DNA of 62,753 nt from positions 1 through 62,753 of the forward strand of contig JAFXZJ010000004.1 in the NCBI GenBank assembly GCA_017541305.1, in the 5' to 3' direction. The translations under genes and the position numbers were made by a program. Source of the DNA: Clostridia bacterium (lineage in GTDB: Bacteria > Bacillota > Clostridia > Christensenellales > CAG-138). Below the pieces are notes generated by a model, which was not told the origin of the DNA, searched no databases, and saw only the letters and a program-made list of their open reading frames with translations. Shown here piece after piece: positions 1 to 62,753 of the stretch; within the stretch, counting starts at the first letter, position 1; the number at the start of each line of letters is the position of its first letter.

Positions 1-657
<657 letters not shown>

Positions 658-679
658 TTCGATAAAAGCAAACATAACG

Positions 680-709
680 GAGAGGGGTTCGCCCCTCTCT
701 GTTTTTTTT
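680..709 (+). terminator. Rho-independent terminator of tuf
   Basis: An 8-bp stem (GAGAGGGG/CCCCTCTC) with a TTCG loop is followed by a run of seven T. It lies 22 bases after the tuf stop. Confidence 0.93.
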
Positions 710-787
710 ACCGCGAAACTTTATATATTAAATTGCGGCAAACTTGGCTTATTCAATAAATATATGAGAAAAAACCGAAAAAAAGGC

Positions 788-815
788 TTGTATTTTCTGG
801 ATTTTATGCTACAAT
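788..815 (+). promoter_or_regulatory. Promoter of the HU gene
   Basis: TTGTAT and TACAAT hexamers are separated by 16 bp. The predicted start of transcription is about 50 bases upstream of the HU start codon. Confidence 0.6.
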
Positions 816-873
816 AGCCATTGTGCCGCAAAACGCGGCGATCCAATTCAATTATTTTTCGGAGGAATATAAA

Positions 874-1152
874 ATGAATAAGGCTCAGCTTATCAACGCC
901 GTAGCAGCAAAGTGCAATCTTCCCAAGAAGGATATCGATGCAGTCGTCAACACCACCTTTGACTGCATCATCGAGAGCCTCAAGGAAGGCGAGAAAGTCC
1001 AGATCGTCGGTTTCGGTCATTTCGAAGTTCGCGAGCGTCCCGCAAGGCCCGGCCGCAACCCCATGACCGGCGAACCCATCGAGATCGAAGCCAGCCGTTC
1101 CGCTGCCTTCAAGGCGGGCAATGCGCTCAAGGAAGCCCTCGAGAACAAATAA
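874..1152 (+). CDS. hup: HU-family nucleoid DNA-binding protein
   Basis: A 92-residue histone-like protein that bends and compacts DNA as a dimer. The sequence shows the whole HU fold: an N-terminal helical part (MNKAQLINAVAAKC), the signature GFGHFEVRERPARPGRNPMTGEP of the DNA-binding arm (residues about 46-68), and the C-terminal helix with FKAGNALKEAL. The ATG at 874 was chosen because GGAGGA precedes it and it matches the family start; a frame continuing upstream to 823 starts inside the promoter region. The gene is monocistronic and, like tuf, uses high-expression codons. Confidence 0.96.
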   Translation: MNKAQLINAVAAKCNLPKKDIDAVVNTTFDCIIESLKEGEKVQIVGFGHFEVRERPARPGRNPMTGEPIEIEASRSAAFKAGNALKEALENK

Positions 1153-1195
1153 GCTAACCTGCCCCCGCTTTTACACAAAATTTACATTGGGGGTA

Positions 1196-1223
1196 TTGAT
1201 TTTTCCAACGCATGTATTATAAT
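1196..1223 (+). promoter_or_regulatory. Promoter of the ferredoxin gene
   Basis: TTGATT, 16-bp spacer, TATAAT; the transcript would start about 28 bases before the ferredoxin ATG. Confidence 0.7.
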
Positions 1224-1257
1224 GATAATACAGAATACGACAACGGAGGTATTTTCC

Positions 1258-1428
1258 ATGGCTTACAAAATCACTGATGCTTGCATCGCATGCGGCGCTT
1301 GCGCAGCAGAATGTCCCGTTGGCGCTATCACCGAGGGTGATGGCAAGTTCGAGATCAATCCCGACCTCTGTGTAGAGTGCGGCGCCTGTGCCGGCACCTG
1401 CCCCGTCGGTGCTCCCGAGCAGGAGTAA
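1258..1428 (+). CDS. 2[4Fe-4S] ferredoxin
   Basis: A 56-residue clostridial-type ferredoxin, a soluble low-potential electron carrier for fermentative oxidoreductases. Two CxxCxxCxxxCP motifs are complete: CIACGACAAECP (residues 9-20) and CVECGACAGTCP (residues 38-49). The ATG at 1258 has ACGGAGGT 8 bases upstream. The gene has its own promoter and terminator. It is the likely general ferredoxin of the cell, and could serve flavin/iron-sulfur dehydrogenases such as the one at 46.8-50.1 kb (inference). Confidence 0.96.
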   Translation: MAYKITDACIACGACAAECPVGAITEGDGKFEINPDLCVECGACAGTCPVGAPEQE

Positions 1429-1451
1429 TTTCTTGATCAAAAACAAAACAA

Positions 1452-1482
1452 ATCGGCATCCCGAAAGGGGTGCCGATTTTTG
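1452..1482. terminator. Bidirectional terminator between ferredoxin and mazG
   Basis: Stem AATCGGCA-TCCC / GGGG-TGCCGATT with a GAAA loop and T5 on the plus side; on the minus side a T-rich stretch follows as well. The two flanking genes converge here. Confidence 0.85.
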
Positions 1483-1494
1483 TATCGCGGGCAT

Positions 1495-2994
1495 TTATTC
1501 ATTCAAAAGCGCTTTGGCCTTTTCCCAGTATTCGTCCATTTCGGGCAGGGTCATATCCTCAAAGCTTTTCCCGTCCTCCAGTATCAGCTTTTCGGTCAGC
1601 TTGAAGCGGCGCTCGAACTTGTCCGTCGCAACGGTCAGCGCAAGGTCGGGATCGACCTTTTTCAGCCTTGCCACGTTCACGGCGGCAAAGAACAGATCGC
1701 CCACCTCGTCCTCGATGCGCGCCTTGTCGCCCAAGGCGATGGCCTCCATCACCTCGTCGGCCTCCTCGTGCACCTTGGGCATGGCCTCCTCGGCGGAAGA
1801 CCAGTCAAAGCCCACGTCCGCGGCCTTTTTCTGTATCTTATAGGCCCTCAGCAGCGAGGGGAAGGACTTGGGCACCGAATCCATGGCGGAGGCGACGCTT
1901 TTCTGATGCTTTTCCTCCTTCTTCAGCTTTTCCCAGTTGACGAGCACCTCGTCCGAATTATCCACGTGCACGCTGCCGAACACGTGCGGATGGCGGAATA
2001 TCATCTTGTTCGTTATGCCGGTCGCCACGTCGCGCAGGGTGAACGACGAATGCTCCTCCTCGATCACCACGTGGAAGGCTATCTGCAGCAGCAGGTCGCC
2101 CAGCTCCTCGCAAAGATCGTCGGGATCGTTCCTGTCGATCGCGTCGATCACCTCCCAGCATTCCTCAAGCAGGCTCTTTTTAAGACTTTCGTGCGTCTGC
2201 TCGGCGTCCCAGGGACAGCCTCCGGGAGCCCTCAGGCGCCGCATCATCTGCATAAGCCCCTCCACGGAGTGGCGGGGAAGCTCCAGATCCTTCATGGGCG
2301 GAACGAGCAGCACCGCCGCGGCGTCGTAGCGCTCCATGCGGTCAAGCTCGAACAGCTTGCGGGTCTTTATCTCGTAACAGCTCCCGTCGGTCGCGGGAAC
2401 GGCAAAATAGACCTGATACTCGTCGGGATAGTATTCCGACAGCGTAAGCTTCACTTCGGATGCGGTGAGCGGAGAATCGATCTCGGTTATCGCGTAAAGC
2501 GCTTCGGTATCGGAAACGCGCTCCAAACGGTTGGCGGGCATCTCGGTCAAAAGCTCGTGCCCGTCCAAATGCCCATATGAGAGCGCGGCGGAATAGGCGG
2601 ATTCTGCAAAGCTCACCGTGGGCAGCACCTCAAGATTCACCTTGCCCACGTCGCCCATATGGCGTATCAGCTCGAGCACGGCGGGATTGACGCGACCGAG
2701 GGTGATATAAACGACGTGCTTTTTGCCGCTCGATCCGGTCATACCGCAATAGCCCTCGGAGGAGATGAACTCCGCCGCTTCCACGAGCCTGCCCGCAATG
2801 GCGCGGTTGAGCTCGTCGAAATCCTCGGCGTCGGCATAAAGATCGTCCATGGAGGTGAAGCTGCCGGTCAGGCCAAGCTTTTTTATAAAGGGATGCTCAA
2901 GGGTCTGCACGAAGCGGGCCTCGGCGCCGTCGAACAGGCATTTCGCGCCGCCGATCCCCTCGGCCCCGGCCTGGATTATGTAAATATCTGTCAT
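1495..2994 (-). CDS. mazG: Tetrapyrrole methylase domain-MazG nucleotide pyrophosphohydrolase fusion
   Basis: A 499-residue two-part protein like Bacillus YabN. The N-terminal ~220 residues are a SAM-dependent tetrapyrrole methylase-like domain whose substrate is unknown; the C-terminal part is MazG, which hydrolyses (d)NTPs to monophosphates and cleans non-canonical nucleotides. Two MazG repeats are visible: APGGCPWDAEQTHESL then EECWE and EELGD (about 255-300), and a second EEADE/DEVGD pair (about 410-430). The start has AAGGAG 8 bases upstream. It lies downstream of asparaginase on the same strand, separated by a 120-base spacer holding inverted repeats. Confidence 0.93.
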   Translation of the reverse strand: MTDIYIIQAGAEGIGGAKCLFDGAEARFVQTLEHPFIKKLGLTGSFTSMDDLYADAEDFDELNRAIAGRLVEAAEFISSEGYCGMTGSSGKKHVVYITLGRVNPAVLELIRHMGDVGKVNLEVLPTVSFAESAYSAALSYGHLDGHELLTEMPANRLERVSDTEALYAITEIDSPLTASEVKLTLSEYYPDEYQVYFAVPATDGSCYEIKTRKLFELDRMERYDAAAVLLVPPMKDLELPRHSVEGLMQMMRRLRAPGGCPWDAEQTHESLKKSLLEECWEVIDAIDRNDPDDLCEELGDLLLQIAFHVVIEEEHSSFTLRDVATGITNKMIFRHPHVFGSVHVDNSDEVLVNWEKLKKEEKHQKSVASAMDSVPKSFPSLLRAYKIQKKAADVGFDWSSAEEAMPKVHEEADEVMEAIALGDKARIEDEVGDLFFAAVNVARLKKVDPDLALTVATDKFERRFKLTEKLILEDGKSFEDMTLPEMDEYWEKAKALLNE

Positions 2995-3022
2995 TGTATG
3001 TCTCCTTGCCTGCTTACCCGGC

Positions 3023-3092
3023 GGGGACGGTTCCGGATGGCCGGTGAATTATTATGCGAAAGTATCCGAACTAACCGATCAGAACCGTCCCC
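3023..3092. repeat. 11-bp inverted repeat, REP-like, between ansA and mazG
   Basis: GGGGACGGTTC (3023-3033) and its exact complement GAACCGTCCCC (3082-3092) are separated by 48 bases. Nested next to it are ACTAACC/GGTTAGT (3070-3076, 3096-3102) and TAGTTTG/CAAACTA (3099-3105, 3111-3117), the last overlapping the asparaginase stop. The GGGACGGTTC core resembles palindromic repeats seen in many copies in some Firmicutes genomes (recollection, not checked). Confidence 0.6.
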
Positions 3093-3114
3093 ATTGGTTA
3101 GTTTGTTTTTCAAA

Positions 3115-4107
3115 CTACTCCGAAAGCTCTCCCGCGATATCGGTGCCCATTATGCGTCGGACAGATTCGATATCGTGCGCGCGGCCCAGCACCCACATTA
3201 GCTTTGTGATGGCGGCCTCGGTGGTCATATCCCGCGCGGAGATCACGCCCACGTCCTTGAGCGAACGGCTGACCTCGTAAACGTCGGGGGTGGACTGCTC
3301 GTAAAGGCACTGGCTGGTAAGCACCACGGGTATGCCCGCGGCCATCAGCTGCTTTATGGACTCGGTGTGGTCGCGGCGGAAATTATGCATGCCGCCCAGG
3401 CCGAAGCCCTCCACAACGACGCCCTTCATGTCGATATCCTTCAGGCAGTCCAGCATCTGCGGGCTCATGCCGGGGACTATCTTGACGAGCGCCACGCGCG
3501 GATCCAGCGAGGACGAAAAGCTGAAGCCCATCGTGGGCTTGGGGGTGTGCAGCAGCACGCATTTGCCGTCGCTGATGGTGGCGATATAGGGATAGTTGAT
3601 GGATTCAAACGCGTTCAGGCTGGTCGTCCTGGTCTTGACCGCGCGGCAGCCGAGTATGACCGAGCCGCCGAAGCAGATATAGACGCCCCCGGGAAGGCTG
3701 GTTGCGGCGTTGACCGCGTCGGCCAGATTGCGCCTGCCGTCGGAATTGGGATAGACGGCGGGGTACTGCGCGCCCGTAAGCACCACGGGAACGGGTATCC
3801 CGCGCAGTATGAACGACAGCATCGAGGCGGTATAGGCCATCGTGTCGGTGCCGTGGGTGAGCACGATACCGTCGCAGGAGCCGACCTTGTCGCGTATGGC
3901 CTCGGCGATTATGCACCATTCCTCGGGCTGGATATTGGATGAATCCATGCTGAAAAGATCGGTGCAGCTGATCTCCACTCCGTCCGTTTCGCACCCGACG
4001 AGCTTTACAAGATCCCGCCCGGTGAGCTCGGGGGAGAGGCCGTTTTCGGTGGGCACACAGGCGATGGTGCCGCCCGTGGCGATTAGGCAGATTCTTTTCT
4101 TATTCAT
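3115..4107 (-). CDS. ansA: L-asparaginase, type I-like
   Basis: Hydrolyses L-asparagine to aspartate and ammonia. The 330-residue protein has both active-site blocks: ATGGTIA with nucleophile Thr14, and LTHGTDTMAYTA (residues 83-94) with the second Thr, Asp and the conserved His. No signal peptide is present, so it should be cytoplasmic. The ATG at 4107 matches the family start. Its ribosome-binding site GGAGG lies unusually far away (about 28 bases); a hairpin fills the gap (see that entry). It has its own promoter and may also carry mazG. Confidence 0.94.
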   Translation of the reverse strand: MNKKRICLIATGGTIACVPTENGLSPELTGRDLVKLVGCETDGVEISCTDLFSMDSSNIQPEEWCIIAEAIRDKVGSCDGIVLTHGTDTMAYTASMLSFILRGIPVPVVLTGAQYPAVYPNSDGRRNLADAVNAATSLPGGVYICFGGSVILGCRAVKTRTTSLNAFESINYPYIATISDGKCVLLHTPKPTMGFSFSSSLDPRVALVKIVPGMSPQMLDCLKDIDMKGVVVEGFGLGGMHNFRRDHTESIKQLMAAGIPVVLTSQCLYEQSTPDVYEVSRSLKDVGVISARDMTTEAAITKLMWVLGRAHDIESVRRIMGTDIAGELSE

Positions 4108-4116
4108 AATGGCGTT

Positions 4117-4132
4117 GCTTTGCGGGCAAAGC
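4117..4132 (-). promoter_or_regulatory. Hairpin between ribosome-binding site and start of ansA
   Basis: A perfect GCTTTGC/GCAAAGC dyad (closing to a 6-bp stem with a 4-base loop) sits between GGAGG (4136-4140, minus strand) and the ATG at 4107. If folded it would bring the two to a normal distance; if not, initiation would be poor. Confidence 0.5.
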
Positions 4133-4175
4133 TTTCCTCCCTTTTACTCGATAGAGGACATAAATCCACAAACTA

Positions 4176-4204
4176 ATTATAATTGTTTTGCGGACGCTTG
4201 GCAA
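4176..4204 (-). promoter_or_regulatory. Promoter of ansA
   Basis: On the minus strand TTGCCA (4199-4204), 17-bp spacer, TATAAT (4176-4181). Confidence 0.75.
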
Positions 4205-4226
4205 GCCTTATTTTGAAATGAATATA

Positions 4227-4255
4227 TTGAATCGCGCGTTTCACGGGTGTATAAT
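4227..4255 (+). promoter_or_regulatory. Promoter of the lipoprotein gene at 4317
   Basis: TTGAAT, 17-bp spacer, TATAAT, divergent from the ansA promoter. Confidence 0.75.
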
Positions 4256-4316
4256 GGGAACCGAAACGGGGGCAAATGCGTTTTATAGATACAGAACCCC
4301 GAAAGGAGAAGACGAT

Positions 4317-4916
4317 ATGAAAAGGATCACAGCGATCATGATGGCTCTTTTGAACCTGTGCTTTGTTTTTGCGGCTTGCGGTACGAGCGTTCCCGAAGGC
4401 AGCGCGGCCAAGCCCACCAAGGCGCCCCTGCCCGAAGGCTTCCATGCCGAGCCCGCGACCTATCCGCCCGATTTCTTCACAACAGCCGTTCCCGAGGATA
4501 TCCCCAAGGACGCGCTGCTCTTTGCCGAAAGCTTCTCTCACGGAGGCGGCGGCTCGGTGGAAAAGACGACGTGGAGGGTCTATGAGGATCTCGATTCCTT
4601 CCGCACGGATTATCCCGAGGCTCCTCAACAGCTTCAGGAGCTCAAGGCCGAGGATTTCGATTCGATGGTGCTTTTGGCGATCTCCGACGTGGTGCGCTCC
4701 GGCGGCTTCACGTTCGGGCTGGCCTCGCTCGATATAAGCGAAGGCGTTATTTACGTCGACTGCAAAAAGGAGGGCCCGCCCAAGGGTACTATGGTGACCA
4801 TGGCGTTCCAGACCAACACCCTTATACTGGGCATTGCGAAGTCCGCGGTGGAGCCAGTCATTAGCTCCGTGGTGACGGTGAACGGTATGCAGGTAGAGGG
4901 GCAGGCTGTCAAATAA
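4317..4916 (+). CDS. Lipoprotein with PrcB_C-like domain
   Basis: 199 residues. The N-terminus is a lipoprotein signal (MKRITAIMMALLNLCFVFAAC, lipobox ending at Cys20/21), followed by a short Pro-rich linker. The C-terminal ~80 residues (VRSGGFTFGL, then a beta strand, then a T/N-rich strand NTLILGIAKS) resemble the PrcB C-terminal domain found in proteins that bind surface proteases; this assignment is by pattern only. ATG 4317 is chosen for its RBS AAAGGAGAAG and for starting the signal peptide. Single gene, divergent from ansA; function unknown. Confidence 0.8.
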   Translation: MKRITAIMMALLNLCFVFAACGTSVPEGSAAKPTKAPLPEGFHAEPATYPPDFFTTAVPEDIPKDALLFAESFSHGGGGSVEKTTWRVYEDLDSFRTDYPEAPQQLQELKAEDFDSMVLLAISDVVRSGGFTFGLASLDISEGVIYVDCKKEGPPKGTMVTMAFQTNTLILGIAKSAVEPVISSVVTVNGMQVEGQAVK

Positions 4917-4963
4917 TTTCGCAGCGCCGTCACAATTTTTACAGGAACTTTACATGAAACCAC

Positions 4964-4992
4964 TTGAAAAGCACAAAACACTGTGATATAAT
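4964..4992 (+). promoter_or_regulatory. Promoter of hpf
   Basis: TTGAAA, 17-bp spacer, TATAAT. The ~80-base leader that follows carries a stable ACGGCGGT/ACCGCCGT hairpin at 5010-5030 that is not followed by T residues. Confidence 0.85.
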
Positions 4993-5079
4993 ATATCCAC
5001 AAATGAAAAACGGCGGTTCAATACCGCCGTGATTCCTAATAAAGCGCATAAAAAGCGCTAAGGAAAGGAGCAACAAACC

Positions 5080-5604
5080 ATGCGTATTTCCATTAACGGC
5101 AAGAACATCGAAGTATCCGAGTATCTGAGGGACCTTGCGCTGAAAAAGATGGCGAAGCTTGAACGTTATTTCCCCGCAGATACGCCCGCACAGGTGACCA
5201 TGGCGGTTGAAAAGAACCGTCATATCGTTGAGGTCACGATCCCCTATGGCGGCGGTATCATCCGCGGCGAGGAGGTCACCGGGGATATGTACGCCAGCAT
5301 CGACAACGTCATCGCAAAGCTGGAGCGTCAGATCATCCGCCACCGCACCAAGCTTGAGAAGAACCTCAAGGCGGAGGCGTTCAACGAGCCCGTTCCCGAA
5401 TACGTCGAGGAGGACGAGGAAGAGGGTCCCAGGATCGTAAGGAACAAGCGCTTCTCGATCAAGCCCATGAGCATCGACGAAGCCGTCCTGCAGATGGATC
5501 TCTTAGGCCACTCCTTCTTCGTATTCACCAATTCCGAAACGGAGGATATCAACGTCCTTTACAAGAGGAAGGATGGAAATCTGGGCCTTATAGAACCCGA
5601 ATAA
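5080..5604 (+). CDS. hpf: Long-form ribosome hibernation promoting factor
   Basis: 174 residues: an N-terminal RaiA/YfiA domain (about 1-100, starting MRISINGKNIEVSEYLRD and including the basic helix with RHRTKLEKNLK) joined by an acidic linker (EYVEEDEEEGP) to the C-terminal dimerisation domain (about 118-174, IVRNKRFSIKPMSIDEAV...FFVFTNSET). The long form dimerises 70S into inactive 100S ribosomes in stationary phase. GGAAAGGAG lies 11 bases before the ATG. Monocistronic, own promoter and terminator. Confidence 0.96.
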   Translation: MRISINGKNIEVSEYLRDLALKKMAKLERYFPADTPAQVTMAVEKNRHIVEVTIPYGGGIIRGEEVTGDMYASIDNVIAKLERQIIRHRTKLEKNLKAEAFNEPVPEYVEEDEEEGPRIVRNKRFSIKPMSIDEAVLQMDLLGHSFFVFTNSETEDINVLYKRKDGNLGLIEPE

Positions 5605-5622
5605 AATTCACATGCTTTCAGG

Positions 5623-5646
5623 ATCCCCGCAGCCGCGGGGATTTTT
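5623..5646 (+). terminator. Terminator of hpf
   Basis: ATCCCCGC-AGCC-GCGGGGAT followed by TTTT. Confidence 0.88.
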
Positions 5647-5777
5647 GATTGCCCGAATATCGTGAGCTTCGGGACGGGAAACGAGAAGGACGCTTGAAGC
5701 ATCGCGCCTCTCACGGTAAACCGATCATCGGCATTGCGTGCAGCCGAAAAGCCCGGTAAGATCCGAATTCTTTATAG

Positions 5778-5806
5778 TTGACAAGCAGACAAATTTGTGA
5801 TATTAT
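5778..5806 (+). promoter_or_regulatory. Promoter of the secreted-protein operon at 5897
   Basis: Consensus TTGACA, 17-bp spacer, TATTAT. Nothing else was recognised in the gap 5647-5777. Confidence 0.85.
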
Positions 5807-5896
5807 ATTAATTGGATAGGGGGATTTATGTCGTGCCTGCCTCGATGGGCGGGTTCTCAGCAGAAATCCATGTATAGAACAGAAAGGAGAAAAAAC

Positions 5897-6364
5897 ATGA
5901 AGAAAAGACTGCTGTCAATTGTTATTTCTGTCGTTTTAGCCTCCGTGCTTTTAACGACAGCGCTTGCCGATCCCACTATTGTCACCGTCCAAAGGCAGTA
6001 CATAGGAGGCTATTCGACCTTGATCGTAAGCTCCTTTTACAGCGGCTACCTTGAAAAGCAAGCGACCTATCAGTGGATCAGCGTTAAGGACGATAATACG
6101 GAAACGTATTACGTAGACGAGACGACCGGGTACCAGTACAGTGGAATGCATAGAACCTGGGTCTATGATTCGGGCAATAATCATACTGTTGCTTATAGGG
6201 AAGTAGCTCATCAAGGCGATGGGAGTTTTACGTATTCGGAGCTCGCTAACGTGAGGACTGCGCCCACAATCAGACTGAAAATCGGAAAGAATCCTACTGA
6301 AACAAGAAAGTTTCAGACCAAGGGGCAGTTCATTGCAGACTACGGCCTTTATCGAGGTGAATAA
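5897..6364 (+). CDS. Secreted protein of unknown function
   Basis: 155 residues with a classical signal peptide (KKRLLSIVISVVLASVLLTTALA, probable cleavage after ALA at about residue 24) and a mature part rich in Tyr, Thr and Ser with repeated aromatic strands (YQWISVKDDNTETYYVD), suggesting a small beta fold. No family recognised. The ATG at 5897 follows AGAAAGGAG; an upstream in-frame ATG at 5828 would add a non-signal extension. It is separated by two bases from the next lipoprotein gene, so the two are surely co-transcribed. Confidence 0.8.
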   Translation: MKKRLLSIVISVVLASVLLTTALADPTIVTVQRQYIGGYSTLIVSSFYSGYLEKQATYQWISVKDDNTETYYVDETTGYQYSGMHRTWVYDSGNNHTVAYREVAHQGDGSFTYSELANVRTAPTIRLKIGKNPTETRKFQTKGQFIADYGLYRGE

Positions 6365-6366
6365 AC

Positions 6367-7821
6367 ATGAAAACGACGTTTACGATGCGTGCTTGTGCAT
6401 TGCTTTTTGCGCTAATTCTCGCATCGGCGTCGTTCCTTTCCGCCTGCCAACCGACCCCCGAGGTCGAGCCTGTGCCCAACAAGGGCGATAATATAGCAGG
6501 TCAAAAGATAGAAGCATCCGCGGTCCCGGCCGCGGATACTTCTTCTCCGGAAGGGAGCGCGACGCAGGCTCCGCCCGTTTTCCCCGAGCATTGGTATGAG
6601 GATATAAGGTCCTCCACGGGGAGGATGTTAGTGGACGCCGATGTGGTCACGACCGGGCAGACGACCTTCCCGGTTTACAGCATAAAGCGGGCGGTAATCG
6701 ATCAGGAGCTGCTGCAGCCCATGCTCGATTATTTCTTTCCCAAAATAAAGGCGTGGAAATACGGATCTTTTCTTGGCGTTGAGGACTATGAGGAGCAGCT
6801 CGAGCGCATCCCGGAAGCGATGGCTGCGCTCGGTCTCCCGCCCGAGAGCGAGCAGTGGCTTGCAGAGTCGCAGATGAGGTTTATAAATAATAACCTTAAC
6901 CGCTGCAGCAAATCCGACGCGGATTTTATTCCGGCGGAGCGGATCGATCTTTCAAAAACGACTGTGCAGACGGTCATGCTCGAGGACGGCCGCAAGGGCT
7001 TGATCGACTGCTACGGTGGTGATTTTATTGAGATCTGCGCCCATATAGATTCCTATGTTCAAAGGTCAATGTTTGCCGCGTGGGATTGGTGGAACGCATA
7101 CTATATGGCTGAGGAGGATTTTGAGTATCCTATAACCGATGAAGAAGCCAAGGTGTGGCTGCAGCCCGAGATCACGCTTGAGGAAGCAATGGCCGGCGCG
7201 GAGGATTTCTTTGAAAAAACCGGGCTTGAAGGATATGAGCTTTCATGGTCGGAAGCCGCTCAGCTTGAGGAGTCCGCTACCTGGCACTCGTGGAGCACCG
7301 GCTGGCTGCTTGAGTTTGTCAGGACGTTCTCCTACTATCCGATCGATGCGTCAAGAAATGATGCGGGAAAATCCGGTAAAACGTTTGTACAGAATCCGGA
7401 TGATTACAGTCCGGGCTGGCCATGCGAGGTGATCGAGCTTTACGTCAGCAAAAACGGAGTGGAAAACTTCAGATGGAAGTATCCGGTCGAGATCGTGGAG
7501 CTGGTAAACGAAAACGTTGAGCTCATGCCGTTTGACGAGCTTACCGCTTCGATGAAAAGGGTCCTTCTCGCCGCAATAAGCTATTCCGAGCTTCACAAAA
7601 TGTGGCATAAGATAGACCGCGTGATACTCACTGTCGCGCCGCAGCGAAAGAAGGACTCCAATGAAGCATACCTAATGCCGATATGGCTTTGCATGGGATA
7701 TACCTATATGGAAGATAAACCGGATTCCACACTGAGTGGAGATTGGCATGACACGAAATGGTATATGGCTTTTAACGCGATAGACGGAACGAGGGTGTAT
7801 CTGTCGCCCCCGGGGATCTAA
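6367..7821 (+). CDS. Lipoprotein, probable DUF6034 family
   Basis: 484 residues beginning with a lipoprotein signal (ALLFALILASASFLSAC, Cys27) and a disordered linker to about residue 75. The body starts with PEHWYEDIRSSTGRMLVDADV and ends with a strand pattern VILTVAPQR...YLMPIWLCMGY; this pattern is what I remember of DUF6034 lipoproteins of gut Clostridia, but it was not searched. Likely anchored on the outer face of the membrane. Second gene of a two-gene operon with the small secreted protein; the pair may act together. Function unknown. Confidence 0.75.
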   Translation: MKTTFTMRACALLFALILASASFLSACQPTPEVEPVPNKGDNIAGQKIEASAVPAADTSSPEGSATQAPPVFPEHWYEDIRSSTGRMLVDADVVTTGQTTFPVYSIKRAVIDQELLQPMLDYFFPKIKAWKYGSFLGVEDYEEQLERIPEAMAALGLPPESEQWLAESQMRFINNNLNRCSKSDADFIPAERIDLSKTTVQTVMLEDGRKGLIDCYGGDFIEICAHIDSYVQRSMFAAWDWWNAYYMAEEDFEYPITDEEAKVWLQPEITLEEAMAGAEDFFEKTGLEGYELSWSEAAQLEESATWHSWSTGWLLEFVRTFSYYPIDASRNDAGKSGKTFVQNPDDYSPGWPCEVIELYVSKNGVENFRWKYPVEIVELVNENVELMPFDELTASMKRVLLAAISYSELHKMWHKIDRVILTVAPQRKKDSNEAYLMPIWLCMGYTYMEDKPDSTLSGDWHDTKWYMAFNAIDGTRVYLSPPGI

Positions 7822-7893
7822 TACAGCGGCTTGAGTGACAACGCCTCGGCTCCCGGGAGACCCTGCTCCGAAAGCATTTATACAAAAAATACC

Positions 7894-7936
7894 GAAAAAA
7901 ATCCCCGAAAGGGCCGATACGGCCTGTTTCGGGGAT
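7894..7936 (-). terminator. Terminator of addA
   Basis: Read on the minus strand: ATCCCCGAAA...TTTCGGGGAT with an inner GGCC/GGCC pairing, followed by seven T. It may also slow plus-strand transcripts from the lipoprotein operon. Confidence 0.85.
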
Positions 7937-7964
7937 ATCTTTATTGAGAAGGGAAAGCGGCGAT

Positions 7965-10900
7965 CTATAAGCGCACCGCTTCGTTCACCGAGAGCAGATA
8001 CACCCAGCTTTCCTTCACGGGGGTACCGGTAAGCTTTTCAAGCGCAAGGGAGTAAAGCTCAAGCTGGCGGCGGTAGCGCTCGGCAACGCTGCGCGGGGTG
8101 TGAGCCTTATCCACGCGCGTGGTCTTGTGGTCGATCAGCACCCATGCGCCGTCCTCCATAAAGCAGCAGTCTATCACGCCCTGCAGCATTATGGCCGCTT
8201 CGGAGGCCGAATCGGTAAGTGCGCGGGCCGGCATGCGCAGATTGAATTCGCGCTCCCTGAGCACCCTTGGGGAGGCGATAAGCCTGCGTCCCAGATCGGA
8301 GGCGAAGAAATCGACTATCGACGTGATGCTGACGGCCCCGGCCTCACGCCCGGTGAAAACGCCCGCCGCGGTCAGCGCCGAAAGCTCGCGCCCGGCGCTC
8401 TCCTTGGTGTGCGGAGCGATGGGTATCAGCTGCAGCAGCCGGTGAGTGAGCGTGCCTACCTCGGCGGGGGTGAATTCGCGCTCGGCCTCCATAAAGCGCG
8501 GGCGCAGGGATACCTCGGGTATCCGCACGGTCAGCCCCGTGACCGAAAGCTTGGATGGAAGCTTTGCTTCCTCGGAATAAGGATAGGCCGATTCAAAGCG
8601 CGAAGCAGCGTAACCGGGGTCGATAAAGGCGGCGTCCTGCAGCCACGCGGCAAATTCATCCTCGCTCATGCCTATGCGCGCGGCGCCCGCGGCGTCGGTT
8701 CCGATGATATTCAGCGGCATTTCGCCCGACGGCAGGCGCAGGGGGATATCCGCGCCCTGCGGGAAATAAGCGCCAAGCATCCAGTCGGCATAGCTCGACG
8801 CGTTCATCACGCGCACGCCGTCCATGGGACGCGCAAAGCGCGCGGCAAAGCGCGGGGCGTTTCGCTTAACGCCCACCATGATCAGCTTTTCACGCGCGCG
8901 GGTCTGCGCCACGTACAGCATGCGCATCTCCTCGGAGTTCTGGCGGCGAAGCTCGCGGAAGGCGATGGCCCTTTGCAGCAGGGATTTTTCGCCGCGGTCG
9001 CCCGAAACGGAGCACAGGCCGATCCCCAGACGCGAATCGAATATGCCCACGGCGGAATTGGAACTGCGGTTGAAGCCCTTTGTGATATCGCCAAGTATCA
9101 CCACGGGGAATTCAAGGCCCTTGCTGTGATGTATCGTCATAAGGCGCACCGCGTCGATATTGGGCGAAACGGACGCGCCGGCGGGAGCGGAATCGCGCGA
9201 ATCGTCGAGAAAGCGTATGAAGCCCGAAAGCGTGGCCTTGCCCGTGTTCGCATAGCGCAAGGCGATATCGCAGAGCGAAGCCAGGTTGCGGGCGCGCGCC
9301 TCGCCTCCGAACAGCGCGGAAACCCGTGCCATAAGGCCCGTTTCGTCAAGCACCGCGCCCATAAGCTCGGTAAGCCCGTAAAGGCGCAGCTTTTCGCGCC
9401 ACGAGGATATGACGCCGAGCATTCGCCCGGCCTTCACGCTCCACGATGGCGCGCTTCGGTCGGCGGCGGCGGCAAGCACGCGGTCAAGCACGTCTTCGCC
9501 CTCGTAATCGGCCTTGATATGTATCAGCTCGTCGTCGGTGAAGCCGAAAACGCTCGAACGCATCACGGCAAGCAGGGGGATATCCTGCCTGCGGTTGTCG
9601 ATCACGCGAAGCAGATCGATAAACAGCCGCACCTCCAGCGCGTCGAAGAAGCCGGGGCCGCTGTCGCACACGCAGGGGATGCCCGCGTCGGCAAGCGTGC
9701 GCAGCCATTCGGAGGCGACGGGGGCAACCGACCGCAAAAGCACCGTGAAATCCGAGAAGCGGTATCTGCGCGGCACGCCGTTTTCATAAAGCTGTTCGCC
9801 CGACATTATCTCAAGTATCCGCCGCGCGGCGAATGCGGCCTGTAGGGCGGCATTGGTCTGATCCTCGTCGTCATCCTCGTCATCGTCGTCATAGGGGAAG
9901 CGCCTTTTGTCGGGCGGCTCGGGGTCTATAAGCGTCAGCTCCACCGTGCCCCTTGGCGCACCCTCCACGGCGGCAAAGCCCGAAACGAGCGAGGCGTTGT
10001 CGGAATAATCTATCTCGCCCACCGAGCCGCCGCGCATCAGCTTTGAAAACAGCGCGTTCGCCGCCTCGAGTATAATGGGGCGGCTTCGGAAATTGGCGTT
10101 AAGGTCGATGCGGAACCTTCCGTCCTCGCCCTTATAGGTGTTGTATTTTTCAAGGAATATCGCGGGCTCGGCCTGGCGGAAGCGGTAAATGGACTGCTTG
10201 ACGTCGCCCACCATGAAGCGGTTGGAGCTTGAAACGGCGGAAAGTATCGCTTCCTGCGCGGGGTTGATATCCTGATATTCGTCCACGAAAACGGCCTTGA
10301 AGCGCCTGCGGTATTCGTCCGCTATGCGCTCGTTTCGCAGTATGCGAAGCGTCAGCTGCTCCATATCGTTAAAGTCGATCAGCCCCTCCTCCTGCTTGAA
10401 CGCGGCAAAGCGTTCGGTAAAGCGCCCCACAAGCGCGCGCAGCGTGATTATGGGCGGCGCGAGCAGGCGTGAGAATCCCTCCTCCTCGGCAAGGGTATGC
10501 GCAAAGCGCTTTTTAAGGTCGCCGTGATATTTTTTAAGCCTTTCGCGGTATTCCTTGACCTCGGCCTTTTCGCCCTCGTCCGTGCCGGAATTCCAGGTAA
10601 GGCGCGAGAACGTGTGCGAGCCTATCGAGGCGACCCATTTGTCGTGATCGCGGCCCAGCATCAGGCCCAGCATAAAGCTCATATCGTCGTCGAGCGCCGA
10701 TGCGATCCTGGGATGATCGGAGGCGGGGCCCTCCCTCAGGCCCTTTGCCGCGTCCATGAACACCTGCAGCTCGCCCGTCACCCGGTCCATCAGCTCGTCA
10801 TCCGACGCCGCGGCGGCCGCGGCAAAGCCGGTAGTGTATTTTTCCGCCGCCCCGTCAAGCCAGGCCTCGGGATCGGGCTGCGCCTGGGCAAAACGATAAA

Positions 10901-11441
10901 GCGAGCGCATCAGCTCCTCAAGCCGCCTGTCACTGCCAACGGCGTTAAGCAGCGCGTTGAAGCCGGGATCCTTATGCTTTTCGTTTTCGGCATACTGCTC
11001 CTCAAGCACCTCGTCCAGGGCCTTTTTTGCAAGCAGCTCGCTTTCAAGCTCCTCCGCCACGCGGAACGCGGGATCGAGCCCCACCTCGTGATAATTGCGG
11101 TGGAGCACGTTGGTGCAAAAGCTGTGTATCGTGGATATGTTCGCGCTCTCGCAGGCGGCCGCGGCGCGGCGCAGCAAGGCGGCCCTTTCGGGATCGCCGG
11201 AATCGAGCACTTCGTCGGACAGGGCGGATAAGCGCTTGCCTATCCTCTCCTTCATTTCGGCGGCGGCGGCGCGGGTGAAGGTCACCACAAGCAGCTCGTC
11301 AACGCCCATGCCGCCGGCTATGAGCCGCGCTATGCGCTCGGTCAAAACTGCGGTCTTGCCCGCTCCCGCCGCGGCGGAAACGAGCAGGTCGCCCTGCTTT
11401 TGTATGGCTTCAAGCTGTTTTTCGGTCCAGACGCGGCTCAT
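7965..11441 (-). CDS. addA: AddA helicase-nuclease subunit
   Basis: 1158 residues, the ATP-dependent helicase/nuclease subunit of the AddAB double-strand-break resection enzyme. Visible parts: Q-motif WTEKQLEAI and Walker A SAAAGAGKT (22-30), the UvrD-type FVDEYQDINPAQ Walker B region, FRSRP and QTRAREKL helicase motifs, and a C-terminal RecB-type nuclease with GVIDCCF...WVLIDHKTTR containing the Asp/Asp/Lys catalytic set. Length is normal for AddA. Odd: no addB is next to it; upstream is the divergent lspA and downstream a convergent lipoprotein operon, so the partner must lie elsewhere or be missing. Confidence 0.95.
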   Translation of the reverse strand: MSRVWTEKQLEAIQKQGDLLVSAAAGAGKTAVLTERIARLIAGGMGVDELLVVTFTRAAAAEMKERIGKRLSALSDEVLDSGDPERAALLRRAAAACESANISTIHSFCTNVLHRNYHEVGLDPAFRVAEELESELLAKKALDEVLEEQYAENEKHKDPGFNALLNAVGSDRRLEELMRSLYRFAQAQPDPEAWLDGAAEKYTTGFAAAAAASDDELMDRVTGELQVFMDAAKGLREGPASDHPRIASALDDDMSFMLGLMLGRDHDKWVASIGSHTFSRLTWNSGTDEGEKAEVKEYRERLKKYHGDLKKRFAHTLAEEEGFSRLLAPPIITLRALVGRFTERFAAFKQEEGLIDFNDMEQLTLRILRNERIADEYRRRFKAVFVDEYQDINPAQEAILSAVSSSNRFMVGDVKQSIYRFRQAEPAIFLEKYNTYKGEDGRFRIDLNANFRSRPIILEAANALFSKLMRGGSVGEIDYSDNASLVSGFAAVEGAPRGTVELTLIDPEPPDKRRFPYDDDDEDDDEDQTNAALQAAFAARRILEIMSGEQLYENGVPRRYRFSDFTVLLRSVAPVASEWLRTLADAGIPCVCDSGPGFFDALEVRLFIDLLRVIDNRRQDIPLLAVMRSSVFGFTDDELIHIKADYEGEDVLDRVLAAAADRSAPSWSVKAGRMLGVISSWREKLRLYGLTELMGAVLDETGLMARVSALFGGEARARNLASLCDIALRYANTGKATLSGFIRFLDDSRDSAPAGASVSPNIDAVRLMTIHHSKGLEFPVVILGDITKGFNRSSNSAVGIFDSRLGIGLCSVSGDRGEKSLLQRAIAFRELRRQNSEEMRMLYVAQTRAREKLIMVGVKRNAPRFAARFARPMDGVRVMNASSYADWMLGAYFPQGADIPLRLPSGEMPLNIIGTDAAGAARIGMSEDEFAAWLQDAAFIDPGYAASRFESAYPYSEEAKLPSKLSVTGLTVRIPEVSLRPRFMEAEREFTPAEVGTLTHRLLQLIPIAPHTKESAGRELSALTAAGVFTGREAGAVSITSIVDFFASDLGRRLIASPRVLREREFNLRMPARALTDSASEAAIMLQGVIDCCFMEDGAWVLIDHKTTRVDKAHTPRSVAERYRRQLELYSLALEKLTGTPVKESWVYLLSVNEAVRL

Positions 11442-11480
11442 TCGATCACCTCGCTAAGCTTTAAATCACTTCATACTTAT

Positions 11481-11509
11481 ATTTTATCACGCGCGGCACT
11501 TGCAAGCAA
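11481..11509 (-). promoter_or_regulatory. Promoter of addA
   Basis: Minus strand TTGCTT (11504-11509), 17-bp spacer, TAAAAT (11481-11486). Its -35 overlaps the -35 of the divergent lspA promoter. Confidence 0.65.
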
Positions 11510-11529
11510 TACGCGGTTCGTGATAGAAT
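11500..11529 (+). promoter_or_regulatory. Promoter of lspA
   Basis: TTGCAA (11500-11505), 18-bp spacer, TAGAAT (11524-11529). Confidence 0.65.
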
Positions 11530-11562
11530 AAGCGTCAGGAACAAAAAAAGGAGCAAAACGCT

Positions 11563-12072
11563 ATGCTTATTGTCTGTATAATTATCGCGGTGTTCGCCGC
11601 GGCGGCGGATCAGGTCACAAAGGCGCTTATATTCGGGCACGACGGGGCGTTCATACCCGGCCTCATTCGCTTTGAGTCCGTCGAAAACAGGGGCATGGTC
11701 TGGGGCCTTGGCAACGGCATGAACGGCTTTACGATCGCGATAAGCGTGTTCACCGTGTTCGTCATAGCCATTCTTATATTCGTTATGATCAAATACCGCG
11801 CCCACATGACAAAGCTTATCGGCATATGCCTTGCCGCGATAATTGGCGGCGCGATAGGCAACCTGATCGACCGGTTTGCTTTGGGCTTCGTGCGCGATTT
11901 CATCTGCACCGAATTCATAAGCTTCCCCGTTTTCAACGTGGCGGATTGCTTTGTGACCTGCGGCGCGATACTGCTGGGAGTGCTGCTGATATTCACCAAG
12001 TCGGGGCACCGCTTCGTATCCGCCGTTTTCCCCGATGAAAAAAAGAAAAATGCACCGTCGGAGGTGGAATGA
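11563..12072 (+). CDS. lspA: Lipoprotein signal peptidase II
   Basis: Membrane aspartyl peptidase that removes signal peptides from prolipoproteins; the window encodes many of its likely substrates. The 169-residue protein has four hydrophobic segments and the family motifs [15 protein letters not shown] (first catalytic-region block) and VRDFI...FNVAD with the second catalytic Asp. RBS AAAAAGGAG precedes the ATG. Its stop abuts the TTG start of rluD without a gap, so the two are translated from one mRNA, the usual lspA-rluD pairing in Firmicutes. Confidence 0.94.
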
Positions 12073-13008
12073 TTGCCTGACTGGATCGACTCTGTTGAGC
12101 TTAGCGTGGACGCGCAGCACGCCGGGCAGCGCCTTGACGTGTTCGCTTCCGCATGCGCCGGCCTTTCGCGAAACGCCGTGCAAAGGCTTATCGCATCGGG
12201 CGACGTGCTTTTAAACGGGCGCGAGGCCGCCGCAAAGACCAGGCTGCGCCGGGGCGATTCCGTTTCCGTGACCCCGCCTCCGCCCGCCGTGACGGACATT
12301 GTGCCGCAGGATATCCCCATCGATATCGTCTATCAGGACGAGGATATCGCCGTGATAAACAAGCCCAAGGGCATGGTGGTGCATCCCGCCGCGGGGAACC
12401 CCGACGGCACGCTCGTCAACGCGATAATGTTCCATATAAGGGATCTGTCGGGCGTCGGCGGCGAGGTGCGTCCCGGAATCGTGCACCGCATAGACCGCAT
12501 GACGAGCGGCCTGCTCGTTATCGCCAAGAACGACGAGGCGCATAATTTCCTGTCCGACCAGCTAAAGACGCATTCCGTTTCGCGCATTTATTACGCGCTT
12601 GTGGACGGCAACATTCGCGAGGATGAGGGAACGGTCGACGCGCCCATCGCGCGCAGCCGCAGCGACCGCAAGCGCATGGCGGTGGATCCCGAGGGCCGCA
12701 GGGCCGTCACGCATTGGCGCGTGCTCGAGCGCTTTGGCGACGTGACTTATTTAAGGCTCGAGCTGGAAACCGGCCGCACGCATCAGATAAGGGTGCATAT
12801 GGCGCATATCAAGCACCCCATAGTGGGCGACGACGTTTACGGCAGGGGAAAGAACAAGCTTGGCATAGAGGGCCAGGCGCTCCATGCGGGCGAGCTTAGG
12901 CTGATCCATCCGCGCACGGGCCGGGAGATGCGCTTTTGCGCCCCGCTTCCGGAGGAGTTTGAAAACGCGCTCGAAAAGCTGAGAAAAAACGCAATGCCGC
13001 GTTATTGA
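12073..13008 (+). CDS. rluD: RluD-family 23S rRNA pseudouridine synthase
   Basis: Converts uridines in 23S rRNA (helix 69 in characterised members) to pseudouridine. 311 residues: N-terminal S4 RNA-binding domain (about 14-75) and a catalytic domain with the block HRIDRMTSGLLVIAKND containing the nucleophilic Asp. Later blocks GRTHQIRVHMAHIKHPIVGDD and LHAGELRLIHP are intact. TTG start at 12073 is favoured because GGAGGTGG lies 6-13 bases upstream inside lspA. The exact RluD/RluC specificity cannot be told from sequence alone. Confidence 0.9.
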   Translation: MPDWIDSVELSVDAQHAGQRLDVFASACAGLSRNAVQRLIASGDVLLNGREAAAKTRLRRGDSVSVTPPPPAVTDIVPQDIPIDIVYQDEDIAVINKPKGMVVHPAAGNPDGTLVNAIMFHIRDLSGVGGEVRPGIVHRIDRMTSGLLVIAKNDEAHNFLSDQLKTHSVSRIYYALVDGNIREDEGTVDAPIARSRSDRKRMAVDPEGRRAVTHWRVLERFGDVTYLRLELETGRTHQIRVHMAHIKHPIVGDDVYGRGKNKLGIEGQALHAGELRLIHPRTGREMRFCAPLPEEFENALEKLRKNAMPRY

Positions 13009-13020
13009 AAGGAATAAAAA

Positions 13021-13311
13021 ATGATCATTGGTTATTTTGCTAAAATACGGCCGGTCGACAACGGCTTTGTGATCACTTTCCCCGACGTGCCGGGGTGCTT
13101 CACCTGCGCCTTCACGCGTGACGAGATCGAGCCCCTGGCCCGCGAGGTGCTTAGCTTTGCGTTCCACGGACACGTGCCGGAGGATCTTCCCGCGGCTTCC
13201 GCCTGTGACGCGCTCGAGCTTGAGGAGGGGCAGGAGGCGCTTTTCGTCGAGGCCGAGATGGCGCTTGAAAACGGAAGGCTCAGGAGCCTGATCGACAACG
13301 GACTGCTGTGA
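13021..13311 (+). CDS. HicB-like antitoxin-fold protein without HicA
   Basis: 96 residues. The start (YFAKIRPVDNGFVITFPDVPGCFTCAFTRDE) is the typical HicB beta-alpha-beta half, with the PDVPGC turn and the following helix; the C-terminal part is acidic and lacks a clear ribbon-helix-helix or HTH. No HicA toxin ORF was seen on either side. RBS GAAAGGAA precedes the ATG and the gene follows rluD by 12 bases, so it is probably the last gene of the lspA operon. It may be a domesticated stand-alone HicB-fold protein. Confidence 0.75.
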   Translation: MIIGYFAKIRPVDNGFVITFPDVPGCFTCAFTRDEIEPLAREVLSFAFHGHVPEDLPAASACDALELEEGQEALFVEAEMALENGRLRSLIDNGLL

Positions 13312-13384
13312 GAACTTCCAAGATCGGGCTTTCAGCTCCGCTGTAAAAAAGAATTTATATGCCGCCATGGGCCGAAATTTTCAC

Positions 13385-13483
13385 TTATCCACAGTTTCCA
13401 CATGGTTTTCCACAGAAAAACTGCTTGCGTCAAGCCAAAAAAACGAGTTTTCCACAATTATCGACACGGGCGGCTGTTGATAA
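13385..13483. other. Cluster of DnaA-box-like sites
   Basis: Within 100 bp of non-coding DNA: a perfect TTATCCACA (13385-13393), TTTTCCACA at 13406-13414 and 13448-13456, the weaker GTTTCCACA at 13394-13402, and TTATCAACA on the minus strand (13475-13483). No dnaA, dnaN or rpmH is near, so this may be a titration or accessory site rather than the origin. The rest of the gap 13312-13721 holds a terminator and the operator region described separately. Confidence 0.6.
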
Positions 13484-13546
13484 CAAAGCAAACGGGAATC
13501 CGCGGGGAACGGGTTTTATGCGTATATGATGCTTAAAAGAAGCGCG

Positions 13547-13587
13547 GGCCGGGGATGAAAATCAGCCCCGGTTCCGTTTTTTTACGT
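13547..13587 (+). terminator. Terminator with no close upstream gene
   Basis: CCGGGG-AT-GAAA-ATCAG-CCCCGG hairpin followed after TTCCG by seven T. The nearest plus-strand gene ends 235 bases upstream, so it either ends the lspA operon far downstream or closes an unannotated small RNA. Confidence 0.75.
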
Positions 13588-13624
13588 GCGGAAGCGCCTT
13601 TATTTTTTGGGAAAATCCAAAATG

Positions 13625-13689
13625 CAACCGCCGGTTGTCAAATTGCAAACCCAAATTGCTTGTGCAACCGCGGGTTCATGGTGTATGAT
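13625..13689 (+). promoter_or_regulatory. Promoter and paired palindromes of the XRE-GGGDI gene
   Basis: CAACCG-C-CGGTTG (13625-13637) is a perfect dyad, and a related AACC-GCG-GGTT dyad lies at 13666-13675, inside the spacer of a weak promoter TTGTGC (13660-13665) / TATGAT (13684-13689). The arrangement suggests autorepression by the downstream HTH protein (inference). Confidence 0.55.
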
Positions 13690-13721
13690 CGGGTCAGCAA
13701 AACAGAAAGGAAACTGTGAAC

Positions 13722-14903
13722 ATGAACATCGAAACCGCAAACAGACTCATTGAATTGAGAAAGCGCAAGGGACTCTCGCAGGAGGAGCTTGCGAACGCGC
13801 TTGGGATCTCACGCCAGGCCGTGAGCAAATGGGAGCGCGCGGAAGCCGGCCCCGACGTGGACAACGCGATACTTTTGAGCCGCCTTTACAACATCTCCCT
13901 TGACGAGCTTTTCGGCAACAAGCCCGAATATGAGCGCGCCCTCGAGCGCATGGAGCTTGCGGAGGACGAGCCGGGGGAGGAGCTTTCCGCGGACGATCCT
14001 TCGGAGGAGCCCGACGAGGCCGCGTCCTTTGCAGAGAGCGTCGGGGAGAACGCCTTTACGGGCGTCAGGCGCCTGGTGATATTCGCCCGCGCCGACGTGG
14101 AGCTTACCGCGTCCGGCGGCGACAAATGCTTCGTTACCATAAGCGGCCCCAAGGCGGAGTGCGATAAATGCCGCATATTCTGCGAGGACGACGCGCTGCA
14201 CATCGAGACCGAGGAGAAGCAGAGGCATATCTTCTTCGGCGGCAGGAAAGGGCTGCATATCTCAGTCGATCTGCCCTATGGCATGAAGTCCGTAGAGGGC
14301 ACGCTGATAGGCGGCGATATCGTGATAAACGGCGTTGAATCGGAGCTGATGAACATTAAAACGGGCGGCGGCGATATCGAAGCCAAGGAGCTTTTCGCCG
14401 GCGAGATAGGGCTTTCGACAGGCGGCGGCGATATAGACATAAGGAACGTGAACGCCAAGCGCGCCGAGCTGACCACGGGCGGCGGCGAGATCGAGGGCGC
14501 GGGGATCGACTGCGCAGGCGCGTTCAGCGCGACGACGGGCGGCGGCGATATCGAGGTCTCCGGCAGGGCAAAGTGCGTCGCGGCCAAGTCCGGCGGCGGC
14601 GACATAACGCTCGGTTTCTGCGCGGAGGGATTCGAGGTCAAGTCCGGCGGCGGCGATATCAAGATAACGGCGGAAGGCACGAAGAGCATCTCGGCAAAGA
14701 CGGGCGGCGGCGACATAAGGACCGTCCTTCGCGGCAGCCAAGGGATATCCGCCGACCTTGCCTCGATGGGCGGCGCGAGCAGACTGAGCGTTGCGGGCAC
14801 GAGGATCGCCTCCGGCAGAAAGATCGAGATGACCGTGGGCGATGGCTCCACAAGGCTCGAGATGCGCTCGGGCGGCGGCGATATCACCGTCGAGGCGGAG
14901 TAA
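13722..14903 (+). CDS. XRE regulator fused to GGGDI beta-repeat (DUF4097-like) domain
   Basis: 393 residues. Residues 1-62 are a clear XRE helix-turn-helix (LRKRKGLSQEELANALGISRQAVSKWE). An acidic linker follows (70-105), then a long beta-strand domain with at least eight GGG(D/E)I turns; six follow each other every 18-20 residues, from about 208 to 330, with one more at the C-terminus. This matches the adhesin-like/DUF4097 solenoid usually found on membrane or exported proteins. There is no membrane segment. ATG 13722 is preferred to GTG 13716 for RBS spacing. Likely autoregulated through the upstream dyads; ligand unknown. Confidence 0.85.
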   Translation: MNIETANRLIELRKRKGLSQEELANALGISRQAVSKWERAEAGPDVDNAILLSRLYNISLDELFGNKPEYERALERMELAEDEPGEELSADDPSEEPDEAASFAESVGENAFTGVRRLVIFARADVELTASGGDKCFVTISGPKAECDKCRIFCEDDALHIETEEKQRHIFFGGRKGLHISVDLPYGMKSVEGTLIGGDIVINGVESELMNIKTGGGDIEAKELFAGEIGLSTGGGDIDIRNVNAKRAELTTGGGEIEGAGIDCAGAFSATTGGGDIEVSGRAKCVAAKSGGGDITLGFCAEGFEVKSGGGDIKITAEGTKSISAKTGGGDIRTVLRGSQGISADLASMGGASRLSVAGTRIASGRKIEMTVGDGSTRLEMRSGGGDITVEAE

Positions 14904-14929
14904 GACCAAGCAAATATCTTCCCATAAAC

Positions 14930-14975
14930 GGCGGCGCGCATCGGTTTTTTCGGTGCGCGCCGCCTCTTTACTCCT
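14930..14975 (+). terminator. Terminator of the XRE-GGGDI gene
   Basis: 11-bp perfect stem GGCGGCGCGCA/TGCGCGCCGCC with a T-rich loop, followed by TCTTTACTCCTTC, a weak T tract. Confidence 0.65.
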
Positions 14976-15004
14976 TCAAAAATCAAATATTTTCTCTCCC
15001 GCTA

Positions 15005-15033
15005 TTGAAACCCTGTGTTGAATTTGTTATAAT
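15005..15033 (+). promoter_or_regulatory. Promoter of the SGNH-DUF4358-DHHW operon
   Basis: TTGAAA, 17-bp spacer, TATAAT. Confidence 0.85.
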
Positions 15034-15091
15034 AAACTATTGTGGGAGTTTTCGGAAGCCCGCGAATACACATTACAAAAAGGACGAAGCT

Positions 15092-16033
15092 ATGAAAAAG
15101 CTGATAAGCATAATGCTTGCCGTGCTCTTCCTGCTCACGCTCTGCGCGTGCGGCGGCGAGGAGCATGAGAATCCCGTGGTCGATATCCAGACCCCGCAGC
15201 CCGGGGGAAACACGGTGATAGAGCCCGTTCCCACCGACGTGCCCGATTTCACCGCCGAGCCCACCGAGCAGCTGACCGAGGCGCCCACCGAAGCGCCCAC
15301 CCAGGCGCCCACCGAGCAGGCGACGGAGCCCGTTGTGACCGATAACACGGCCACCCCCGCGCCCGGCGTGACCGACGCGCCCGCACAGACGACCGCGCCC
15401 GCGCAGACGACCGCGCCCGCGCAGACGACCGCGCCCACCCATTCGAGCGGCACGGAGCCCGATCAGTCGGTGTTTGACGACGCGGTGTTCATAGGCAACT
15501 CCATTTTCGAGGGCCTCTATCGCTTTGGCATAATCACTCACGGCAGGTTCTATACCAAGGTCGGCCTCAACGTCAACACCGTTATGACCGATCACGCCGA
15601 CGGCAGCTCGGTGCCCATAATCGACGAGCTGAAAAAGGGCGACTGCGGCAAGGTGATAATACTTCTCGGCACCAACGAGCTGGGCTGGCCCAGCTATCCG
15701 ACCTTTATCCAAAGGTATTCGAATCTGCTTGACGCCGTGTGGGAGCGCCAGCCCAACGCCAGGATATATATCTGCGGGCTGCCCCCCGTCACAAAGAAGA
15801 CGGACGACAAGAACAGCAACGGCATCAACAACGCCAACATCCGCAGGATGAACGGCATGCTCGAGGAGCTTGCGGGCACCCGCGGCGCAAGCTATATCGA
15901 CCTGCCCGCCGAGCTTTACGACAGCAACAACTGCCTGCCCGCCGAGGCCTCGAGCGACGGCATCCATCTCAATCTCAAGTATGACCGCATCTGGGCGGAT
16001 CATATAACACTTAAGGTAATGGGCGTCATCTGA
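15092..16033 (+). CDS. SGNH/GDSL-type lipoprotein hydrolase with Thr/Pro linker
   Basis: 313 residues: lipoprotein signal (MLAVLFLLTLCAC), a ~100-residue low-complexity linker of APTEAPTQ and APAQTT units, and an SGNH hydrolase domain (about 128-313). Block I reads FIGNSIFEG (Ser in GNS in place of GDS), block III LLGTNELG, and block V SDGIHLN with the catalytic Asp/His pair. Such extracellular esterases act on acyl groups of cell-surface glycans in related systems. ATG 15092 starts the signal peptide and has AAAAAGGA upstream. First gene of a three-gene operon with a DUF4358 lipoprotein and a DHHW protein. Confidence 0.88.
   Translation: MKKLISIMLAVLFLLTLCACGGEEHENPVVDIQTPQPGGNTVIEPVPTDVPDFTAEPTEQLTEAPTEAPTQAPTEQATEPVVTDNTATPAPGVTDAPAQTTAPAQTTAPAQTTAPTHSSGTEPDQSVFDDAVFIGNSIFEGLYRFGIITHGRFYTKVGLNVNTVMTDHADGSSVPIIDELKKGDCGKVIILLGTNELGWPSYPTFIQRYSNLLDAVWERQPNARIYICGLPPVTKKTDDKNSNGINNANIRRMNGMLEELAGTRGASYIDLPAELYDSNNCLPAEASSDGIHLNLKYDRIWADHITLKVMGVI
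15377..15430 (+). repeat. Three tandem 18-bp repeats in the linker of the SGNH lipoprotein
   Basis: Unit GCGCCCGC(A/G)CAGACGACC repeated exactly three times, encoding APAQTT each time. Slippage-prone; linker length probably varies between strains. Confidence 0.9.
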
Positions 16034-16053
16034 CGCATCAAACAGGAGGAATT

Positions 16054-16566
16054 ATGAAGAATTTACTTAAAGCCGCCGTCTGCGCCGTGCTCGTGTGCGC
16101 AATGGCGTTTGCCCTTGCCGCCTGCGGCGGCAACGAGCCCGCTCCCGCCGAGACCAAGGATTATGACGTTATCGACATAGCCAAGTCCGTCTCCGAGAAC
16201 GTCAGCTTCGAGGATGAGTATCTCACCGCCGTTGCGGATATCGCCTTTGAGCTTAACCGCGACGAGATCGCGCTCGATTCCGTTGCCGAGGAAAACGGCG
16301 CCAAGCAGGCCGCCGTTTACGTTTCCGGCGCCTATCCCGAAATGATCTTTGCAATCAAGGCCGTTGACGCCAACGCCGCCGATCAGGTCATGAAGGCGAT
16401 CGAGAAGATACTCGATAATTACGAGAAGAACTACACCAATTACGGCCCCGAGCAGGTCTCCAAGATCACCTCCGCCGTCAAGGTCATAAAGGGGCAGTAC
16501 GTGTTCGTGATCGTTTCCAATGACAACGCCGCCGCTCAGACCTATCTGAACGGTCTCCTCGGCTGA
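16054..16566 (+). CDS. DUF4358 lipoprotein
   Basis: 170 residues. Lipoprotein signal ending in ALAAC (Cys24), then a single ~140-residue domain. The pattern DVIDIAKSVSENVSFEDEYL and the C-terminal GPEQVSKITSAVKVIKGQYVFVIVSND (a proposed small alpha/beta fold) is that of DUF4358, a family nearly always linked to DHHW and SGNH genes in Clostridia. RBS AGGAGG 6 bases upstream. Two bases separate its stop from the next TTG start. Probable accessory subunit of an envelope glycan-modifying system; no enzyme motif is visible. Confidence 0.85.
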   Translation: MKNLLKAAVCAVLVCAMAFALAACGGNEPAPAETKDYDVIDIAKSVSENVSFEDEYLTAVADIAFELNRDEIALDSVAEENGAKQAAVYVSGAYPEMIFAIKAVDANAADQVMKAIEKILDNYEKNYTNYGPEQVSKITSAVKVIKGQYVFVIVSNDNAAAQTYLNGLLG

Positions 16567-16567
16567 T

Positions 16568-17746
16568 TTGGAAACCCGGGCAAAAAAGTTCACAGCGGCA
16601 CAGCTTGCGCTGGTCATCGCGTTCTGCGCGGCGATCGCGGCTGTATTCGTGCTCCTTCTGGTGCTTCCCAAGCACGCGGGGGAGCTTTCGCCGCTTGAGT
16701 TCCGCACGCTTGCGGAGCTTCCCTTTGCGGGCAAATCCGCGCAAAAGCTTTCCGACGAGCTGGTCAGGGGCGAGCTTTCCGACAACGTCGATTCATTCCT
16801 TGAGGATCATTTCCCCGGAAGGAGCTTCTTCATTGCGCTCAATTCGTATTATCTGCGGCTGACGGGCAGGAACACCAATCAGCCCGTGATATGGGGCAGG
16901 GAAGGCAGGCTGTATGACGCGCCGCTGCCCGCGCATTCCGAGCAGTTCGATAAGAACAGACAGAAGCTTTTTGAATTTGCCGAGGCCAACGGGCTTGAAA
17001 CCTATATAGTCGATATACCCGCCTCCGCGCTGGCGATCGCGGACAAGCTGCCCGCCGTGCATCCCGATTATTATGACGGCGATTACGTAAAGGCCCTTGC
17101 CGAAAGCGGCTTCACCTACGTGCCCGATCTTGCCGCGCTGTATAAGGCGCAGCCCGATCCCGACGCGCTCTATTACCTGACCGACCATCACTGGACCATG
17201 CAGGGCGCATACGTCTGCTATGCCGATCTCTGCGAAAAGTTGGGCGCCGAGCCCGTGCCCGAATCCGCCTTTGAAAGGGAAGGCTATGAGTTCTTCGGCA
17301 GCTTTTACCGCGAATCCGGCCTGTGGCTGACCAAGCCCGACACGCTTGAGATATGGCGTTCGCCCGTGCTCGATGAGGTCACAACGGCCATCGGTTGGGG
17401 CGAAAGGGCGACTGTGCATAAGGGCGTGTATGACGAGGAAAAGCTTAAGGAGGGCGAGGTGGATAAATACGCCGCCTACCTTTGGTCGAACAACGCGCTG
17501 ACTGTGATCGAGAATCCCAACGGCAGCGGAGAGACGGTAATGCTCGTCAAGGACAGCTATGGCAATTCGATCGCGCCGCTGCTTGCGATGAATTACAGCC
17601 GCATAGTGATGCTGGATACAAGGTATTATACGTCCACGATGCCCCTGCCCTCGGAGCTGATCGCCGAATACGGGATCGAAAAGCTGATCGTCACGTTCGG
17701 CACCGAAAGCATGATTACGGATTCCGGCCTGGCGTTCCTGCGCTGA
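16568..17746 (+). CDS. DHHW-family (AlgJ/AlgX-like) envelope protein
   Basis: 392 residues with one N-terminal transmembrane helix (about 13-35) and an extracellular SGNH-like domain. The signature LTDHHWTMQGAY (about residues 205-216) names the family; WGREGRLYD and LVKDSYGNSIAPLL with a candidate catalytic Ser are also present. Family members help O-acetylate exopolysaccharides together with an MBOAT acyltransferase. Start is TTG at 16568, two bases after the DUF4358 stop; the RBS must lie in the end of that gene and is not strong. Odd: no MBOAT gene is next to it. Confidence 0.85.
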   Translation: METRAKKFTAAQLALVIAFCAAIAAVFVLLLVLPKHAGELSPLEFRTLAELPFAGKSAQKLSDELVRGELSDNVDSFLEDHFPGRSFFIALNSYYLRLTGRNTNQPVIWGREGRLYDAPLPAHSEQFDKNRQKLFEFAEANGLETYIVDIPASALAIADKLPAVHPDYYDGDYVKALAESGFTYVPDLAALYKAQPDPDALYYLTDHHWTMQGAYVCYADLCEKLGAEPVPESAFEREGYEFFGSFYRESGLWLTKPDTLEIWRSPVLDEVTTAIGWGERATVHKGVYDEEKLKEGEVDKYAAYLWSNNALTVIENPNGSGETVMLVKDSYGNSIAPLLAMNYSRIVMLDTRYYTSTMPLPSELIAEYGIEKLIVTFGTESMITDSGLAFLR

Positions 17747-17761
17747 TACAAGGCATAAAAC

Positions 17762-17797
17762 AAAGCAGAATGGGAAATACCCCATCCTGCTTTTTTA
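17762..17797. terminator. Bidirectional terminator after the DHHW gene
   Basis: AAAGCAG-A-ATGGG / CCCAT-C-CTGCTTT with T6 on the plus side and TTTGTTTTA on the minus side; flanking genes converge. Confidence 0.88.
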
Positions 17798-17813
17798 TTC
17801 CCTGTGTAATGCG

Positions 17814-18512
17814 TTACACTACCTTTCCCACCGTGCGCAGCTCGTAAGCGTACTTGATATGGATCGGCGCATAGCGGCTGTTCAGCGCAACCAGCTTCAC
17901 GCCGTTGGAGCGGTCCATCATGCGGCAGTAGGCGTCGCCGTTATAGATGAATATGCCTATATCGCCGTGCTCCAGCTTGGGCGTGCTCTGCACGAAGGCG
18001 ATGCACCCGTCGCGAAGATCGGGCGCCATGGAATCGCCGCGGATGCGCACCGCGAAATTAGCCTCGGGCGGTATGTCAAAGCCCTCGTATCTGCTATAGC
18101 TGTCGCTGTCCAGGAATATGCCCGTGCCCGAGGATATGCTCATGTCATAAAGCGGCAGCGTGCGCTTGACCGCCATGATCGCGGCGGGCTCCTCCGCGGG
18201 CGCCGCCTTGAAGCGGTCGGAAAGGCGCAGCAGCGAGATAAGCTCCTTTGCCATCAGTATCCCGTCGCGGTTCAGGCCCGAATAGGGGCTGTCGGTGCCC
18301 GCGCCTATGAATTCCGCGGGAACGTCGGCCACTCCGTAAATGTGGCAGAGCCATATGAACTGCTCCGCGTCGGGCAGCGAAACGTCGGTCTCCCACTTGC
18401 TCACCGCGCGGTTGGTGATGGGGGAGACGTGCTTTGAAAGCAGCTCCGCCGCCTCCTGCTGCGAATAACCCGCGGCCTTTCTCAATTCGGTCAGTTTTCT
18501 TCCGATATCCAT
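17814..18512 (-). CDS. XRE-S24 (LexA/CI-like) transcriptional regulator
   Basis: 232 residues. N-terminal HTH (LRKAAGYSQQEAAELLS...VSKWE, about 10-42), a middle helical part, and a C-terminal S24 peptidase-like domain with catalytic Ser in IRGDSMAPDL (Ser161) and Lys in GVKLVALN (Lys206). The cleavage region reads ISSGTG rather than the usual Ala-Gly, so self-cleavage is uncertain. ATG 18512 is chosen because AAGGAG lies 9 bases upstream; the frame extends further without an RBS. Single gene with its own promoter. Likely a stress or ligand-responsive repressor; no phage genes are near. Confidence 0.88.
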   Translation of the reverse strand: MDIGRKLTELRKAAGYSQQEAAELLSKHVSPITNRAVSKWETDVSLPDAEQFIWLCHIYGVADVPAEFIGAGTDSPYSGLNRDGILMAKELISLLRLSDRFKAAPAEEPAAIMAVKRTLPLYDMSISSGTGIFLDSDSYSRYEGFDIPPEANFAVRIRGDSMAPDLRDGCIAFVQSTPKLEHGDIGIFIYNGDAYCRMMDRSNGVKLVALNSRYAPIHIKYAYELRTVGKVV

Positions 18513-18542
18513 GATAGGGCTCCTTGATGCTTTGTTGATGGA

Positions 18543-18571
18543 AGCATAGCACAATTCCCACATAAAATCAA
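18543..18571 (-). promoter_or_regulatory. Promoter of the XRE-S24 gene
   Basis: Minus strand TTGATT (18566-18571), 17-bp spacer, TATGCT (18543-18548). Upstream, AGTCGA occurs twice 16 bp apart (18571-18576 and 18587-18592), and a CAGT-N5-ACTG dyad lies next to it; role unknown. Confidence 0.7.
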
Positions 18572-18717
18572 GTCGAATCTTCGCACAGTCGATAACTGCG
18601 CGATTATTTATAGATGATTCTCCTGAAAAGAGATTTAGTACGAACGCCCGAATGCGTATCCTGACCGCCGGGACGGCTTTTTCGGGCCGAATGCCGAGAA
18701 ATTTTACTAATTTATAA

Positions 18718-18747
18718 TTGCTTATTCCCGATAGTGTGTGTTATAAT
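18718..18747 (+). promoter_or_regulatory. Promoter of the kamB-kamC-cysS run
   Basis: TTGCTT, 18-bp spacer, TATAAT. Confidence 0.7.
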
Positions 18748-18768
18748 GGAAAGTGGAGGTTTGCGGTC

Positions 18769-19755
18769 ATGCTCTTTGAACTCATTGAGGGAACAAAAAC
18801 GCTTTCGGTCATAGGTATGTGCAAGAACGCCGGCAAGACCACGGTGCTCAATTCGCTTATCGCCGAATGCGAGAGCCGCGGTGAGACCCTGGGACTGACC
18901 TCCATAGGGCGCGACGGCGAGCGCAGCGACCTTGTGACCAACACCAAAAAGCCCGAGATATTCGTGCGCTCGGGCGCGGTCATCGCCACCGCCGAGAGCC
19001 TGCTTTCCGAATGCGATATCTCGATGGAGATACTTGCCGCAACGGGCATACCCACGCCCATGGGCGATATCATAATAGTCAGGGCGCGCTCCTCGGGCTA
19101 CGTGCAGATCGGCGGCGCCTCGATCACGACCTATCAGCAGGTCGTGCGGGACGAGCTATATAAATACGGCTGTGCGCGCGTGTTCATCGACGGCGCGATC
19201 AGCCGCAAATCGCTGGGCAACCCCGCCCTTGCCGACGGAGTGATACTCAGCTCCGGCGCGTCATACGATCCGTCGATATCAAAGACGGTGCTTGACACGG
19301 CCTATATCGCAAGGCTGTTCAGCCTTGAGGAATGCGCGCTTACGCCCGGCCCCGCGCGGTTCACCGCCATAAGGGGCGATGAAAGCTTTTCCTGCGGGGA
19401 GCCCGACGAGCTCGTGCCCTTCCTTAAGGCGGGAGCGGACGCGCTGGTGATCAGGGGCGCGGTGACGGACGGCACGGCGAATCAGCTTACGGCCATCGGC
19501 AAGCTGCTCAAAAACACGGTGCTTGCCGCCGAGGACGCCTCAAGGCTGCTGCTAAAGCCCGCCGGCTTTGAAAAGCTCATGCGCTTTTCGGGCGGCTTCC
19601 GCGTGCTCAAGGGAACAAGGCTCACGGCGGTCACGGTCAATCCGTTCTCCGCTTACGGGCTGCATTACGATAAAAACGAATTCAAGGAGCGGGTCGAAGC
19701 GGCGCTTGCGCAGGCGGGCGTCGGCGTGCCCGTTATGGACGTGAAGGATGCTTGA
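18769..19755 (+). CDS. kamB: Lysine 5,6-aminomutase reactivase subunit KamB-like
   Basis: 328 residues. A P-loop near the start (IGMCKNAGKTTVLN, about 16-29) followed by GLTSIGRDGE, VTNTKKPEIFVRSG, TPMGDIIIVRARSSGY and IDGAISRKS blocks, which match what I know of KamB. In lysine-fermenting clostridia KamB works with the MutS-like KamC to restore the adenosylcobalamin of aminomutases after inactivation. ATG 18769 follows GTGGAGGT. It overlaps kamC by eight bases. No aminomutase subunit gene (kamD/kamE) lies in the window, so the target may be elsewhere or differ. Confidence 0.82.
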   Translation: MLFELIEGTKTLSVIGMCKNAGKTTVLNSLIAECESRGETLGLTSIGRDGERSDLVTNTKKPEIFVRSGAVIATAESLLSECDISMEILAATGIPTPMGDIIIVRARSSGYVQIGGASITTYQQVVRDELYKYGCARVFIDGAISRKSLGNPALADGVILSSGASYDPSISKTVLDTAYIARLFSLEECALTPGPARFTAIRGDESFSCGEPDELVPFLKAGADALVIRGAVTDGTANQLTAIGKLLKNTVLAAEDASRLLLKPAGFEKLMRFSGGFRVLKGTRLTAVTVNPFSAYGLHYDKNEFKERVEAALAQAGVGVPVMDVKDA

Positions 19756-21175
19756 CAACAATCAGCTCAATTCGATAGGCTTCCGCTACGTGTGCGACCG
19801 GCTGGAGCTTCTTACCCCCTATGGTGAGGAGCTTGCGCGGCATCCGCATTTTTACGCGGAGCATGAGCTTGCGGCGCTTGCGGGCGAGCAGCGGAACGTG
19901 TGCGAGCTTCGGCGCGCGGCGAACGAGCGCACCGCCGAGGTCAACGAGCTTATGCGCCTTTTGATGCCCGTAAAGGACATTCGGCGCTCGATAGAGAGCC
20001 TTGATATCCGCACGCTCACCGAGGTGGAGCTGTTCGAGCTGAAGCGCTTCCTTTTGCAGCTGGAGCTGCTTGCGCCAAAGCTTGACGCGCTTGATTTAAG
20101 GCTTTTCGATATCTCGATCGCCGCGCTTCCCAAGGCGCTCGATCTGATCGATCCCGAGGGGATGCGTTCGCCCTCGTTTTACGTTTCCGACAGGCTTTCG
20201 GATAAGCTTGCCGATATAAGGCGCAGGCGCAGGAAGATCGACGAGTCGATAAAGCGCGAGGGGCTTACCGAGGCGCTCAGCCTGAAGCGCACGCGCCTTG
20301 CCGCCGAGGAGGACGAGGAGAATCACGTCGTCCGCACGGCGCTTTCGGAAAAGCTCAGGCGTTACAGGGACGCGCTTTTGCGGAACGCGGAAAGCATCGG
20401 CAGGCTTGATTTTGCGCTTGGCAAGGCGCGGCTTGCCAATTCGCTTGGCGCCGTGACTCCCGAGGTGGGAGGCGAAGCGTTTGTGATGCGCGGCATGACA
20501 AATCCCCGCATAGCGCAGGCGCTCGAGGCCAAGGGACGCGCTTTCGTGCCCGTCACTATGCGGCTTGAAAAGGGCACGGCCGTTATCACCGGCGCGAATA
20601 TGGGCGGCAAATCGGTTGCGATAAAAACGCTTGCGCTTAACGCGCAGCTTGCGATGTGCGGCTTTCCCGTGTTCGCCGAGGAGGTAAAGCTGCCCTGCCT
20701 TGACGACGTATGCCTTTTAAGCGAGGACCGCGAGGACGCGATGAGCGGCCTTTCAAGCTTCGGAGGCGAGATGAAGGCGTTCGATTCCATACTTCGGGAT
20801 ACCGTGGAACGCCGCTGCGTGCTGGTGATGCTTGATGAGTTCGCGCGCGGCACCAACCCGCACGAGGGCGCGGCGATAGTCCGCGCGGCGGCGCGCCTGT
20901 TCAACGGGCGCAATAACGCCTATGCCGTGATCGCCACTCATTTTGACGGCGTGGCAAGGCTTGCGCGGCTGCACTATCAAGTGGCGGGCCTGCGTAACGC
21001 CGATCCCGAAAGGCTGCGCGCAAGCATAAGCGCCGGCGGAGCGGATACGCTTGCGGGGTTCATGGATTACGGCCTCTATCCCGTGGACAGGAACGAGGAG
21101 CCCCCGCGCGACGCGGTGACGATAATCCGCGCTCTGGGCGTGACGGCAGAATTCACAGATCAAATAGATATTTAA
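19748..21175 (+). CDS. kamC: MutS-like ATPase, KamC-like reactivase subunit
   Basis: 475 residues. The C-terminal half is a MutS-type ATPase: Walker A ITGANMGGKSVAIKT (about 278-292), Walker B region VLVMLDEFARGTNPHEGAA, and the ATHFDG switch. The N-terminal half is helical and lacks the mismatch-recognition and endonuclease domains of MutS1/MutS2, as in KamC. The C-terminal DYGLYPVDR...DAVTIIRALG block is also KamC-like. Starts inside the end of kamB, so translation is coupled. Alternative reading: an uncharacterised MutS-family ATPase with another client. Confidence 0.82.
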   Translation: MLDNNQLNSIGFRYVCDRLELLTPYGEELARHPHFYAEHELAALAGEQRNVCELRRAANERTAEVNELMRLLMPVKDIRRSIESLDIRTLTEVELFELKRFLLQLELLAPKLDALDLRLFDISIAALPKALDLIDPEGMRSPSFYVSDRLSDKLADIRRRRRKIDESIKREGLTEALSLKRTRLAAEEDEENHVVRTALSEKLRRYRDALLRNAESIGRLDFALGKARLANSLGAVTPEVGGEAFVMRGMTNPRIAQALEAKGRAFVPVTMRLEKGTAVITGANMGGKSVAIKTLALNAQLAMCGFPVFAEEVKLPCLDDVCLLSEDREDAMSGLSSFGGEMKAFDSILRDTVERRCVLVMLDEFARGTNPHEGAAIVRAAARLFNGRNNAYAVIATHFDGVARLARLHYQVAGLRNADPERLRASISAGGADTLAGFMDYGLYPVDRNEEPPRDAVTIIRALGVTAEFTDQIDI

Positions 21176-21191
21176 TTACGGAGGGATCCAT

Positions 21192-22613
21192 ATGTATAAA
21201 ATCAAGCTCTACAACACCGCGACGCGCACCGTCGAACCCGTAGAGACCCACGAGCCGGGCAAGCTGACGTTCTACACCTGCGGCCCGACCGTCTATCATT
21301 ACGCGCACATAGGCAATCTGCGCACCTATATCATGGAGGACGTGCTTGAAAAGCTCTTCACGCTCGCGGGGTACGAGGTCAAGCGCGCCATGAACATCAC
21401 CGACGTGGGCCATCTCACCAGCGACGCCGATACGGGCGCCGACAAGATGCTCGAGGGCGCCAGGCGCGAGGGCAAGACGGCGATGGAGATAGCCGAATTC
21501 TATACCAAGGCGTTCTTTGACGACTGCGAAAAGCTGAATATCAAAAAGCCCGGGATCGTCGTTCCGGCAACCGGCTGCATAGACGATTTCATAAAGCTCA
21601 TAAGCATACTATTCGAAAAGGGATATGCGTATCAGGCGGGCGGCAACGTGTATTTCGACACCTCCAAGGCCAAGGATTATTACCGCCTGACCGGGCATTC
21701 CGCCGACGACCTTATGGTGGGCGTGCGCGACGACGTTACCGAGGATTCGAACAAGCGCAATAAATCCGATTTCGTGCTGTGGTTCACCGAATCGAAATTC
21801 GGCGAGCAGGAGCTTCGCTGGGATTCCCCCTGGGGCTATGGCTACCCCGGCTGGCATATCGAGTGCTCCGCTATATCGCTCGCGAACCTGGGCGAATATC
21901 TTGATATTCACGCGGGCGGCGTGGACAATATCTTCCCGCATCACACCAACGAGATCGCGCAGTCCGAAGCCGCGCTCGGCCACGAATGGTGCGGGCACTG
22001 GTTCCATCCCAGGCATCTTAACGATAAGTCGGGCAAGATGAGCAAATCCAAGGGCGGCATACTAACCGTCTCCGTGCTCGAGGAAAAGGGCTATAAGCCG
22101 CTCGCTTACCGCCTGTTCTGCCTGCAGAGCCATTATCTTAAGCAGCTCGTGTTCTCTTACGAGTCCCTTGACAACGCCGAATCCGCCTATGACAAGCTGC
22201 TCTCGAGGATCGCGAATATCAAGGCGCGGGCCGACAGGGAGAACGCCGCGGCCGATCCCGAAAAGGTCAATGAATATAAAGAAAGATTCATCGAGACCGT
22301 TGGCGACGACCTTAATACATCCATGGGCCTTACTCTGCTTTACGAGGTGATAAAGGCCGATATGGACGACGCGACCAAGATCGGCATAATCAAGGTGTTC
22401 GACAGCGTGCTTTCGCTCGATCTGCTTTCCGGCAAGGCCGAGGAAGAGGAGGAGGCGGGCGATACCGCGCATCTTGAGGAGCTGCTTTTGAAGCGCGCCG
22501 AGGCCAAGAAGAACAGGGATTGGGCCACAGCCGACGCGATACGCGACGAGGTCAAGGCCGCGGGCTATATGATAGTCGACACCCCCGAGGGAGCAAAGCT
22601 CAAAAAGCTCTGA
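21192..22613 (+). CDS. cysS: Cysteinyl-tRNA synthetase
   Basis: Charges tRNA-Cys. 473 residues, class I synthetase with the HIGH-type motif HIGN in TVYHYAHIGNLRTY (about 36-49), the zinc-site Cys early in the protein (TCGPT), GYGYPGWHIECSA, the HHTNEIAQSEA block and KMSKSKGG. The C-terminal helix domain is complete. RBS ACGGAGGGA sits 6-14 bases before the ATG. It follows kamC by 16 bases and is probably co-transcribed. Confidence 0.96.
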   Translation: MYKIKLYNTATRTVEPVETHEPGKLTFYTCGPTVYHYAHIGNLRTYIMEDVLEKLFTLAGYEVKRAMNITDVGHLTSDADTGADKMLEGARREGKTAMEIAEFYTKAFFDDCEKLNIKKPGIVVPATGCIDDFIKLISILFEKGYAYQAGGNVYFDTSKAKDYYRLTGHSADDLMVGVRDDVTEDSNKRNKSDFVLWFTESKFGEQELRWDSPWGYGYPGWHIECSAISLANLGEYLDIHAGGVDNIFPHHTNEIAQSEAALGHEWCGHWFHPRHLNDKSGKMSKSKGGILTVSVLEEKGYKPLAYRLFCLQSHYLKQLVFSYESLDNAESAYDKLLSRIANIKARADRENAAADPEKVNEYKERFIETVGDDLNTSMGLTLLYEVIKADMDDATKIGIIKVFDSVLSLDLLSGKAEEEEEAGDTAHLEELLLKRAEAKKNRDWATADAIRDEVKAAGYMIVDTPEGAKLKKL

Positions 22614-22645
22614 TATAAAAGCAAAATCATTTAAAGGAGAACCTT

Positions 22646-23575
22646 ATGAAACTTTCTTCTAAAATACTCATCGCAGTGCTTGCGCTGCTGCTCATGACTG
22701 TATTCTCGGGCTCCGCGTTTGCGGACGTGATAGTCACGGCCACCGAGAACGCCGCCACGGAGGCCCCCGCCGCCACCGAAAGCACGGGCGTCAATTCCAA
22801 TTACACCGTCGGCATGACCGTGACCGACAGCGAGGGCAATCCCGTGCAGAGCGGGGGCTTCTTGAGCTGCCTCTCCGCCGGCGCCAGCTTCTATATCAAT
22901 CACGGCTATATCATCACCGCCAGGTATTATGATTCCAACGGCAAGGCGTATGACACGAGCGACCGCCTTATTCTGGGCGTTGCGACCGACAGCGATTACG
23001 TGCACGTTGACGGCAACGTGATCACGCTCGATCCCGCTCCCTCGCCCTACGTGTTCACGATCAGGGTCGCCGACGCCAAGTCGGATTCCGGCGAGATCAC
23101 CTATCCCCTTGACGTCAAGCAGATCAAGATCGAGTTTGCGGACATACTCCTGCTTGCCGTTGCCGCTTACGTGCTTGTCGAGGCCATAAGGGGCAAGGGC
23201 TCGCTCTTCAAGGAGGACTTCATCAAGGAGGATAAGCTCGATCAGTTCAGAAAGCTCATGCGCCTTGTTTGCTTCGTAGTTGCCATAGTGCTCATCGCCG
23301 CGGCGGTGCTTTCGATATTCTTCAGCTATATCGACGGCATGACCACCGTCAGGTACGTCCTGTTCGGCATTGGACTTGCGGGCCTTATCTCCATGGTCGT
23401 CATCAACAACGTGTTCACCGACAAGGAAAAGCGCGCAAAGGCGTTCCAGGGCGGCGGCAGCGGCACCCCCACCAACAGCTCCGCGGCGTTTGAATTCGAC
23501 GGCACCGAGCCCACGCTTGACGAGGTGCTTGCCGATATCGAAAAGGACAAGGGCGAAAGCTCCGACAATAACTGA
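22646..23575 (+). CDS. Exported membrane protein, unknown function
   Basis: 309 residues: signal peptide (residues 1-26), an extracellular beta-rich domain (about 30-165) with a Tyr-rich centre, then three hydrophobic segments near 168-185, 212-235 and 240-260, and a Gly/Ser and acidic cytoplasmic tail. No family recognised. AAAGGAG precedes the ATG. It is followed after 13 bases by the PfoR-like permease gene, with which it is probably co-expressed; it could be an accessory of that permease (inference). Confidence 0.75.
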   Translation: MKLSSKILIAVLALLLMTVFSGSAFADVIVTATENAATEAPAATESTGVNSNYTVGMTVTDSEGNPVQSGGFLSCLSAGASFYINHGYIITARYYDSNGKAYDTSDRLILGVATDSDYVHVDGNVITLDPAPSPYVFTIRVADAKSDSGEITYPLDVKQIKIEFADILLLAVAAYVLVEAIRGKGSLFKEDFIKEDKLDQFRKLMRLVCFVVAIVLIAAAVLSIFFSYIDGMTTVRYVLFGIGLAGLISMVVINNVFTDKEKRAKAFQGGGSGTPTNSSAAFEFDGTEPTLDEVLADIEKDKGESSDNN

Positions 23576-23588
23576 TCCGGAGGCATTC

Positions 23589-24767
23589 ATGGAAACCGTA
23601 AAGAAGGAAACGTGGCTCTCGCGCGCCGTTAAAAGGTATTTTATAGACGCGCTCGGCTCCATGGCAAAGGGCCTGTTCGCAACGCTCCTCGTGGGCACCA
23701 TAATAGGCGCCGTCGCCATGCTGCTGGGCATGGCGCTGCCCGCCGAGGGCGCCCAGCTCACCTTCTGGCAGAAGACGCTTGCGGCGATCACCAAGTTTCT
23801 TAACGCCGTTGCGGGTGTTGCCAAGAACAATTACGTGGTCGGCGCCGCGATAGGCATCGCTATCGCGCAGGGCATGAAGGCTTCGCCCCTGGTGCTGTTC
23901 TCCGCCGCCGTCACGGGTGCGATCGGCTATTGTGCGGGCGTGGGCGACAAGGCGATCAGCTTCGTCGCCTCCGAGGTGTCGGTCACTGCCGGCCCCATCG
24001 GCGCGTATTTTGCGGCGATAATAGGCGTGGAGCTGGGTCAGCTCGTCGCGGGAAAGACCAAGGTCGATATACTCGTGGTGCCCCTTGTTTCGATACTCAC
24101 GGGCGGCCTTGTGGGATATCTGCTGGGCGCTCCTCTTGCGCTGTTCATCAAGTGGCTCGCGCACGTGATAGGCCTTGCCACCGCAATGGCGCCCGTTCCC
24201 ATGGGCATAATAGTTGCGGTGCTGGTGGGCTGGATACTCACCGCGCCCATTTCAAGCGCGGCGATATGCGCAATGATATTCTCCGAATCCATCATAAGCA
24301 CGCTCGATCCGCAGACGGCGCACGGCCTTATGCTTGCCGCAGGCGCGGCAACGGTGGGCTGCTGCTGTCAAATGGTGGGCTTTGCGGTGGCCTCCTTCCG
24401 TGAGAACCGCTGGGGCGGCCTTGTTTCGCAGGGCATAGGCACCTCCATGCTGCAGGTGCCCAACATAATGCGCCATCCCGCCATAATAATCCCGCCCACG
24501 CTTGCGGCGGTGATACTCGGGCCCATCTCCACCACCGTGCTGCCCATGTTCAACACCGGCATCAACGCCGGCATGGGCACCTGCGGCCTTGTTGGCCAGA
24601 TCGGCACCTATATCACCATGCTGGGCATGGAGGGCGAAAACTGGCTGACCGTCACGTTAAAGGTGCTTGCGCTGCATATCGTGCTGCCCGCGCTGATAGC
24701 CTTCGGCGCGTCCGAGCTCATGCGCAAGCTCAAGTGGATCAAGCAGGGCGATCAGCTTCTTGACTGA
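23589..24767 (+). CDS. PTS IIC-like / PfoR family membrane protein
   Basis: 392 residues, about ten hydrophobic segments. The N-terminal KRYFIDALGSMAKGLFATLLVGTI and the conserved GMGTCGLVGQIGTY, PVPMGIIVAVLVGWILTAPISSAAIC and HPAIIIPPTLAA stretches are those of the PfoR/PTS EIIC_2 family. PfoR was named as a regulator of perfringolysin, but members look like permeases; the substrate is unknown. No PTS IIA/IIB gene is nearby. GGAGG lies 6 bases upstream of the ATG; engB starts one base after its stop. Confidence 0.85.
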   Translation: METVKKETWLSRAVKRYFIDALGSMAKGLFATLLVGTIIGAVAMLLGMALPAEGAQLTFWQKTLAAITKFLNAVAGVAKNNYVVGAAIGIAIAQGMKASPLVLFSAAVTGAIGYCAGVGDKAISFVASEVSVTAGPIGAYFAAIIGVELGQLVAGKTKVDILVVPLVSILTGGLVGYLLGAPLALFIKWLAHVIGLATAMAPVPMGIIVAVLVGWILTAPISSAAICAMIFSESIISTLDPQTAHGLMLAAGAATVGCCCQMVGFAVASFRENRWGGLVSQGIGTSMLQVPNIMRHPAIIIPPTLAAVILGPISTTVLPMFNTGINAGMGTCGLVGQIGTYITMLGMEGENWLTVTLKVLALHIVLPALIAFGASELMRKLKWIKQGDQLLD

Positions 24768-24768
24768 T

Positions 24769-25377
24769 ATGAGCGAATTTGTGATCAAATCGGCAAGATT
24801 CATAACCAGCTGCGGCTTGGGGAGCGAGCTCCCCGAGCGGCGGCCCTGCGAGATCGCCGTCGTAGGCAAATCGAACGTCGGCAAATCCTCGCTTATAAAC
24901 TCGCTGTGCGGGCGCAGCAAGCTTGCCAAGACCTCGTCGACCCCGGGCAAGACCAAGCTGATAAATTACTTCCTGCTGAATGAGGAATTCTATCTGGTCG
25001 ACCTTCCGGGCTATGGCTATGCCGCCGCTCCCAAGGCCGAACAGCAGAAATGGGGCAGGCTGATGGAGGATTATCTTTCCTCCGGGCGCGTCGATCACAT
25101 CTATATGCTGATCGATATAAGGCACGAGCCCACCGCGCACGATAAGCAGATGTTCGGCTATATACTGTATTACGGCATCCCATACACGCTCATCGCCACA
25201 AAGGCCGATAAGCTTGCCAAAACCAAGCGCAAGCCCGCCGCAAACGCCGCGGCAAAGCTGCTTGGCGCGCCGCCCTATGCCGTGGCCTATTCGTCCGAAA
25301 CGGGCGACGGCAGGCAGGAGCTGCTTGAAAGGATCAACGCGGTGGCACACCCCGAAGCGGGGATCGAGACCGAATAA
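24769..25377 (+). CDS. engB: Ribosome-biogenesis GTPase EngB/YsxC
   Basis: 202 residues. GTPase needed for 50S subunit assembly. G1 GKSNVGKSS (about 32-40), G2 Thr region STPGKTK, G3 DLPGYGYA, G4 TKAD, and a G5-like SSET are all present. ATG 24769 begins the family's usual MSEFVIKSA; no good RBS is visible, which suits translational coupling with the upstream gene whose stop ends at 24767. Normal length for the family. Confidence 0.95.
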   Translation: MSEFVIKSARFITSCGLGSELPERRPCEIAVVGKSNVGKSSLINSLCGRSKLAKTSSTPGKTKLINYFLLNEEFYLVDLPGYGYAAAPKAEQQKWGRLMEDYLSSGRVDHIYMLIDIRHEPTAHDKQMFGYILYYGIPYTLIATKADKLAKTKRKPAANAAAKLLGAPPYAVAYSSETGDGRQELLERINAVAHPEAGIETE

Positions 25378-25394
25378 TATTTTTTCAAACCCTA

Positions 25395-25423
25395 TTGACA
25401 TATAGGGGGGATATGCGCATAAT
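25395..25423 (+). promoter_or_regulatory. Promoter of the zinc-ribbon/metallophosphoesterase operon
   Basis: TTGACA, 17-bp spacer, CATAAT. Confidence 0.75.
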
Positions 25424-25474
25424 AATACCGCAAGGCAAAGCCCTGGCATAATGCGTTATTTCGGAGGAATCGTT

Positions 25475-25957
25475 ATGGGTCTTAAAAAATGTCCCAGGTG
25501 TGAACTTAACTATATAAGGGATGATGAAAAGCTCTGCAACGTGTGCAGGCGCTCCGCAAAGCTTTCCGATGAAAGCGAAGAAGAGATAATGTGCATAGAA
25601 TGCGGCGAGCATCCCGCCATCCGCGGCAAGGATCTTTGCCCCGAATGCTACCGCGAAAGCCTGAGGCTGCAGAAACAGCACGCGCCCAAGGCAAGCGGCA
25701 TGGATTACGGCGACGTGGACGACGTGACGGACGTCACCCTGCCCGACGAGGAGATCCCGATGGGCACCATTCCCGACGAATTCGGCGGCGAATTCGACGA
25801 GGAGCGCAGGCCCGCCCCCGTTGAAGAGGGCGAGATCGAATTCACCAAGGGCGCATCCCTCGAGCAGATGGAGGAGGACGAGGAAGCCGCCTTCGCATAT
25901 GAAGAAGAGGATATCGACGAGGGCGTTACCCCCGCCAGAAAGACTTTGAAGGGATAA
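25475..25957 (+). CDS. Zinc-ribbon protein with acidic tail
   Basis: 160 residues. Two zinc-binding pairs at the N-terminus (CPRCELNYIRDDEKLCNVC, about 6-24) and a second CxxC...CPEC set (about 43-65) are followed by a long acidic region (about 75-160) rich in Asp and Glu. No enzyme motif. ATG 25475 was chosen for GGAGG eight bases upstream; an in-frame ATG at 25451 has no RBS. First gene of an operon with a metallophosphoesterase and a DUF3885-like protein. Function unknown; could bind RNA or protein. Confidence 0.8.
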   Translation: MGLKKCPRCELNYIRDDEKLCNVCRRSAKLSDESEEEIMCIECGEHPAIRGKDLCPECYRESLRLQKQHAPKASGMDYGDVDDVTDVTLPDEEIPMGTIPDEFGGEFDEERRPAPVEEGEIEFTKGASLEQMEEDEEAAFAYEEEDIDEGVTPARKTLKG

Positions 25958-25963
25958 CATCAG

Positions 25964-26731
25964 ATGAAGCTTTTTGCCATAGCCGATCTTCACATGGACG
26001 GCGGCGCGGGCAAGCCCATGGACGTTTTCGGTCCCCACTGGGCGGGTCACTGCGAGCGCATATTCGGCTCATGGCGAGAGAAGGTGGGGGAGGACGACGC
26101 CGTCCTCATTCCCGGCGACATATCATGGGCAATGCGCTTTGCCGACGCGCTGCCCGATCTTAACGCGATTTCGGAGCTCCCCGGGGTCAAGGTGCTGCTG
26201 CGCGGCAACCATGACTACTGGTGGGGCTCTTTGACTCGTATGCGCGCGGCGCTGCCCGATAACCTGCGCCTTGTGCAGAACGACGCCTGCGATATCGGCC
26301 CCGCCGTTATAGCGGGCTCAAGGGGCTGGCTGCTGCCTTCGGATCCCGATTTTTCCGCCGACGACAGAAAGATCTATGAACGAGAGCTTATAAGGCTCGA
26401 GCTTTCGCTTTCCGCCGCGGCGCGCATCGCGGGGGAAAGGCCTGTGATCGCCATGCTCCATTTCCCGCCCGTCATGCGCGACGGGAACCTTACGGGCTTT
26501 ACCGCGCTGATGGAGAAATACGGCGTTTCACGCTGCCTCTATGGGCATCTGCACGGCAGCCTTGCATGGGCGGTGGGCTATCGCGGCGAGCTGAACGGAG
26601 TGAAGTACGAGCTCTGCTCGGCCGACAGCCTGGGCTTTGAGCCAAAGCTTATAGAGGAATTCGATGCGGATGATAAGGGTGAAGGCGTTTTTTGCCGCCC
26701 CTTGCCAACGGAGAGCGGCGAATATGTCTGA
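25964..26731 (+). CDS. Calcineurin-like metallophosphoesterase
   Basis: 255 residues with the five metal-binding blocks: DLH (7-9), IPGDISW, LRGNHDYWWG, MLHFPP and YGHLHG. Hydrolyses a phosphoester with two bound metals; this sub-family of clostridial phosphohydrolases has no fixed substrate. Cytoplasmic (no signal). It follows the zinc-ribbon gene by 6 bases and overlaps the next gene by 8 bases, so the three are one operon. Confidence 0.92.
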   Translation: MKLFAIADLHMDGGAGKPMDVFGPHWAGHCERIFGSWREKVGEDDAVLIPGDISWAMRFADALPDLNAISELPGVKVLLRGNHDYWWGSLTRMRAALPDNLRLVQNDACDIGPAVIAGSRGWLLPSDPDFSADDRKIYERELIRLELSLSAAARIAGERPVIAMLHFPPVMRDGNLTGFTALMEKYGVSRCLYGHLHGSLAWAVGYRGELNGVKYELCSADSLGFEPKLIEEFDADDKGEGVFCRPLPTESGEYV

Positions 26732-27365
26732 GATCGAAAAAAACCTGCTTGACAGCAGCTTTAAATATTATCCGCCCCTGTTCTATCACAACGCGCTTTC
26801 GCTCAGGTGCGGGCTTTCGCTCGGCTCGATGCGCTCGGCGCTCAAAAGGGCAAGGGAGATATTCGGCATTCTTTTTGAAGACGGCCCGGACGCGGTGGTT
26901 TTCAATTACGCGATCACCGATTATTCCGAGAGCGGCGGGGCGGGGGAGACCGCGCCCGCAAGCGGGCCGAGCCTTCGCTATGAAACGCATAAGCTGCGTT
27001 TTCTACTGAGCTTTCAGGACGAATACAGGCACGAGGCGATAAGGGACGTCGCTTGCGCGCTGAGCGCCGAGGACGGGCTGGTGCGCAATAACCGCATGAT
27101 TTGCTATTCCGACGGGCGCGGCTTCGATAACGAAAAGCTCATCAGGCAGTGCGCCGAGGACCGTTTCAACCCCGACCTCGGCTTCGTATCGTTCAAAAAC
27201 GAGTGCGTGATGTGCATCTATGACGACCGCGGATGCGATGTGGTTTTCGCGGACGCCGGGAAGTTCCTCGCCTTCTATCCCAAGCTCGAACCGTACTTGC
27301 TCGATTACGACCGCGCGCTGATGGAGGAGCGGAAAAAACAGGCCGAAAGCATGATAATGGCATAA
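26724..27365 (+). CDS. DUF3885-like protein, unknown function
   Basis: 213 residues. The C-terminal part contains CIYDDRGCDVVFAD and LLDYDRALME, which recall the DUF3885 family; the N-terminal half is a helical/strand region with paired aromatic residues. ATG 26724 overlaps the end of the phosphoesterase gene and has GGAGAGCGG upstream. The family has no known activity. The overlap makes a link with the phosphoesterase likely. Confidence 0.72.
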   Translation: MSEIEKNLLDSSFKYYPPLFYHNALSLRCGLSLGSMRSALKRAREIFGILFEDGPDAVVFNYAITDYSESGGAGETAPASGPSLRYETHKLRFLLSFQDEYRHEAIRDVACALSAEDGLVRNNRMICYSDGRGFDNEKLIRQCAEDRFNPDLGFVSFKNECVMCIYDDRGCDVVFADAGKFLAFYPKLEPYLLDYDRALMEERKKQAESMIMA

Positions 27366-27392
27366 AAAAAGCCCCGATCGGGGCCTTTTTTA
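27364..27392. terminator. Bidirectional terminator between DUF3885-like gene and serpin
   Basis: A7 - GGCCCCGATCGGGGCC-like stem - T6; flanking genes converge. Confidence 0.92.
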
Positions 27393-27399
27393 TACTCCG

Positions 27400-28671
27400 T
27401 CATTTCGCCGGATCCATCATCGTTCCGATGAAGAAGGGCAGATTCGTTTCGCAGTCTATGAGCATATAGACGAACGGGCGGTCAAGGCGCACGTCCTTGA
27501 TATCGAGGGGCAATGCTTCATCGTTCATCTCGACCAGCGTTGCCGCGCCCGCTTTGGTGCCAAGCTCGTCGACCGAAATGAATGTCTTGTGTATCACACG
27601 GCTTATGAATATGTTGCCGCCGGTGGAGGAGCCCAGGCCGGAAAAATCGGCCATGCCGGGGTTGAAGGCGTCCTTCATGCCCATGCCGATGAGAAGTTCG
27701 GAAAGCTCGGCGGAATACGAGGTCTCGAATCTGGGCATGGAGGCGTTCACCGCTGCGTACTCGGGCTCGGCCAAAGCCTGCAGGAGCTTTGCGGCGTCAA
27801 GGGAGGCGATCAGACCGTCCACCGTCACGCCCTCATCGGGCAGCAGCGCGGCAAAGGCGTATTTCCTGCCCGCGTAATACTTTTTGAAGCCCGTGAAGCC
27901 CTCGCCGGCAAGATATTCGTGTTCCTCGCTGTACATGAAATCGACGGAACGCTTATTGCCGTCCTCGAGCGTGAACTCGCCCGGCCGGACGGATTCCTTA
28001 TAATACACCTTCTCCCACTCGGCCTCGAAAGCCAGCGCGTTGATCAGATACATTATCGCGGAGGCGGGGATCCTGTCGAGTATCTGCGGTATCATGCCGC
28101 GGGTCTTGTCCTTGACCCAGTTGTTGATATCCTTAAGGGTGCCCTCGTCGAAGGCCGCCTTGTAGATATCAGCGCCGTAATAATCGGCGTTGGTCTGCAA
28201 AAAATCCCCGTTCACGGAAAAGCGCTCGTCCGCCGTGAACCAGATGGAATTTGCCTTATCCAGCTTGTACTTTTCGCCGCTCGGCAAAAGCGCGGTATAA
28301 TTGCGGTAAAACTCGTTGAGCTCATCCCGGCTCATGCCCAGCACCTCTTCCATCTGCGCAAGCGTTTCTCCCTTTGCGCCGTTTGCGGTCATTGAGAGCG
28401 CGCAGAGCACGGACAGCGGGGATACGAGCAGATTGCCGTCCCGGCCGGCGGCGCTTGCCCTGAAGAGCCTCAGCGCGAAATCGGCGGCCTTTGCGGCGCT
28501 CTCATCCGCGGGCGCGGCGGGGGAGGAGGCAAGCTTTGACGAGATCCCCTCCATCAGGTTAACGGAGGCGATCGCGGGACCGCCCTGATTCGCGCAGGAA
28601 ACTGCGGCAAGGCTTATTGCCGCAAGCAGTAATAACGCGGTGAAATGCTTGATAAGTTTGATGGTATTCAT
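27400..28671 (-). CDS. Lipoprotein serpin (downstream copy)
   Basis: 423 residues. Lipoprotein signal (TALLLLAAISLAAVSC, Cys26) then a complete serpin domain: NSIWFTADERFSVN, INNWVKDKTRGMIPQIL, LINALAFEAEWEK, the hinge DELGTKAGAATLVEM and the C-terminal DRPFVYMLIDCETNLPFFIG. Serpins trap serine or cysteine proteases by inserting the cleaved loop. Counting P17 at the hinge Glu puts Glu at P1 and Ala at P1'. Anchored outside the membrane, it probably protects the cell surface from proteases. Twelve bases separate it from its paralog upstream; last gene of a sigma factor operon. Confidence 0.93.
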   Translation of the reverse strand: MNTIKLIKHFTALLLLAAISLAAVSCANQGGPAIASVNLMEGISSKLASSPAAPADESAAKAADFALRLFRASAAGRDGNLLVSPLSVLCALSMTANGAKGETLAQMEEVLGMSRDELNEFYRNYTALLPSGEKYKLDKANSIWFTADERFSVNGDFLQTNADYYGADIYKAAFDEGTLKDINNWVKDKTRGMIPQILDRIPASAIMYLINALAFEAEWEKVYYKESVRPGEFTLEDGNKRSVDFMYSEEHEYLAGEGFTGFKKYYAGRKYAFAALLPDEGVTVDGLIASLDAAKLLQALAEPEYAAVNASMPRFETSYSAELSELLIGMGMKDAFNPGMADFSGLGSSTGGNIFISRVIHKTFISVDELGTKAGAATLVEMNDEALPLDIKDVRLDRPFVYMLIDCETNLPFFIGTMMDPAK

Positions 28672-28683
28672 ATCTTTCTCCTT

Positions 28684-29955
28684 TTATTTTGCGGGATATG
28701 TCATCGTTCCGATGAAGAAGGGCAGGTTGGTCTCGCAATCGATCAGCATATAGACGAAGGGGCGGTCAAGATGCACGGTCCTGATCTCGGCCGGCTCGCA
28801 TTCCGTGGGCATCTCCACAGCGGTCACGGCGGCGGCCTTAGTGCCCTTCTCGTCGACCGAAATGTACGTCTTGTGCAGCACGCGGCTGATGAAAATATTG
28901 CCGTCTGCCGAGGAACCGAGCGCGCCGAAATCGGCGGCGGAGGGATCGAACACGTCGGTCATGCCCATGGCATTGAGCGCTTCCGAAAGCTCGTCGGAAT
29001 ATGAGGATTCGAACTTGGGAATCGCGGCGTCGACCTCGCAGTACTCCGGCTCCGAAAGCGCGCGCATGAGCTCCGCGGGATCGAGCGAAGCGATCAGCTC
29101 GCCCACGGTCGTTCCCTCGTCGGGAAGCAGCGCGGCGAATGCGTATTTCCTGTCCTTATAGTATTTTTTAAAGCCGGTGAAGCCCTCGCCTTTCAGGTAT
29201 TCGGCCTCCCCGCTGTACATGAATTCCACGCTCCGCTGCGTTCCGTCCTCAAGGGTGAATTCGCCGGGGCGGACCGCTTCCTTATAATAGAGCGCCTCCC
29301 ACTCCGCGTCGAAGGCCAGCGCGTTGATGAGATACATTTTCACTTCGGCGGGGATCTCATTGAGTATTGCGGGGATCATGCCGCGGGTCTTATCCTTGAC
29401 CCAGTTGTTGATATCCTTAAGGGTGCCCTCGTCGAAGGCCGCCTTGTAGATTTCCGCGCCGAAATAATCGGCGTTGGTCTGCAAAAAGTCACCGTTCACG
29501 GCAAAGCCCGCGTCCGACTTGAACCAGATGGAATTCGCCTGATCCAGCTTGTATTTATTGCCGCTCGGCAAAAGCGCGGCGTAATTGCGGTAGAATTCGT
29601 TCAGCTCATCCCGGCTCATTCCAAGCGTCCGCTCCATCTGCGCAAGCGTTTCTCCCTTTGCGCCGTTCGCGGTCATCGAAAGCGCGCTTAAAACCGAAAG
29701 CGGGGAGACGAGCACGTTCTCGTTCACGCCGTCCGCGCACTTCTTAAACAGGCGCAGACCGAAATCGGCGGCCCTGACCGCGCCTTCCTTCGAGGGAGCG
29801 GCGGGGGAGGAGGCGAGCTTTGACGAGATCCCCTCCATCAGGTTCACCGACGCGATCGTTGGCGCGCCGCCCGTATTGCCGCAGCACACAAGGCTCGTTG
29901 CCGCCGCGAGAAGCAGCATTATCGCCGCAAGTCTTTTTATGTTCCGAATATGCAT
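28684..29955 (-). CDS. Lipoprotein serpin (upstream copy)
   Basis: 423 residues, the same length and plan as the neighbouring serpin, sharing long identical DNA stretches with it. Lipobox SLVC (Cys24/25). Hinge DEKGTKAAAVTAVEM; the P17 rule gives Glu at P1 with Cys at P1'. The loop downstream of P1 differs (CEPAEIRTVH against ALPLDIKDVR), so the two may bind different proteases. ATG 29955 is used because AGGAGGAG lies directly upstream; the longer frame from 29976 overlaps the anti-sigma gene and lacks an RBS. Confidence 0.93.
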   Translation of the reverse strand: MHIRNIKRLAAIMLLLAAATSLVCCGNTGGAPTIASVNLMEGISSKLASSPAAPSKEGAVRAADFGLRLFKKCADGVNENVLVSPLSVLSALSMTANGAKGETLAQMERTLGMSRDELNEFYRNYAALLPSGNKYKLDQANSIWFKSDAGFAVNGDFLQTNADYFGAEIYKAAFDEGTLKDINNWVKDKTRGMIPAILNEIPAEVKMYLINALAFDAEWEALYYKEAVRPGEFTLEDGTQRSVEFMYSGEAEYLKGEGFTGFKKYYKDRKYAFAALLPDEGTTVGELIASLDPAELMRALSEPEYCEVDAAIPKFESSYSDELSEALNAMGMTDVFDPSAADFGALGSSADGNIFISRVLHKTYISVDEKGTKAAAVTAVEMPTECEPAEIRTVHLDRPFVYMLIDCETNLPFFIGTMTYPAK

Positions 29956-29968
29956 ATTACTCCTCCTG

Positions 29969-30514
29969 TCATTCAAAATCGAGCAGCCGTTCCAGCTCCG
30001 AAAGCTCCTCTTCGCCGAGGGTGAAGCTTTGGCTGCCGGGATCTTCGAAAAGCACGCCGCCGACGAGCGAGAATCGGGCCTGCCTGCCGTCGGCGAAGAA
30101 CAGCGCGATGCTCTTTTTTTCGGCGTCCGCGCTTTGCGCGCGCCCGGGATCCGGAACGAAGCCGTCTATCAGCTCCATCAGCTCACGGGCCCTTTCGGGA
30201 TCCTCGCACACGCGCTTATTCCCGCCCGACGTCACCTCGAAGCGGACGGGCGAAAGCGCTGTCTCGTCCACAGCCTCTACGACGTTCGCGGGCATTTGGG
30301 TGAAAACGGCGTCGTACCCGTTCGGATCGAACTCGGCCTCCTTGGGAGCGGTGTCCCGGCTCACGCCGCGAAGCGCGAGAGGCAGCGCAAACGCCAAAAC
30401 AAGCACGAGCGGCGCGCAGACGGAGACCGCCGCAGTCAGGCGGCGCTTCCTCGCCCGCTTCTTTTCATCCGCGCGGCGCATGACCTCCGCGGTGTATTCG
30501 CTCAGTTCCCTCAT
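29969..30514 (-). CDS. Putative anti-sigma factor, single-pass membrane protein
   Basis: 181 residues: short cytoplasmic N-terminus with basic residues (RRADEKKRARKRR), one transmembrane helix (about 26-50) and an external domain of about 130 residues with no recognised family. Its ATG overlaps the sigma factor stop by four bases (ATGA), the usual arrangement of an anti-sigma factor. No zinc-binding ZAS motif is seen in the short cytoplasmic part, so the assignment rests on position and topology. Followed closely by the serpin genes. Confidence 0.7.
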   Translation of the reverse strand: MRELSEYTAEVMRRADEKKRARKRRLTAAVSVCAPLVLVLAFALPLALRGVSRDTAPKEAEFDPNGYDAVFTQMPANVVEAVDETALSPVRFEVTSGGNKRVCEDPERARELMELIDGFVPDPGRAQSADAEKKSIALFFADGRQARFSLVGGVLFEDPGSQSFTLGEEELSELERLLDFE

Positions 30515-31074
30515 AATAAGTCCCTTGCCTCCTCTCCCAGAATGGAGCGGAGCTCCTTTTTTGCTCGGTAGAGCAGATTGTCGATCTGCTTGGGCTTTAC
30601 GCCCATCACGCGCGCGGCCTCGGAATAGGAGAGCGATTCGAAATAGACGAGCCATACCGCCTCGCGCATGTCCTTGGGGAGCTTGTCCACCGCCTCGCGC
30701 ACGGCCCTTTGCCGCTCGCTTACGAGGAGCCTTTCCTCGAGCTCCTCCCGCTCGCAGGCGGAGTCCTCGGCCCCGTCGAGCGGCTCGATCCGAAGCGCCT
30801 TCCTGTGCCTTAAATGGTCTATCGCCCTGCTCTTACCGCGCATATAGAGGTAGGTCTTGAGCGAGACCCTGAAATCGTATCTGTGACGGTGCACGAAAAG
30901 ATCGCTCATCACGTCCATGGCTATGTCCTCCGCCGCGTGCACGTCGCGCACGAAGCTGTCGACAAAATAGACCAGACCGAAGAACAGCTCCTCCATTATT
31001 TCGCCCGCCGCGCTCTCGTCGCCCTCGAGCCAGCGCCGATAGCACCGCGAGCCCCTGTCGGAAAGCTCTTTCAC
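30511..31074 (-). CDS. ECF-type RNA polymerase sigma factor
   Basis: 187 residues. Region 2 includes AEDIAMDVMSDLFVHRHRYDFRVSLKTYLYMRGKSRAIDHLR (shown here only in parts: DIAMDVM, YLYMRGKSRAIDHLR), and region 4 has the HTH LSYSEAARVMGVKPKQIDNLLYRAKKEL-type block (SYSEAARVMG, KQIDNLLYRA). GTG start with AGGAGGA 7 bases upstream. A TATAAT lies at 31120-31125 on the minus strand but no good -35, so transcription may need another factor or its own activity. Heads the sigma/anti-sigma/serpin/serpin operon. Confidence 0.92.
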   Translation of the reverse strand: MKELSDRGSRCYRRWLEGDESAAGEIMEELFFGLVYFVDSFVRDVHAAEDIAMDVMSDLFVHRHRYDFRVSLKTYLYMRGKSRAIDHLRHRKALRIEPLDGAEDSACEREELEERLLVSERQRAVREAVDKLPKDMREAVWLVYFESLSYSEAARVMGVKPKQIDNLLYRAKKELRSILGEEARDLL

Positions 31075-31132
31075 AAGTATTCCTCCTGCGTGAAAGGACC
31101 GCGTCCGGCCCCTTCACTTATTATACGGATGA

Positions 31133-31157
31133 GAGATCCGGATCCCTTACGGATCTC
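31133..31157. repeat. 8-bp inverted repeat between doc and the sigma factor gene
   Basis: GAGATCCG-N9-CGGATCTC, overlapping the doc stop codon. There is no T run on the minus strand, so it is a weak terminator or an mRNA-end structure; it may partly separate the TA module from the sigma operon. Confidence 0.55.
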
Positions 31158-31539
31158 AAAAATTATCTGTGTTTTTCCTGACCCATTCGAGCAGCGCGGG
31201 GTAATCCGTTTCACCTGAGGCCACGGAAAGGCCGATCCTTGCGACCTCTTCGTTGGTGGGATGGATCGGAATGCCGTTGACCTGAAGGAAGGTGAGCATC
31301 ACATACATGCCGATGCGCTTGTTCCCGTCCACGAATGCGTGATTCGATATCAGCGTGTATCCGAGCCTTGCGCCCTTCTCCTGCTTTGTGGGGTACAAGT
31401 CCTGCCCGTCGAAGGTCTGAAAAACGCTCTCCAAAGCCGAATCGAGCAGCGCAAGATCGCGCACTCCGCAGTCTCCTCCTGTCTCCTCCGTGATGAGCTG
31501 ATGGAGCAAAAGCACTTTTTCCTGAGAAAACCTGATCAT
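31156..31539 (-). CDS. doc: Doc-family toxin (Fic fold)
   Basis: 127 residues with the Fic/Doc catalytic motif NHAFVDGNKRIG (about 66-77; HxFx(D/E)GNxxR with all residues present). Doc toxins phosphorylate EF-Tu and stop translation; here Lys-Arg follow the Asn as in Doc rather than AMP-transferring Fic. Its start overlaps the antitoxin stop by four bases. The module lies directly upstream of the sigma operon on the same strand. Confidence 0.93.
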   Translation of the reverse strand: MIRFSQEKVLLLHQLITEETGGDCGVRDLALLDSALESVFQTFDGQDLYPTKQEKGARLGYTLISNHAFVDGNKRIGMYVMLTFLQVNGIPIHPTNEEVARIGLSVASGETDYPALLEWVRKNTDNF

Positions 31540-31778
31540 TTCGCAAGCTCCTCGAATGCGGCCCGGTATTCCTTGAGTATCCTCTTTGCGACGATATCTA
31601 TCTTTTCGTCGTCGGTGAGCTCCTGAACGGGATCGCGTTCGATATCGATCAGCCTGTATTTCGGCTTGTTGTTCTTGAATATCACGGCCTCACCGTAATG
31701 ATCCGCGATCCGCGCGATACGGGAAAAATTCTGGTTCGCCTCGGTCATTGAGGCTATGGTCCTGGAGTCGATATTCAT
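31536..31778 (-). CDS. phd: Phd/YefM-type antitoxin
   Basis: 80 residues. N-terminal DNA-binding half (IDSRTIASMTEANQNFSRIARIAD) and GEAVIFKNNKPKYRLIDIE are typical of Phd/YefM; the acidic C-terminal helix (EIDIVAKRILKEYRAAFEEL region) should bind and neutralise Doc. RBS AAAGGAGCGCG precedes the ATG. Likely autorepresses with Doc through the dyad over its promoter. Confidence 0.93.
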   Translation of the reverse strand: MNIDSRTIASMTEANQNFSRIARIADHYGEAVIFKNNKPKYRLIDIERDPVQELTDDEKIDIVAKRILKEYRAAFEELAK

Positions 31779-31811
31779 ACGGCGCGCTCCTTTCGATTAT
31801 TCTGCGATATT

Positions 31812-31850
31812 ATTATACACAAATAATAGGATGAAATCAACCTACTATTT
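31812..31850 (-). promoter_or_regulatory. phd-doc promoter and operator
   Basis: Minus strand TTGATT (31835-31840), 17-bp spacer, TATAAT (31812-31817). AAATAATAGG (31821-31830) and CCTACTATTT (31841-31850) form a 10-bp inverted repeat with one mismatch that brackets the -35 and part of the spacer. Confidence 0.8.
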
Positions 31851-31861
31851 GATCTCTGCTC

Positions 31862-31899
31862 AAAAATAAGGGAAAGACGATCACTCGGCTTTCCCTTAA
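31862..31899 (-). terminator. Terminator of rpsB-tsf
   Basis: Minus strand AAGGGAAAG...CTTTCCCTT stem followed by ATTTTTG. Confidence 0.85.
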
Positions 31900-31920
31900 T
31901 TGCTAATTGCTGATTTGAAA

Positions 31921-32811
31921 TTACTTGGCCTTGTTCGCCTGAGCCATGACCTCGTCCGCGAAGTTATCCTCGCGCTTCTGCAGGCCTTCGCCCATCTCGT
32001 AGCGGACGAACTTCTTGACGGTGAAGCGGCCGGCGATCATGTCGCGCACGGACTGATCGGGGTTCTTTACGAAGGGCTGCTCAAGCAGGCAGACTTCCTT
32101 ATAGTACTTCTCGATGCGGCCTTCGACCATCTTCTCGATTATGGCGGCGGGCTTGGGCTTGGGATCGTTCATGGCCTGGGCACGAAGCACCTCGCGCTCA
32201 TGATCGAGCTCGGCCTGATCGCAGTCGTTCTTGTCGATGCAGGTGGGCTTGGCAGCGGCGATCTGCATGGCAACGTCGTGAACGGCGGCAGCCTCTTCCT
32301 TGCAGCAGACCTGAAGGAGAACGCCGATCTTGCCGCCCATATGGACGTAAGAATCGCACACGCCCTCGATGCGCTCGAAGCGGCGGACGGTGATCTTCTC
32401 GCCGATCTTGGCAACGGAGGTGTTGATAAGGTTCTCAATGGTCATGGACTCGTCAAGAGCATAGGTCTGAGCCATGAGCTCTTCAACGGTGGCGGGGGCC
32501 TTCTTGGCGATGTGCTTCGCGATATTGTGAACGAGCTCCTTGAAAGCATCGGTCTTGGCAACGAAGTCGGTCTCGCAGTTGACCTCGACGATGACGCCAA
32601 CGCCGCACTCGTCGCAGACGAAGCAGTCTACAACGCCTTCGGCGGCAATGCGCAGGGCCTTCTTGGCGGAAGCGGCAAGGCTCTTCTCACGAAGATAATC
32701 CAGGGCCTTTTCCATATCGCCGTCGCACTCCTTGAGCGCCTTCTTGCAATCCATCATGCCGGCGCCGGAGCGCTCGCGCAGAGTCATAACGTCTTTAGCG
32801 GTGAATTCCAT
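31921..32811 (-). CDS. tsf: Elongation factor Ts
   Basis: 296 residues. Nucleotide exchange factor of EF-Tu. N-terminal UBA-like part with VMTLRERSGAGMMDCKKAL (about 8-26), then the two dimerisation/core subdomains with ETDFVAKTDAF and VCCKEEAAAVHDVAMQIAA. Normal length. Codon use is that of a highly expressed gene. Downstream partner of rpsB with a 40-base spacer carrying the RBS (CTGGAGGAAT). Confidence 0.97.
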   Translation of the reverse strand: MEFTAKDVMTLRERSGAGMMDCKKALKECDGDMEKALDYLREKSLAASAKKALRIAAEGVVDCFVCDECGVGVIVEVNCETDFVAKTDAFKELVHNIAKHIAKKAPATVEELMAQTYALDESMTIENLINTSVAKIGEKITVRRFERIEGVCDSYVHMGGKIGVLLQVCCKEEAAAVHDVAMQIAAAKPTCIDKNDCDQAELDHEREVLRAQAMNDPKPKPAAIIEKMVEGRIEKYYKEVCLLEQPFVKNPDQSVRDMIAGRFTVKKFVRYEMGEGLQKREDNFADEVMAQANKAK

Positions 32812-32851
32812 GTTATTATTCCTCCAGTTGGGTATTTTGCTTGGTTGGGAA

Positions 32852-33598
32852 TCAGAAGTTGTCTTCTTCTTCGGCCCTCTCGATAGAGGTGTCGACGGCG
32901 TGCTCGGTCATCTGCTCGCCCTGCTTGCCTTCGAGAACGGCGTCGGCGATCTTGGCGGCGATGAGCTTGACGGCGCGGATGGCGTCGTCGTTGCCGGGAA
33001 TGACGTAATCGACGTCATCGGGATCGCAGTTGGTATCGACGATGGCAACGATGGGGATATTCAGGCAGCGGGCTTCCTGCACGGCGATGTGCTCCTTGCG
33101 GGGATCGACGACGAACATGCAGCTGGGGAGCTTTTTCATCTCCTTGATGCCGCCGAGGTTCTTCTCGAGCTTATCCTGGATGTACTTGAGCTTAACGACT
33201 TCCTTCTTGGGCAGAAGGTCGAAATCGCCGTTCTCCTCCATGCGCTCGATCTCGCGGAGCTTCGCGATACGGCTCTGGATGGTCTTGAAGTTGGTGAGAA
33301 GGCCGCCCAGCCAACGCTGGTTGACGTAGAACATTTCGCAGCGCTTTGCTTCCTGCTCGATGCTCTCCTGAGCCTGCTTCTTGGTGCCGACGAAAAGAAC
33401 GGTGCCGTTATCCATGGCAACGTCGCGCACGAAGTTATAAGCTTCGTCGATCTTTTTGACGGTCTTCTGAAGGTCGATGATGTAGATGCCGTTACGCTCG
33501 GTGAAGATGTACTCGCGCATCTTGGGGTTCCAGCGACGGGTCTGGTGACCGAAATGGACGCCCGCCTCGAGGAGCTGCTTCATAGAAATGACTGACAT
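32852..33598 (-). CDS. rpsB: 30S ribosomal protein S2
   Basis: 248 residues. Complete S2: [19 protein letters not shown] start, [47 protein letters not shown] and [30 protein letters not shown] precedes the ATG. Part of the conserved rpsB-tsf operon with a ~105-base leader. Confidence 0.97.
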
Positions 33599-33708
33599 AA
33601 AAATAACCTCCCGTTAATTTATTCCTCCCCGCGCTTCATCCCCGCCAGGTACCGCTTTTTTGCGGACGGGCCTGCGAGTCCACACGGGTGAGTTTTATGC
33701 CAAAGGAT
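33599..33708 (-). promoter_or_regulatory. Structured leader of rpsB, possible S2 autoregulatory element
   Basis: The ~110-base untranslated leader contains a CCGC-AAAAAA-GCGG hairpin nested in CGCAGG/CCTGGCG pairing. S2 leaders that let S2 repress its own operon are known in bacteria; the match here is by position and structure only. Confidence 0.35.
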
Positions 33709-33737
33709 ATTCTATCACAGAGAAAGCCCGCGTGCAA
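33709..33737 (-). promoter_or_regulatory. Promoter of rpsB-tsf
   Basis: Minus strand TTGCAC (33732-33737), 17-bp spacer, TAGAAT (33709-33714). Confidence 0.8.
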
Positions 33738-33783
33738 GCGTTTTTTCAAGCAAAAACGGATATATTTTGGATCCCGCGCAGTA

Positions 33784-33811
33784 AAAAAGGGATCCCGCGC
33801 GGGGATCCCGT
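33784..33811 (-). terminator. Terminator of the nifS-thiI-lipoprotein run
   Basis: Minus strand GGGATCCC-CGCGC-GGGATCCC followed by six T. Confidence 0.92.
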
Positions 33812-33827
33812 AAGCTTCTGCCTGCGA

Positions 33828-34544
33828 TCACTTCAGCCGGTTCAGCAGCCCGTCCTGCGAGGTGCACGAGGCAAGCGCCCCCAGGGTGATCTTTATCCTG
33901 GGCTCGCCGGCCTCATAGGTGCAAAGCTCGTATTCGCGGAACATGACGTAAATGCCGCCGAAGGTGAATAGGAAGAGCGTGCCGTCGCCTATCGCGGGCT
34001 CGGAGGCGAGCAGGGTATAGCCGCGGTTTTCAACCGTCTTCAGCACGATATCGCGCAGCTTTTCGGCATAATCGCTTCCCTCGCCGAAGCAGTCGGAAAG
34101 GTACACGCGCAGGCCGGAATCGGCGTCGAAATTGGCGGCGTCGGTAAGCACCGTCCTGCCGTCGCCAGTCACGCAGCTCAGCAGCAGCGAAAGCAGCCCA
34201 TAGCGGTTGAATTCCACGGTGTAGCTTACGGTGCAGCCGGGGGATTCGCAGTAGGCGGCGAATTCGGTGAAGGCGGATTCTATGGAGCGGTTGAGTATCG
34301 TTGTGTTGTCGTCGCACACAAAGGGATAGCTGACGAGGCAGCCGTTCACCTGCATGCGCTTGGTTATTATCACCAGAGGATGCCGCAAAGGCTCACCCGT
34401 GCTTTCGCCCGGGTCAAGATTTATCTCGCGCGGGGGGCGGGGCAAACGGGAAGCGTCGCTCTTCTTCACGGAGCAGCCCAAAAGGGCCGGGATAAGGAAC
34501 AAGAGCGCCGTTAAGAATGCGATTTTTCCCGTGATGCGCTTCAT
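33828..34544 (-). CDS. Lipoprotein, DUF3298/RsiV-like fold
   Basis: 238 residues: lipoprotein signal (LTALLFLIPALLGC, Cys24), basic linker, then an external domain. The order of elements (NTTILNRSIESAFTEF, a YTVEFNRYGLLSLLLSC strand pair, LSDCFGEGSDYAEKLRDIV, and GIYVMFREYELCTYEAG near the end) is that of DUF3298 domains as in RsiV and PdaC. It overlaps thiI by four bases and ends the operon. Surface protein of unknown role. Confidence 0.75.
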   Translation of the reverse strand: MKRITGKIAFLTALLFLIPALLGCSVKKSDASRLPRPPREINLDPGESTGEPLRHPLVIITKRMQVNGCLVSYPFVCDDNTTILNRSIESAFTEFAAYCESPGCTVSYTVEFNRYGLLSLLLSCVTGDGRTVLTDAANFDADSGLRVYLSDCFGEGSDYAEKLRDIVLKTVENRGYTLLASEPAIGDGTLFLFTFGGIYVMFREYELCTYEAGEPRIKITLGALASCTSQDGLLNRLK

Positions 34545-35710
34545 TTTACTGTCAAAAGCTCGGTTCCGGCAATGGCCCTTTCGATCATTTCGGTCCAGTC
34601 GACGGCCGCCTCGCTGCGGCGAAGCTCGTCAAGCTTGGGCTTTGTGACGGGATGCTTGGGCACGAACACCGTGCAGCAGTCCTCATAGGGGAGTATGCTG
34701 GTTTCATAGGTGCCTATGCGCCTTGCGATGTCCATGATCTCGTCCTTGTCAAAGCCTATAAGCGGACGGAACACGGGCATCGAAACGGCGTCGTTGGTGC
34801 AGCCAAGCGCCTCAAGGGTCTGACTGGCCACCTGGCCCAGCGATTCGCCGGTAATGAGCGCCTGCGCGCCCTCCTTTTCGGCAAGCATCTGCGCTATGCG
34901 CATCATAAGACGGCGCATGAGCACGGTGGTCTCCTTCTCGGGGCATTTCTCGTAAATGGCAAGCTGTATCTCGGTGAAGGGCACAAGGTATAAGCGTATC
35001 TCGCCCGCATAGCGCGATACGAGCTTTGTTAAATCCACGACCTTGTCCCTTGCGCGTTCCGAGGTGTAGGGATAGGAATAGAAGTGCACGGCGGAAAGCG
35101 TAAGGCCGCGCTTGGCCATCATATAACCCGCTACGGGGCTGTCTATGCCGCCCGAAATCAGCAGGCTCGCCTTGCCGGCCGTGCCCGTGGGCATGCCGTT
35201 CGCGCCGGGGATCTCCTCGCAATAGACGTAAGCCATATCGCGGATCTCCACCGAAAGCTTTATTTCGGGCTTGTGCACATCAACGTGAAGCCGGGGGAAG
35301 CGCTCGAGCATCCTGCCGCCGAGCTCCTTGTTGATCTCGTCGCTGTTCATGAAATAATGCTTGTCCGAACGGCGCGCGAACACCTTGAACGAGGGCTGCG
35401 CCGAAGCCGAGGCAAGCGCCTTTTCCATCAGCTCGCCCGCGGCGGATACTACCGTTTCCCAATCCTTGTCCACCGCGACGGCGGGGGAGAGCGAATGTAT
35501 GCCGAAAACGCGCGTAAGGCGGTCGGCGGCCTCGTCAAAATCCTCCTCGCGGATATTGCGCACGTATATCCTGCCGTGCTCGCGCTCTATGCGGGGCTCC
35601 AGCCCGCGAAGCGCCCGCTTCATGTTGTCAACGAGCGCCCGCTCGAAATAGGGGCGGTTCAGCCCCTTCAAATGTATCTCGGTGTATCTGACAAGCAATA
35701 CCTTTTCCAT
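34541..35710 (-). CDS. thiI: tRNA 4-thiouridine synthase ThiI
   Basis: 389 residues. Makes 4-thiouridine at tRNA position 8 using sulfur from a cysteine desulfurase. N-terminal ferredoxin-like and THUMP domains (about 1-165), then a PP-loop ATPase with LLISGGIDSPVAGYM (about 182-196) and ITGESLGQVASQT. No C-terminal rhodanese domain, as usual in Firmicutes. The cysteine desulfurase gene just upstream is its sulfur donor. GAAAGG lies upstream of the ATG. Confidence 0.95.
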   Translation of the reverse strand: MEKVLLVRYTEIHLKGLNRPYFERALVDNMKRALRGLEPRIEREHGRIYVRNIREEDFDEAADRLTRVFGIHSLSPAVAVDKDWETVVSAAGELMEKALASASAQPSFKVFARRSDKHYFMNSDEINKELGGRMLERFPRLHVDVHKPEIKLSVEIRDMAYVYCEEIPGANGMPTGTAGKASLLISGGIDSPVAGYMMAKRGLTLSAVHFYSYPYTSERARDKVVDLTKLVSRYAGEIRLYLVPFTEIQLAIYEKCPEKETTVLMRRLMMRIAQMLAEKEGAQALITGESLGQVASQTLEALGCTNDAVSMPVFRPLIGFDKDEIMDIARRIGTYETSILPYEDCCTVFVPKHPVTKPKLDELRRSEAAVDWTEMIERAIAGTELLTVK

Positions 35711-35739
35711 TGTTGATCACGTACCTTTCGTGTATTTAT

Positions 35740-35773
35740 GCCGGCCGTGAAGCTTATGCCCCTCCCGGCCGGC
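35740..35773 (-). repeat. Hairpin between nifS and thiI
   Basis: GCCGGCCG (35740-35747) and CGGCCGGC (35766-35773) form a perfect 8-bp stem with an 18-base loop and no T run; probably an mRNA-stability or processing structure within the operon. Confidence 0.55.
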
Positions 35774-35780
35774 TGCCGGC

Positions 35781-36929
35781 TCATCGCCTTCTGAATCTTC
35801 TTAAAAAATTGACCTGCTCCTCGATCATCTGCGCCGCCGTATCGGCCTCGCCTTCGGTGTTGAAATGCGAAAAGCTGAATCTTATCGCGCCGTCCTGACG
35901 GTCGCCCGTTATGCCCATCGCGTTCAGGATGCGGTTCCTGCCGCGCTTGTGGGCGGCGCAGGCCGAGCCGGTGGAAACGTACAGCCCCTTTTCGGAAAGC
36001 GCGTTCAGCAGCACCTCGCCGCGCACTCCCATGAAGCTCACGTTGAGTATGTGCGCCGCGCCCTCGCCGATCTCGGGCCCGTTCAGCCGCACATCGCGCA
36101 GGCGGGAAAGATCATCGAAAAGCCGCTTTTTAACGGCAAGTATGCGGTCGTGATATTCCTGCCTGTGAGCGGCAAAATCCTCGACAGCCTCGGCAAAGGC
36201 CATTATGCCAGGCGCGTTGGTCGTGCCGGAGCGGAAGCCGCTTTCCTGCCCGCCGCCGAGCAGATAGGGCCTCACGCGGACGCCCTTTCCCACGTAAAGC
36301 GCGCCGACGCCCTTGGGCGCGTGCAGCTTGTGCCCGCTGACGGAATACATATCGCATTTCACGGAGGGCTCCTTCATGAAGGCCTGCACGCCGTCAACGT
36401 GCAGCAGCGCGTCGGGCGCGTTATTCTTTATGATGGAATAGAGCGCGTCGATATCGTTTATCGCGCCGCTCTCGTTATTCACGTGCATGATGCTCACAAG
36501 GCGGGTGTCGGGCGTGAGCAGCGATTTAAGCGCTTCGGCCGATACCCTGCCCGTGTTATCGACGGGCACGAGCTGCACGTCATAGCCCTGCTCGCGCAGC
36601 TCCATGGCGGGCTCATAGACCGAGGGATGCTCCACTGCGGAAATAAGCACGCGCCCGCGCCCGCGAAGGTTCGAAGGCAGGGCGTGAAGCGCTCCGAAAA
36701 GGGCGGTGTTGTTGGATTCGGTCCCGCAGGAGGTGAAAAAAACCTCCGAGGGCTCGCAGGAAAGCTCCCGCGCGATGACGCCGCGCGCGGAGGAGATATC
36801 CCTTTCGAGCTTTACCGCGGGGGAATAGGCGGCGGCAGGATTGAAGAACTGCTCCCGCATGTATTTTTGAGCCGTCTCCGCCGCCCGCGGAAGGACGGCG
36901 GTGGTGGCGCTGTTATCAAAATAGATCAA
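35781..36929 (-). CDS. Cysteine desulfurase (NifS/IscS type)
   Basis: 382 residues. PLP enzyme that takes sulfur from cysteine. Visible: DNSATTAV near the N-terminus, the PLP lysine in VSGHKLHAPKG (about 200-210), and the catalytic Cys in STGSACAAHKRG (about 318-329). It begins with TTG at 36929; no ATG fits the family start (MIYFDNSATT) and a GGAG lies about 9 bases upstream. Paired with thiI as in Bacillus nifZ-thiI, so a dedicated tRNA thiolation desulfurase is likely. Confidence 0.93.
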   Translation of the reverse strand: MIYFDNSATTAVLPRAAETAQKYMREQFFNPAAAYSPAVKLERDISSARGVIARELSCEPSEVFFTSCGTESNNTALFGALHALPSNLRGRGRVLISAVEHPSVYEPAMELREQGYDVQLVPVDNTGRVSAEALKSLLTPDTRLVSIMHVNNESGAINDIDALYSIIKNNAPDALLHVDGVQAFMKEPSVKCDMYSVSGHKLHAPKGVGALYVGKGVRVRPYLLGGGQESGFRSGTTNAPGIMAFAEAVEDFAAHRQEYHDRILAVKKRLFDDLSRLRDVRLNGPEIGEGAAHILNVSFMGVRGEVLLNALSEKGLYVSTGSACAAHKRGRNRILNAMGITGDRQDGAIRFSFSHFNTEGEADTAAQMIEEQVNFLRRFRRR

Positions 36930-37004
36930 ATAAAATCAACTCCATTCGGTATTGTGGAAACCGGTGCCCAATACCAAAATATGTCGCAGAAGCCGTTAAC
37001 GCCA

Positions 37005-39971
37005 TTAAGGCTCGCCGTCGTCCGGCGCGTCGGTGGGAGCCGGCGTGGGCGCGGGAGTGGGCGCGGGCGTTTCCGCGGGCCTGGGCGTTTCGGTCGCCGC
37101 GGGCCCGGGCGTCTCCGTTTCGGTGGAAACGGGCAGGGGATACATCTTGGACAGGTACTCATAGCTCGTCTTCAGCTGTTCGAGCGCCGTCTTGATGGCG
37201 TTGACGTCCTGCGAGGAGACGGCCGCCTCAAGCGCCTCGATGAGCGAAGTGAGGGTGGCCCTGTCGGTATCGGGCAGGGTCTGCACGCTGCCGAGATAGA
37301 GCCTTACCTGAGTGATCTGCGAGCGCGCCTTGCCGGTCAGCGATTCAAGATTGTCGGGATCCTGCCCGGAGGAGCCGCGTCCGTGCACCCTGCACACCCT
37401 GCCTTCGCGCAGGCATGCGGAAAGGTATTGATCGGATGCGAGCGTGGTTATGACAGCGTTCGGGAATATCTTGGTGTAGACGGGATCGATCACGATCGGC
37501 TCCTCGCCCTCCACGGGCTCGGCGTTCATGACCTCTTCCTCCCAGTCGTGCAGCCTTGCGAACACGGATTCGGGCGGGAGCAGCAGCACGCATTTGCTGT
37601 ATCTCAGCGAGGAGGGGCAGTAGGGCCCCGCGATCTCGTTGGACGAGGAGCAGGCCTCCACAAGGCAGTGCATCTCGCAGTATTCGGTGGGCATCTTTTC
37701 CACAACGCACCAGTCGGTTATGGGCGGATTGGCGGTGTCGTGCATGCAGGCCTCGGTGGCAAGCTTGCCCGAAACGGAGCACAGCGTGACCTGAGCAAGC
37801 CCCAGCTCGGCGGGCGAAGCGTCTATAATGGGCTTGTCGGAAAGCCCCTCGTGTATCTTGGACATAAATGCCTGCCACAGGGGCGCGGCCGCGTTTCCGC
37901 CGGTGGAGCCGGTGGCAAGCTTTTCGGCATAAAGATCGTGGCCGATCCACAGCGAGCCGGTGTAATAGCCCGTGAAGCCGGCGAAATAAACGGAGGTGTA
38001 GTCGTTGTTGGTGCCGGTCTTGCCCGCAACGGTCATGCCCTCGATCTGCGCCCTGGTGCCGGTACCGGTCGCCACAACGTCCTTGAGCATGTCTACGAGC
38101 ATGTAAGCGCTGGTCTCCTCGAACACGCGATAGCTCTTCTGCAGCTTGCGCGCGTCAAGCACCACGCGGTAATCCTTGTCGAGCACCAGCGAGAACGATA
38201 TGGGCTCGTTGTAAACGCCGCCGTTTGCAATGGTGGCAAAGGCCGCGGCCATTTCGATGGGCGTGATGCCCGTGGTGCCAAGGGCAAGACCCGGGCCGTC
38301 CACGTTGATCCTGGAGGGGTTGATGCCCAGCTTAACAAGATATTCGGCGCCCACCTGCGGGGTGACGACGTCAAACAGAGTCCTTGCCGCGACTATGTTG
38401 AGCGACCTTTCGATACCCTGCCTGATTGGCACCATGCCGATATAGCGCGTGGAGCCGATGGCGGGATAGCCCTTGTCGCCGCCATAGCCTTCGATGGGCA
38501 GCTCGGCGTTCAATATGGTGGAATTGCAGGAAAGACCCAGATCGAGCGCGGGCCCGTAAACGGAGAGCGGCTTTATCGCCGAGCCGACGGGCATCGAGCT
38601 TTGATAGGCGCGGTTGAGCTGCTTTTTCAGCGTGGGCGCCTGACGGCCGCCTATCACCGCGCGCAGCTCGCCGGTGTGCTGATCTATTATGACCGCCGAG
38701 GCCTGGGGCTGCAGCACCTCTATCGTGGTGCCGTCGATGGTGGTGGTTATCTGCACTCCCGCGGAGGGGTTCTGCAGGCCGGGATAGTTGATCCAGTTGA
38801 TCAGCGTGTCCTGCACGGTGTTCTGTATTTCGGGATCGACGGTGAGGTAGATGTGGTAGCCGCCCGTCCTCAGCTCGTTTTCGATCGCGGTGCGGTTGGT
38901 CTTGTTGTCCTCAAGGCCGCGCGTCTGCAGCATGTGGGTGATTACGTCGTAAACGCCGTATTCCACAAAATAGGGCATGTCATAGAGCTGCTTTTTCTCG
39001 CTCTTCTCGACTATTCTGACCTCTTCCTCAAGGGCCGATCTGTATTGCTCCAGCGTGATATAGCCCGCGTCATACATCGCCATGAGCACCGTGTCGGTCC
39101 TGTCGTTGGTCACCTTCATCTTGTTGGTGCCGTCCTCGTTGAAGCGGGTGTAGGTGTTGGCGCGGGGATTGGTGTAATAGGGCTTCTGCACCATGCCCGC
39201 AAGCATTGCGCATTCCCTTATGGTAAGCTGATTCAGCTCCTTGCCGAAATAATCCTTTGCCGCGGCCGCAAAGCCGTAGTTCGATTCGCCAAGGAACACG
39301 TCGTTCATATAGGCCTCGAGTATCTTGTCCTTGCTCATGACGTTTTCAAGCTCATAGGCAAGGTAGGCCTCCTGTATCTTTCGCTTATAGCTCTGCTCGT
39401 TGGAAAGAATCTTGTTCTTGATCAGCTGCTGGGTGAGGGTGGAGCCGCCGTGCGTCCTTGAATTGGTAAAGGTGGAAACGATCGCGCCGAAAAGACGCTT
39501 GAAGTCCACGCCGCCGTGCTTGTAAAAGCGCAGATCCTCGACCGAAATGAGGGCGTTCTTGAGCATATCGGGTATCTCGGTGATATCCACCCAGTCGCGG
39601 TATTCCATGCCGGCAAAGGTGGTGATCTCGTTGCCGTGACAGTCATAGATATAGCTCGTGCGCTCGGATATGGTCAGACGCGAAACGTCCAGATCGGGAG
39701 TGGTATCGACGTAGGCCTTGGCAACGCCCATAACCAGCCCGAATACGGCCACGGCCCCGAGCACTATCACGACCATGAGGAGCTTGAGCACGTTGAAGAG
39801 TATGCTCAGCACGAACGGACGGTTGCCCTTCCTGCGCTTCAGCACCCTCCTGCGGCGGTCCTCCGCATCCTCGGGCGAAACGGCGCTGACCGGCGCGGCG
39901 GGCGCCGCGGGCCTGCGGGCAAGCACCTTGGTTTCTCCCTTCGGATCGTTTGTTATTATATCGTTAGCCAT
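37005..39971 (-). CDS. Class A penicillin-binding protein (PBP1A-like)
   Basis: 988 residues, bifunctional peptidoglycan glycosyltransferase/transpeptidase. Basic cytoplasmic N-terminus, one membrane helix (about 55-82), GT51 domain with SVEDLRFYKHGGVDFKRL and GGSTLTQQLIKNK, transpeptidase domain with SSMPVGSAIKPL (SxxK), SLN (SxN) and AGKTGTNND (KTG). The C-terminal ~40 residues are a Thr/Pro/Ala tail like the linkers of other secreted proteins here. ATG 39971 was chosen: AAAGG precedes it and the promoter start lies just upstream, ruling out earlier starts. Confidence 0.94.
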   Translation of the reverse strand: MANDIITNDPKGETKVLARRPAAPAAPVSAVSPEDAEDRRRRVLKRRKGNRPFVLSILFNVLKLLMVVIVLGAVAVFGLVMGVAKAYVDTTPDLDVSRLTISERTSYIYDCHGNEITTFAGMEYRDWVDITEIPDMLKNALISVEDLRFYKHGGVDFKRLFGAIVSTFTNSRTHGGSTLTQQLIKNKILSNEQSYKRKIQEAYLAYELENVMSKDKILEAYMNDVFLGESNYGFAAAAKDYFGKELNQLTIRECAMLAGMVQKPYYTNPRANTYTRFNEDGTNKMKVTNDRTDTVLMAMYDAGYITLEQYRSALEEEVRIVEKSEKKQLYDMPYFVEYGVYDVITHMLQTRGLEDNKTNRTAIENELRTGGYHIYLTVDPEIQNTVQDTLINWINYPGLQNPSAGVQITTTIDGTTIEVLQPQASAVIIDQHTGELRAVIGGRQAPTLKKQLNRAYQSSMPVGSAIKPLSVYGPALDLGLSCNSTILNAELPIEGYGGDKGYPAIGSTRYIGMVPIRQGIERSLNIVAARTLFDVVTPQVGAEYLVKLGINPSRINVDGPGLALGTTGITPIEMAAAFATIANGGVYNEPISFSLVLDKDYRVVLDARKLQKSYRVFEETSAYMLVDMLKDVVATGTGTRAQIEGMTVAGKTGTNNDYTSVYFAGFTGYYTGSLWIGHDLYAEKLATGSTGGNAAAPLWQAFMSKIHEGLSDKPIIDASPAELGLAQVTLCSVSGKLATEACMHDTANPPITDWCVVEKMPTEYCEMHCLVEACSSSNEIAGPYCPSSLRYSKCVLLLPPESVFARLHDWEEEVMNAEPVEGEEPIVIDPVYTKIFPNAVITTLASDQYLSACLREGRVCRVHGRGSSGQDPDNLESLTGKARSQITQVRLYLGSVQTLPDTDRATLTSLIEALEAAVSSQDVNAIKTALEQLKTSYEYLSKMYPLPVSTETETPGPAATETPRPAETPAPTPAPTPAPTDAPDDGEP

Positions 39972-40005
39972 ATGAATACTGCCTTTCATATAAATATCCA
40001 TTGTG

Positions 40006-40034
40006 ATTATACCACATTCATATAACGAAAGCAA
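40006..40034 (-). promoter_or_regulatory. Promoter of the penicillin-binding protein gene
   Basis: Minus strand TTGCTT (40029-40034), 17-bp spacer, TATAAT (40006-40011). Confidence 0.78.
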
Positions 40035-40083
40035 GCTTGCGTTGGTTCCATGAGATTTGGCACGGGAAAAACGCGGAAATATA

Positions 40084-40112
40084 TTGACAAGCTTCGTCAA
40101 CTACTATATACT
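40084..40112 (+). promoter_or_regulatory. Promoter with -35 dyad of the VTT-PlsC gene
   Basis: TTGACA, 17-bp spacer, TATACT. The -35 is half of TTGAC-AAGCTTC-GTCAA (40084-40100), a dyad that could be a repressor site. Confidence 0.78.
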
Positions 40113-40166
40113 GTTTGAAGACAAGTCTGCACAATACATTCGGGCATCCGTCCCGCACGGTGGAAT

Positions 40167-42023
40167 ATGAACAAGACCGTTCAAAGGATAATAATCGCCG
40201 TATCCGTCATTGCCGTGATCGCATTGATGGCGTTTTTCCTCAAGGACATTCTGATACCCTATATAAAGCTTGAAATAGCGAACGACCTGGACGGCGCGAA
40301 GGAGCTGCTGATCTCAAAGGGTGTGTTCGGTTTTTTGACCGTGATACTCGTTGAGGCGCTCCAGATGGTCGTCGTTTTCATTCCCGCCGAATTCATACAG
40401 GTGTCGAGCGGCATGAGCTATCCGTTCTATATCGCCATGCTCCTGTGCGACGCGGGCGTGTGTCTGGGCGCCACGATAATATTCGTGCTCGTGCGGGCGT
40501 TCAGGTTCAGCACCGGGGCCGCGGAGAAGGGCGAAAAGAAGATCGAGCGGCTCACGTCGCACCAAAAGAAGGGCCGCGGCACTATACTGCTTATGTATTT
40601 TCTGTTCATAATGCCCGTGATCCCCTTCGGCGCGATATGCTATTACGGCAGCCGCAGAAAGGAGCTGAGCTACGGCAAATACATCCGCACCGTGGCAACG
40701 GGCGTTATCCCGTCCATAATCAGCTCCAACGTGCTTGGCGCGGCAACGAGCTTCTTTATAAGCCGATCGCTGCCGCTGCCCCTTTTGATACTGATAATAA
40801 TACTGCTTGCGGCGGCGCTTTTCGCCGTGCTGGCGGTGTTCCTGAACAAGGTGTATTTCAAGGAGGACGAGGGCACGCCCGATTCGATACTCAACGCGTT
40901 CTTCTTCCGCTTCGTGCATTTCTTTCGCGGGCACAGGCAAAGGCTGCATATCGACGACGGGCTGATACGCGATCTGCCCGCGCCTTACGTTATGCTGGTC
41001 AATCACGAATCGTTCTATGATTTCTATTATTCCCGCCGGCTGATAACGGGCAATAATCCCGCCTACGTTATCAACAGGCATTATATGTCGGCCAAGATCC
41101 CGCGCAAATTCTGCGAAAAGGCCTGCTTCATACCCAAAAAGCTCTTCGCCCCCGATTTCACAACGCCCACCAAGATAATGCGCACGCTGAGGAAGGGCTA
41201 TTCCGTGGTGATATTCCCCGAAGGAAGGCTGTCCATCACGGGGCGCAGCTATCCTGTGATCGACCGCAGCGCGCCTTTCTACCGCAGGCTCAAGACCGAC
41301 GTCGTTATCGCGGAAATCAACGGCGCCTATTTTGCCAATCCCAAGTGGAGGAAGCGTTTCTATAAGACCGATATTTACGTTAAGGCCAAGCGCGTGATAA
41401 GCAAAGAGGAGATCGCGGGCATGACCGACGAGGAATTCAAGGCGGTAATGGACGGGGAGCTTTATCACGACGCCTCCGATAATATCGTCTGCCGCTATCC
41501 GCAGAAGGACAAGGCAAAGGGGCTTGAGCAGGTGCTTTACCGCTGCGCGTTCTGCGGCGGGCTTTACACCACGAAGGGCGCGGGGAACGATTTTACCTGC
41601 TCGCAATGCGGAAAGACGCTGCATTTCGACGAGACGTATCATTTCACCGAGGAGCCCTTTACGATAGGGGATTATTACGACCGCTTGATCGAGCTTGAGC
41701 GGAAGGAGCTTGACTCGCTCGATCTCAGAGCCGAGGTCGACACGGTGATATTCAGCGAGGAGGGCAGATACCGCACGAAGGAGCAGGGCGTGTGCACGCT
41801 GACTAAGGACGGCTTTGCTTACGCTTCCGAAAAGAACTCCTTCGCCGTCGGCTTCGATCTGCTTCCCGCGCTGCCGTTCTCGTGCGGGAGGGAGTTTGAG
41901 ACCTATCACGATGAAAGGCTGTTCTATTTCTACCCCAAAGAGGATCGTGAACAGTGCGCGCGCTGGGCGCTGATCGTGGACTTGATAAAGGAGATTTCCG
42001 ATGAAGAAGAAAACCGGGAATGA
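40167..42023 (+). CDS. VTT/DedA membrane domain-PlsC acyltransferase-zinc ribbon fusion
   Basis: 618 residues. Residues 1-230: several membrane helices with a VTT (SNARE-associated/TMEM41-like) arrangement including FIPAEFIQVSSG and PVIPFGAICYYGS. Residues 265-430: PlsC-type acyltransferase with VNHESFYDFYY (His280, Asp285, HX4D) and FPEGRLS (352-354). Residues 459-480: Cys4 zinc ribbon (CAFCGG...CSQCGK). The rest is a beta-rich tail. VTT proteins scramble lipids and PlsC acylates lysophospholipids, so the fusion may couple acylation with flipping (inference). It overlaps the next transporter gene by 23 bases. Confidence 0.85.
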   Translation: MNKTVQRIIIAVSVIAVIALMAFFLKDILIPYIKLEIANDLDGAKELLISKGVFGFLTVILVEALQMVVVFIPAEFIQVSSGMSYPFYIAMLLCDAGVCLGATIIFVLVRAFRFSTGAAEKGEKKIERLTSHQKKGRGTILLMYFLFIMPVIPFGAICYYGSRRKELSYGKYIRTVATGVIPSIISSNVLGAATSFFISRSLPLPLLILIIILLAAALFAVLAVFLNKVYFKEDEGTPDSILNAFFFRFVHFFRGHRQRLHIDDGLIRDLPAPYVMLVNHESFYDFYYSRRLITGNNPAYVINRHYMSAKIPRKFCEKACFIPKKLFAPDFTTPTKIMRTLRKGYSVVIFPEGRLSITGRSYPVIDRSAPFYRRLKTDVVIAEINGAYFANPKWRKRFYKTDIYVKAKRVISKEEIAGMTDEEFKAVMDGELYHDASDNIVCRYPQKDKAKGLEQVLYRCAFCGGLYTTKGAGNDFTCSQCGKTLHFDETYHFTEEPFTIGDYYDRLIELERKELDSLDLRAEVDTVIFSEEGRYRTKEQGVCTLTKDGFAYASEKNSFAVGFDLLPALPFSCGREFETYHDERLFYFYPKEDREQCARWALIVDLIKEISDEEENRE

Positions 42024-43440
42024 AAACGGATCGCTTGTGGATCTTTCGGCAAAGACCTTCATACAGGTGACGGCGCTGCTTCTGGCGCTTATGATCGCGG
42101 CGATAGTGCTGACCTATGCGATACCCAAGGGAAGCTTCGGCGCCAATGCCGACGGCAGCGTGAACTATCTTGAATACGAGCGAATCGAGGGGGCGTCGGG
42201 CATACCGATCTGGAAGGGCCTGCTTGCGCCGATACTCGTGTTCCTTTCGGATAACGGGCTGACGCTCATAATGCTTTCGCTCTTCCTGCTGGTGATATTC
42301 GCCGCGTTCCAGGTGATGAACGACGTGGGCGGCATACGCGTGCTGGTGGGCGCGGCTTCGGAGCGCTTCAAAAAGCGCCGCATGCTGCTGCCTGCGGTCA
42401 CGGCGTTCGTGTTCATGTGCTTCGGCGCTTTTCTGGGGCAGTTCGAGGAGATGCTTGCCATGCTGCCCATAGTCACGGCGCTTATGGTCATGGTGGGCTA
42501 TGATTCGTTCACGGGCTTCCTGGTAAGCATCGTCGCCTGCGGTTTCGGCTTTGCCAGCGCGATAACCAATCCGTTCACCGTGCTGCTTGCTTCAAGCATA
42601 ATCGGCGCAAATCCCATGGAGCACATACTTTACAGGATATTGATATTCATCGTGATGTACCTGCTGCTCATGGGCTTCGTGTATCTTTACATACGCGGCA
42701 TAAGAAAGGATCCGTCAAGGAGCCTGACCTTATCGCACGACGAGCGCCTGCGCGCGTCCGGTGGCGCGGCCGAGGAGGAGAAGGAGATCGCCGGCGCCGG
42801 GCGCATACGCCGCACCTATGCCGTGTTCCTGCTGATATGCCTTGCGCTGCTCATCACCTGCTCGGCGGTGGAGGCGCTTCGTGAAGTGACCGTTCCCGTG
42901 CTCATCGGGTATTTTCTGATATTCGGCCCGATCGCGGGCATTATATGCTGCAAGGACGTTAAAAAGGTGTTCGCGTCATTCCTGCGCGGCGTTGTCGGCG
43001 CGCTGCCCACCGTCGTGTTCATAGCGCTTGCCTCGTCCATCAAGTACATATTCGACGAGGGCGCGATAATGCCCACCATAGTGCATCAGATAAACGAGCT
43101 GGTCGCCGGCAGGAACATATTCGTGATCGCCCTGGTGCTCTATGCGATAATACTGGTGCTCGAATTCTTCATATCGTCCTCAACGGCCAAGGCGATACTC
43201 GTAATGGGCATGCTGGCGGTGGTCAACGTGGGGCTGACGAAGCAGATGCTCGTGCTGATCTACACGTTCGCCGACGGCTACACGAACGTGCTTTTCCCCA
43301 CATCGCCCGTGCTTTTGATAGCGCTTTCGATGATCGAGGTGGACTATTTCAAATGGGTCAAAAAGAGCGCGCCGCTGTTCGCGCTGAACCTCGCGCTCGT
43401 GATACTGTTCATAATACTGGGAATAGTGATAGGGTATTGA
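42001..43440 (+). CDS. YfcC/DcuC-family anaerobic carboxylate carrier
   Basis: 479 residues, about 12 membrane helices. The pattern of a long N-terminal periplasmic-facing loop, then QVMNDVGGIRVLVGAA, GAFLGQFEEMLAMLPI, GFGFASAITNPFTVLLAS and FFISSSTAKAILVMG, is that of the YfcC/C4-dicarboxylate anaerobic carrier group. Substrate not known (dicarboxylate, short fatty acid or amino acid derivative). It starts inside the end of the VTT-PlsC gene with GGAG upstream, so the two are translationally coupled and probably functionally related. Confidence 0.85.
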   Translation: MKKKTGNENGSLVDLSAKTFIQVTALLLALMIAAIVLTYAIPKGSFGANADGSVNYLEYERIEGASGIPIWKGLLAPILVFLSDNGLTLIMLSLFLLVIFAAFQVMNDVGGIRVLVGAASERFKKRRMLLPAVTAFVFMCFGAFLGQFEEMLAMLPIVTALMVMVGYDSFTGFLVSIVACGFGFASAITNPFTVLLASSIIGANPMEHILYRILIFIVMYLLLMGFVYLYIRGIRKDPSRSLTLSHDERLRASGGAAEEEKEIAGAGRIRRTYAVFLLICLALLITCSAVEALREVTVPVLIGYFLIFGPIAGIICCKDVKKVFASFLRGVVGALPTVVFIALASSIKYIFDEGAIMPTIVHQINELVAGRNIFVIALVLYAIILVLEFFISSSTAKAILVMGMLAVVNVGLTKQMLVLIYTFADGYTNVLFPTSPVLLIALSMIEVDYFKWVKKSAPLFALNLALVILFIILGIVIGY

Positions 43441-43452
43441 AAAGCGAAACGC

Positions 43453-43490
43453 AAAGCGCTCCGGGCCGGCAGGCCGCGGAGCGCTTTTCC
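43453..43490. terminator. Bidirectional terminator between carrier and marR
   Basis: AAAGCGCTCCG...CGGAGCGCTTT stem with TTTTCC on the plus side; flanking genes converge. Confidence 0.85.
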
Positions 43491-43509
43491 TATGGGAACG
43501 GCCGGCTTT

Positions 43510-44106
43510 TCAGTCGGCTTTGGAGTCATCCCCGGGCTCATGGCAGCGCCCGTGCTTATGGCAGCATTCGTGCCCGGCGCGCTCCTCGTGGAGCTTTTCG
43601 CGCCAGGAGCCGCGAAGCTTCTCAAGCAGAACGATCAGCTCGTCCTTCTCTTTATCGCTCAGCGCGGAAAAGAGATCGGGCTTTTCGCGCTTGCCCTCGG
43701 AAAGCGCGGCCCTGCCGGCCTCGGTCAGGCGCACGTCGGCCGTGCGGCGGTCCTCGGCGCTCTCGGTGCGGGCGATCAGCCCCGCGCGCTCCAGCTTGCC
43801 CATCAGCTCGCTTGCCGAACCGGGACGCACGCCCAGCCTTTCGGTCAGCGCGCGCTGGGTCATATCGCCCTCCTGCGCAAGTATGCACAGTATCCTGTGC
43901 TGACCGCCGCGGCTCTCAAAGAAGAAACGGCTCATGTGATGAAGCTCGTGCATCAGCACGCCCAGCTTCTCATCCGCGTCCATTGCAAGATATTTCGCCT
44001 CCCATTCGGCGCGGTCGAACCTCCCGCGGGGACCCCGGCAGCCGTGACGCCCGTGCCTTGCGCACCCGTTGTTTTCATTGTACGTCTCATTGTTCCTGTT
44101 GCACAT
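43510..44106 (-). CDS. MarR-family regulator with His/Cys-rich ends
   Basis: 198 residues. Winged helix region: LCILAQEGDMTQRALTERLG then GSASELMGKLERAGLI and the wing ESAEDRRTADVRLTEAG. The N-terminus (CARHGRHGCRGPRG) and C-terminus (ECCHKHGRCHEP) are rich in His and Cys, suggesting metal or redox sensing. ATG 44106 follows AAAGGAGTG; the frame from 44163 overlaps the promoter. Two matching palindromes flank its promoter, so it represses itself. No divergent target gene is next to it. Confidence 0.9.
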   Translation of the reverse strand: MCNRNNETYNENNGCARHGRHGCRGPRGRFDRAEWEAKYLAMDADEKLGVLMHELHHMSRFFFESRGGQHRILCILAQEGDMTQRALTERLGVRPGSASELMGKLERAGLIARTESAEDRRTADVRLTEAGRAALSEGKREKPDLFSALSDKEKDELIVLLEKLRGSWREKLHEERAGHECCHKHGRCHEPGDDSKAD

Positions 44107-44130
44107 ACAAGTCACTCCTTTCAAACTATT

Positions 44131-44177
44131 AAGGTACCTTGATAATAACATGCGCTTCAGCACATGTCAAGGTACCT
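44131..44177 (-). promoter_or_regulatory. marR promoter with two operators
   Basis: Minus strand TTGACA (44165-44170), 17-bp spacer, TATTAT (44142-44147). AAGGTACCTT (44131-44140) lies just downstream of the -10, and AGGTACCTTGACA carries the second copy over the -35 (AAGGTACCT, 44169-44177). The core AAGGTACCTT is a perfect palindrome. Confidence 0.88.
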
Positions 44178-44227
44178 AAACATATGTATCGAAAATATAT
44201 TTTAGCGTAAAAATGGGCCGTCAGGCT

Positions 44228-44887
44228 TCAAACCGTTTCGAATATGCCCTTTATGCATTCGGCGATCGCAAGCCCCAGCCTTTCGTGCCCGTCGGGGCCC
44301 AGGTGTATGCCGTCTATACGGGATGCCGAGGCATGGTCGGCGGCGTCCATAAAGTGAAGGCCGTAAGCTTCGGCGATGCCGTGATAGAGCCCGGCGAGCC
44401 GCGCGGAGCTTTCGATATCGTCCCCGCGCTCGCGGATATGCGTTTTGAGGAGGATGGGGGAGACGAGCAGTATGTGCCTGCCCGAGGCCGTGCCGGGCTC
44501 GGGACCATCCTCGGGGAACACGCGCGAGCTGGTTCCGAAACGGCCGTTCACGGTGAGCGCTCTGCGTATCAGCCTTTCCATGCCCTCGGCGCTGCCCTCC
44601 GCGTCGGTATACTTCATATCGTTGGTGCCCAGCATTATCACAAGCAGATCGAGGGGCTTGTGCGCCTGCAGCGCGTAATCGAGCCCCGTAAGGCCGTTTC
44701 GCGAGCCCTTTTCGGGATCGTCGAAAAAGGTCGTCCTGCCGTTCATGCCCTCGGGCACACAGTTGTAACCGGGGCCGAGCGCCCTTGCGCACACCGTAGT
44801 CCATCGGGCGGCATGGGGATAACGCCCGCCGGTCGCGGGATCGTAGCCCCAGGTGTTGGAATCACCGTAGAACAGCACGTCCTTCAT
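44228..44887 (-). CDS. SGNH/GDSL arylesterase-type hydrolase
   Basis: 219 residues, cytoplasmic. Block I DVLFYGDSNTWGYDP (Ser11), block II Gly region EGMNGRTT, block III MLGTNDMKY, block V DGIHLGPDGH with the Asp/His pair. Like bacterial arylesterases and acyl-CoA thioesterase I relatives; substrate unknown. ATG 44887 has GGAG nine bases upstream; TTG 44893 is less likely. It precedes marR on the same strand but the marR promoter separates them. Confidence 0.9.
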   Translation of the reverse strand: MKDVLFYGDSNTWGYDPATGGRYPHAARWTTVCARALGPGYNCVPEGMNGRTTFFDDPEKGSRNGLTGLDYALQAHKPLDLLVIMLGTNDMKYTDAEGSAEGMERLIRRALTVNGRFGTSSRVFPEDGPEPGTASGRHILLVSPILLKTHIRERGDDIESSARLAGLYHGIAEAYGLHFMDAADHASASRIDGIHLGPDGHERLGLAIAECIKGIFETV

Positions 44888-45006
44888 TGTCAAAGGCTCC
44901 TTTGCTTCGTTTCTCGGTCAAGTCTATCACACCGGGCGCGCTTTATCAAGCCGGAGGCAGTAATAAAAGTATCGCGAATAAGCCGCTCGGGCTCCTCCGG
45001 TTTTCA

Positions 45007-45035
45007 TTGACAAGCCCAATATGATATGTTATATT
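45007..45035 (+). promoter_or_regulatory. Promoter of the proline-oxidation operon
   Basis: TTGACA, 17-bp spacer, TATATT; a ~95-base leader follows, with no structure recognised. Confidence 0.82.
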
Positions 45036-45137
45036 ATAAACGAAAAGTTATACGACTTTTTCATAATCATTCCAATACCACTTGGCGGGGGCACGAAGCT
45101 TTTCGCTTCCGTGCGGAAGCCTAATAAAGGAGGAATC

Positions 45138-46766
<1,629 letters not shown>

Positions 46767-46778
46767 GGATAAAAGGAA

Positions 46779-47084
46779 ATGAGGATCAATGAACATCCGA
46801 TCCTTACCTTTGACCGAGGCAAGGAGATAAGCTTCACCTTCAACGGTCAGCCCATGAAGGGTTATGAAGGCGAAACGATCGCCGCCGCGCTGCATGCCGC
46901 GGGCGTTAAGGTGCTGGCAAAGAGCGCGGAAAAGCACCGCCCGCGCGGGTTCTACTGCGCCATAGGCAACTGCGCCTCGTGCCAGATGGTCGTGGACGGC
47001 GAACCCAACGTGCGCACCTGCATCACGCTCCTTAAGGAGGGCATGAAGGTGGAGACCCAGGAAGGAAAGGGGCGTATCGTATGA
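46779..47084 (+). CDS. [2Fe-2S] subunit of a flavin amine dehydrogenase complex
   Basis: 101 residues. Thin ferredoxin-like domain with cluster ligands in FYCAIGNCASCQMVVDG (Cys 60, 65, 68 region) and a later Cys in RTCIT. This is the separate N-terminal piece of the sarcosine oxidase alpha/HcnA type. Its stop overlaps the start of the next subunit (four bases). Role: passes electrons from the substrate-oxidising flavin subunit. Confidence 0.88.
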   Translation: MRINEHPILTFDRGKEISFTFNGQPMKGYEGETIAAALHAAGVKVLAKSAEKHRPRGFYCAIGNCASCQMVVDGEPNVRTCITLLKEGMKVETQEGKGRIV

Positions 47085-48163
47085 AAGAAGTCGAACTGCT
47101 TATCATAGGCTCCGGCCCCGCGGGCCTGTGCGCCGCTGTTTCGGCTGCCGAATCCGGCGCAAAGGTGCTCGTGCTCGAGCGCACATTCAAGCCCGGCGGG
47201 CAGCTCATCAAGCAGACCCACATGTTCTTCGGCTCCGAAAGCCAATACGCCTCGCACAGGGGCGTGGATATCGCCGGCATACTCCTTGATAAAGTCAAGG
47301 AATACGGCGACAGGATCGAGATAATGCTCAACTGCACCGCCGTGGGCTTCTATGAGGACAACGTCGTCACCGTGCTCAGGGACGAGAAGGAATACTTCAA
47401 GATAAAGGCCAAGTCGATCATCTGCGCCACGGGCGCGTATGAAAAATCGCTCGCCTTCCCCAATAACGATCTGCCCGGCATTTACGGCGCGGGCGCCGTG
47501 CAGACGCTTATGAACGTCTACGGCATCCGTCCCGGCAACCGCGTGCTGATGGTGGGCGCGGGCAATATCGGCGTCATCGTCAGCTATCAGCTCATGCAGG
47601 CCGGCATCGAGGTCGCCGCCGTGCTCGACGCGGCGCCCCGCATAGGCGCGTATCTGGTGCACGCCTCAAAGCTTGCAAGGATGGGCGTGCCGATACTCAC
47701 CTCGCACACCGTCAAGGAGGCCATAGGAACCGACTGCCTCGAGGCCGCGATCGTATGCGAGGTGGACGATAAATTCCGTCCCATACCCGGCACCGAAAAG
47801 CGCTATGACGTGGACGTGATGTGCATCTCCGTGGGTCTGAGCCCCTTGAACGAGCTGCTCGCAATGCGCGGCGTGGAGATGAAATACGTCGGTCAGCTTT
47901 CGGGATATGTACCCATGAGGACCGAAAACTGCGAGACCAGCATACCCGGCATATTCGTGGCGGGCGACGCATCGGGCATCGAGGAGGCTAGCTCCGCAAT
48001 GGCCGAAGGCTATCTTGCCGGCCTCTGCGCGGCGGCCTCGCTCGGTCACGTGCCCGAGGATTTCGAGCAGCGCAGGCGGGAATATCTCAAACAGCTCGAC
48101 GGCTTAAGATCGGGCCCCGTGGGCGATAGGATCCGCGCCGGCATGGCAATCAGCAAGCTTTAA
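47081..48163 (+). CDS. FAD/NAD-linked oxidoreductase subunit (alpha-like)
   Basis: 360 residues. FAD-binding LLIIGSGPAGLCAAVSAAESG at the N-terminus, FKPGGQLIKQT, an NAD-type Rossmann fold VLMVGAGNIGVIVSYQL (about 148-164), and the closing GIFVAGDASGIEEASSAMAEG. Resembles the alpha subunit of archaeal dye-linked L-proline dehydrogenase and of HcnB/opine oxidases. It would receive electrons and reduce NAD+ or another acceptor. Confidence 0.88.
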   Translation: MKEVELLIIGSGPAGLCAAVSAAESGAKVLVLERTFKPGGQLIKQTHMFFGSESQYASHRGVDIAGILLDKVKEYGDRIEIMLNCTAVGFYEDNVVTVLRDEKEYFKIKAKSIICATGAYEKSLAFPNNDLPGIYGAGAVQTLMNVYGIRPGNRVLMVGAGNIGVIVSYQLMQAGIEVAAVLDAAPRIGAYLVHASKLARMGVPILTSHTVKEAIGTDCLEAAIVCEVDDKFRPIPGTEKRYDVDVMCISVGLSPLNELLAMRGVEMKYVGQLSGYVPMRTENCETSIPGIFVAGDASGIEEASSAMAEGYLAGLCAAASLGHVPEDFEQRRREYLKQLDGLRSGPVGDRIRAGMAISKL

Positions 48164-48175
48164 GGAGGAACGGAT

Positions 48176-48664
48176 ATGTTTGAGAAAACAGGTGTGGCCA
48201 CGAGGGAAATGGTCATGACGAAATTTCCTCCCATCGAGAGGATAAACAGGGGCCCCGTCGCGGTGGTGGAATGCTATCAGAAGATCCCCTGCAACCCCTG
48301 CCAGACCGCATGCCCCGTCGGCGCGATCGCGATAGGGGACGATATAAACAACATCCCCGTGCGGGACGAGGAAAAGTGCGGCGGCTGCGGCGTGTGCGTG
48401 GCCAAATGCCCCGGGCTTTCGATAATGATAGTGGACGGCTCCAAATCGGATGAAACCGTGGAGTTCCGCATCCCCTATGAATTCCTTCCCCTGCCCGAGG
48501 CGGGCGAAATGGTCACGGGCCTTGACCGCGCGGGCAAGCCGATATGCAGGGCAAAGGTGATAAGGGTGATGAATCCCGCCGCCTTTGACCGCACGCCGGT
48601 GATAACTCTGGAGGTCGCACGCGAATACCTCTATGATTTCCGCAATTTCAAGAGGGAGGTGTGA
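48176..48664 (+). CDS. 4Fe-4S dicluster ferredoxin-like subunit
   Basis: 162 residues. Two clusters are suggested by CNPCQTACPVGAI and CGGCGVCVAKCP (about 38-50 and 67-78), inserted in a longer protein with a C-terminal beta extension. AAGGAGGAACG precedes the ATG. Links the alpha-like and beta-like flavin subunits to each other or to free ferredoxin. Confidence 0.87.
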   Translation: MFEKTGVATREMVMTKFPPIERINRGPVAVVECYQKIPCNPCQTACPVGAIAIGDDINNIPVRDEEKCGGCGVCVAKCPGLSIMIVDGSKSDETVEFRIPYEFLPLPEAGEMVTGLDRAGKPICRAKVIRVMNPAAFDRTPVITLEVAREYLYDFRNFKREV

Positions 48665-48668
48665 GCGC

Positions 48669-48950
48669 ATGGACGAGAACACCATCATCTGCCGCTGCTC
48701 GGATATCACACTGAAGGATATCCGCGATCTGATCGCGCAGGGCTACGTCACCTATGACGAGATCAAGCGCATCACCCGCATAGGCATGGGCCCCTGCCAG
48801 GGCAAGACCTGCGGTCAGCTCGTGCTGCGCGAGATCGCCAACGCCACGGGGCAGAACATTGCCGATCTGAAGTTCCACAACATCCGTCCCCCCGTGGTCG
48901 GCGTAAAGCTCCACTTGATTGCCGAGGAGGCCGAGAAGAATGAAGACTAA
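48669..48950 (+). CDS. BFD-like [2Fe-2S] subunit
   Basis: 93 residues. Ligands CRC (10-12 region, IICRCSD) and GPCQGKTCG form the bacterioferritin-associated ferredoxin (BFD)-type cluster. ATG 48669 has GGGAGGTG upstream at the end of the previous gene. It overlaps the next gene by 11 bases. Small electron-transfer subunit of the same complex. Confidence 0.88.
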   Translation: MDENTIICRCSDITLKDIRDLIAQGYVTYDEIKRITRIGMGPCQGKTCGQLVLREIANATGQNIADLKFHNIRPPVVGVKLHLIAEEAEKNED

Positions 48951-50088
48951 AGCTGATATCGTCATAATCGGCGCCGGAATGTCCGGCTGCTCCATCGCCT
49001 ATAACCTTGCCAAGCGCGGCGCGAAAAACATCGTGGTGCTTGAAAAAGGCTTCATCTGCTCCGGCTCCACGGGCGCCTGCGGCGCGGGCTTCCGCATGCA
49101 GTGGGGCACCGAAATGAACTGCCGCATGTCCAAATTCTCCACGGAGTTCTTCGAGCATGCCAACGATATTCTCGAATACGACGGGGATATCGAGCTGCGC
49201 CAGAGCGGCTATCTTATGATCGCCGATACCGAAAAGGAGCTTGCCCAGTTCAGAAAGAACATCGAAGTGCAGCACGCCTGCGGCATACCCTCGCGCATGG
49301 TGAGCCTTGAGGAGGCAAAGGAGATCGTTCCCCACCTCAACACCTCGATACTCTCGGGCGCGGCCTATTGCCAGAAGGACGGCTTCCTGAATCCCCATAA
49401 GACCACCGACGCGTTCTATAAGGCCGCAAAGCGCCTGGGAGTGGAATTCAACACCTATACCGAGGTGACCGGAATAAAGGTCGAGCACGGGAGGATAGTG
49501 GGCGTCGAGACCAACAGGGGTTATATCGAGACCCCCATAGTCGTCAACGCCGCCAACGCGTGGTCGCAGGGCATAGCGAAAATGGCGGGCGTGGATCTGC
49601 CGCTGTATTCCGAGCGTCACCAGATACTCGTCACCGAGCCGGTCGAGCCCATGCAGGATCCCATGGTAATGGCCTTCAACCTGAACCTCTACGTTCAGCA
49701 GACCCCGCACGGCTCGTTCATAATGGGCCGCAGCGATTCCTCCGAGCCCAGGGATCTCAGGCGGACTTCCTCGTGGCATTTCCTTGAGGAGATGGCAAAG
49801 ACCATCGACAAGGTGCTGCCCCCCATCGGAAAGCTGCGCGTGATCCGCCAGTGGGCGGGCCTTTACAATATGTCGCCCGACCGCCAGCCCATTTACGACA
49901 AGGTGGAGGAGGTCGAGGGCTTCTACGTGGCCGTCGGCTTCTCCGGTCACGGCTTCATGTTCGGCCCCGTCACAGGCACGGTGATGTCCGAAATGATACT
50001 TGGCCTCGAGCCCACCATCGACGCCTCCAGGCTGAAGCTCTCCCGCTTTGCCGAGGGGAACCTGTTCACCGAGCCTTCGGTAGTGTAA
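48940..50088 (+). CDS. DAO-family FAD subunit (beta-like), probable proline or hydroxyproline dehydrogenase
   Basis: 382 residues. N-terminal FAD fold IVIIGAGMSGCSIAYNLAKRG, then the DAO-type IRQWAGLYNMSPDRQPIYD and VAVGFSGHGFMFGPVTG. This subunit carries the amino-acid-oxidising site in sarcosine oxidase beta, proline dehydrogenase beta and D-hydroxyproline dehydrogenase. Linkage to P5C dehydrogenase makes L-proline the first guess. Starts inside the BFD gene with GAGGAGG upstream. Last gene of the operon. Confidence 0.88.
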   Translation: MKTKADIVIIGAGMSGCSIAYNLAKRGAKNIVVLEKGFICSGSTGACGAGFRMQWGTEMNCRMSKFSTEFFEHANDILEYDGDIELRQSGYLMIADTEKELAQFRKNIEVQHACGIPSRMVSLEEAKEIVPHLNTSILSGAAYCQKDGFLNPHKTTDAFYKAAKRLGVEFNTYTEVTGIKVEHGRIVGVETNRGYIETPIVVNAANAWSQGIAKMAGVDLPLYSERHQILVTEPVEPMQDPMVMAFNLNLYVQQTPHGSFIMGRSDSSEPRDLRRTSSWHFLEEMAKTIDKVLPPIGKLRVIRQWAGLYNMSPDRQPIYDKVEEVEGFYVAVGFSGHGFMFGPVTGTVMSEMILGLEPTIDASRLKLSRFAEGNLFTEPSVV

Positions 50089-50124
50089 GCCGCAAAAGGC
50101 GCGGGATAAAAGAAACAAAGGAAC

Positions 50125-50160
50125 GGGCCGGGAAAGCGCAGGGGCTGCCCGGCCTCCGTT
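50125..50160 (+). terminator. Terminator of the proline-oxidation operon
   Basis: GGGCCGGG...CCCGGCC stem followed by TCCGTTTTCC, a moderate T tract. Confidence 0.6.
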
Positions 50161-50208
50161 TTCCGCAAAACCGTGCGCCGAGCGCGTGAAATTTTATATT
50201 ATTCAAGA

Positions 50209-50237
50209 TTGAAAACGCGGCGGTGATATGATAAAAT
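50209..50237 (+). promoter_or_regulatory. Promoter of the gene at 50273
   Basis: TTGAAA, 17-bp spacer, TAAAAT. It decides the start codon of the next gene: the upstream ATG at 50228 lies in the -10. Confidence 0.75.
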
Positions 50238-50272
50238 ATTCACAAAATAAAAGGACGGAAGGGGACGGGGAA

Positions 50273-50578
50273 GTGAAGCTTTCGGTAATATTCGAGGATA
50301 AGCCCCAAAGATGGGGCTTCAGGGGCGATCCGTATTTCTGGGATCACCTTAAGACGCTTGCCGAGGACATGGATATCATTTCTCCCGACGAGCTTGAACA
50401 GTGGATAAAGGAAGAATACCTTGCGCTTTCGGGCAAGCCGCTGACGGATAAATACATGGATTTTGCAGTGATAGAGCAGTTTGCTCACGGCGGGATGAGC
50501 TCCGGCGGCGTCGATAACGGATGGTGGACGGAAGAGGGCATCCCCCTGCTGAAAAGCAGGCTGGCCGCGCTGAAATGA
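50273..50578 (+). CDS. Conserved-looking 101-residue protein, unknown function
   Basis: GTG start at 50273 with GGGGACGGGGA upstream. Small soluble protein; DPYFWDHLKTLAED and the Gly-rich end GGMSSGGVDNGWWTEEGIP are the most striking parts. No signal peptide or membrane helix. No family recognised. Stands alone between the proline operon and the dockerin peptidase gene. Confidence 0.75.
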   Translation: MKLSVIFEDKPQRWGFRGDPYFWDHLKTLAEDMDIISPDELEQWIKEEYLALSGKPLTDKYMDFAVIEQFAHGGMSSGGVDNGWWTEEGIPLLKSRLAALK

Positions 50579-50664
50579 GGCCGCTTCCGCCGCGCAATAC
50601 GCTTTGCGGGCGGGAAACGCCTTGAATATATGCAGTGATTCAATATTTTTCGGAGGTGCGTATA

Positions 50665-52647
50665 ATGAAGATCAAACGTATCGCAGGCATCTTGCTGATC
50701 GCGGTTTTGCTCGTACTGGCCATGCCGGCGGGGCTTGCAAGGGGCGCGGCCGATTCGGCAAACGAAAAAGCCAGGCTGGGCCTGCTTGACAAGGTCTGGC
50801 ACGAGCTTGAGGCGGTGGAGCGCGAGTGCATCGATTCGGGCGCCGGCGCGGGCGAGGTAACGGCCGCCGTTTACCGGGCCGCCGTTTCAAACCGGCTTGC
50901 CGATGAGGGAAGCCTGAGCGCGATCCGCAATAACGGATTCACGTTCAGGGTCAGCGGAATGCTGTGCAATTACAACTATAAAAACCGCAATACGGCGCAT
51001 GGATCCTCCGTCGACGCGCAGCTGCTTGCCGATATCGCCGAAGTTTACGGAACGAGGAACGGCGCGGAGGAGCTGAACGTTTTGCTTATCGGGCCTTTCT
51101 ACGGACAGGACGCCAACTTCACGAATCAGTATCCCAACGAGGCCGCCTCCATCGCCGAGGCAACGGGCGGAAGCTTTACGATACTTTCAACAGCCAACGC
51201 CACGGGGCCCAACATCGCGGCGGCAATGCCCGACGCGGGCGTGGTGCTTATGGATTCGCACGGCGCGGACGGTTATCTTGGGCTGACCACCAACGAGGGC
51301 ATCACCTCCGAGGATTATCAGAACGGCTGGGCTTCAAGCTCGGGCAGTGATTCCGCCTATATCGACGGAAGGTACATCGAGCATCACGTTTCAAGGCAGC
51401 TTCCCAACAGCATCATATGGATGGCGTTCTGCGAGGGCATGATAAAGAGCAATCACGGCGAGACGGGCGCGGCGCTGCTGCGCGCGGGGGCCGGCTGCGT
51501 CTACGGCTATTCGCAGGCGGTCACTTTCGGGGGCGAATACCGCTATGAAACGCATTTCTGGAACAACATGAAGTATAACGATACGACCGTTGCGCAGGCG
51601 TTCAACGCCATGACGGCCGATCTGGGCAACTGGGATCCCCTTATGAGCTCGTCCAGCGGTTCGGCGTTCCCCGTGGTAATGAGCCCCGTCGATCCGTATC
51701 CGTCCAATCCCGACAGCCATCAGACCGTCCGCTGCGATTGGAAGCTTTTCGGCGCGGAGGCCGAGCCCGTGGAGCTTGAAAGCTTCAGCCTCGATCCCGA
51801 CGAGATCGATATCTATATCGGCACCTCGTCCGCCGTGCACTTTGACCGCGTGCCCGAAAACGCCAACGATTATGACCTTGAATGGCACAGCGACGACGAA
51901 AGCATAGCCACCGTCATCGGCAACGATAACGTGGTGCGCATCACCGGCACGGGCATAGGCTCTGCCCGGATCTGGTGCGACGTGCTTGTGAACGGCGCGA
52001 GCATCGGCAGGGCGTACAGCAGCGTCAACATAATCCCCCTGCCGCCCATCAGCGAGGCGCTGAATGCCGAAGGCGGCAGCCTTGAGTTCACTTCGACCTC
52101 ATATCCGTGGCAGACTGTGCTGACGGATGGCAGGCTCGCGGCGAAATCCGGCAACAAGGGCGTCAACAATTCCACATCGACCCTCAAACTCGTGCTCGAT
52201 ATGCAGGCGGGCGAGACCCTGTCTTTCGATTGGAAGGTTTCGAGCGAAAACTATGATAAGCTCGGCTTCTATGCCAACAACCAGCTTCAGGGCAGCCAGA
52301 TATTCGGCGCCCCGGATTGGGAGACCGTGGTGTTCACCGCCCAAAGCAGCGGCACCTACACTTTTGAGTGGCGCTATAAAAAGGACGCCAGCGTGCACGC
52401 TCTTGACGACTGCGGATACGTTGACAACGTGATCTACAGCGGGAACGCCGTTCCCGTGATACCCGGCGACGCGGACTGCAGCGGCGCAGCGGATTCGGTC
52501 GACGCGCTGCTCATACTGCGCTATGCGCTCGGCATCGTGGATACGCTGCCCTCGTTTGAAAACGCCGACGTGACGGGAGACGGTGTGGTCGATTCCACCG
52601 ATTCCCTGCTGGTGCTGCGCTATGCGCTGGGCATAATCAGCTTATAA
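50665..52647 (+). CDS. Secreted caspase-fold (C11/C25-like) peptidase with dockerin
   Basis: 660 residues: signal peptide (1-27), a peptidase domain with His199 in VLMDSHGADGY and Cys256 in WMAFCEGM as a His/Cys dyad of the clostripain/gingipain type, a bacterial Ig-like region (about 375-465), a beta-sandwich that looks like a carbohydrate- or protein-binding module (about 470-595), and a C-terminal type I dockerin with two calcium repeats (DADCSGAADSVDALLILRYA and DVTGDGVVDSTDSLLVLRYA). Dockerins attach to cohesin scaffoldins; none is in the window. ATG 50665 has CGGAGG upstream and starts the signal peptide. Confidence 0.85.
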   Translation: MKIKRIAGILLIAVLLVLAMPAGLARGAADSANEKARLGLLDKVWHELEAVERECIDSGAGAGEVTAAVYRAAVSNRLADEGSLSAIRNNGFTFRVSGMLCNYNYKNRNTAHGSSVDAQLLADIAEVYGTRNGAEELNVLLIGPFYGQDANFTNQYPNEAASIAEATGGSFTILSTANATGPNIAAAMPDAGVVLMDSHGADGYLGLTTNEGITSEDYQNGWASSSGSDSAYIDGRYIEHHVSRQLPNSIIWMAFCEGMIKSNHGETGAALLRAGAGCVYGYSQAVTFGGEYRYETHFWNNMKYNDTTVAQAFNAMTADLGNWDPLMSSSSGSAFPVVMSPVDPYPSNPDSHQTVRCDWKLFGAEAEPVELESFSLDPDEIDIYIGTSSAVHFDRVPENANDYDLEWHSDDESIATVIGNDNVVRITGTGIGSARIWCDVLVNGASIGRAYSSVNIIPLPPISEALNAEGGSLEFTSTSYPWQTVLTDGRLAAKSGNKGVNNSTSTLKLVLDMQAGETLSFDWKVSSENYDKLGFYANNQLQGSQIFGAPDWETVVFTAQSSGTYTFEWRYKKDASVHALDDCGYVDNVIYSGNAVPVIPGDADCSGAADSVDALLILRYALGIVDTLPSFENADVTGDGVVDSTDSLLVLRYALGIISL

Positions 52648-52673
52648 GCTTAAGGCATTAAGACCGATCGAAA

Positions 52674-52727
52674 ACACCCCGCTCGTCAGTCGCTTTGCGC
52701 AAGACCGACAAGCGGGGTGATATTTAT
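52674..52727 (+). terminator. Terminator of the dockerin peptidase gene
   Basis: CACCCCGCT (52675-52683) and AGCGGGGTG (52711-52719) with an inner GTC/GAC pairing, followed by ATATTTATG. Confidence 0.65.
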
Positions 52728-52793
52728 GCCTTTAGCGGCGGCGGGCAGCCTTCATCCGATCTCCGTAAAGCTCATCCGCCGCTTGCGCGCCGA

Positions 52794-52955
52794 TCACAGC
52801 ACCGGCTCCTGCGGGCCTTGATGCTCTTCCGTGATGCGCCCGGGCAGCTGATTTACGGGCACTGTGGGAGCTTTCTCCGCATTCGCGGCGTTAAGCCCCT
52901 GATTCAGCCTTTGCTGGAAAGTGCCGACGTTTCCCGAAGCGATCGCTTCCATCAT
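52794..52955 (-). pseudogene. Possible 3' remnant of a gene, minus strand
   Basis: A 53-codon frame (start MMEAIASGNVGTFQQRL) with coding-like codon use (GCG ATC, GTC GGC, CTG AAT CAG) in an otherwise empty 400-base gap. There is no RBS, and the frame runs on upstream, antisense to the flavoprotein start. It may be the tail of a truncated gene or a chance frame. The remainder of the gap 52728-52983 shows nothing else. Confidence 0.3.
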
Positions 52956-52983
52956 GCCGGATGGTTTTACGCGCTCGGAGGTA

Positions 52984-53012
52984 TTGAAGCCGGGCGGCGG
53001 ATGTGATAGAAT
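52984..53012 (+). promoter_or_regulatory. Promoter of the flavoprotein-GNAT pair
   Basis: TTGAAG, 17-bp spacer, TAGAAT. Confidence 0.72.
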
Positions 53013-53049
53013 CGTTCTATAAACACGATCTGCAAAGGAGGACGTGATC

Positions 53050-53688
53050 ATGGAAAAAAGGATCGTTGCCGTGAACGCGGGCCCGCGCATGGGCCGGAAT
53101 ACCGAAACGCTGATAAGCGAGGCGGCGCGCGGGGCGGAATCTGCGGGCGCCGTTATAGAGCGGTTCGACCTGTTTAAGCTTGAAAAATACACCGGATGCA
53201 TTTCGTGCTTCGGGTGCAAAAGGGAAAGGTTCAAGGGGCATTGCGTGTGCCGCGACGGATTGACGCCCGTGTTGGACGCGATCAGGAATGCCGACGGGCT
53301 GATCATAGGCTCGCCTAATTATCTTTCGGAAATGACGGCGTCCTTCCGCGCGCTGTATGAGCGGCTCATATTTCAGAATCTGACTTATAATCTTGAAAAG
53401 CCCTGCTGCAATGAACGCCCGATCCCCGTGCTGCTGATCATGACGAGCAACGCGCCGGACACCGCTTACCGCGGGCTTTTGAACGGCTATAAGCAAACGC
53501 TCGACCGCCTTGTCGGCCCGACGGAGGTGCTTGTTGCGGGCGACACCCTGCAGCTTAAGGATTACTCCGCGACCGACTGGGAATGGACCATGTTCGATCC
53601 GGAGAAAAAACAGCGCCGCCATGAAACGGTGTTCCCGACCGAATGCAGGGCGGCGTTTGAAAAGGGCGCGGAGCTCGCTGCGCGGTAA
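53050..53688 (+). CDS. Flavodoxin-fold oxidoreductase with Cys motif
   Basis: 212 residues. NADPH-dependent FMN reductase/iron-sulfur flavoprotein-like: N-terminal FMN loop AVNAGPRMGRNTETLI, a Cys set CISCFGCKRERFKGHCVC (about 53-70) that could bind an iron-sulfur cluster, and GLIIGSPNYLSEMTASF. ATG 53050 is 8 bases after AAAGGAGG; GTG 53044 is less likely. Followed after 21 bases by the double GNAT gene. Confidence 0.85.
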   Translation: MEKRIVAVNAGPRMGRNTETLISEAARGAESAGAVIERFDLFKLEKYTGCISCFGCKRERFKGHCVCRDGLTPVLDAIRNADGLIIGSPNYLSEMTASFRALYERLIFQNLTYNLEKPCCNERPIPVLLIMTSNAPDTAYRGLLNGYKQTLDRLVGPTEVLVAGDTLQLKDYSATDWEWTMFDPEKKQRRHETVFPTECRAAFEKGAELAAR

Positions 53689-53709
53689 GAACAGGATGGG
53701 GTCAAGGAT

Positions 53710-54573
53710 ATGGAATACAGGCTCGAGGATCTGACAAAAGAAGACGCCGCTTATATCGGCAAAATGATAAACGAGATCGTCCCCCGCGAGGTGGACGCGG
53801 ACGAGGAGGAATTCGTCCTCAAGATCGAAAACGAAAACGGCGAGATCATAGGCGGATGCATTGCGGAGGCATATGAATACCGCTGGTCCAGGATGTTCCT
53901 CGACACCCTTTGGGTGGATGAACGCTATCGCCGCCACGGCATCGGCTCCATGCTGCTCCGCGAGGTCGAGCGCATCGCAAGGGAGAAGGGCTGCCGCGTG
54001 GTCACGCTCGGCACCGCCAGCTATATGGCAAGGCCGTTCTATGAAAAGCACGGTTACACGGTGTTCACGACTCTTAAAAGGGCAAATGGCTATATCAGCT
54101 ATTCCCTGGTAAAATACCTTGAAAAGGACACGCCCGAATACGTGCCCGCGGACAACAGCGGCGCCCGGTTCAAGGTCTCGCCCGGCGGCGACGACGACGC
54201 GAAGATCATCGAAAACGGCATCAAGGCTTACAGCGAAGACTATGATGATAATTTCGAATACGTTGATTTTTGCAGGAAGCTTGTCGATAAGGACGGCCGG
54301 TTCATCGCCGGCGTTATCGCAGACGCGGAGAAGGGCGGAAACGGCTTTGTTCAGGCGCTTTTTGTGGAGGAGCCGCTGAGGCGCCGCGGCCTTGGCACGT
54401 TCCTTATGCGCGAGGCCGAAAAGTGTGCAAAGGAAAACGGCGCCTCGATGGTGCTGACGAGCGCGGGCGATTGGAACGTCGGTTTCTTTAAAAAGAACGG
54501 CTATCTGCAAAGAGGCGAGCTGAAGGACGTTCCCAAGGGACACGACTGTTACGAGCTTTACAAAACGCTCTGA
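53710..54573 (+). CDS. Tandem GNAT acetyltransferase
   Basis: 287 residues with two GNAT domains. The first (about 1-135) has the acetyl-CoA loop VDERYRRHGIGSMLL; the second (about 150-287) has VEEPLRRRGLGTFLM and ends DCYELYKTL. Both V/I-x-x-x-x-R-x-x-G-x-G/A loops are intact, so both halves may bind acetyl-CoA. Substrate unknown. Probably co-transcribed with the flavoprotein. Confidence 0.85.
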   Translation: MEYRLEDLTKEDAAYIGKMINEIVPREVDADEEEFVLKIENENGEIIGGCIAEAYEYRWSRMFLDTLWVDERYRRHGIGSMLLREVERIAREKGCRVVTLGTASYMARPFYEKHGYTVFTTLKRANGYISYSLVKYLEKDTPEYVPADNSGARFKVSPGGDDDAKIIENGIKAYSEDYDDNFEYVDFCRKLVDKDGRFIAGVIADAEKGGNGFVQALFVEEPLRRRGLGTFLMREAEKCAKENGASMVLTSAGDWNVGFFKKNGYLQRGELKDVPKGHDCYELYKTL

Positions 54574-54603
54574 AGCACGGAAGGCTTCGATTTGATCGTA
54601 CGT

Positions 54604-54636
54604 GCGGCGCCTGTGCGCCGCTTTTTATGTTTTTTT
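54604..54636 (+). terminator. Terminator of the flavoprotein-GNAT operon
   Basis: GCGGCGC-CTGT-GCGCCGC followed by TTTTTATGTTTTTTT. Confidence 0.88.
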
Positions 54637-54646
54637 AAACAGGCTG

Positions 54647-54695
54647 TTGACGAACGGGATAAACCGTGCTATTATAGTTAGCGGCGGCTAACTAT
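54647..54695 (+). promoter_or_regulatory. HMA gene promoter with 9-bp palindromic operator
   Basis: TTGACG (54647-54652), 17-bp spacer, TATTAT (54670-54675). ATAGTTAGC-GGCG-GCTAACTAT (54674-54695) overlaps the -10 end and the start of transcription. The same AGTTAGC-N4-GCTAACT sits over the divergent-strand promoter near 56.0 kb. Confidence 0.88.
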
Positions 54696-54737
54696 CTGCC
54701 GTCCATCTTTTGAATAACAGCAACGGAGGAAACGTTC

Positions 54738-54986
54738 ATGGAAAAGGTAACCGTCAGGATCGACGGCATGATGTGCGGCATGTGCGAGGCGCATATCGCG
54801 GACACGATACGCGCCGCGTTCCCGGACGCGAAAAAGGTAAAGGCTTCAAGGGCGCACGGGGAAGCGACTTTCATTACCGAAAGCGGCGTTGACGAAGCAA
54901 GGCTGAAAAAGGCCGTGGACGACACGGGCTATACTTTCGTTTCGGTATCGTCGGAGCCTTACAAAAAGCGCGGGCTGTTCGGATAA
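54738..54986 (+). CDS. HMA-domain metal-binding protein
   Basis: 82 residues, a single heavy-metal-associated domain: metal site GMMCGMCEAHI (CxxC, Cys13 and Cys16 region), ferredoxin-like beta-alpha-beta order, and a C-terminal YTFVSVSSEPYKK. Such proteins carry copper or another soft metal to P-type ATPases or sensors. RBS ACGGAGGAAA. Single gene under the palindrome-controlled promoter shared with the DUF2325/DUF3793 operon; no P-type ATPase is in the window. Confidence 0.9.
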   Translation: MEKVTVRIDGMMCGMCEAHIADTIRAAFPDAKKVKASRAHGEATFITESGVDEARLKKAVDDTGYTFVSVSSEPYKKRGLFG

Positions 54987-55003
54987 TAAAAAGGCCCCGG
55001 CGC

Positions 55004-55558
55004 TCAGGCCGTTTTGACCGTGAGCTTGCTTAAAGGATAACCCTCGCGAAGCTTCATGCAATACACCTCGGTGCATTTTTTGAATCTGGCAAACGTCTTT
55101 TCGGCCTCGCTGCCGTTGGTATAGGCGCGCCAGCAGCCCACGCACCGGCATTCCCTGTTCCTGTCGCACATGAAGCAGCGGACGTCCTCGGGAGGATAGC
55201 CGAGAAAAAGTCCTATCTCGTGAGGAAAATCCGCCGAGCCGCCCAGGCGGGCCATAAGCTCCCTGATAAGCCGGGCAGCCGTTCCCTCGTCATATCCGCA
55301 CGAGGAGAGGATCGCCTCGGATGCGGGGCTTTTCAGATCGTCCTCGAGCTTCTTCGGACGGTAAACGTAAATAAGCGCGCTCCCGTTCGCCAGGCGAAGC
55401 GGTATCATGCGCACGCCCTTGCCCTTGAGCATATTGTTGACGGAGCGGATGCTTTTCATAAGCTCCGCTTTATCCGTGTATTTGCAGTTGAACATATTCG
55501 CCGTCTTGAGCCCCGCAAGCGTGGGCGAGCAGTGACGGACTATCAGGGCTTCGGACAT
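55004..55558 (-). CDS. DUF3793 family protein
   Basis: 184 residues. Recognised by SEALIVRHCSPTLAGLKTANMF at the start, IRSVNNMLKGKGVRMIPLR and DFPHEIGLFLGYPPEDVRCF; a Cys cluster (CDRNRECRCVGCWR, about 134-147) follows. DUF3793 genes in Clostridia often sit with iron-transport and flavodoxin genes (recollection). Its ATG overlaps the stop of the 40-residue gene (TAATG). Last gene of the palindrome-controlled operon. Confidence 0.88.
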   Translation of the reverse strand: MSEALIVRHCSPTLAGLKTANMFNCKYTDKAELMKSIRSVNNMLKGKGVRMIPLRLANGSALIYVYRPKKLEDDLKSPASEAILSSCGYDEGTAARLIRELMARLGGSADFPHEIGLFLGYPPEDVRCFMCDRNRECRCVGCWRAYTNGSEAEKTFARFKKCTEVYCMKLREGYPLSKLTVKTA

Positions 55559-55680
55559 TATCGTTCTCCTTTCCCGGCATCTTTATCGATATTTGCGATA
55601 TAGCTTTTGCATGCGTGCTTAACGCCCTCGGAAAGGGCGATAAAACCCGCGACGATGCCCGCGGCAAAAATGAATCCCAT
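55558..55680 (-). CDS. 40-residue membrane-helix microprotein
   Basis: Strong RBS AAGGAGG lies 5 bases upstream of the ATG at 55680. One hydrophobic helix (GFIFAAGIVAGFIALSEG, about 2-19) is followed by a basic/acidic tail with a single Cys (HACKSYIANIDKD). Its stop shares a base with the DUF3793 ATG and it starts 15 bases after DUF2325, so coupling is clear. Position recalls the small FeoB-associated membrane proteins of iron operons, but its Cys content is low. Function unknown. Confidence 0.75.
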   Translation of the reverse strand: MGFIFAAGIVAGFIALSEGVKHACKSYIANIDKDAGKGER

Positions 55681-55695
55681 ACAGGCCTCCTTTTG

Positions 55696-55965
55696 TCAAA
55701 CCGCGTGCTCGCTGAGTATCGAGCGAAGCGCGGCGATCGAGCTTGAATGCGATCTTGCGATGCGCGCTTCGTTCCCCTTGAGCGCACATTGAACCATCTT
55801 GTGCGATACGGTGCTTGTGAACAGCACCACGAGGTCGGGGCTTCCAAGGTCCTTCAAGCCCGTCGTCATCCTGGGATAGACCTTGGCCTTGCAGCCGTAT
55901 TCACGGCAAAGCTCCTTGTACTGCCTTGTCATGCATTCGTTCCCGCCGACTATTACCACGCTCAT
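55696..55965 (-). CDS. DUF2325 protein
   Basis: 89 residues, Rossmann-like small domain: SVVIVGGNECMTRQYKELCREYG and DLVVLFTSTVSHKMVQCA with the conserved HKM/Cys pattern of DUF2325. Family role unknown; often found with metal or redox stress genes. First gene of the three-gene operon. No strong RBS is evident (GGTAACCGAGATG). Confidence 0.88.
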   Translation of the reverse strand: MSVVIVGGNECMTRQYKELCREYGCKAKVYPRMTTGLKDLGSPDLVVLFTSTVSHKMVQCALKGNEARIARSHSSSIAALRSILSEHAV

Positions 55966-55998
55966 CTCGGTTACCTCAATTCCTACCGGTTTGCTTTG

Positions 55999-56051
55999 AG
56001 TTAGCAGCCGCTAACTGAATGTATTATAACAAAGAGAGCCGTGCTTGTCAA
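55999..56051 (-). promoter_or_regulatory. Promoter and palindromic operator of the DUF2325 operon
   Basis: Minus strand TTGACA (56046-56051), 17-bp spacer, TATAAT (56023-56028); directly downstream is AGTTAGC-AGCC-GCTAACT (55999-56016), the same dyad as at the HMA promoter with only the 4-base centre changed. Confidence 0.9.
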
Positions 56052-56412
56052 CAGCTCTCACAAGTTTTTTTCAGAAACCTTACGGGCATGATCCGCTCAT
56101 GCTTCCGCACGCCATTCGTCCGCTTCCTCCAAAAAGAAATCGGAGGACATGCATACGCGTATCAGCTCGCCGCTTTTTATCTTATTGCCCCCGCCGCGCC
56201 GCTGCGGCAAAGGCAAATCCCAAAGCCTGAAAACGCAGTTTTCAAACATGGCTCCAACAGTTCATTCCGGAACATTATATTCAAAGCATAATGTACCTTC
56301 AGGAGCCTGTCAAGCAGTTGCATTTTTGTAAGTGCCTGATAAAAAAGTGCGTACTTGCGGAGCATTTCGCGTTTTGCTAAAATATAAACGCAGAGGAAGC
56401 TCCAACTGTTCA

Positions 56413-56562
56413 ATGCAGCATGTAATGGACGGGATATTCGCGTTCACATATGAAAAGGGGCTTGTGCCGACGGCCGGCAGGGTGTATGATTTTGAGCATA
56501 TAAGGGACGCCGCTGCCGCCCGGGACGTAAGCGTCAACGGCAAGACAGCGGTCGTAACGTAA
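56413..56562 (+). pseudogene. C-terminal remnant of a zinc-type alcohol dehydrogenase/quinone reductase
   Basis: The last ~50 codons read EKGLVPTAGRVYDFEHIRD followed by NGKTAVVT, the usual C-terminus of MDR-superfamily oxidoreductases (…GKVY-F-I-A…GK-V). Everything upstream of about 56400 is missing. The stretch 56052-56412 shows no gene; only fragments of open frame without RBS. Confidence 0.55.
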
Positions 56563-56575
56563 AGAGGTGATCAAC

Positions 56576-57349
56576 GTGACACAGGCGGAAAAGAGACTTT
56601 ATCTGATACGCGCCCTGCTGAATGAGCAGCCGCGTTATTCCGGGATAGGGATACCGACGGACGAGGGGGAGCAGAAGGAGCTTCTGCGCGCTCTGATGAA
56701 CGTGCGCATGCCCGCGCCGATAACGGAGGAGTATCTGCGGATCGAAAGCGAATATTTAAAGGCCGAGACCGAAGCGAAGGGCATAACGAGGCTGGGCGAT
56801 TTTTCACCGGTCGAGCCGCATATCTATCTTTGGCAGGGCGATATCACAACGCTTTCCTGCGGCGCCGTCGTAAACGCCGCGAACTCACAGCTTTTGGGCT
56901 GCTTCCGGCCCCTGCATAACTGCATCGACAACTGCATCCACAGTGCGGCGGGGCTTGAGCTTCGAAACGCCTGCGCGCAGCTCATGGAGAAGCAGGGATA
57001 TGAGGAGCCGACGGGCCGTGCCAAGCTTACGCCCGGCTTCAATCTGCCCGCGAATTACGTCCTGCACACCGTTGGCCCCATAGTGGAGGGCGGGCTTACA
57101 AAAAGGCACGAAGCCGAGCTTGCCTCGTGCTATCGCTCCTGCCTGGATCTGGCGGCGGAAAACGGCATAAGCTCAGTCGCGTTCTGCTGCATCTCGACCG
57201 GAGTATTCGGCTTCCCTCAGGAGCGCGCGGCGGAGATCGCCGTTGAAACGGTGCGCGAATATTTAAATGAAACCAATTCGGATACAGAGGTGATATTCAA
57301 TGTCTTCACAGATCGGGATCGTGAACTCTACCGGGAGTTACTCGGATAA
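56576..57349 (+). CDS. Zinc-containing macrodomain ADP-ribose hydrolase
   Basis: 257 residues. Macrodomain with GDITTLSCGAVVNAANSQLLG, then the zinc-type loop GCFRPLHNCIDN (Cys109, His114, Cys116) and the phosphate loop CISTGVFGFPQERAAEIA. This sub-type removes ADP-ribose placed by class M sirtuins. GTG 56576 is preferred to GTG 56567, which lies inside the RBS AGAGGTGA. The next gene starts 50 bases before its end, in another frame, an overlap that fixes the pair. Confidence 0.9.
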   Translation: MTQAEKRLYLIRALLNEQPRYSGIGIPTDEGEQKELLRALMNVRMPAPITEEYLRIESEYLKAETEAKGITRLGDFSPVEPHIYLWQGDITTLSCGAVVNAANSQLLGCFRPLHNCIDNCIHSAAGLELRNACAQLMEKQGYEEPTGRAKLTPGFNLPANYVLHTVGPIVEGGLTKRHEAELASCYRSCLDLAAENGISSVAFCCISTGVFGFPQERAAEIAVETVREYLNETNSDTEVIFNVFTDRDRELYRELLG

Positions 57350-58169
57350 TATCGAAAGGCTCAAAAAGGCCCTTGCCGGGGCGGATAAGGTTGTGATCGG
57401 CGCGGGCGCGGGGCTTTCGACCTCGGCGGGCTTCGTCTATTCGGGCGAACGGTTCGAGCGCTTCTTCTCGGATTTCGGCAGGCGTTACGGCTTTTCCGAT
57501 ATGTATTCGGGCGGGTTCTATCCCTACAAGACGCCCGAGGAGTTCTGGGCCTACTGGTCGCGTTACGTATTCGTCAACCGCTATATGGACGCTCCCAAGC
57601 CGGTGTACGAGGAGCTTCTTGCGCTCGTCCGCGGCAGGGATTATTTCGTCATAACGACCAACGTCGATCACTGCTTCCAAAGGGCGGGCTTCGATAAGAA
57701 GCGCCTCTTTTACACGCAGGGCGACTACGGGCTTTTCCAGTGCTCCGTGCCCTGCCACAGCAAGACCTATGATAACGAGGACGCGATCCGCGCAATGATC
57801 GCCGTGCAGGAGGATATGAGGATCCCCGCTGAGCTCATACCCAAGTGCCCCGTTTGCGGAAAGCCGATGACGATGAACCTGCGCTCCGACGATAAATTCG
57901 TCGAGGACGAGGGCTGGCATGAAGCCTCAAAGCGTTACGCGGATTTCCTCCGCGGCAGAACGGGCAAAACGCTTTTCCTCGAGCTTGGCGTCGGCTGGAA
58001 CACGCCCGGAATAATAAAGGTCCCCTTCTGGCAGATGACCGCCGGGGACGAAAACTCGATCTATGCCTGCGTCAACGTCGGCGAAGCCGTCTGCCCGGAG
58101 GAGATATGCGACCGGGCGATACTGATAGACGGGGATATAGGAAGTGTCATATCCGAACTGAGAGGATAG
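57300..58169 (+). CDS. Class M sirtuin (SirTM), protein ADP-ribosyltransferase
   Basis: 289 residues. Sirtuin Rossmann signature GAGAGLSTSAGF (34-45), TTNVD (119-123), and zinc Cys pairs CSVPC (148-152) and CPVC. The catalytic His of deacetylating sirtuins is replaced by Gln140 in YTQGDYG, as in SirTM, which transfers ADP-ribose from NAD+ to a lipoylated GcvH-like carrier. The usual gcvH-L and lplA2 genes are absent here. RBS AGAGGTGAT. Last gene of the pair. Confidence 0.9.
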   Translation: MSSQIGIVNSTGSYSDNIERLKKALAGADKVVIGAGAGLSTSAGFVYSGERFERFFSDFGRRYGFSDMYSGGFYPYKTPEEFWAYWSRYVFVNRYMDAPKPVYEELLALVRGRDYFVITTNVDHCFQRAGFDKKRLFYTQGDYGLFQCSVPCHSKTYDNEDAIRAMIAVQEDMRIPAELIPKCPVCGKPMTMNLRSDDKFVEDEGWHEASKRYADFLRGRTGKTLFLELGVGWNTPGIIKVPFWQMTAGDENSIYACVNVGEAVCPEEICDRAILIDGDIGSVISELRG

Positions 58170-58190
58170 CTTTGAAGCATAAGCGAAAAA

Positions 58191-58221
58191 CAAAAGCCCG
58201 CGGCGCCGCCCCGGGCTTTTG
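58191..58221 (+). terminator. Terminator of the macrodomain-sirtuin pair
   Basis: CAAAAGCCCG...CGGGCTTTTG stem; the T tract is part of the stem end. Confidence 0.7.
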
Positions 58222-58242
58222 CGCGTAAAGAACAACCGAGTA

Positions 58243-58271
58243 TTGACTAACGAACGAACGTTAGGTATAAT
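58243..58271 (+). promoter_or_regulatory. tetR promoter with CTAACG-N6-CGTTAG operator
   Basis: TTGACT (58243-58248), 17-bp spacer, TATAAT (58266-58271); the perfect dyad CTAACG-AACGAA-CGTTAG (58247-58264) fills the spacer, typical for TetR self-repression. Confidence 0.88.
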
Positions 58272-58320
58272 AGACGGCGTGATCCGGCATTACTGCTGTT
58301 TCGGAAAGAGGGCGAAAAGT

Positions 58321-58938
58321 ATGGAAAAGAGCAACACACGGGAAGAAATACTGGAGGCGGCGCTGGATCTTTTCGCCGTCAACGGATACGAAGCCACCAG
58401 CATCTCGCAGCTTGCCGATGCGGTGGGTATCCGCAAGGCGTCCCTTTACAGCCACTTTGCGAATAAGCAGGATATTCTGGATACCGTCGTCGAAACCGTG
58501 CTGAAAGGCTATGCCGACCGCTCGATATTTGCACGCGCCGACTGGGACGATCCGGGATTCACAAAGGATAAGGCCGGCATGACCGCGGAAGATGCGGCAA
58601 AGCTCGTCAGGGGACAGCTGCGCTACATCCTGCACGATCCGCACATCAGCAAGGGCAGGAAGCTGCTCGTGATAGAGCAGTTCCGCAACGCGGAGCTGGC
58701 GGAGCTTCAGACGAAGCAGAATTACAGGGACGTCCTTAACTATTTTACGGGAATGATGCGATTCCTGATCCGCGAGGGCTCCTTGAAGGATGAGGATCCC
58801 GAGATAATGGCCGCGCAGTTCTCTTCGCCGATCACCGTCTGGATCAACCTGTGCGACCGAGAGCCTGAGCGCGAAGACGAAGTGATGGAGCTGGTCGGGA
58901 AACACGTGATGCAGTTTTTCGAGATCTATCGGAAATAG
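58321..58938 (+). CDS. TetR/AcrR-family regulator
   Basis: 205 residues. N-terminal HTH with REEILEAALDLFAVNGYEATSISQLADAVG and KASLYSHFANKQDIL (blocks quoted in part: AVNGYEATSISQL, SLYSHFANKQDIL). The C-terminal ligand domain is helical. ATG 58321 lies 50 bases after the promoter; longer frames would begin upstream of the transcript. Represses itself; a partial copy of its site at 59012 suggests a second target. Confidence 0.92.
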   Translation: MEKSNTREEILEAALDLFAVNGYEATSISQLADAVGIRKASLYSHFANKQDILDTVVETVLKGYADRSIFARADWDDPGFTKDKAGMTAEDAAKLVRGQLRYILHDPHISKGRKLLVIEQFRNAELAELQTKQNYRDVLNYFTGMMRFLIREGSLKDEDPEIMAAQFSSPITVWINLCDREPEREDEVMELVGKHVMQFFEIYRK

Positions 58939-58964
58939 GGCTTTTTAAACGGGAATTTGCTGTG

Positions 58965-59001
58965 GCCGGTCGGATCGAATACGGCTGACCGGTTTTCTTT
59001 C
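58965..59001 (+). terminator. Terminator of tetR
   Basis: CCGGTC (58966-58971) and GACCGG (58987-58992) followed by TTTTCTTTC. Confidence 0.65.
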
Positions 59002-59011
59002 AAACGTATAA

Positions 59012-59025
59012 CTAACGAACGATAG
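59012..59025. promoter_or_regulatory. Second, imperfect TetR-type site
   Basis: CTAACG-AA-CGATAG resembles the tetR operator but with a 2-base centre and one mismatch. It lies just after a possible TATAAC -10 (59007-59012), upstream of the GNAT remnant and the GNAT gene. Confidence 0.4.
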
Positions 59026-59093
59026 GACGCCAAGGGGCCCCGGTTTACGGAAACGTGAAAGCGGCAGTAAGAAAAGGAAGACCGATATAAAAC

Positions 59094-59243
59094 GTGGAGA
59101 CGGAAAGACTGATCATAGATCGGATCAAAGAGACCGATAAAGAGGATTGCGCGGAGCGGAGCGCTGCAGATTTAAGATCACAAAGTATTAAAGGGCCGGA
59201 TCTCGGTGCGGTTCAGATGACAAATCGAAGCTTAACGGGGTGA
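59094..59243 (+). pseudogene. N-terminal remnant of a GNAT acetyltransferase
   Basis: From GTG 59094 the frame reads VETERLIIDRIKETDKED, the common start of ribosomal-protein-type GNATs (METERL-L-), then loses resemblance and stops after 49 codons. A complete but different GNAT begins within its end. Reads as a decayed gene; the rest of 58939-59093 holds only the terminator and TetR-like site. Confidence 0.5.
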
Positions 59244-59248
59244 AAGAG

Positions 59249-59695
59249 ATGGAAGCGGCATTTGGAGAAAAATCCTGTATCGATTCATGGATGCAGCTTG
59301 TCAGAAAAGTCAGTTGGAATTTTCCCGGTCTCGAAACGGAAGAGAGCTTGGATGAACATAAACAGACCGTGCTGAATTTCATGAGCAAAAAGCAGGCCTT
59401 ATGTGTTATTATCAAAGAAACCGTCGTTGGGGTGCTTCTGTTCTCGCGCAGCAGAAACATGATCTGCTGTCTTGCCGTGGATCCAGGGTATCGAAATCGG
59501 GGGATCGCTTCGATCCTGCTGAGAAAAGCGCTTAATGAATTGGACGGAAGCAGGAAAATCACCGTATCAACGTTTCGTGAAAATGATGATAAAGGGACGG
59601 CGCCAAGGGCTCTGTACGGAAAATTCGGATTCCGGGAAGGCGAGATGACAGAGGAATTCGGGTATCCCAATCAAATACTTGTTTTGTATCCTTGA
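59249..59695 (+). CDS. GNAT-family N-acetyltransferase
   Basis: 148 residues. Acetyl-CoA loop AVDPGYRNRGIASILLRKAL (about 78-97) and the closing YGKFGFREG are clear. ATG 59249 is used with GGGGTGA upstream; GTG 59240 would be inside that RBS. GC content and codon use are lower than in the left half of the window, suggesting transfer. Substrate unknown. Confidence 0.85.
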   Translation: MEAAFGEKSCIDSWMQLVRKVSWNFPGLETEESLDEHKQTVLNFMSKKQALCVIIKETVVGVLLFSRSRNMICCLAVDPGYRNRGIASILLRKALNELDGSRKITVSTFRENDDKGTAPRALYGKFGFREGEMTEEFGYPNQILVLYP

Positions 59696-59856
59696 ATCCC
59701 GGTTTGCAGGAACAAGAACCGAATCATGTACGAGGAGAAACGGTGAAATACGAGATCCGAAAGGGATAATGGCAGTACAGATCCGGACAGTAAATGACAG
59801 GACGTTTTTCGCTTCACCTGATATAATGAACCCATCAAGGAAAGGAGAAGGTAACG

Positions 59857-60750
59857 ATGGAGTGGCTTTCCTGCATTCGTACGGCGATCGATTTTATGGA
59901 AGAGCATCTGACCGACGACGTCAGTGCGCAGGACGTGGCGGAGCGGGTGTATCTTTCTCCGTTCTTTCTTCAGAAGGGTTTCTCTTTGATGACCGGATAC
60001 GACGTCGGGGAGTATATCAGGAACCGCAGGCTGTATCGTGCGGCGGTGGATCTGAAGGAAACGGATGATAAAGTGATCGACGTTGCGTTTCGGTACTGCT
60101 ATGAAACGCCGGAAAGCTTTACGAAAGCGTTCTCCCGGTTCCATGGCGCAACGCCGTCGCAGGTGCGCGGCGGAGCGGCGATCAACACGTTCCTTCCCTT
60201 AACTATCAAACTGTTAATTTATGGAGGTAATCGGATGGACTGCAAAATAACACCGATGTTCCCGTTCAAGGTCATCGGCTTTCAGAGAGTGTTTGACAAT
60301 GAGACCGCTTACACGGAGATCCCAAAGTTCTGGGATGAGATCTGTGAAAAGTATGCTGCGGGCGTGTATGCGGGAAACGCTCCGGCGAACCCCTATGAGC
60401 AGGCTCTTGTGGATAACTGCATCGGGGAATACGGCGTCTGTATCGACGACGTTGGCGGCGGAAAGTTCCGGTATCTCGTTGCCGGCAAATACACGGGCGG
60501 CAGCGTGCCCGAAGGCATGGTCGTCTATGAGTTTCCCCGGAGCGACTGGGCGGTGTTCAACTGCATCGGCCCGATCCCGGAGGCGCTCCAGAGCATGAAC
60601 ACACGGATCTTCCGGGAATGGCTGCCCGGCAATCCGGATTATGAGCTTTGCGGCAATGCGAGCGTGGAGTGGTATGATTGTGTGAACGGAGAAAAAACCG
60701 ATCCCGACTACCACAGCGCGATCTGGGTGCCGATCAAGAGAAAACAATAA
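59857..60750 (+). CDS. AraC-family regulator with GyrI-like effector domain
   Basis: 297 residues. N-terminal AraC HTH pair (residues about 1-108: AQDVAERVYLSPFFLQKGF, DVAFRYCYETPESFTKAFSRFHGATP) and a C-terminal GyrI/effector-binding domain (about 128-297) ending DYHSAIWVPIKR. This reverse order (HTH first) is the Rob/SoxS-like type that senses small molecules or drugs. RBS AAGGAGAAGG. A TATAAT at 59822-59827 has no good -35, so an activator may be needed. Confidence 0.9.
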   Translation: MEWLSCIRTAIDFMEEHLTDDVSAQDVAERVYLSPFFLQKGFSLMTGYDVGEYIRNRRLYRAAVDLKETDDKVIDVAFRYCYETPESFTKAFSRFHGATPSQVRGGAAINTFLPLTIKLLIYGGNRMDCKITPMFPFKVIGFQRVFDNETAYTEIPKFWDEICEKYAAGVYAGNAPANPYEQALVDNCIGEYGVCIDDVGGGKFRYLVAGKYTGGSVPEGMVVYEFPRSDWAVFNCIGPIPEALQSMNTRIFREWLPGNPDYELCGNASVEWYDCVNGEKTDPDYHSAIWVPIKRKQ

Positions 60751-60873
60751 GCGGGAACGACGCGCGGCGGGCTCTCCTGCGAAACAATTTTGAAGCCCGC
60801 CTCGCCGATTGCGGCGGCCTCATAAACGTCTTTGCCGCTCTCCCCTGGAGGGCGGCGGTTTCTTTTGACGGGA

Positions 60874-60921
60874 TTGAAAACAAGGTTCATCTATGGTAGA
60901 ATCATCCCGATAAATCGGGAT
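60874..60921 (+). promoter_or_regulatory. Promoter and palindrome of the gene at 60939
   Basis: TTGAAA (60874-60879), 17-bp spacer, TAGAAT (60897-60902), then the perfect dyad ATCCCGAT-AA-ATCGGGAT (60904-60921) at the start of the transcript. Confidence 0.75.
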
Positions 60922-60938
60922 TCGGAGAGAAACACAGG

Positions 60939-61610
60939 GTGTATTATTCAAAACACAATAAAAAAATAATTTATATAAACCATTACAGCGGACTGCTTGA
61001 AGTAGAAGGCGAGGGCATGCTCTGCCGCGAGGACGCCGAGCTGTGGCATGAGTCGCGCAAAAACTGGGCGAAAGAATATGACACGCTAAGCGTGACCGAA
61101 GGGATAACCGAACTTGGCGATGGTTATATCGAATTCTTTTCGCATATAGACTGCCTTATCCTCAGCCGGACGGTAGAATCCGTTGCCGCATCACCCGAGC
61201 TTCTGAAACTCTGGCGTAAAAGAAAGGTTCTGCTCCGCGGTGAATACGACACCTTTGCTGAAAGGTTCGCGGGTGAGAACGGCCTTACATTTCTTCACAG
61301 CGATATTCATCTGGCCGACAATGACATCGAGAATGCTCACGAACATGATATTATCACTCTGCGTTTTCATGAAAACGGCTCAAGCGATATCCATTACAAC
61401 TGTTTCACCCCGGGAAGCTCGGCGGGCAGTTACGGCGGAGGCGAATACATAAACCCTTTGCCGCGGGACTTTTACGTCGGCTGTACCATTGAAGATTTCG
61501 CAAACATTTTTAATGAGAGAGTGCGCGGGCAGATACTGTCAAACGAAACGCTGCAGCGGTTTCTTGAGATCTCGAATGAAAGACTTGACCGTGACAAGAA
61601 AAAGAATTGA
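60939..61610 (+). CDS. BspA-like/leucine-rich-repeat-type protein, unknown function
   Basis: 223 residues from a GTG with CGGAGAGA upstream. The N-terminal half contains the TEGITELGDGYIEFFSHIDCLILSRTVESV pattern (quoted in part: GITELGDGYIEFFS, LILSRTVESV), which is one repeat of BspA-type leucine-rich proteins; the C-terminal half is rich in His, Asn and Asp without a family. No signal peptide. Possibly a sensor or immunity-like protein; single gene with its own operator and terminator. Confidence 0.75.
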   Translation: MYYSKHNKKIIYINHYSGLLEVEGEGMLCREDAELWHESRKNWAKEYDTLSVTEGITELGDGYIEFFSHIDCLILSRTVESVAASPELLKLWRKRKVLLRGEYDTFAERFAGENGLTFLHSDIHLADNDIENAHEHDIITLRFHENGSSDIHYNCFTPGSSAGSYGGGEYINPLPRDFYVGCTIEDFANIFNERVRGQILSNETLQRFLEISNERLDRDKKKN

Positions 61611-61632
61611 GTCACGTGAATTCAAACGCATT

Positions 61633-61659
61633 GAGCCGTCCGCACGGCTCTTTTTTTTA
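61633..61659 (+). terminator. Terminator of the gene at 60939
   Basis: GAGCCGT-CCGC-ACGGCTC followed by eight T. Confidence 0.94.
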
Positions 61660-61662
61660 TAG

Positions 61663-61955
61663 TCATTCGGGAAACCGTGCCTGCAGATTTTATCAGCAAG
61701 AGAGCTGCTGCGGGAGATCCGAAGGCGCTCCGAAACGCTTGATAATATCTGCCGCGGTACCGAAGCGCTTTGTCGGGAAAGCTTGGAATTGCCGACCGAT
61801 TTATCCGGTAAAACGGCAGAATATCTTTTAGAAGATACCGAATCGCCCGCATCCGTTGAAATATGGCGCAGAATGCTGTAATATCAGGCCGAAAGGGGGA
61901 TGAGCTCCTGCTGAAGGAGTTTGTTGATAACATGGAAGGAAACAGCAGCATATGA
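61663..61955 (+). pseudogene. Frame-broken coding remnant
   Basis: Just after a strong terminator, an open frame (61663-61881) without a start codon reads like protein (RELLREIRRRSETLDNI, EYLLEDTESPASVEIWRRML), then an overlapping frame from ATG 61863 continues with KGDELLLKEFVDNMEGNSSI to 61955. Together they look like one 3' gene part with a frameshift near 61870. Family unknown. The rest of the gap up to 62008 shows nothing else. Confidence 0.4.
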
Positions 61956-62008
61956 CGGATCTCGATCAGGTCCCGTTAACCGACAGCTGCGTCTGATAAA
62001 AAAACGAG

Positions 62009-62037
62009 TTGATTTTTTCACAATAATCGGATAAGAT
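62009..62037 (+). promoter_or_regulatory. Promoter of the frlD-like gene
   Basis: TTGATT, 17-bp spacer, TAAGAT. Confidence 0.7.
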
Positions 62038-62076
62038 ACTAAGCAAGATACGTCTGCTGCTTTGAGGGGTGAGAAC

Positions 62077-62753
62077 ATGAAACTTGCTGCGGTTGGAAGC
62101 AACTGCGTGGATTTTTATCAAAATGTGGAGGGCGGAAAAGCCTATCCGGGCGGCGGTCCGGTCAATATGGCCGTCTACACCGTGCGTCTGGGCGGCGAGG
62201 CCTCCTATATCGGTCCGGTCGGGAATGACGATTTCGGCGCGCTGATGCGCCGCGCCGTTGCCGAGAAGGGTGTGGACGTGTCGCACCTGTCCGTTCGCGA
62301 GGGAAAGACTGCCGTCACGCAGGTCAGTCTGATTGACGGAGAGCGCGTTTTCGGCGATTACGACGAGGGCGTGCTTTCCGATTACGTGCTCTCGGAGGAC
62401 GATCTTTCCTTCATCTGCACGCACGATATGGTGATCTGCGATCTTTGGGGCAAGGTGGAGGGTCAGTTTTGCGAGCTCAAGCGCCGCGGGATGCAGACAG
62501 CCTTCGACTGCGCCACGCGCCCCGAGGATGAGGCAGCGCAGACGGCCATGCCTTTTACGGACGTACTGTTTTTCTCCAGCGACGGAGGGGATACCGGTGC
62601 GCTGCGCGAGCAAATGAGAGACTATCATGCGCGGGGACCGCGGCTGGTCGTCGCGATGCTGGGCGAGAAGGGCAGCCTCTGCTTTGACGGAGAGCGCTTC
62701 CACAGCTTCGGCATCGTCCCCTGCGAAAAGCTCGTCGACACGATGGGCGCGGG
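62077..62753 (+). CDS. frlD: Fructoselysine 6-kinase-like PfkB sugar kinase, 5' part
   Basis: The first 225 codons of a PfkB/ribokinase-family kinase; the 3' end is outside. MKLAAVGSNCVDFYQN, the substrate-loop YPGGGPVNMAVYTVRLGG, GVDVSHLSV, RVFGDYDEGVLSDYVLSEDD and the anion hole DTMGAG (catalytic Asp) follow E. coli FrlD closely. FrlD phosphorylates fructoselysine, an Amadori product of food, before deglycation by FrlB. RBS GAGGGGTGA; own promoter. Downstream genes are needed to confirm an frl operon. Confidence 0.85.
   Translation, partial: MKLAAVGSNCVDFYQNVEGGKAYPGGGPVNMAVYTVRLGGEASYIGPVGNDDFGALMRRAVAEKGVDVSHLSVREGKTAVTQVSLIDGERVFGDYDEGVLSDYVLSEDDLSFICTHDMVICDLWGKVEGQFCELKRRGMQTAFDCATRPEDEAAQTAMPFTDVLFFSSDGGDTGALREQMRDYHARGPRLVVAMLGEKGSLCFDGERFHSFGIVPCEKLVDTMGA

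Follow-up and report, generated by a model that had tools for sequence, protein, structure and literature searches.

The window, meaning the whole stretch of DNA analysed here, comprises 62,753 nucleotides of a Clostridia bacterium (CAG-138; assembly GCA_017541305.1, contig JAFXZJ010000004.1, positions 1 to 62,753 of the forward strand). It contains two gene groups on opposite strands. One consists of a gene for a small protein with an HMA domain. The other is an operon encoding a DUF2325 protein, a microprotein, and a DUF3793 protein. Each group is preceded by promoter-like boxes and by an inverted repeat with a four-base centre (Table 1).

Table 1. Genes, promoter-like boxes, and putative operators around the two dyads (positions in the window).
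Feature	Description	Position	Strand	Basis
Putative operator 1	AGTTAGC-GGCG-GCTAACT	54676-54693	.	sequence, shuffles, copies in own genome
Putative operator 2	AGTTAGC-AGCC-GCTAACT, perfect 7-bp arms	55999-56016	.	sequence, shuffles, conservation before DUF2325
Putative HMA promoter	TTGACG 54647-54652, 17-bp spacer, TATTAT 54670-54675	54647..54675	+	by eye, start unmapped
Putative DUF2325 operon promoter	TTGACA 56051-56046, 17-bp spacer, TATAAT 56028-56023	56023..56051	-	by eye, start unmapped
HMA-domain protein	82 aa, MMCGMC motif	54738..54986	+	PF00403 31.7 bits, cut-off 24.8
DUF3793 protein	184 aa	55004..55558	-	PF12672 183.2 bits
Microprotein	40 aa, stop codon overlaps DUF3793 start	55558..55680	-	GIVxGFIALSEGVK core in genus relatives
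DUF2325 protein	89 aa	55696..55965	-	PF10087 92.7 bits

The arms of the first dyad are perfect over 9 bp around GGCG (ATAGTTAGC-GGCG-GCTAACTAT, 54674-54695) and overlap the end of the TATTAT hexamer. The second dyad comes after the TATAAT hexamer on the minus strand. A preliminary description of this DNA had reported a perfect dyad with a four-base centre at the -10 element or start of two opposite promoters. The arms and the promoter-like boxes are indeed seen at both, and the dyads are far above chance. The pattern RTTAG-N6-CTAAY matches twice in the window, against a mean of 0.08 in shuffled sequences, and none of the 100 shuffles had two matches. Searched with three mismatches, the 18-mer is not unusual: it has two matches against a shuffle mean of 1.38, and 42 of the 100 shuffles reach two or more. 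It means that the signal resides in the exact arms.

The structure model of the DUF3793 protein is confident (mean pLDDT 87.4, pTM 0.85), and no convincing relative of known structure came up when PDB sequences were searched with a profile (best E 0.1). The repressor gene had been described as absent from the window. No DtxR-family gene passes the Pfam cut-off within it, and the likely repressor is encoded on another contig, C31. A sub-threshold match to PF01325 (22.2 bits, cut-off 26) falls at 43774-43860 of the minus strand, in an open frame of 218 residues.

Sites elsewhere in the same genome

The assembly has 2.42 Mb in 66 contigs and is 91% complete. The exact 18-mer occurs three times in it, against none for the reversed control, and the core occurs nine times against two. 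Allowing up to two mismatches gave no excess (31 sites against 58 for the control), so this search was dropped and the sites were restricted to at most one mismatch. Seven of the eight one-mismatch sites fall at the regulon places named here.

Sites before feo genes or a DtxR-like gene had been named as something to look for, and the genome scan found both. More precisely, contig C31 carries cores at 12991, 13586, and 13616 and a one-mismatch site at 13519, around a feoA-feoA-feoB cluster. The cluster is divergent from a gene for a DtxR-family protein of 125 aa (C31:13749-14126), here called DtxR1. By eye, one of the putative feo operators occupies the -35/-10 spacer, and the one after it is placed a short way downstream.

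Two other places have paired cores, in both cases 44 bp apart. The pair C17:10925/10969 precedes a long run of genes on the same strand. It consists of a methyltransferase, a membrane protein, two half-ABC transporters, a second HMA gene (C17:5698-5943, 84% identical to the HMA of the window), further methyltransferases, an ATC-hydrolase-family protein, and a second DtxR-family protein (DtxR2, C17:1541-1936). This methyltransferase and ABC transporter run could be an iron-scavenging pathway. The pair C20:12203/12247 precedes related methyltransferase genes (C20:9368-12262, L020). Compared by eye, the promoters of HMA, C17, and C20 are nearly identical from the -35 box through the end of the dyad.

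The putative regulon thus comprises at least five promoters, plus one site between feoA and feoB. One palindrome had been proposed to control two promoters. Both promoters of the window do carry the dyad, but two is too small a number for the regulon.

Two minor observations belong here. The C17 stretch at about 400-10985 (L126, L019) holds several SAM methyltransferases and an LCM-type methyltransferase under the paired operators. At C43:16305 (L022:5306), a LysR gene has a one-mismatch site ahead of it, between the -35 and -10 boxes, and is followed by an alcohol dehydrogenase-like gene (by eye). This site is tentative and may be a chance match, since about five of them are expected by a hand estimate.

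Sites in relatives and their linkage to feo

In the family, GTTAGCN4GCTAAC is found at 142 places in 52 of the 103 genomes, and its reversed pattern at 8 places (column sums). DUF2325 is present in 13 of these genomes. At 14 loci in the 13 genomes, own genome included, 12 show the perfect dyad 33-50 bp before the DUF2325 start. One of the other two has a site with two mismatches and one has no site. Conservation in relatives, which had been put forward as a way to check the description, is therefore found for the DUF2325 site. Where DUF2325 is absent from genomes of the genus, the dyad precedes the microprotein and DUF3793 genes in three and DUF3793 in one more. Likewise, in other genera it stands directly before DUF3793 (e.g. 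L039, L040, L165, L171). The core of the microprotein is kept in three of the five genus genomes examined, also where DUF2325 is missing. In one relative (G082:C58:24905-25171, L114) the DUF2325 frame contains one in-frame TAG, and its upstream dyad is perfect.

We compared 200 dtxR loci. Fifty came from the family (the 30 best matches and 20 hand-picked distant ones) and 70 from the class (the top 30 and 40 picked lower in the ranking), and the remaining 80 were the best matches among 592 named stretches. Of the 96 loci with an adjacent feo gene, 93 have GTTAG-N6-CTAAC no more than 350 bp from dtxR, against 11 of the 104 without one. Removing duplicates (n=197) leaves 90 of 93 and 11 of 104. 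No locus among the 200 has the reversed core near dtxR. Among the 11 loci with a core and without feo, two have DUF3793 or DUF2325-DUF3793 in the place of feo.

Three dtxR loci with adjacent feo are missing the core (L200, L239, L316), and the first two of them have more distant cores. In L079 and L080, whose dtxR genes are close, both feo and a dtxR-adjacent site are absent. Genome G025 has eight exact sites and no DtxR match in a fragmented assembly (88% complete, about 210 contigs).

Some loci join the members of the window directly to feo or dtxR. In L257, the genes feoA-feoA-feoB-DUF2325-DUF3793 follow one another on one strand, apparently as an operon, divergent from dtxR. DUF2325-DUF3793 is divergent from dtxR in L248. 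Anaeromassilibacillus sp. An200 (L270) shows dtxR, DUF3793, HMA, several methyltransferase genes, and five cores in 12.4 kb, and no feo in this stretch.

Two loci labelled as other orders, L206 (Spirochaetales) and L231 (Coriobacteriales), have dtxR genes of the Arg type discussed below, 66% and 63% identical. L206 also has feo and two cores beside dtxR. Either mislabelled bins or transfer would explain them.

The candidate regulator

DtxR1 passes both DtxR domains: the DNA-binding domain PF01325 with 36.4 bits (37.4 in another search; cut-off 26) and the metal-binding and dimerisation domain PF02742 with 55.3 bits (cut-off 27). Its Met9, Cys100, Glu103, and His104 align with Met10, Cys102, Glu105, and His106 of DtxR, that is, with the primary site of the iron type. 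The ancillary-site ligands of DtxR are His79, Glu83, and His98. In DtxR1, the His is kept, and Ser and Ile occupy the places of Glu83 and His98. The protein ends at residue 125, so the C-terminal SH3-like domain is missing.

The preliminary description had noted a likeness to DtxR/IdeR-type boxes, and the TTAG...CTAA half-sites do stand in exact register with them. In the parts of PMC10317159 used here, the IdeR box TTAGGTTAGSCTAACCTAA is bound by two dimers and overlaps the -10 element or the start in repressed genes. In our own reading, each IdeR dimer would cover TTAGG-N4-SCTAA, and TTAGC-N4-GCTAA would be one such site.

The same source describes a contact between IdeR Gln43 and base 1 of every CCTAA repeat. 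DtxR1 has Arg at this place. In Arg-type proteins the sites favour G at base 1 (219 of 296 half-sites; C on the opposite strand). Val goes mainly with A (18/28) and His with T (8/10), and the bases seen with Tyr, Ile, and Thr are mixed. None of 20000 permutations gave a covariation as strong. Nevertheless, the Arg-type proteins form one clade in our tree (few columns, bootstrap unsettled), and IdeR Q43A is described as retaining box binding (PMC8464063, in the part consulted). For these two reasons we set the covariation aside as strong proof and take it as consistent with binding by DtxR1.

Very probably, then, AGTTAGC-N4-GCTAACT is the operator of the short, Fe(II)-activated DtxR1, which would repress feo, HMA, DUF2325-DUF3793, and the methyltransferase operons. 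The computation bears out the sites, their position in promoter-like sequence, their conservation, their linkage to dtxR and feo, the ligand residues, and the missing Fur match in the assembly. That DtxR1 is the protein which binds, that it senses iron, and that it represses are what we infer from these.

Another candidate for binding the dyads is DtxR2, alone or together with DtxR1. It also passes both DtxR domains, its own operon carries paired sites, and in L133 and L282-L285 an HMA operon with GTTAGA-type cores has a DtxR2-like gene as its neighbour. However, the sites linked to feo adjoin DtxR1, and among the matches listed DtxR2 occurs in far fewer genomes than the DtxR1 type. DtxR2 has Asn both at the residue-43 place and at the place of His79. 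We consider a role of DtxR2 at these dyads improbable.

The metal had been left between iron and manganese. DtxR1 resembles MntR in being short, without the SH3 domain, and its best NCBIfam models are those of MntR. A manganese-sensing, MntR-like regulator could then act on the same operator, and for a Porphyromonas relative of DtxR that carries Asp/Cys, the part of PMC4805248 used describes binding of Mn(II) as well as Fe(II). However, DtxR1 misses the cut-offs of these models (82.7 of 153 bits and 53.4 of 138 bits), and it has Met and Cys where MntR has Asp/Asn and Glu. Such sulfur ligands raise the selectivity for Fe(II) (PMC10317159, PMC4805248, both in part). Moreover, feoA and feoB, the uptake genes covered here, are linked to the operator. 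The linkage to feo and the Met/Cys/Glu/His set point to iron, and a manganese sensor appears quite unlikely. Many feo-linked relatives outside the Arg type carry Asp or Asn for Met10 with the same core. It means that the operator is older than this ligand or independent of it. For DtxR1 itself, regulation by iron is the reading that we keep.

A proposed iron-starvation regulon

HMA is matched in 45 of the 103 family genomes, and we compared 30 of its loci. A site within 250 bp before the gene is present in five of the 30 with at most one mismatch and in seven with at most two. Within 1.5 kb of HMA, cores lie upstream in 17 of the 30 loci and downstream in three. We also inspected 23 wider regions, which overlap the 30 loci. 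Sixteen have upstream cores, mostly as pairs 0.7-4 kb away, and one has a downstream core. In many loci HMA sits inside an operon, with the paired sites further upstream. The remaining seven of the 23 wider regions show no upstream core. Two of these seven are accounted for, because our own C17 stretch ended before its known sites and another region had 584 upstream bases. Conservation of the HMA dyad is thus only partial. It is seldom directly before the gene, but upstream cores are found in part of the other loci.

The HMA product had also been taken as a hint of a soft metal. It does resemble domains of copper chaperones, Cu-ATPases, and mercuric proteins, and its operator could then serve a copper-type response. 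However, these NCBIfam matches score far beneath the cut-off, the same operator marks feoAB, and HMA follows feoB in L263 and L183. With the cores, mostly paired, upstream of HMA in most of the wider regions, a soft-metal response is very unlikely and the hint is not borne out. The metal regulon considered probable in the preliminary description is supported and can be narrowed to iron.

Both dyads of the window would fall at or near the RNA start and could act as stem-loops in the transcript leaders instead of as DNA operators, but this reading is scarcely credible. One feo dyad lies between -35 and -10 and would be left out of the RNA made from that promoter, which makes a DNA operator the simplest reading. 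The six central letters vary freely, and the arms match a DtxR dimer site.

Under the proposed control by DtxR1, the Fe(II)-loaded dimer would occupy the dyad at the -10 element or start when iron is sufficient. At feo, it would occupy the -35/-10 spacer and the place just downstream. The bound dimer would block RNA polymerase. When iron becomes scarce, DtxR1 would leave, and feo, HMA, DUF2325-microprotein-DUF3793, and the methyltransferase operons would be transcribed. The genomic place of HMA, DUF2325, DUF3793, and the microprotein suggests that their products handle or spare iron in scarcity.

This is a known kind of regulon. What sets it apart is the variant box, the apparently Fur-less setting, and the new members. 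Compared with DtxR/IdeR of Actinobacteria, as far as the sources used describe it, the repressor family, the iron-type primary site, the register of the half-sites, and the position of the box over the -10 element or start are shared. However, the actinobacterial operator is a 19-bp double box for two dimers, whereas the sites of the window are single TTAGC-N4-GCTAA units. The present system also differs in the G at base 1 that goes with Arg for Gln43, in the missing SH3 domain, in the partial ancillary site, and in giving no Fur match.

Other Clostridia have feo regulons controlled by Fur. They share with the present one that ferrous uptake is raised when iron is scarce, but they differ in that a DtxR-type operator is found here. 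No Fur-family protein (PF01475) was matched in the own assembly, 91% complete, with a control search that was positive in 13 of 14 genomes. Fur was likewise without a match in the 12 other genomes of the genus searched. The following counts for the family come from lists transcribed by hand, uncorrected for kinship, with many incomplete assemblies: Fur exceeds the cut-off in 48 of 103 genomes, namely in 7 of the 48 that have a best DtxR match of 56% identity or more and in 41 of the remaining 55; the exact motif is found in 44 of these 48 against 8 of the 55 others; and Fur is present in 12 of the 52 motif-bearing genomes against 36 of the 51 motif-free ones. Possibly, Fur was replaced by DtxR in these lineages.

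Two other species offer a comparison. Clostridioides difficile induces feo under metal limitation (PMC10174544, in part). Faecalibacterium duncaniae A2-165 has the same feoA-feoA-feoB layout. There, feoA1A2BC is repressed by ferrous sulfate and a second feoAB does not respond to iron, and the main text of PMC10781979 names no DtxR. The iron repression of a cluster with this gene layout lends support to the proposed repression by Fe(II).

Searched by title and start of abstract, the literature on the regulator and operator contained no description of this operator. Searched likewise, the papers on DUF3793 (fungal splicing) and on DUF2325 (Campylobacter and light, filamentous phage, Ensifer, encapsulins) contained none of this regulon.

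The operator very probably also controls the ferrous-iron importer, and genes without an assigned function would in this way become part of how some gut and rumen Clostridia respond to iron starvation. It supplies an iron-regulon operator and a likely regulator for many uncultured members of this group, and it hints at a way in which Fur-less lineages may regulate iron. DUF2325, DUF3793, and the conserved microprotein gain a testable physiological setting. A wider reading is plausible but tentative, and we hold it with less than even confidence. In a large group of Fur-less gut and rumen Clostridia, a short DtxR with Met10 and Arg43 might be the master iron regulator, with a single-dimer box of its own. 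HMA, DUF2325, DUF3793, the microprotein, and the operon of multiple methyltransferases and ABC transporters might then belong to an undescribed pathway that scavenges or spares iron.

Beyond the DUF2325 operon, the window encodes a macro-domain protein (PF01661) and, after it, a protein of 289 aa that matches no Pfam family (56567-58169). The latter presumably resembles a macrodomain-linked sirtuin.
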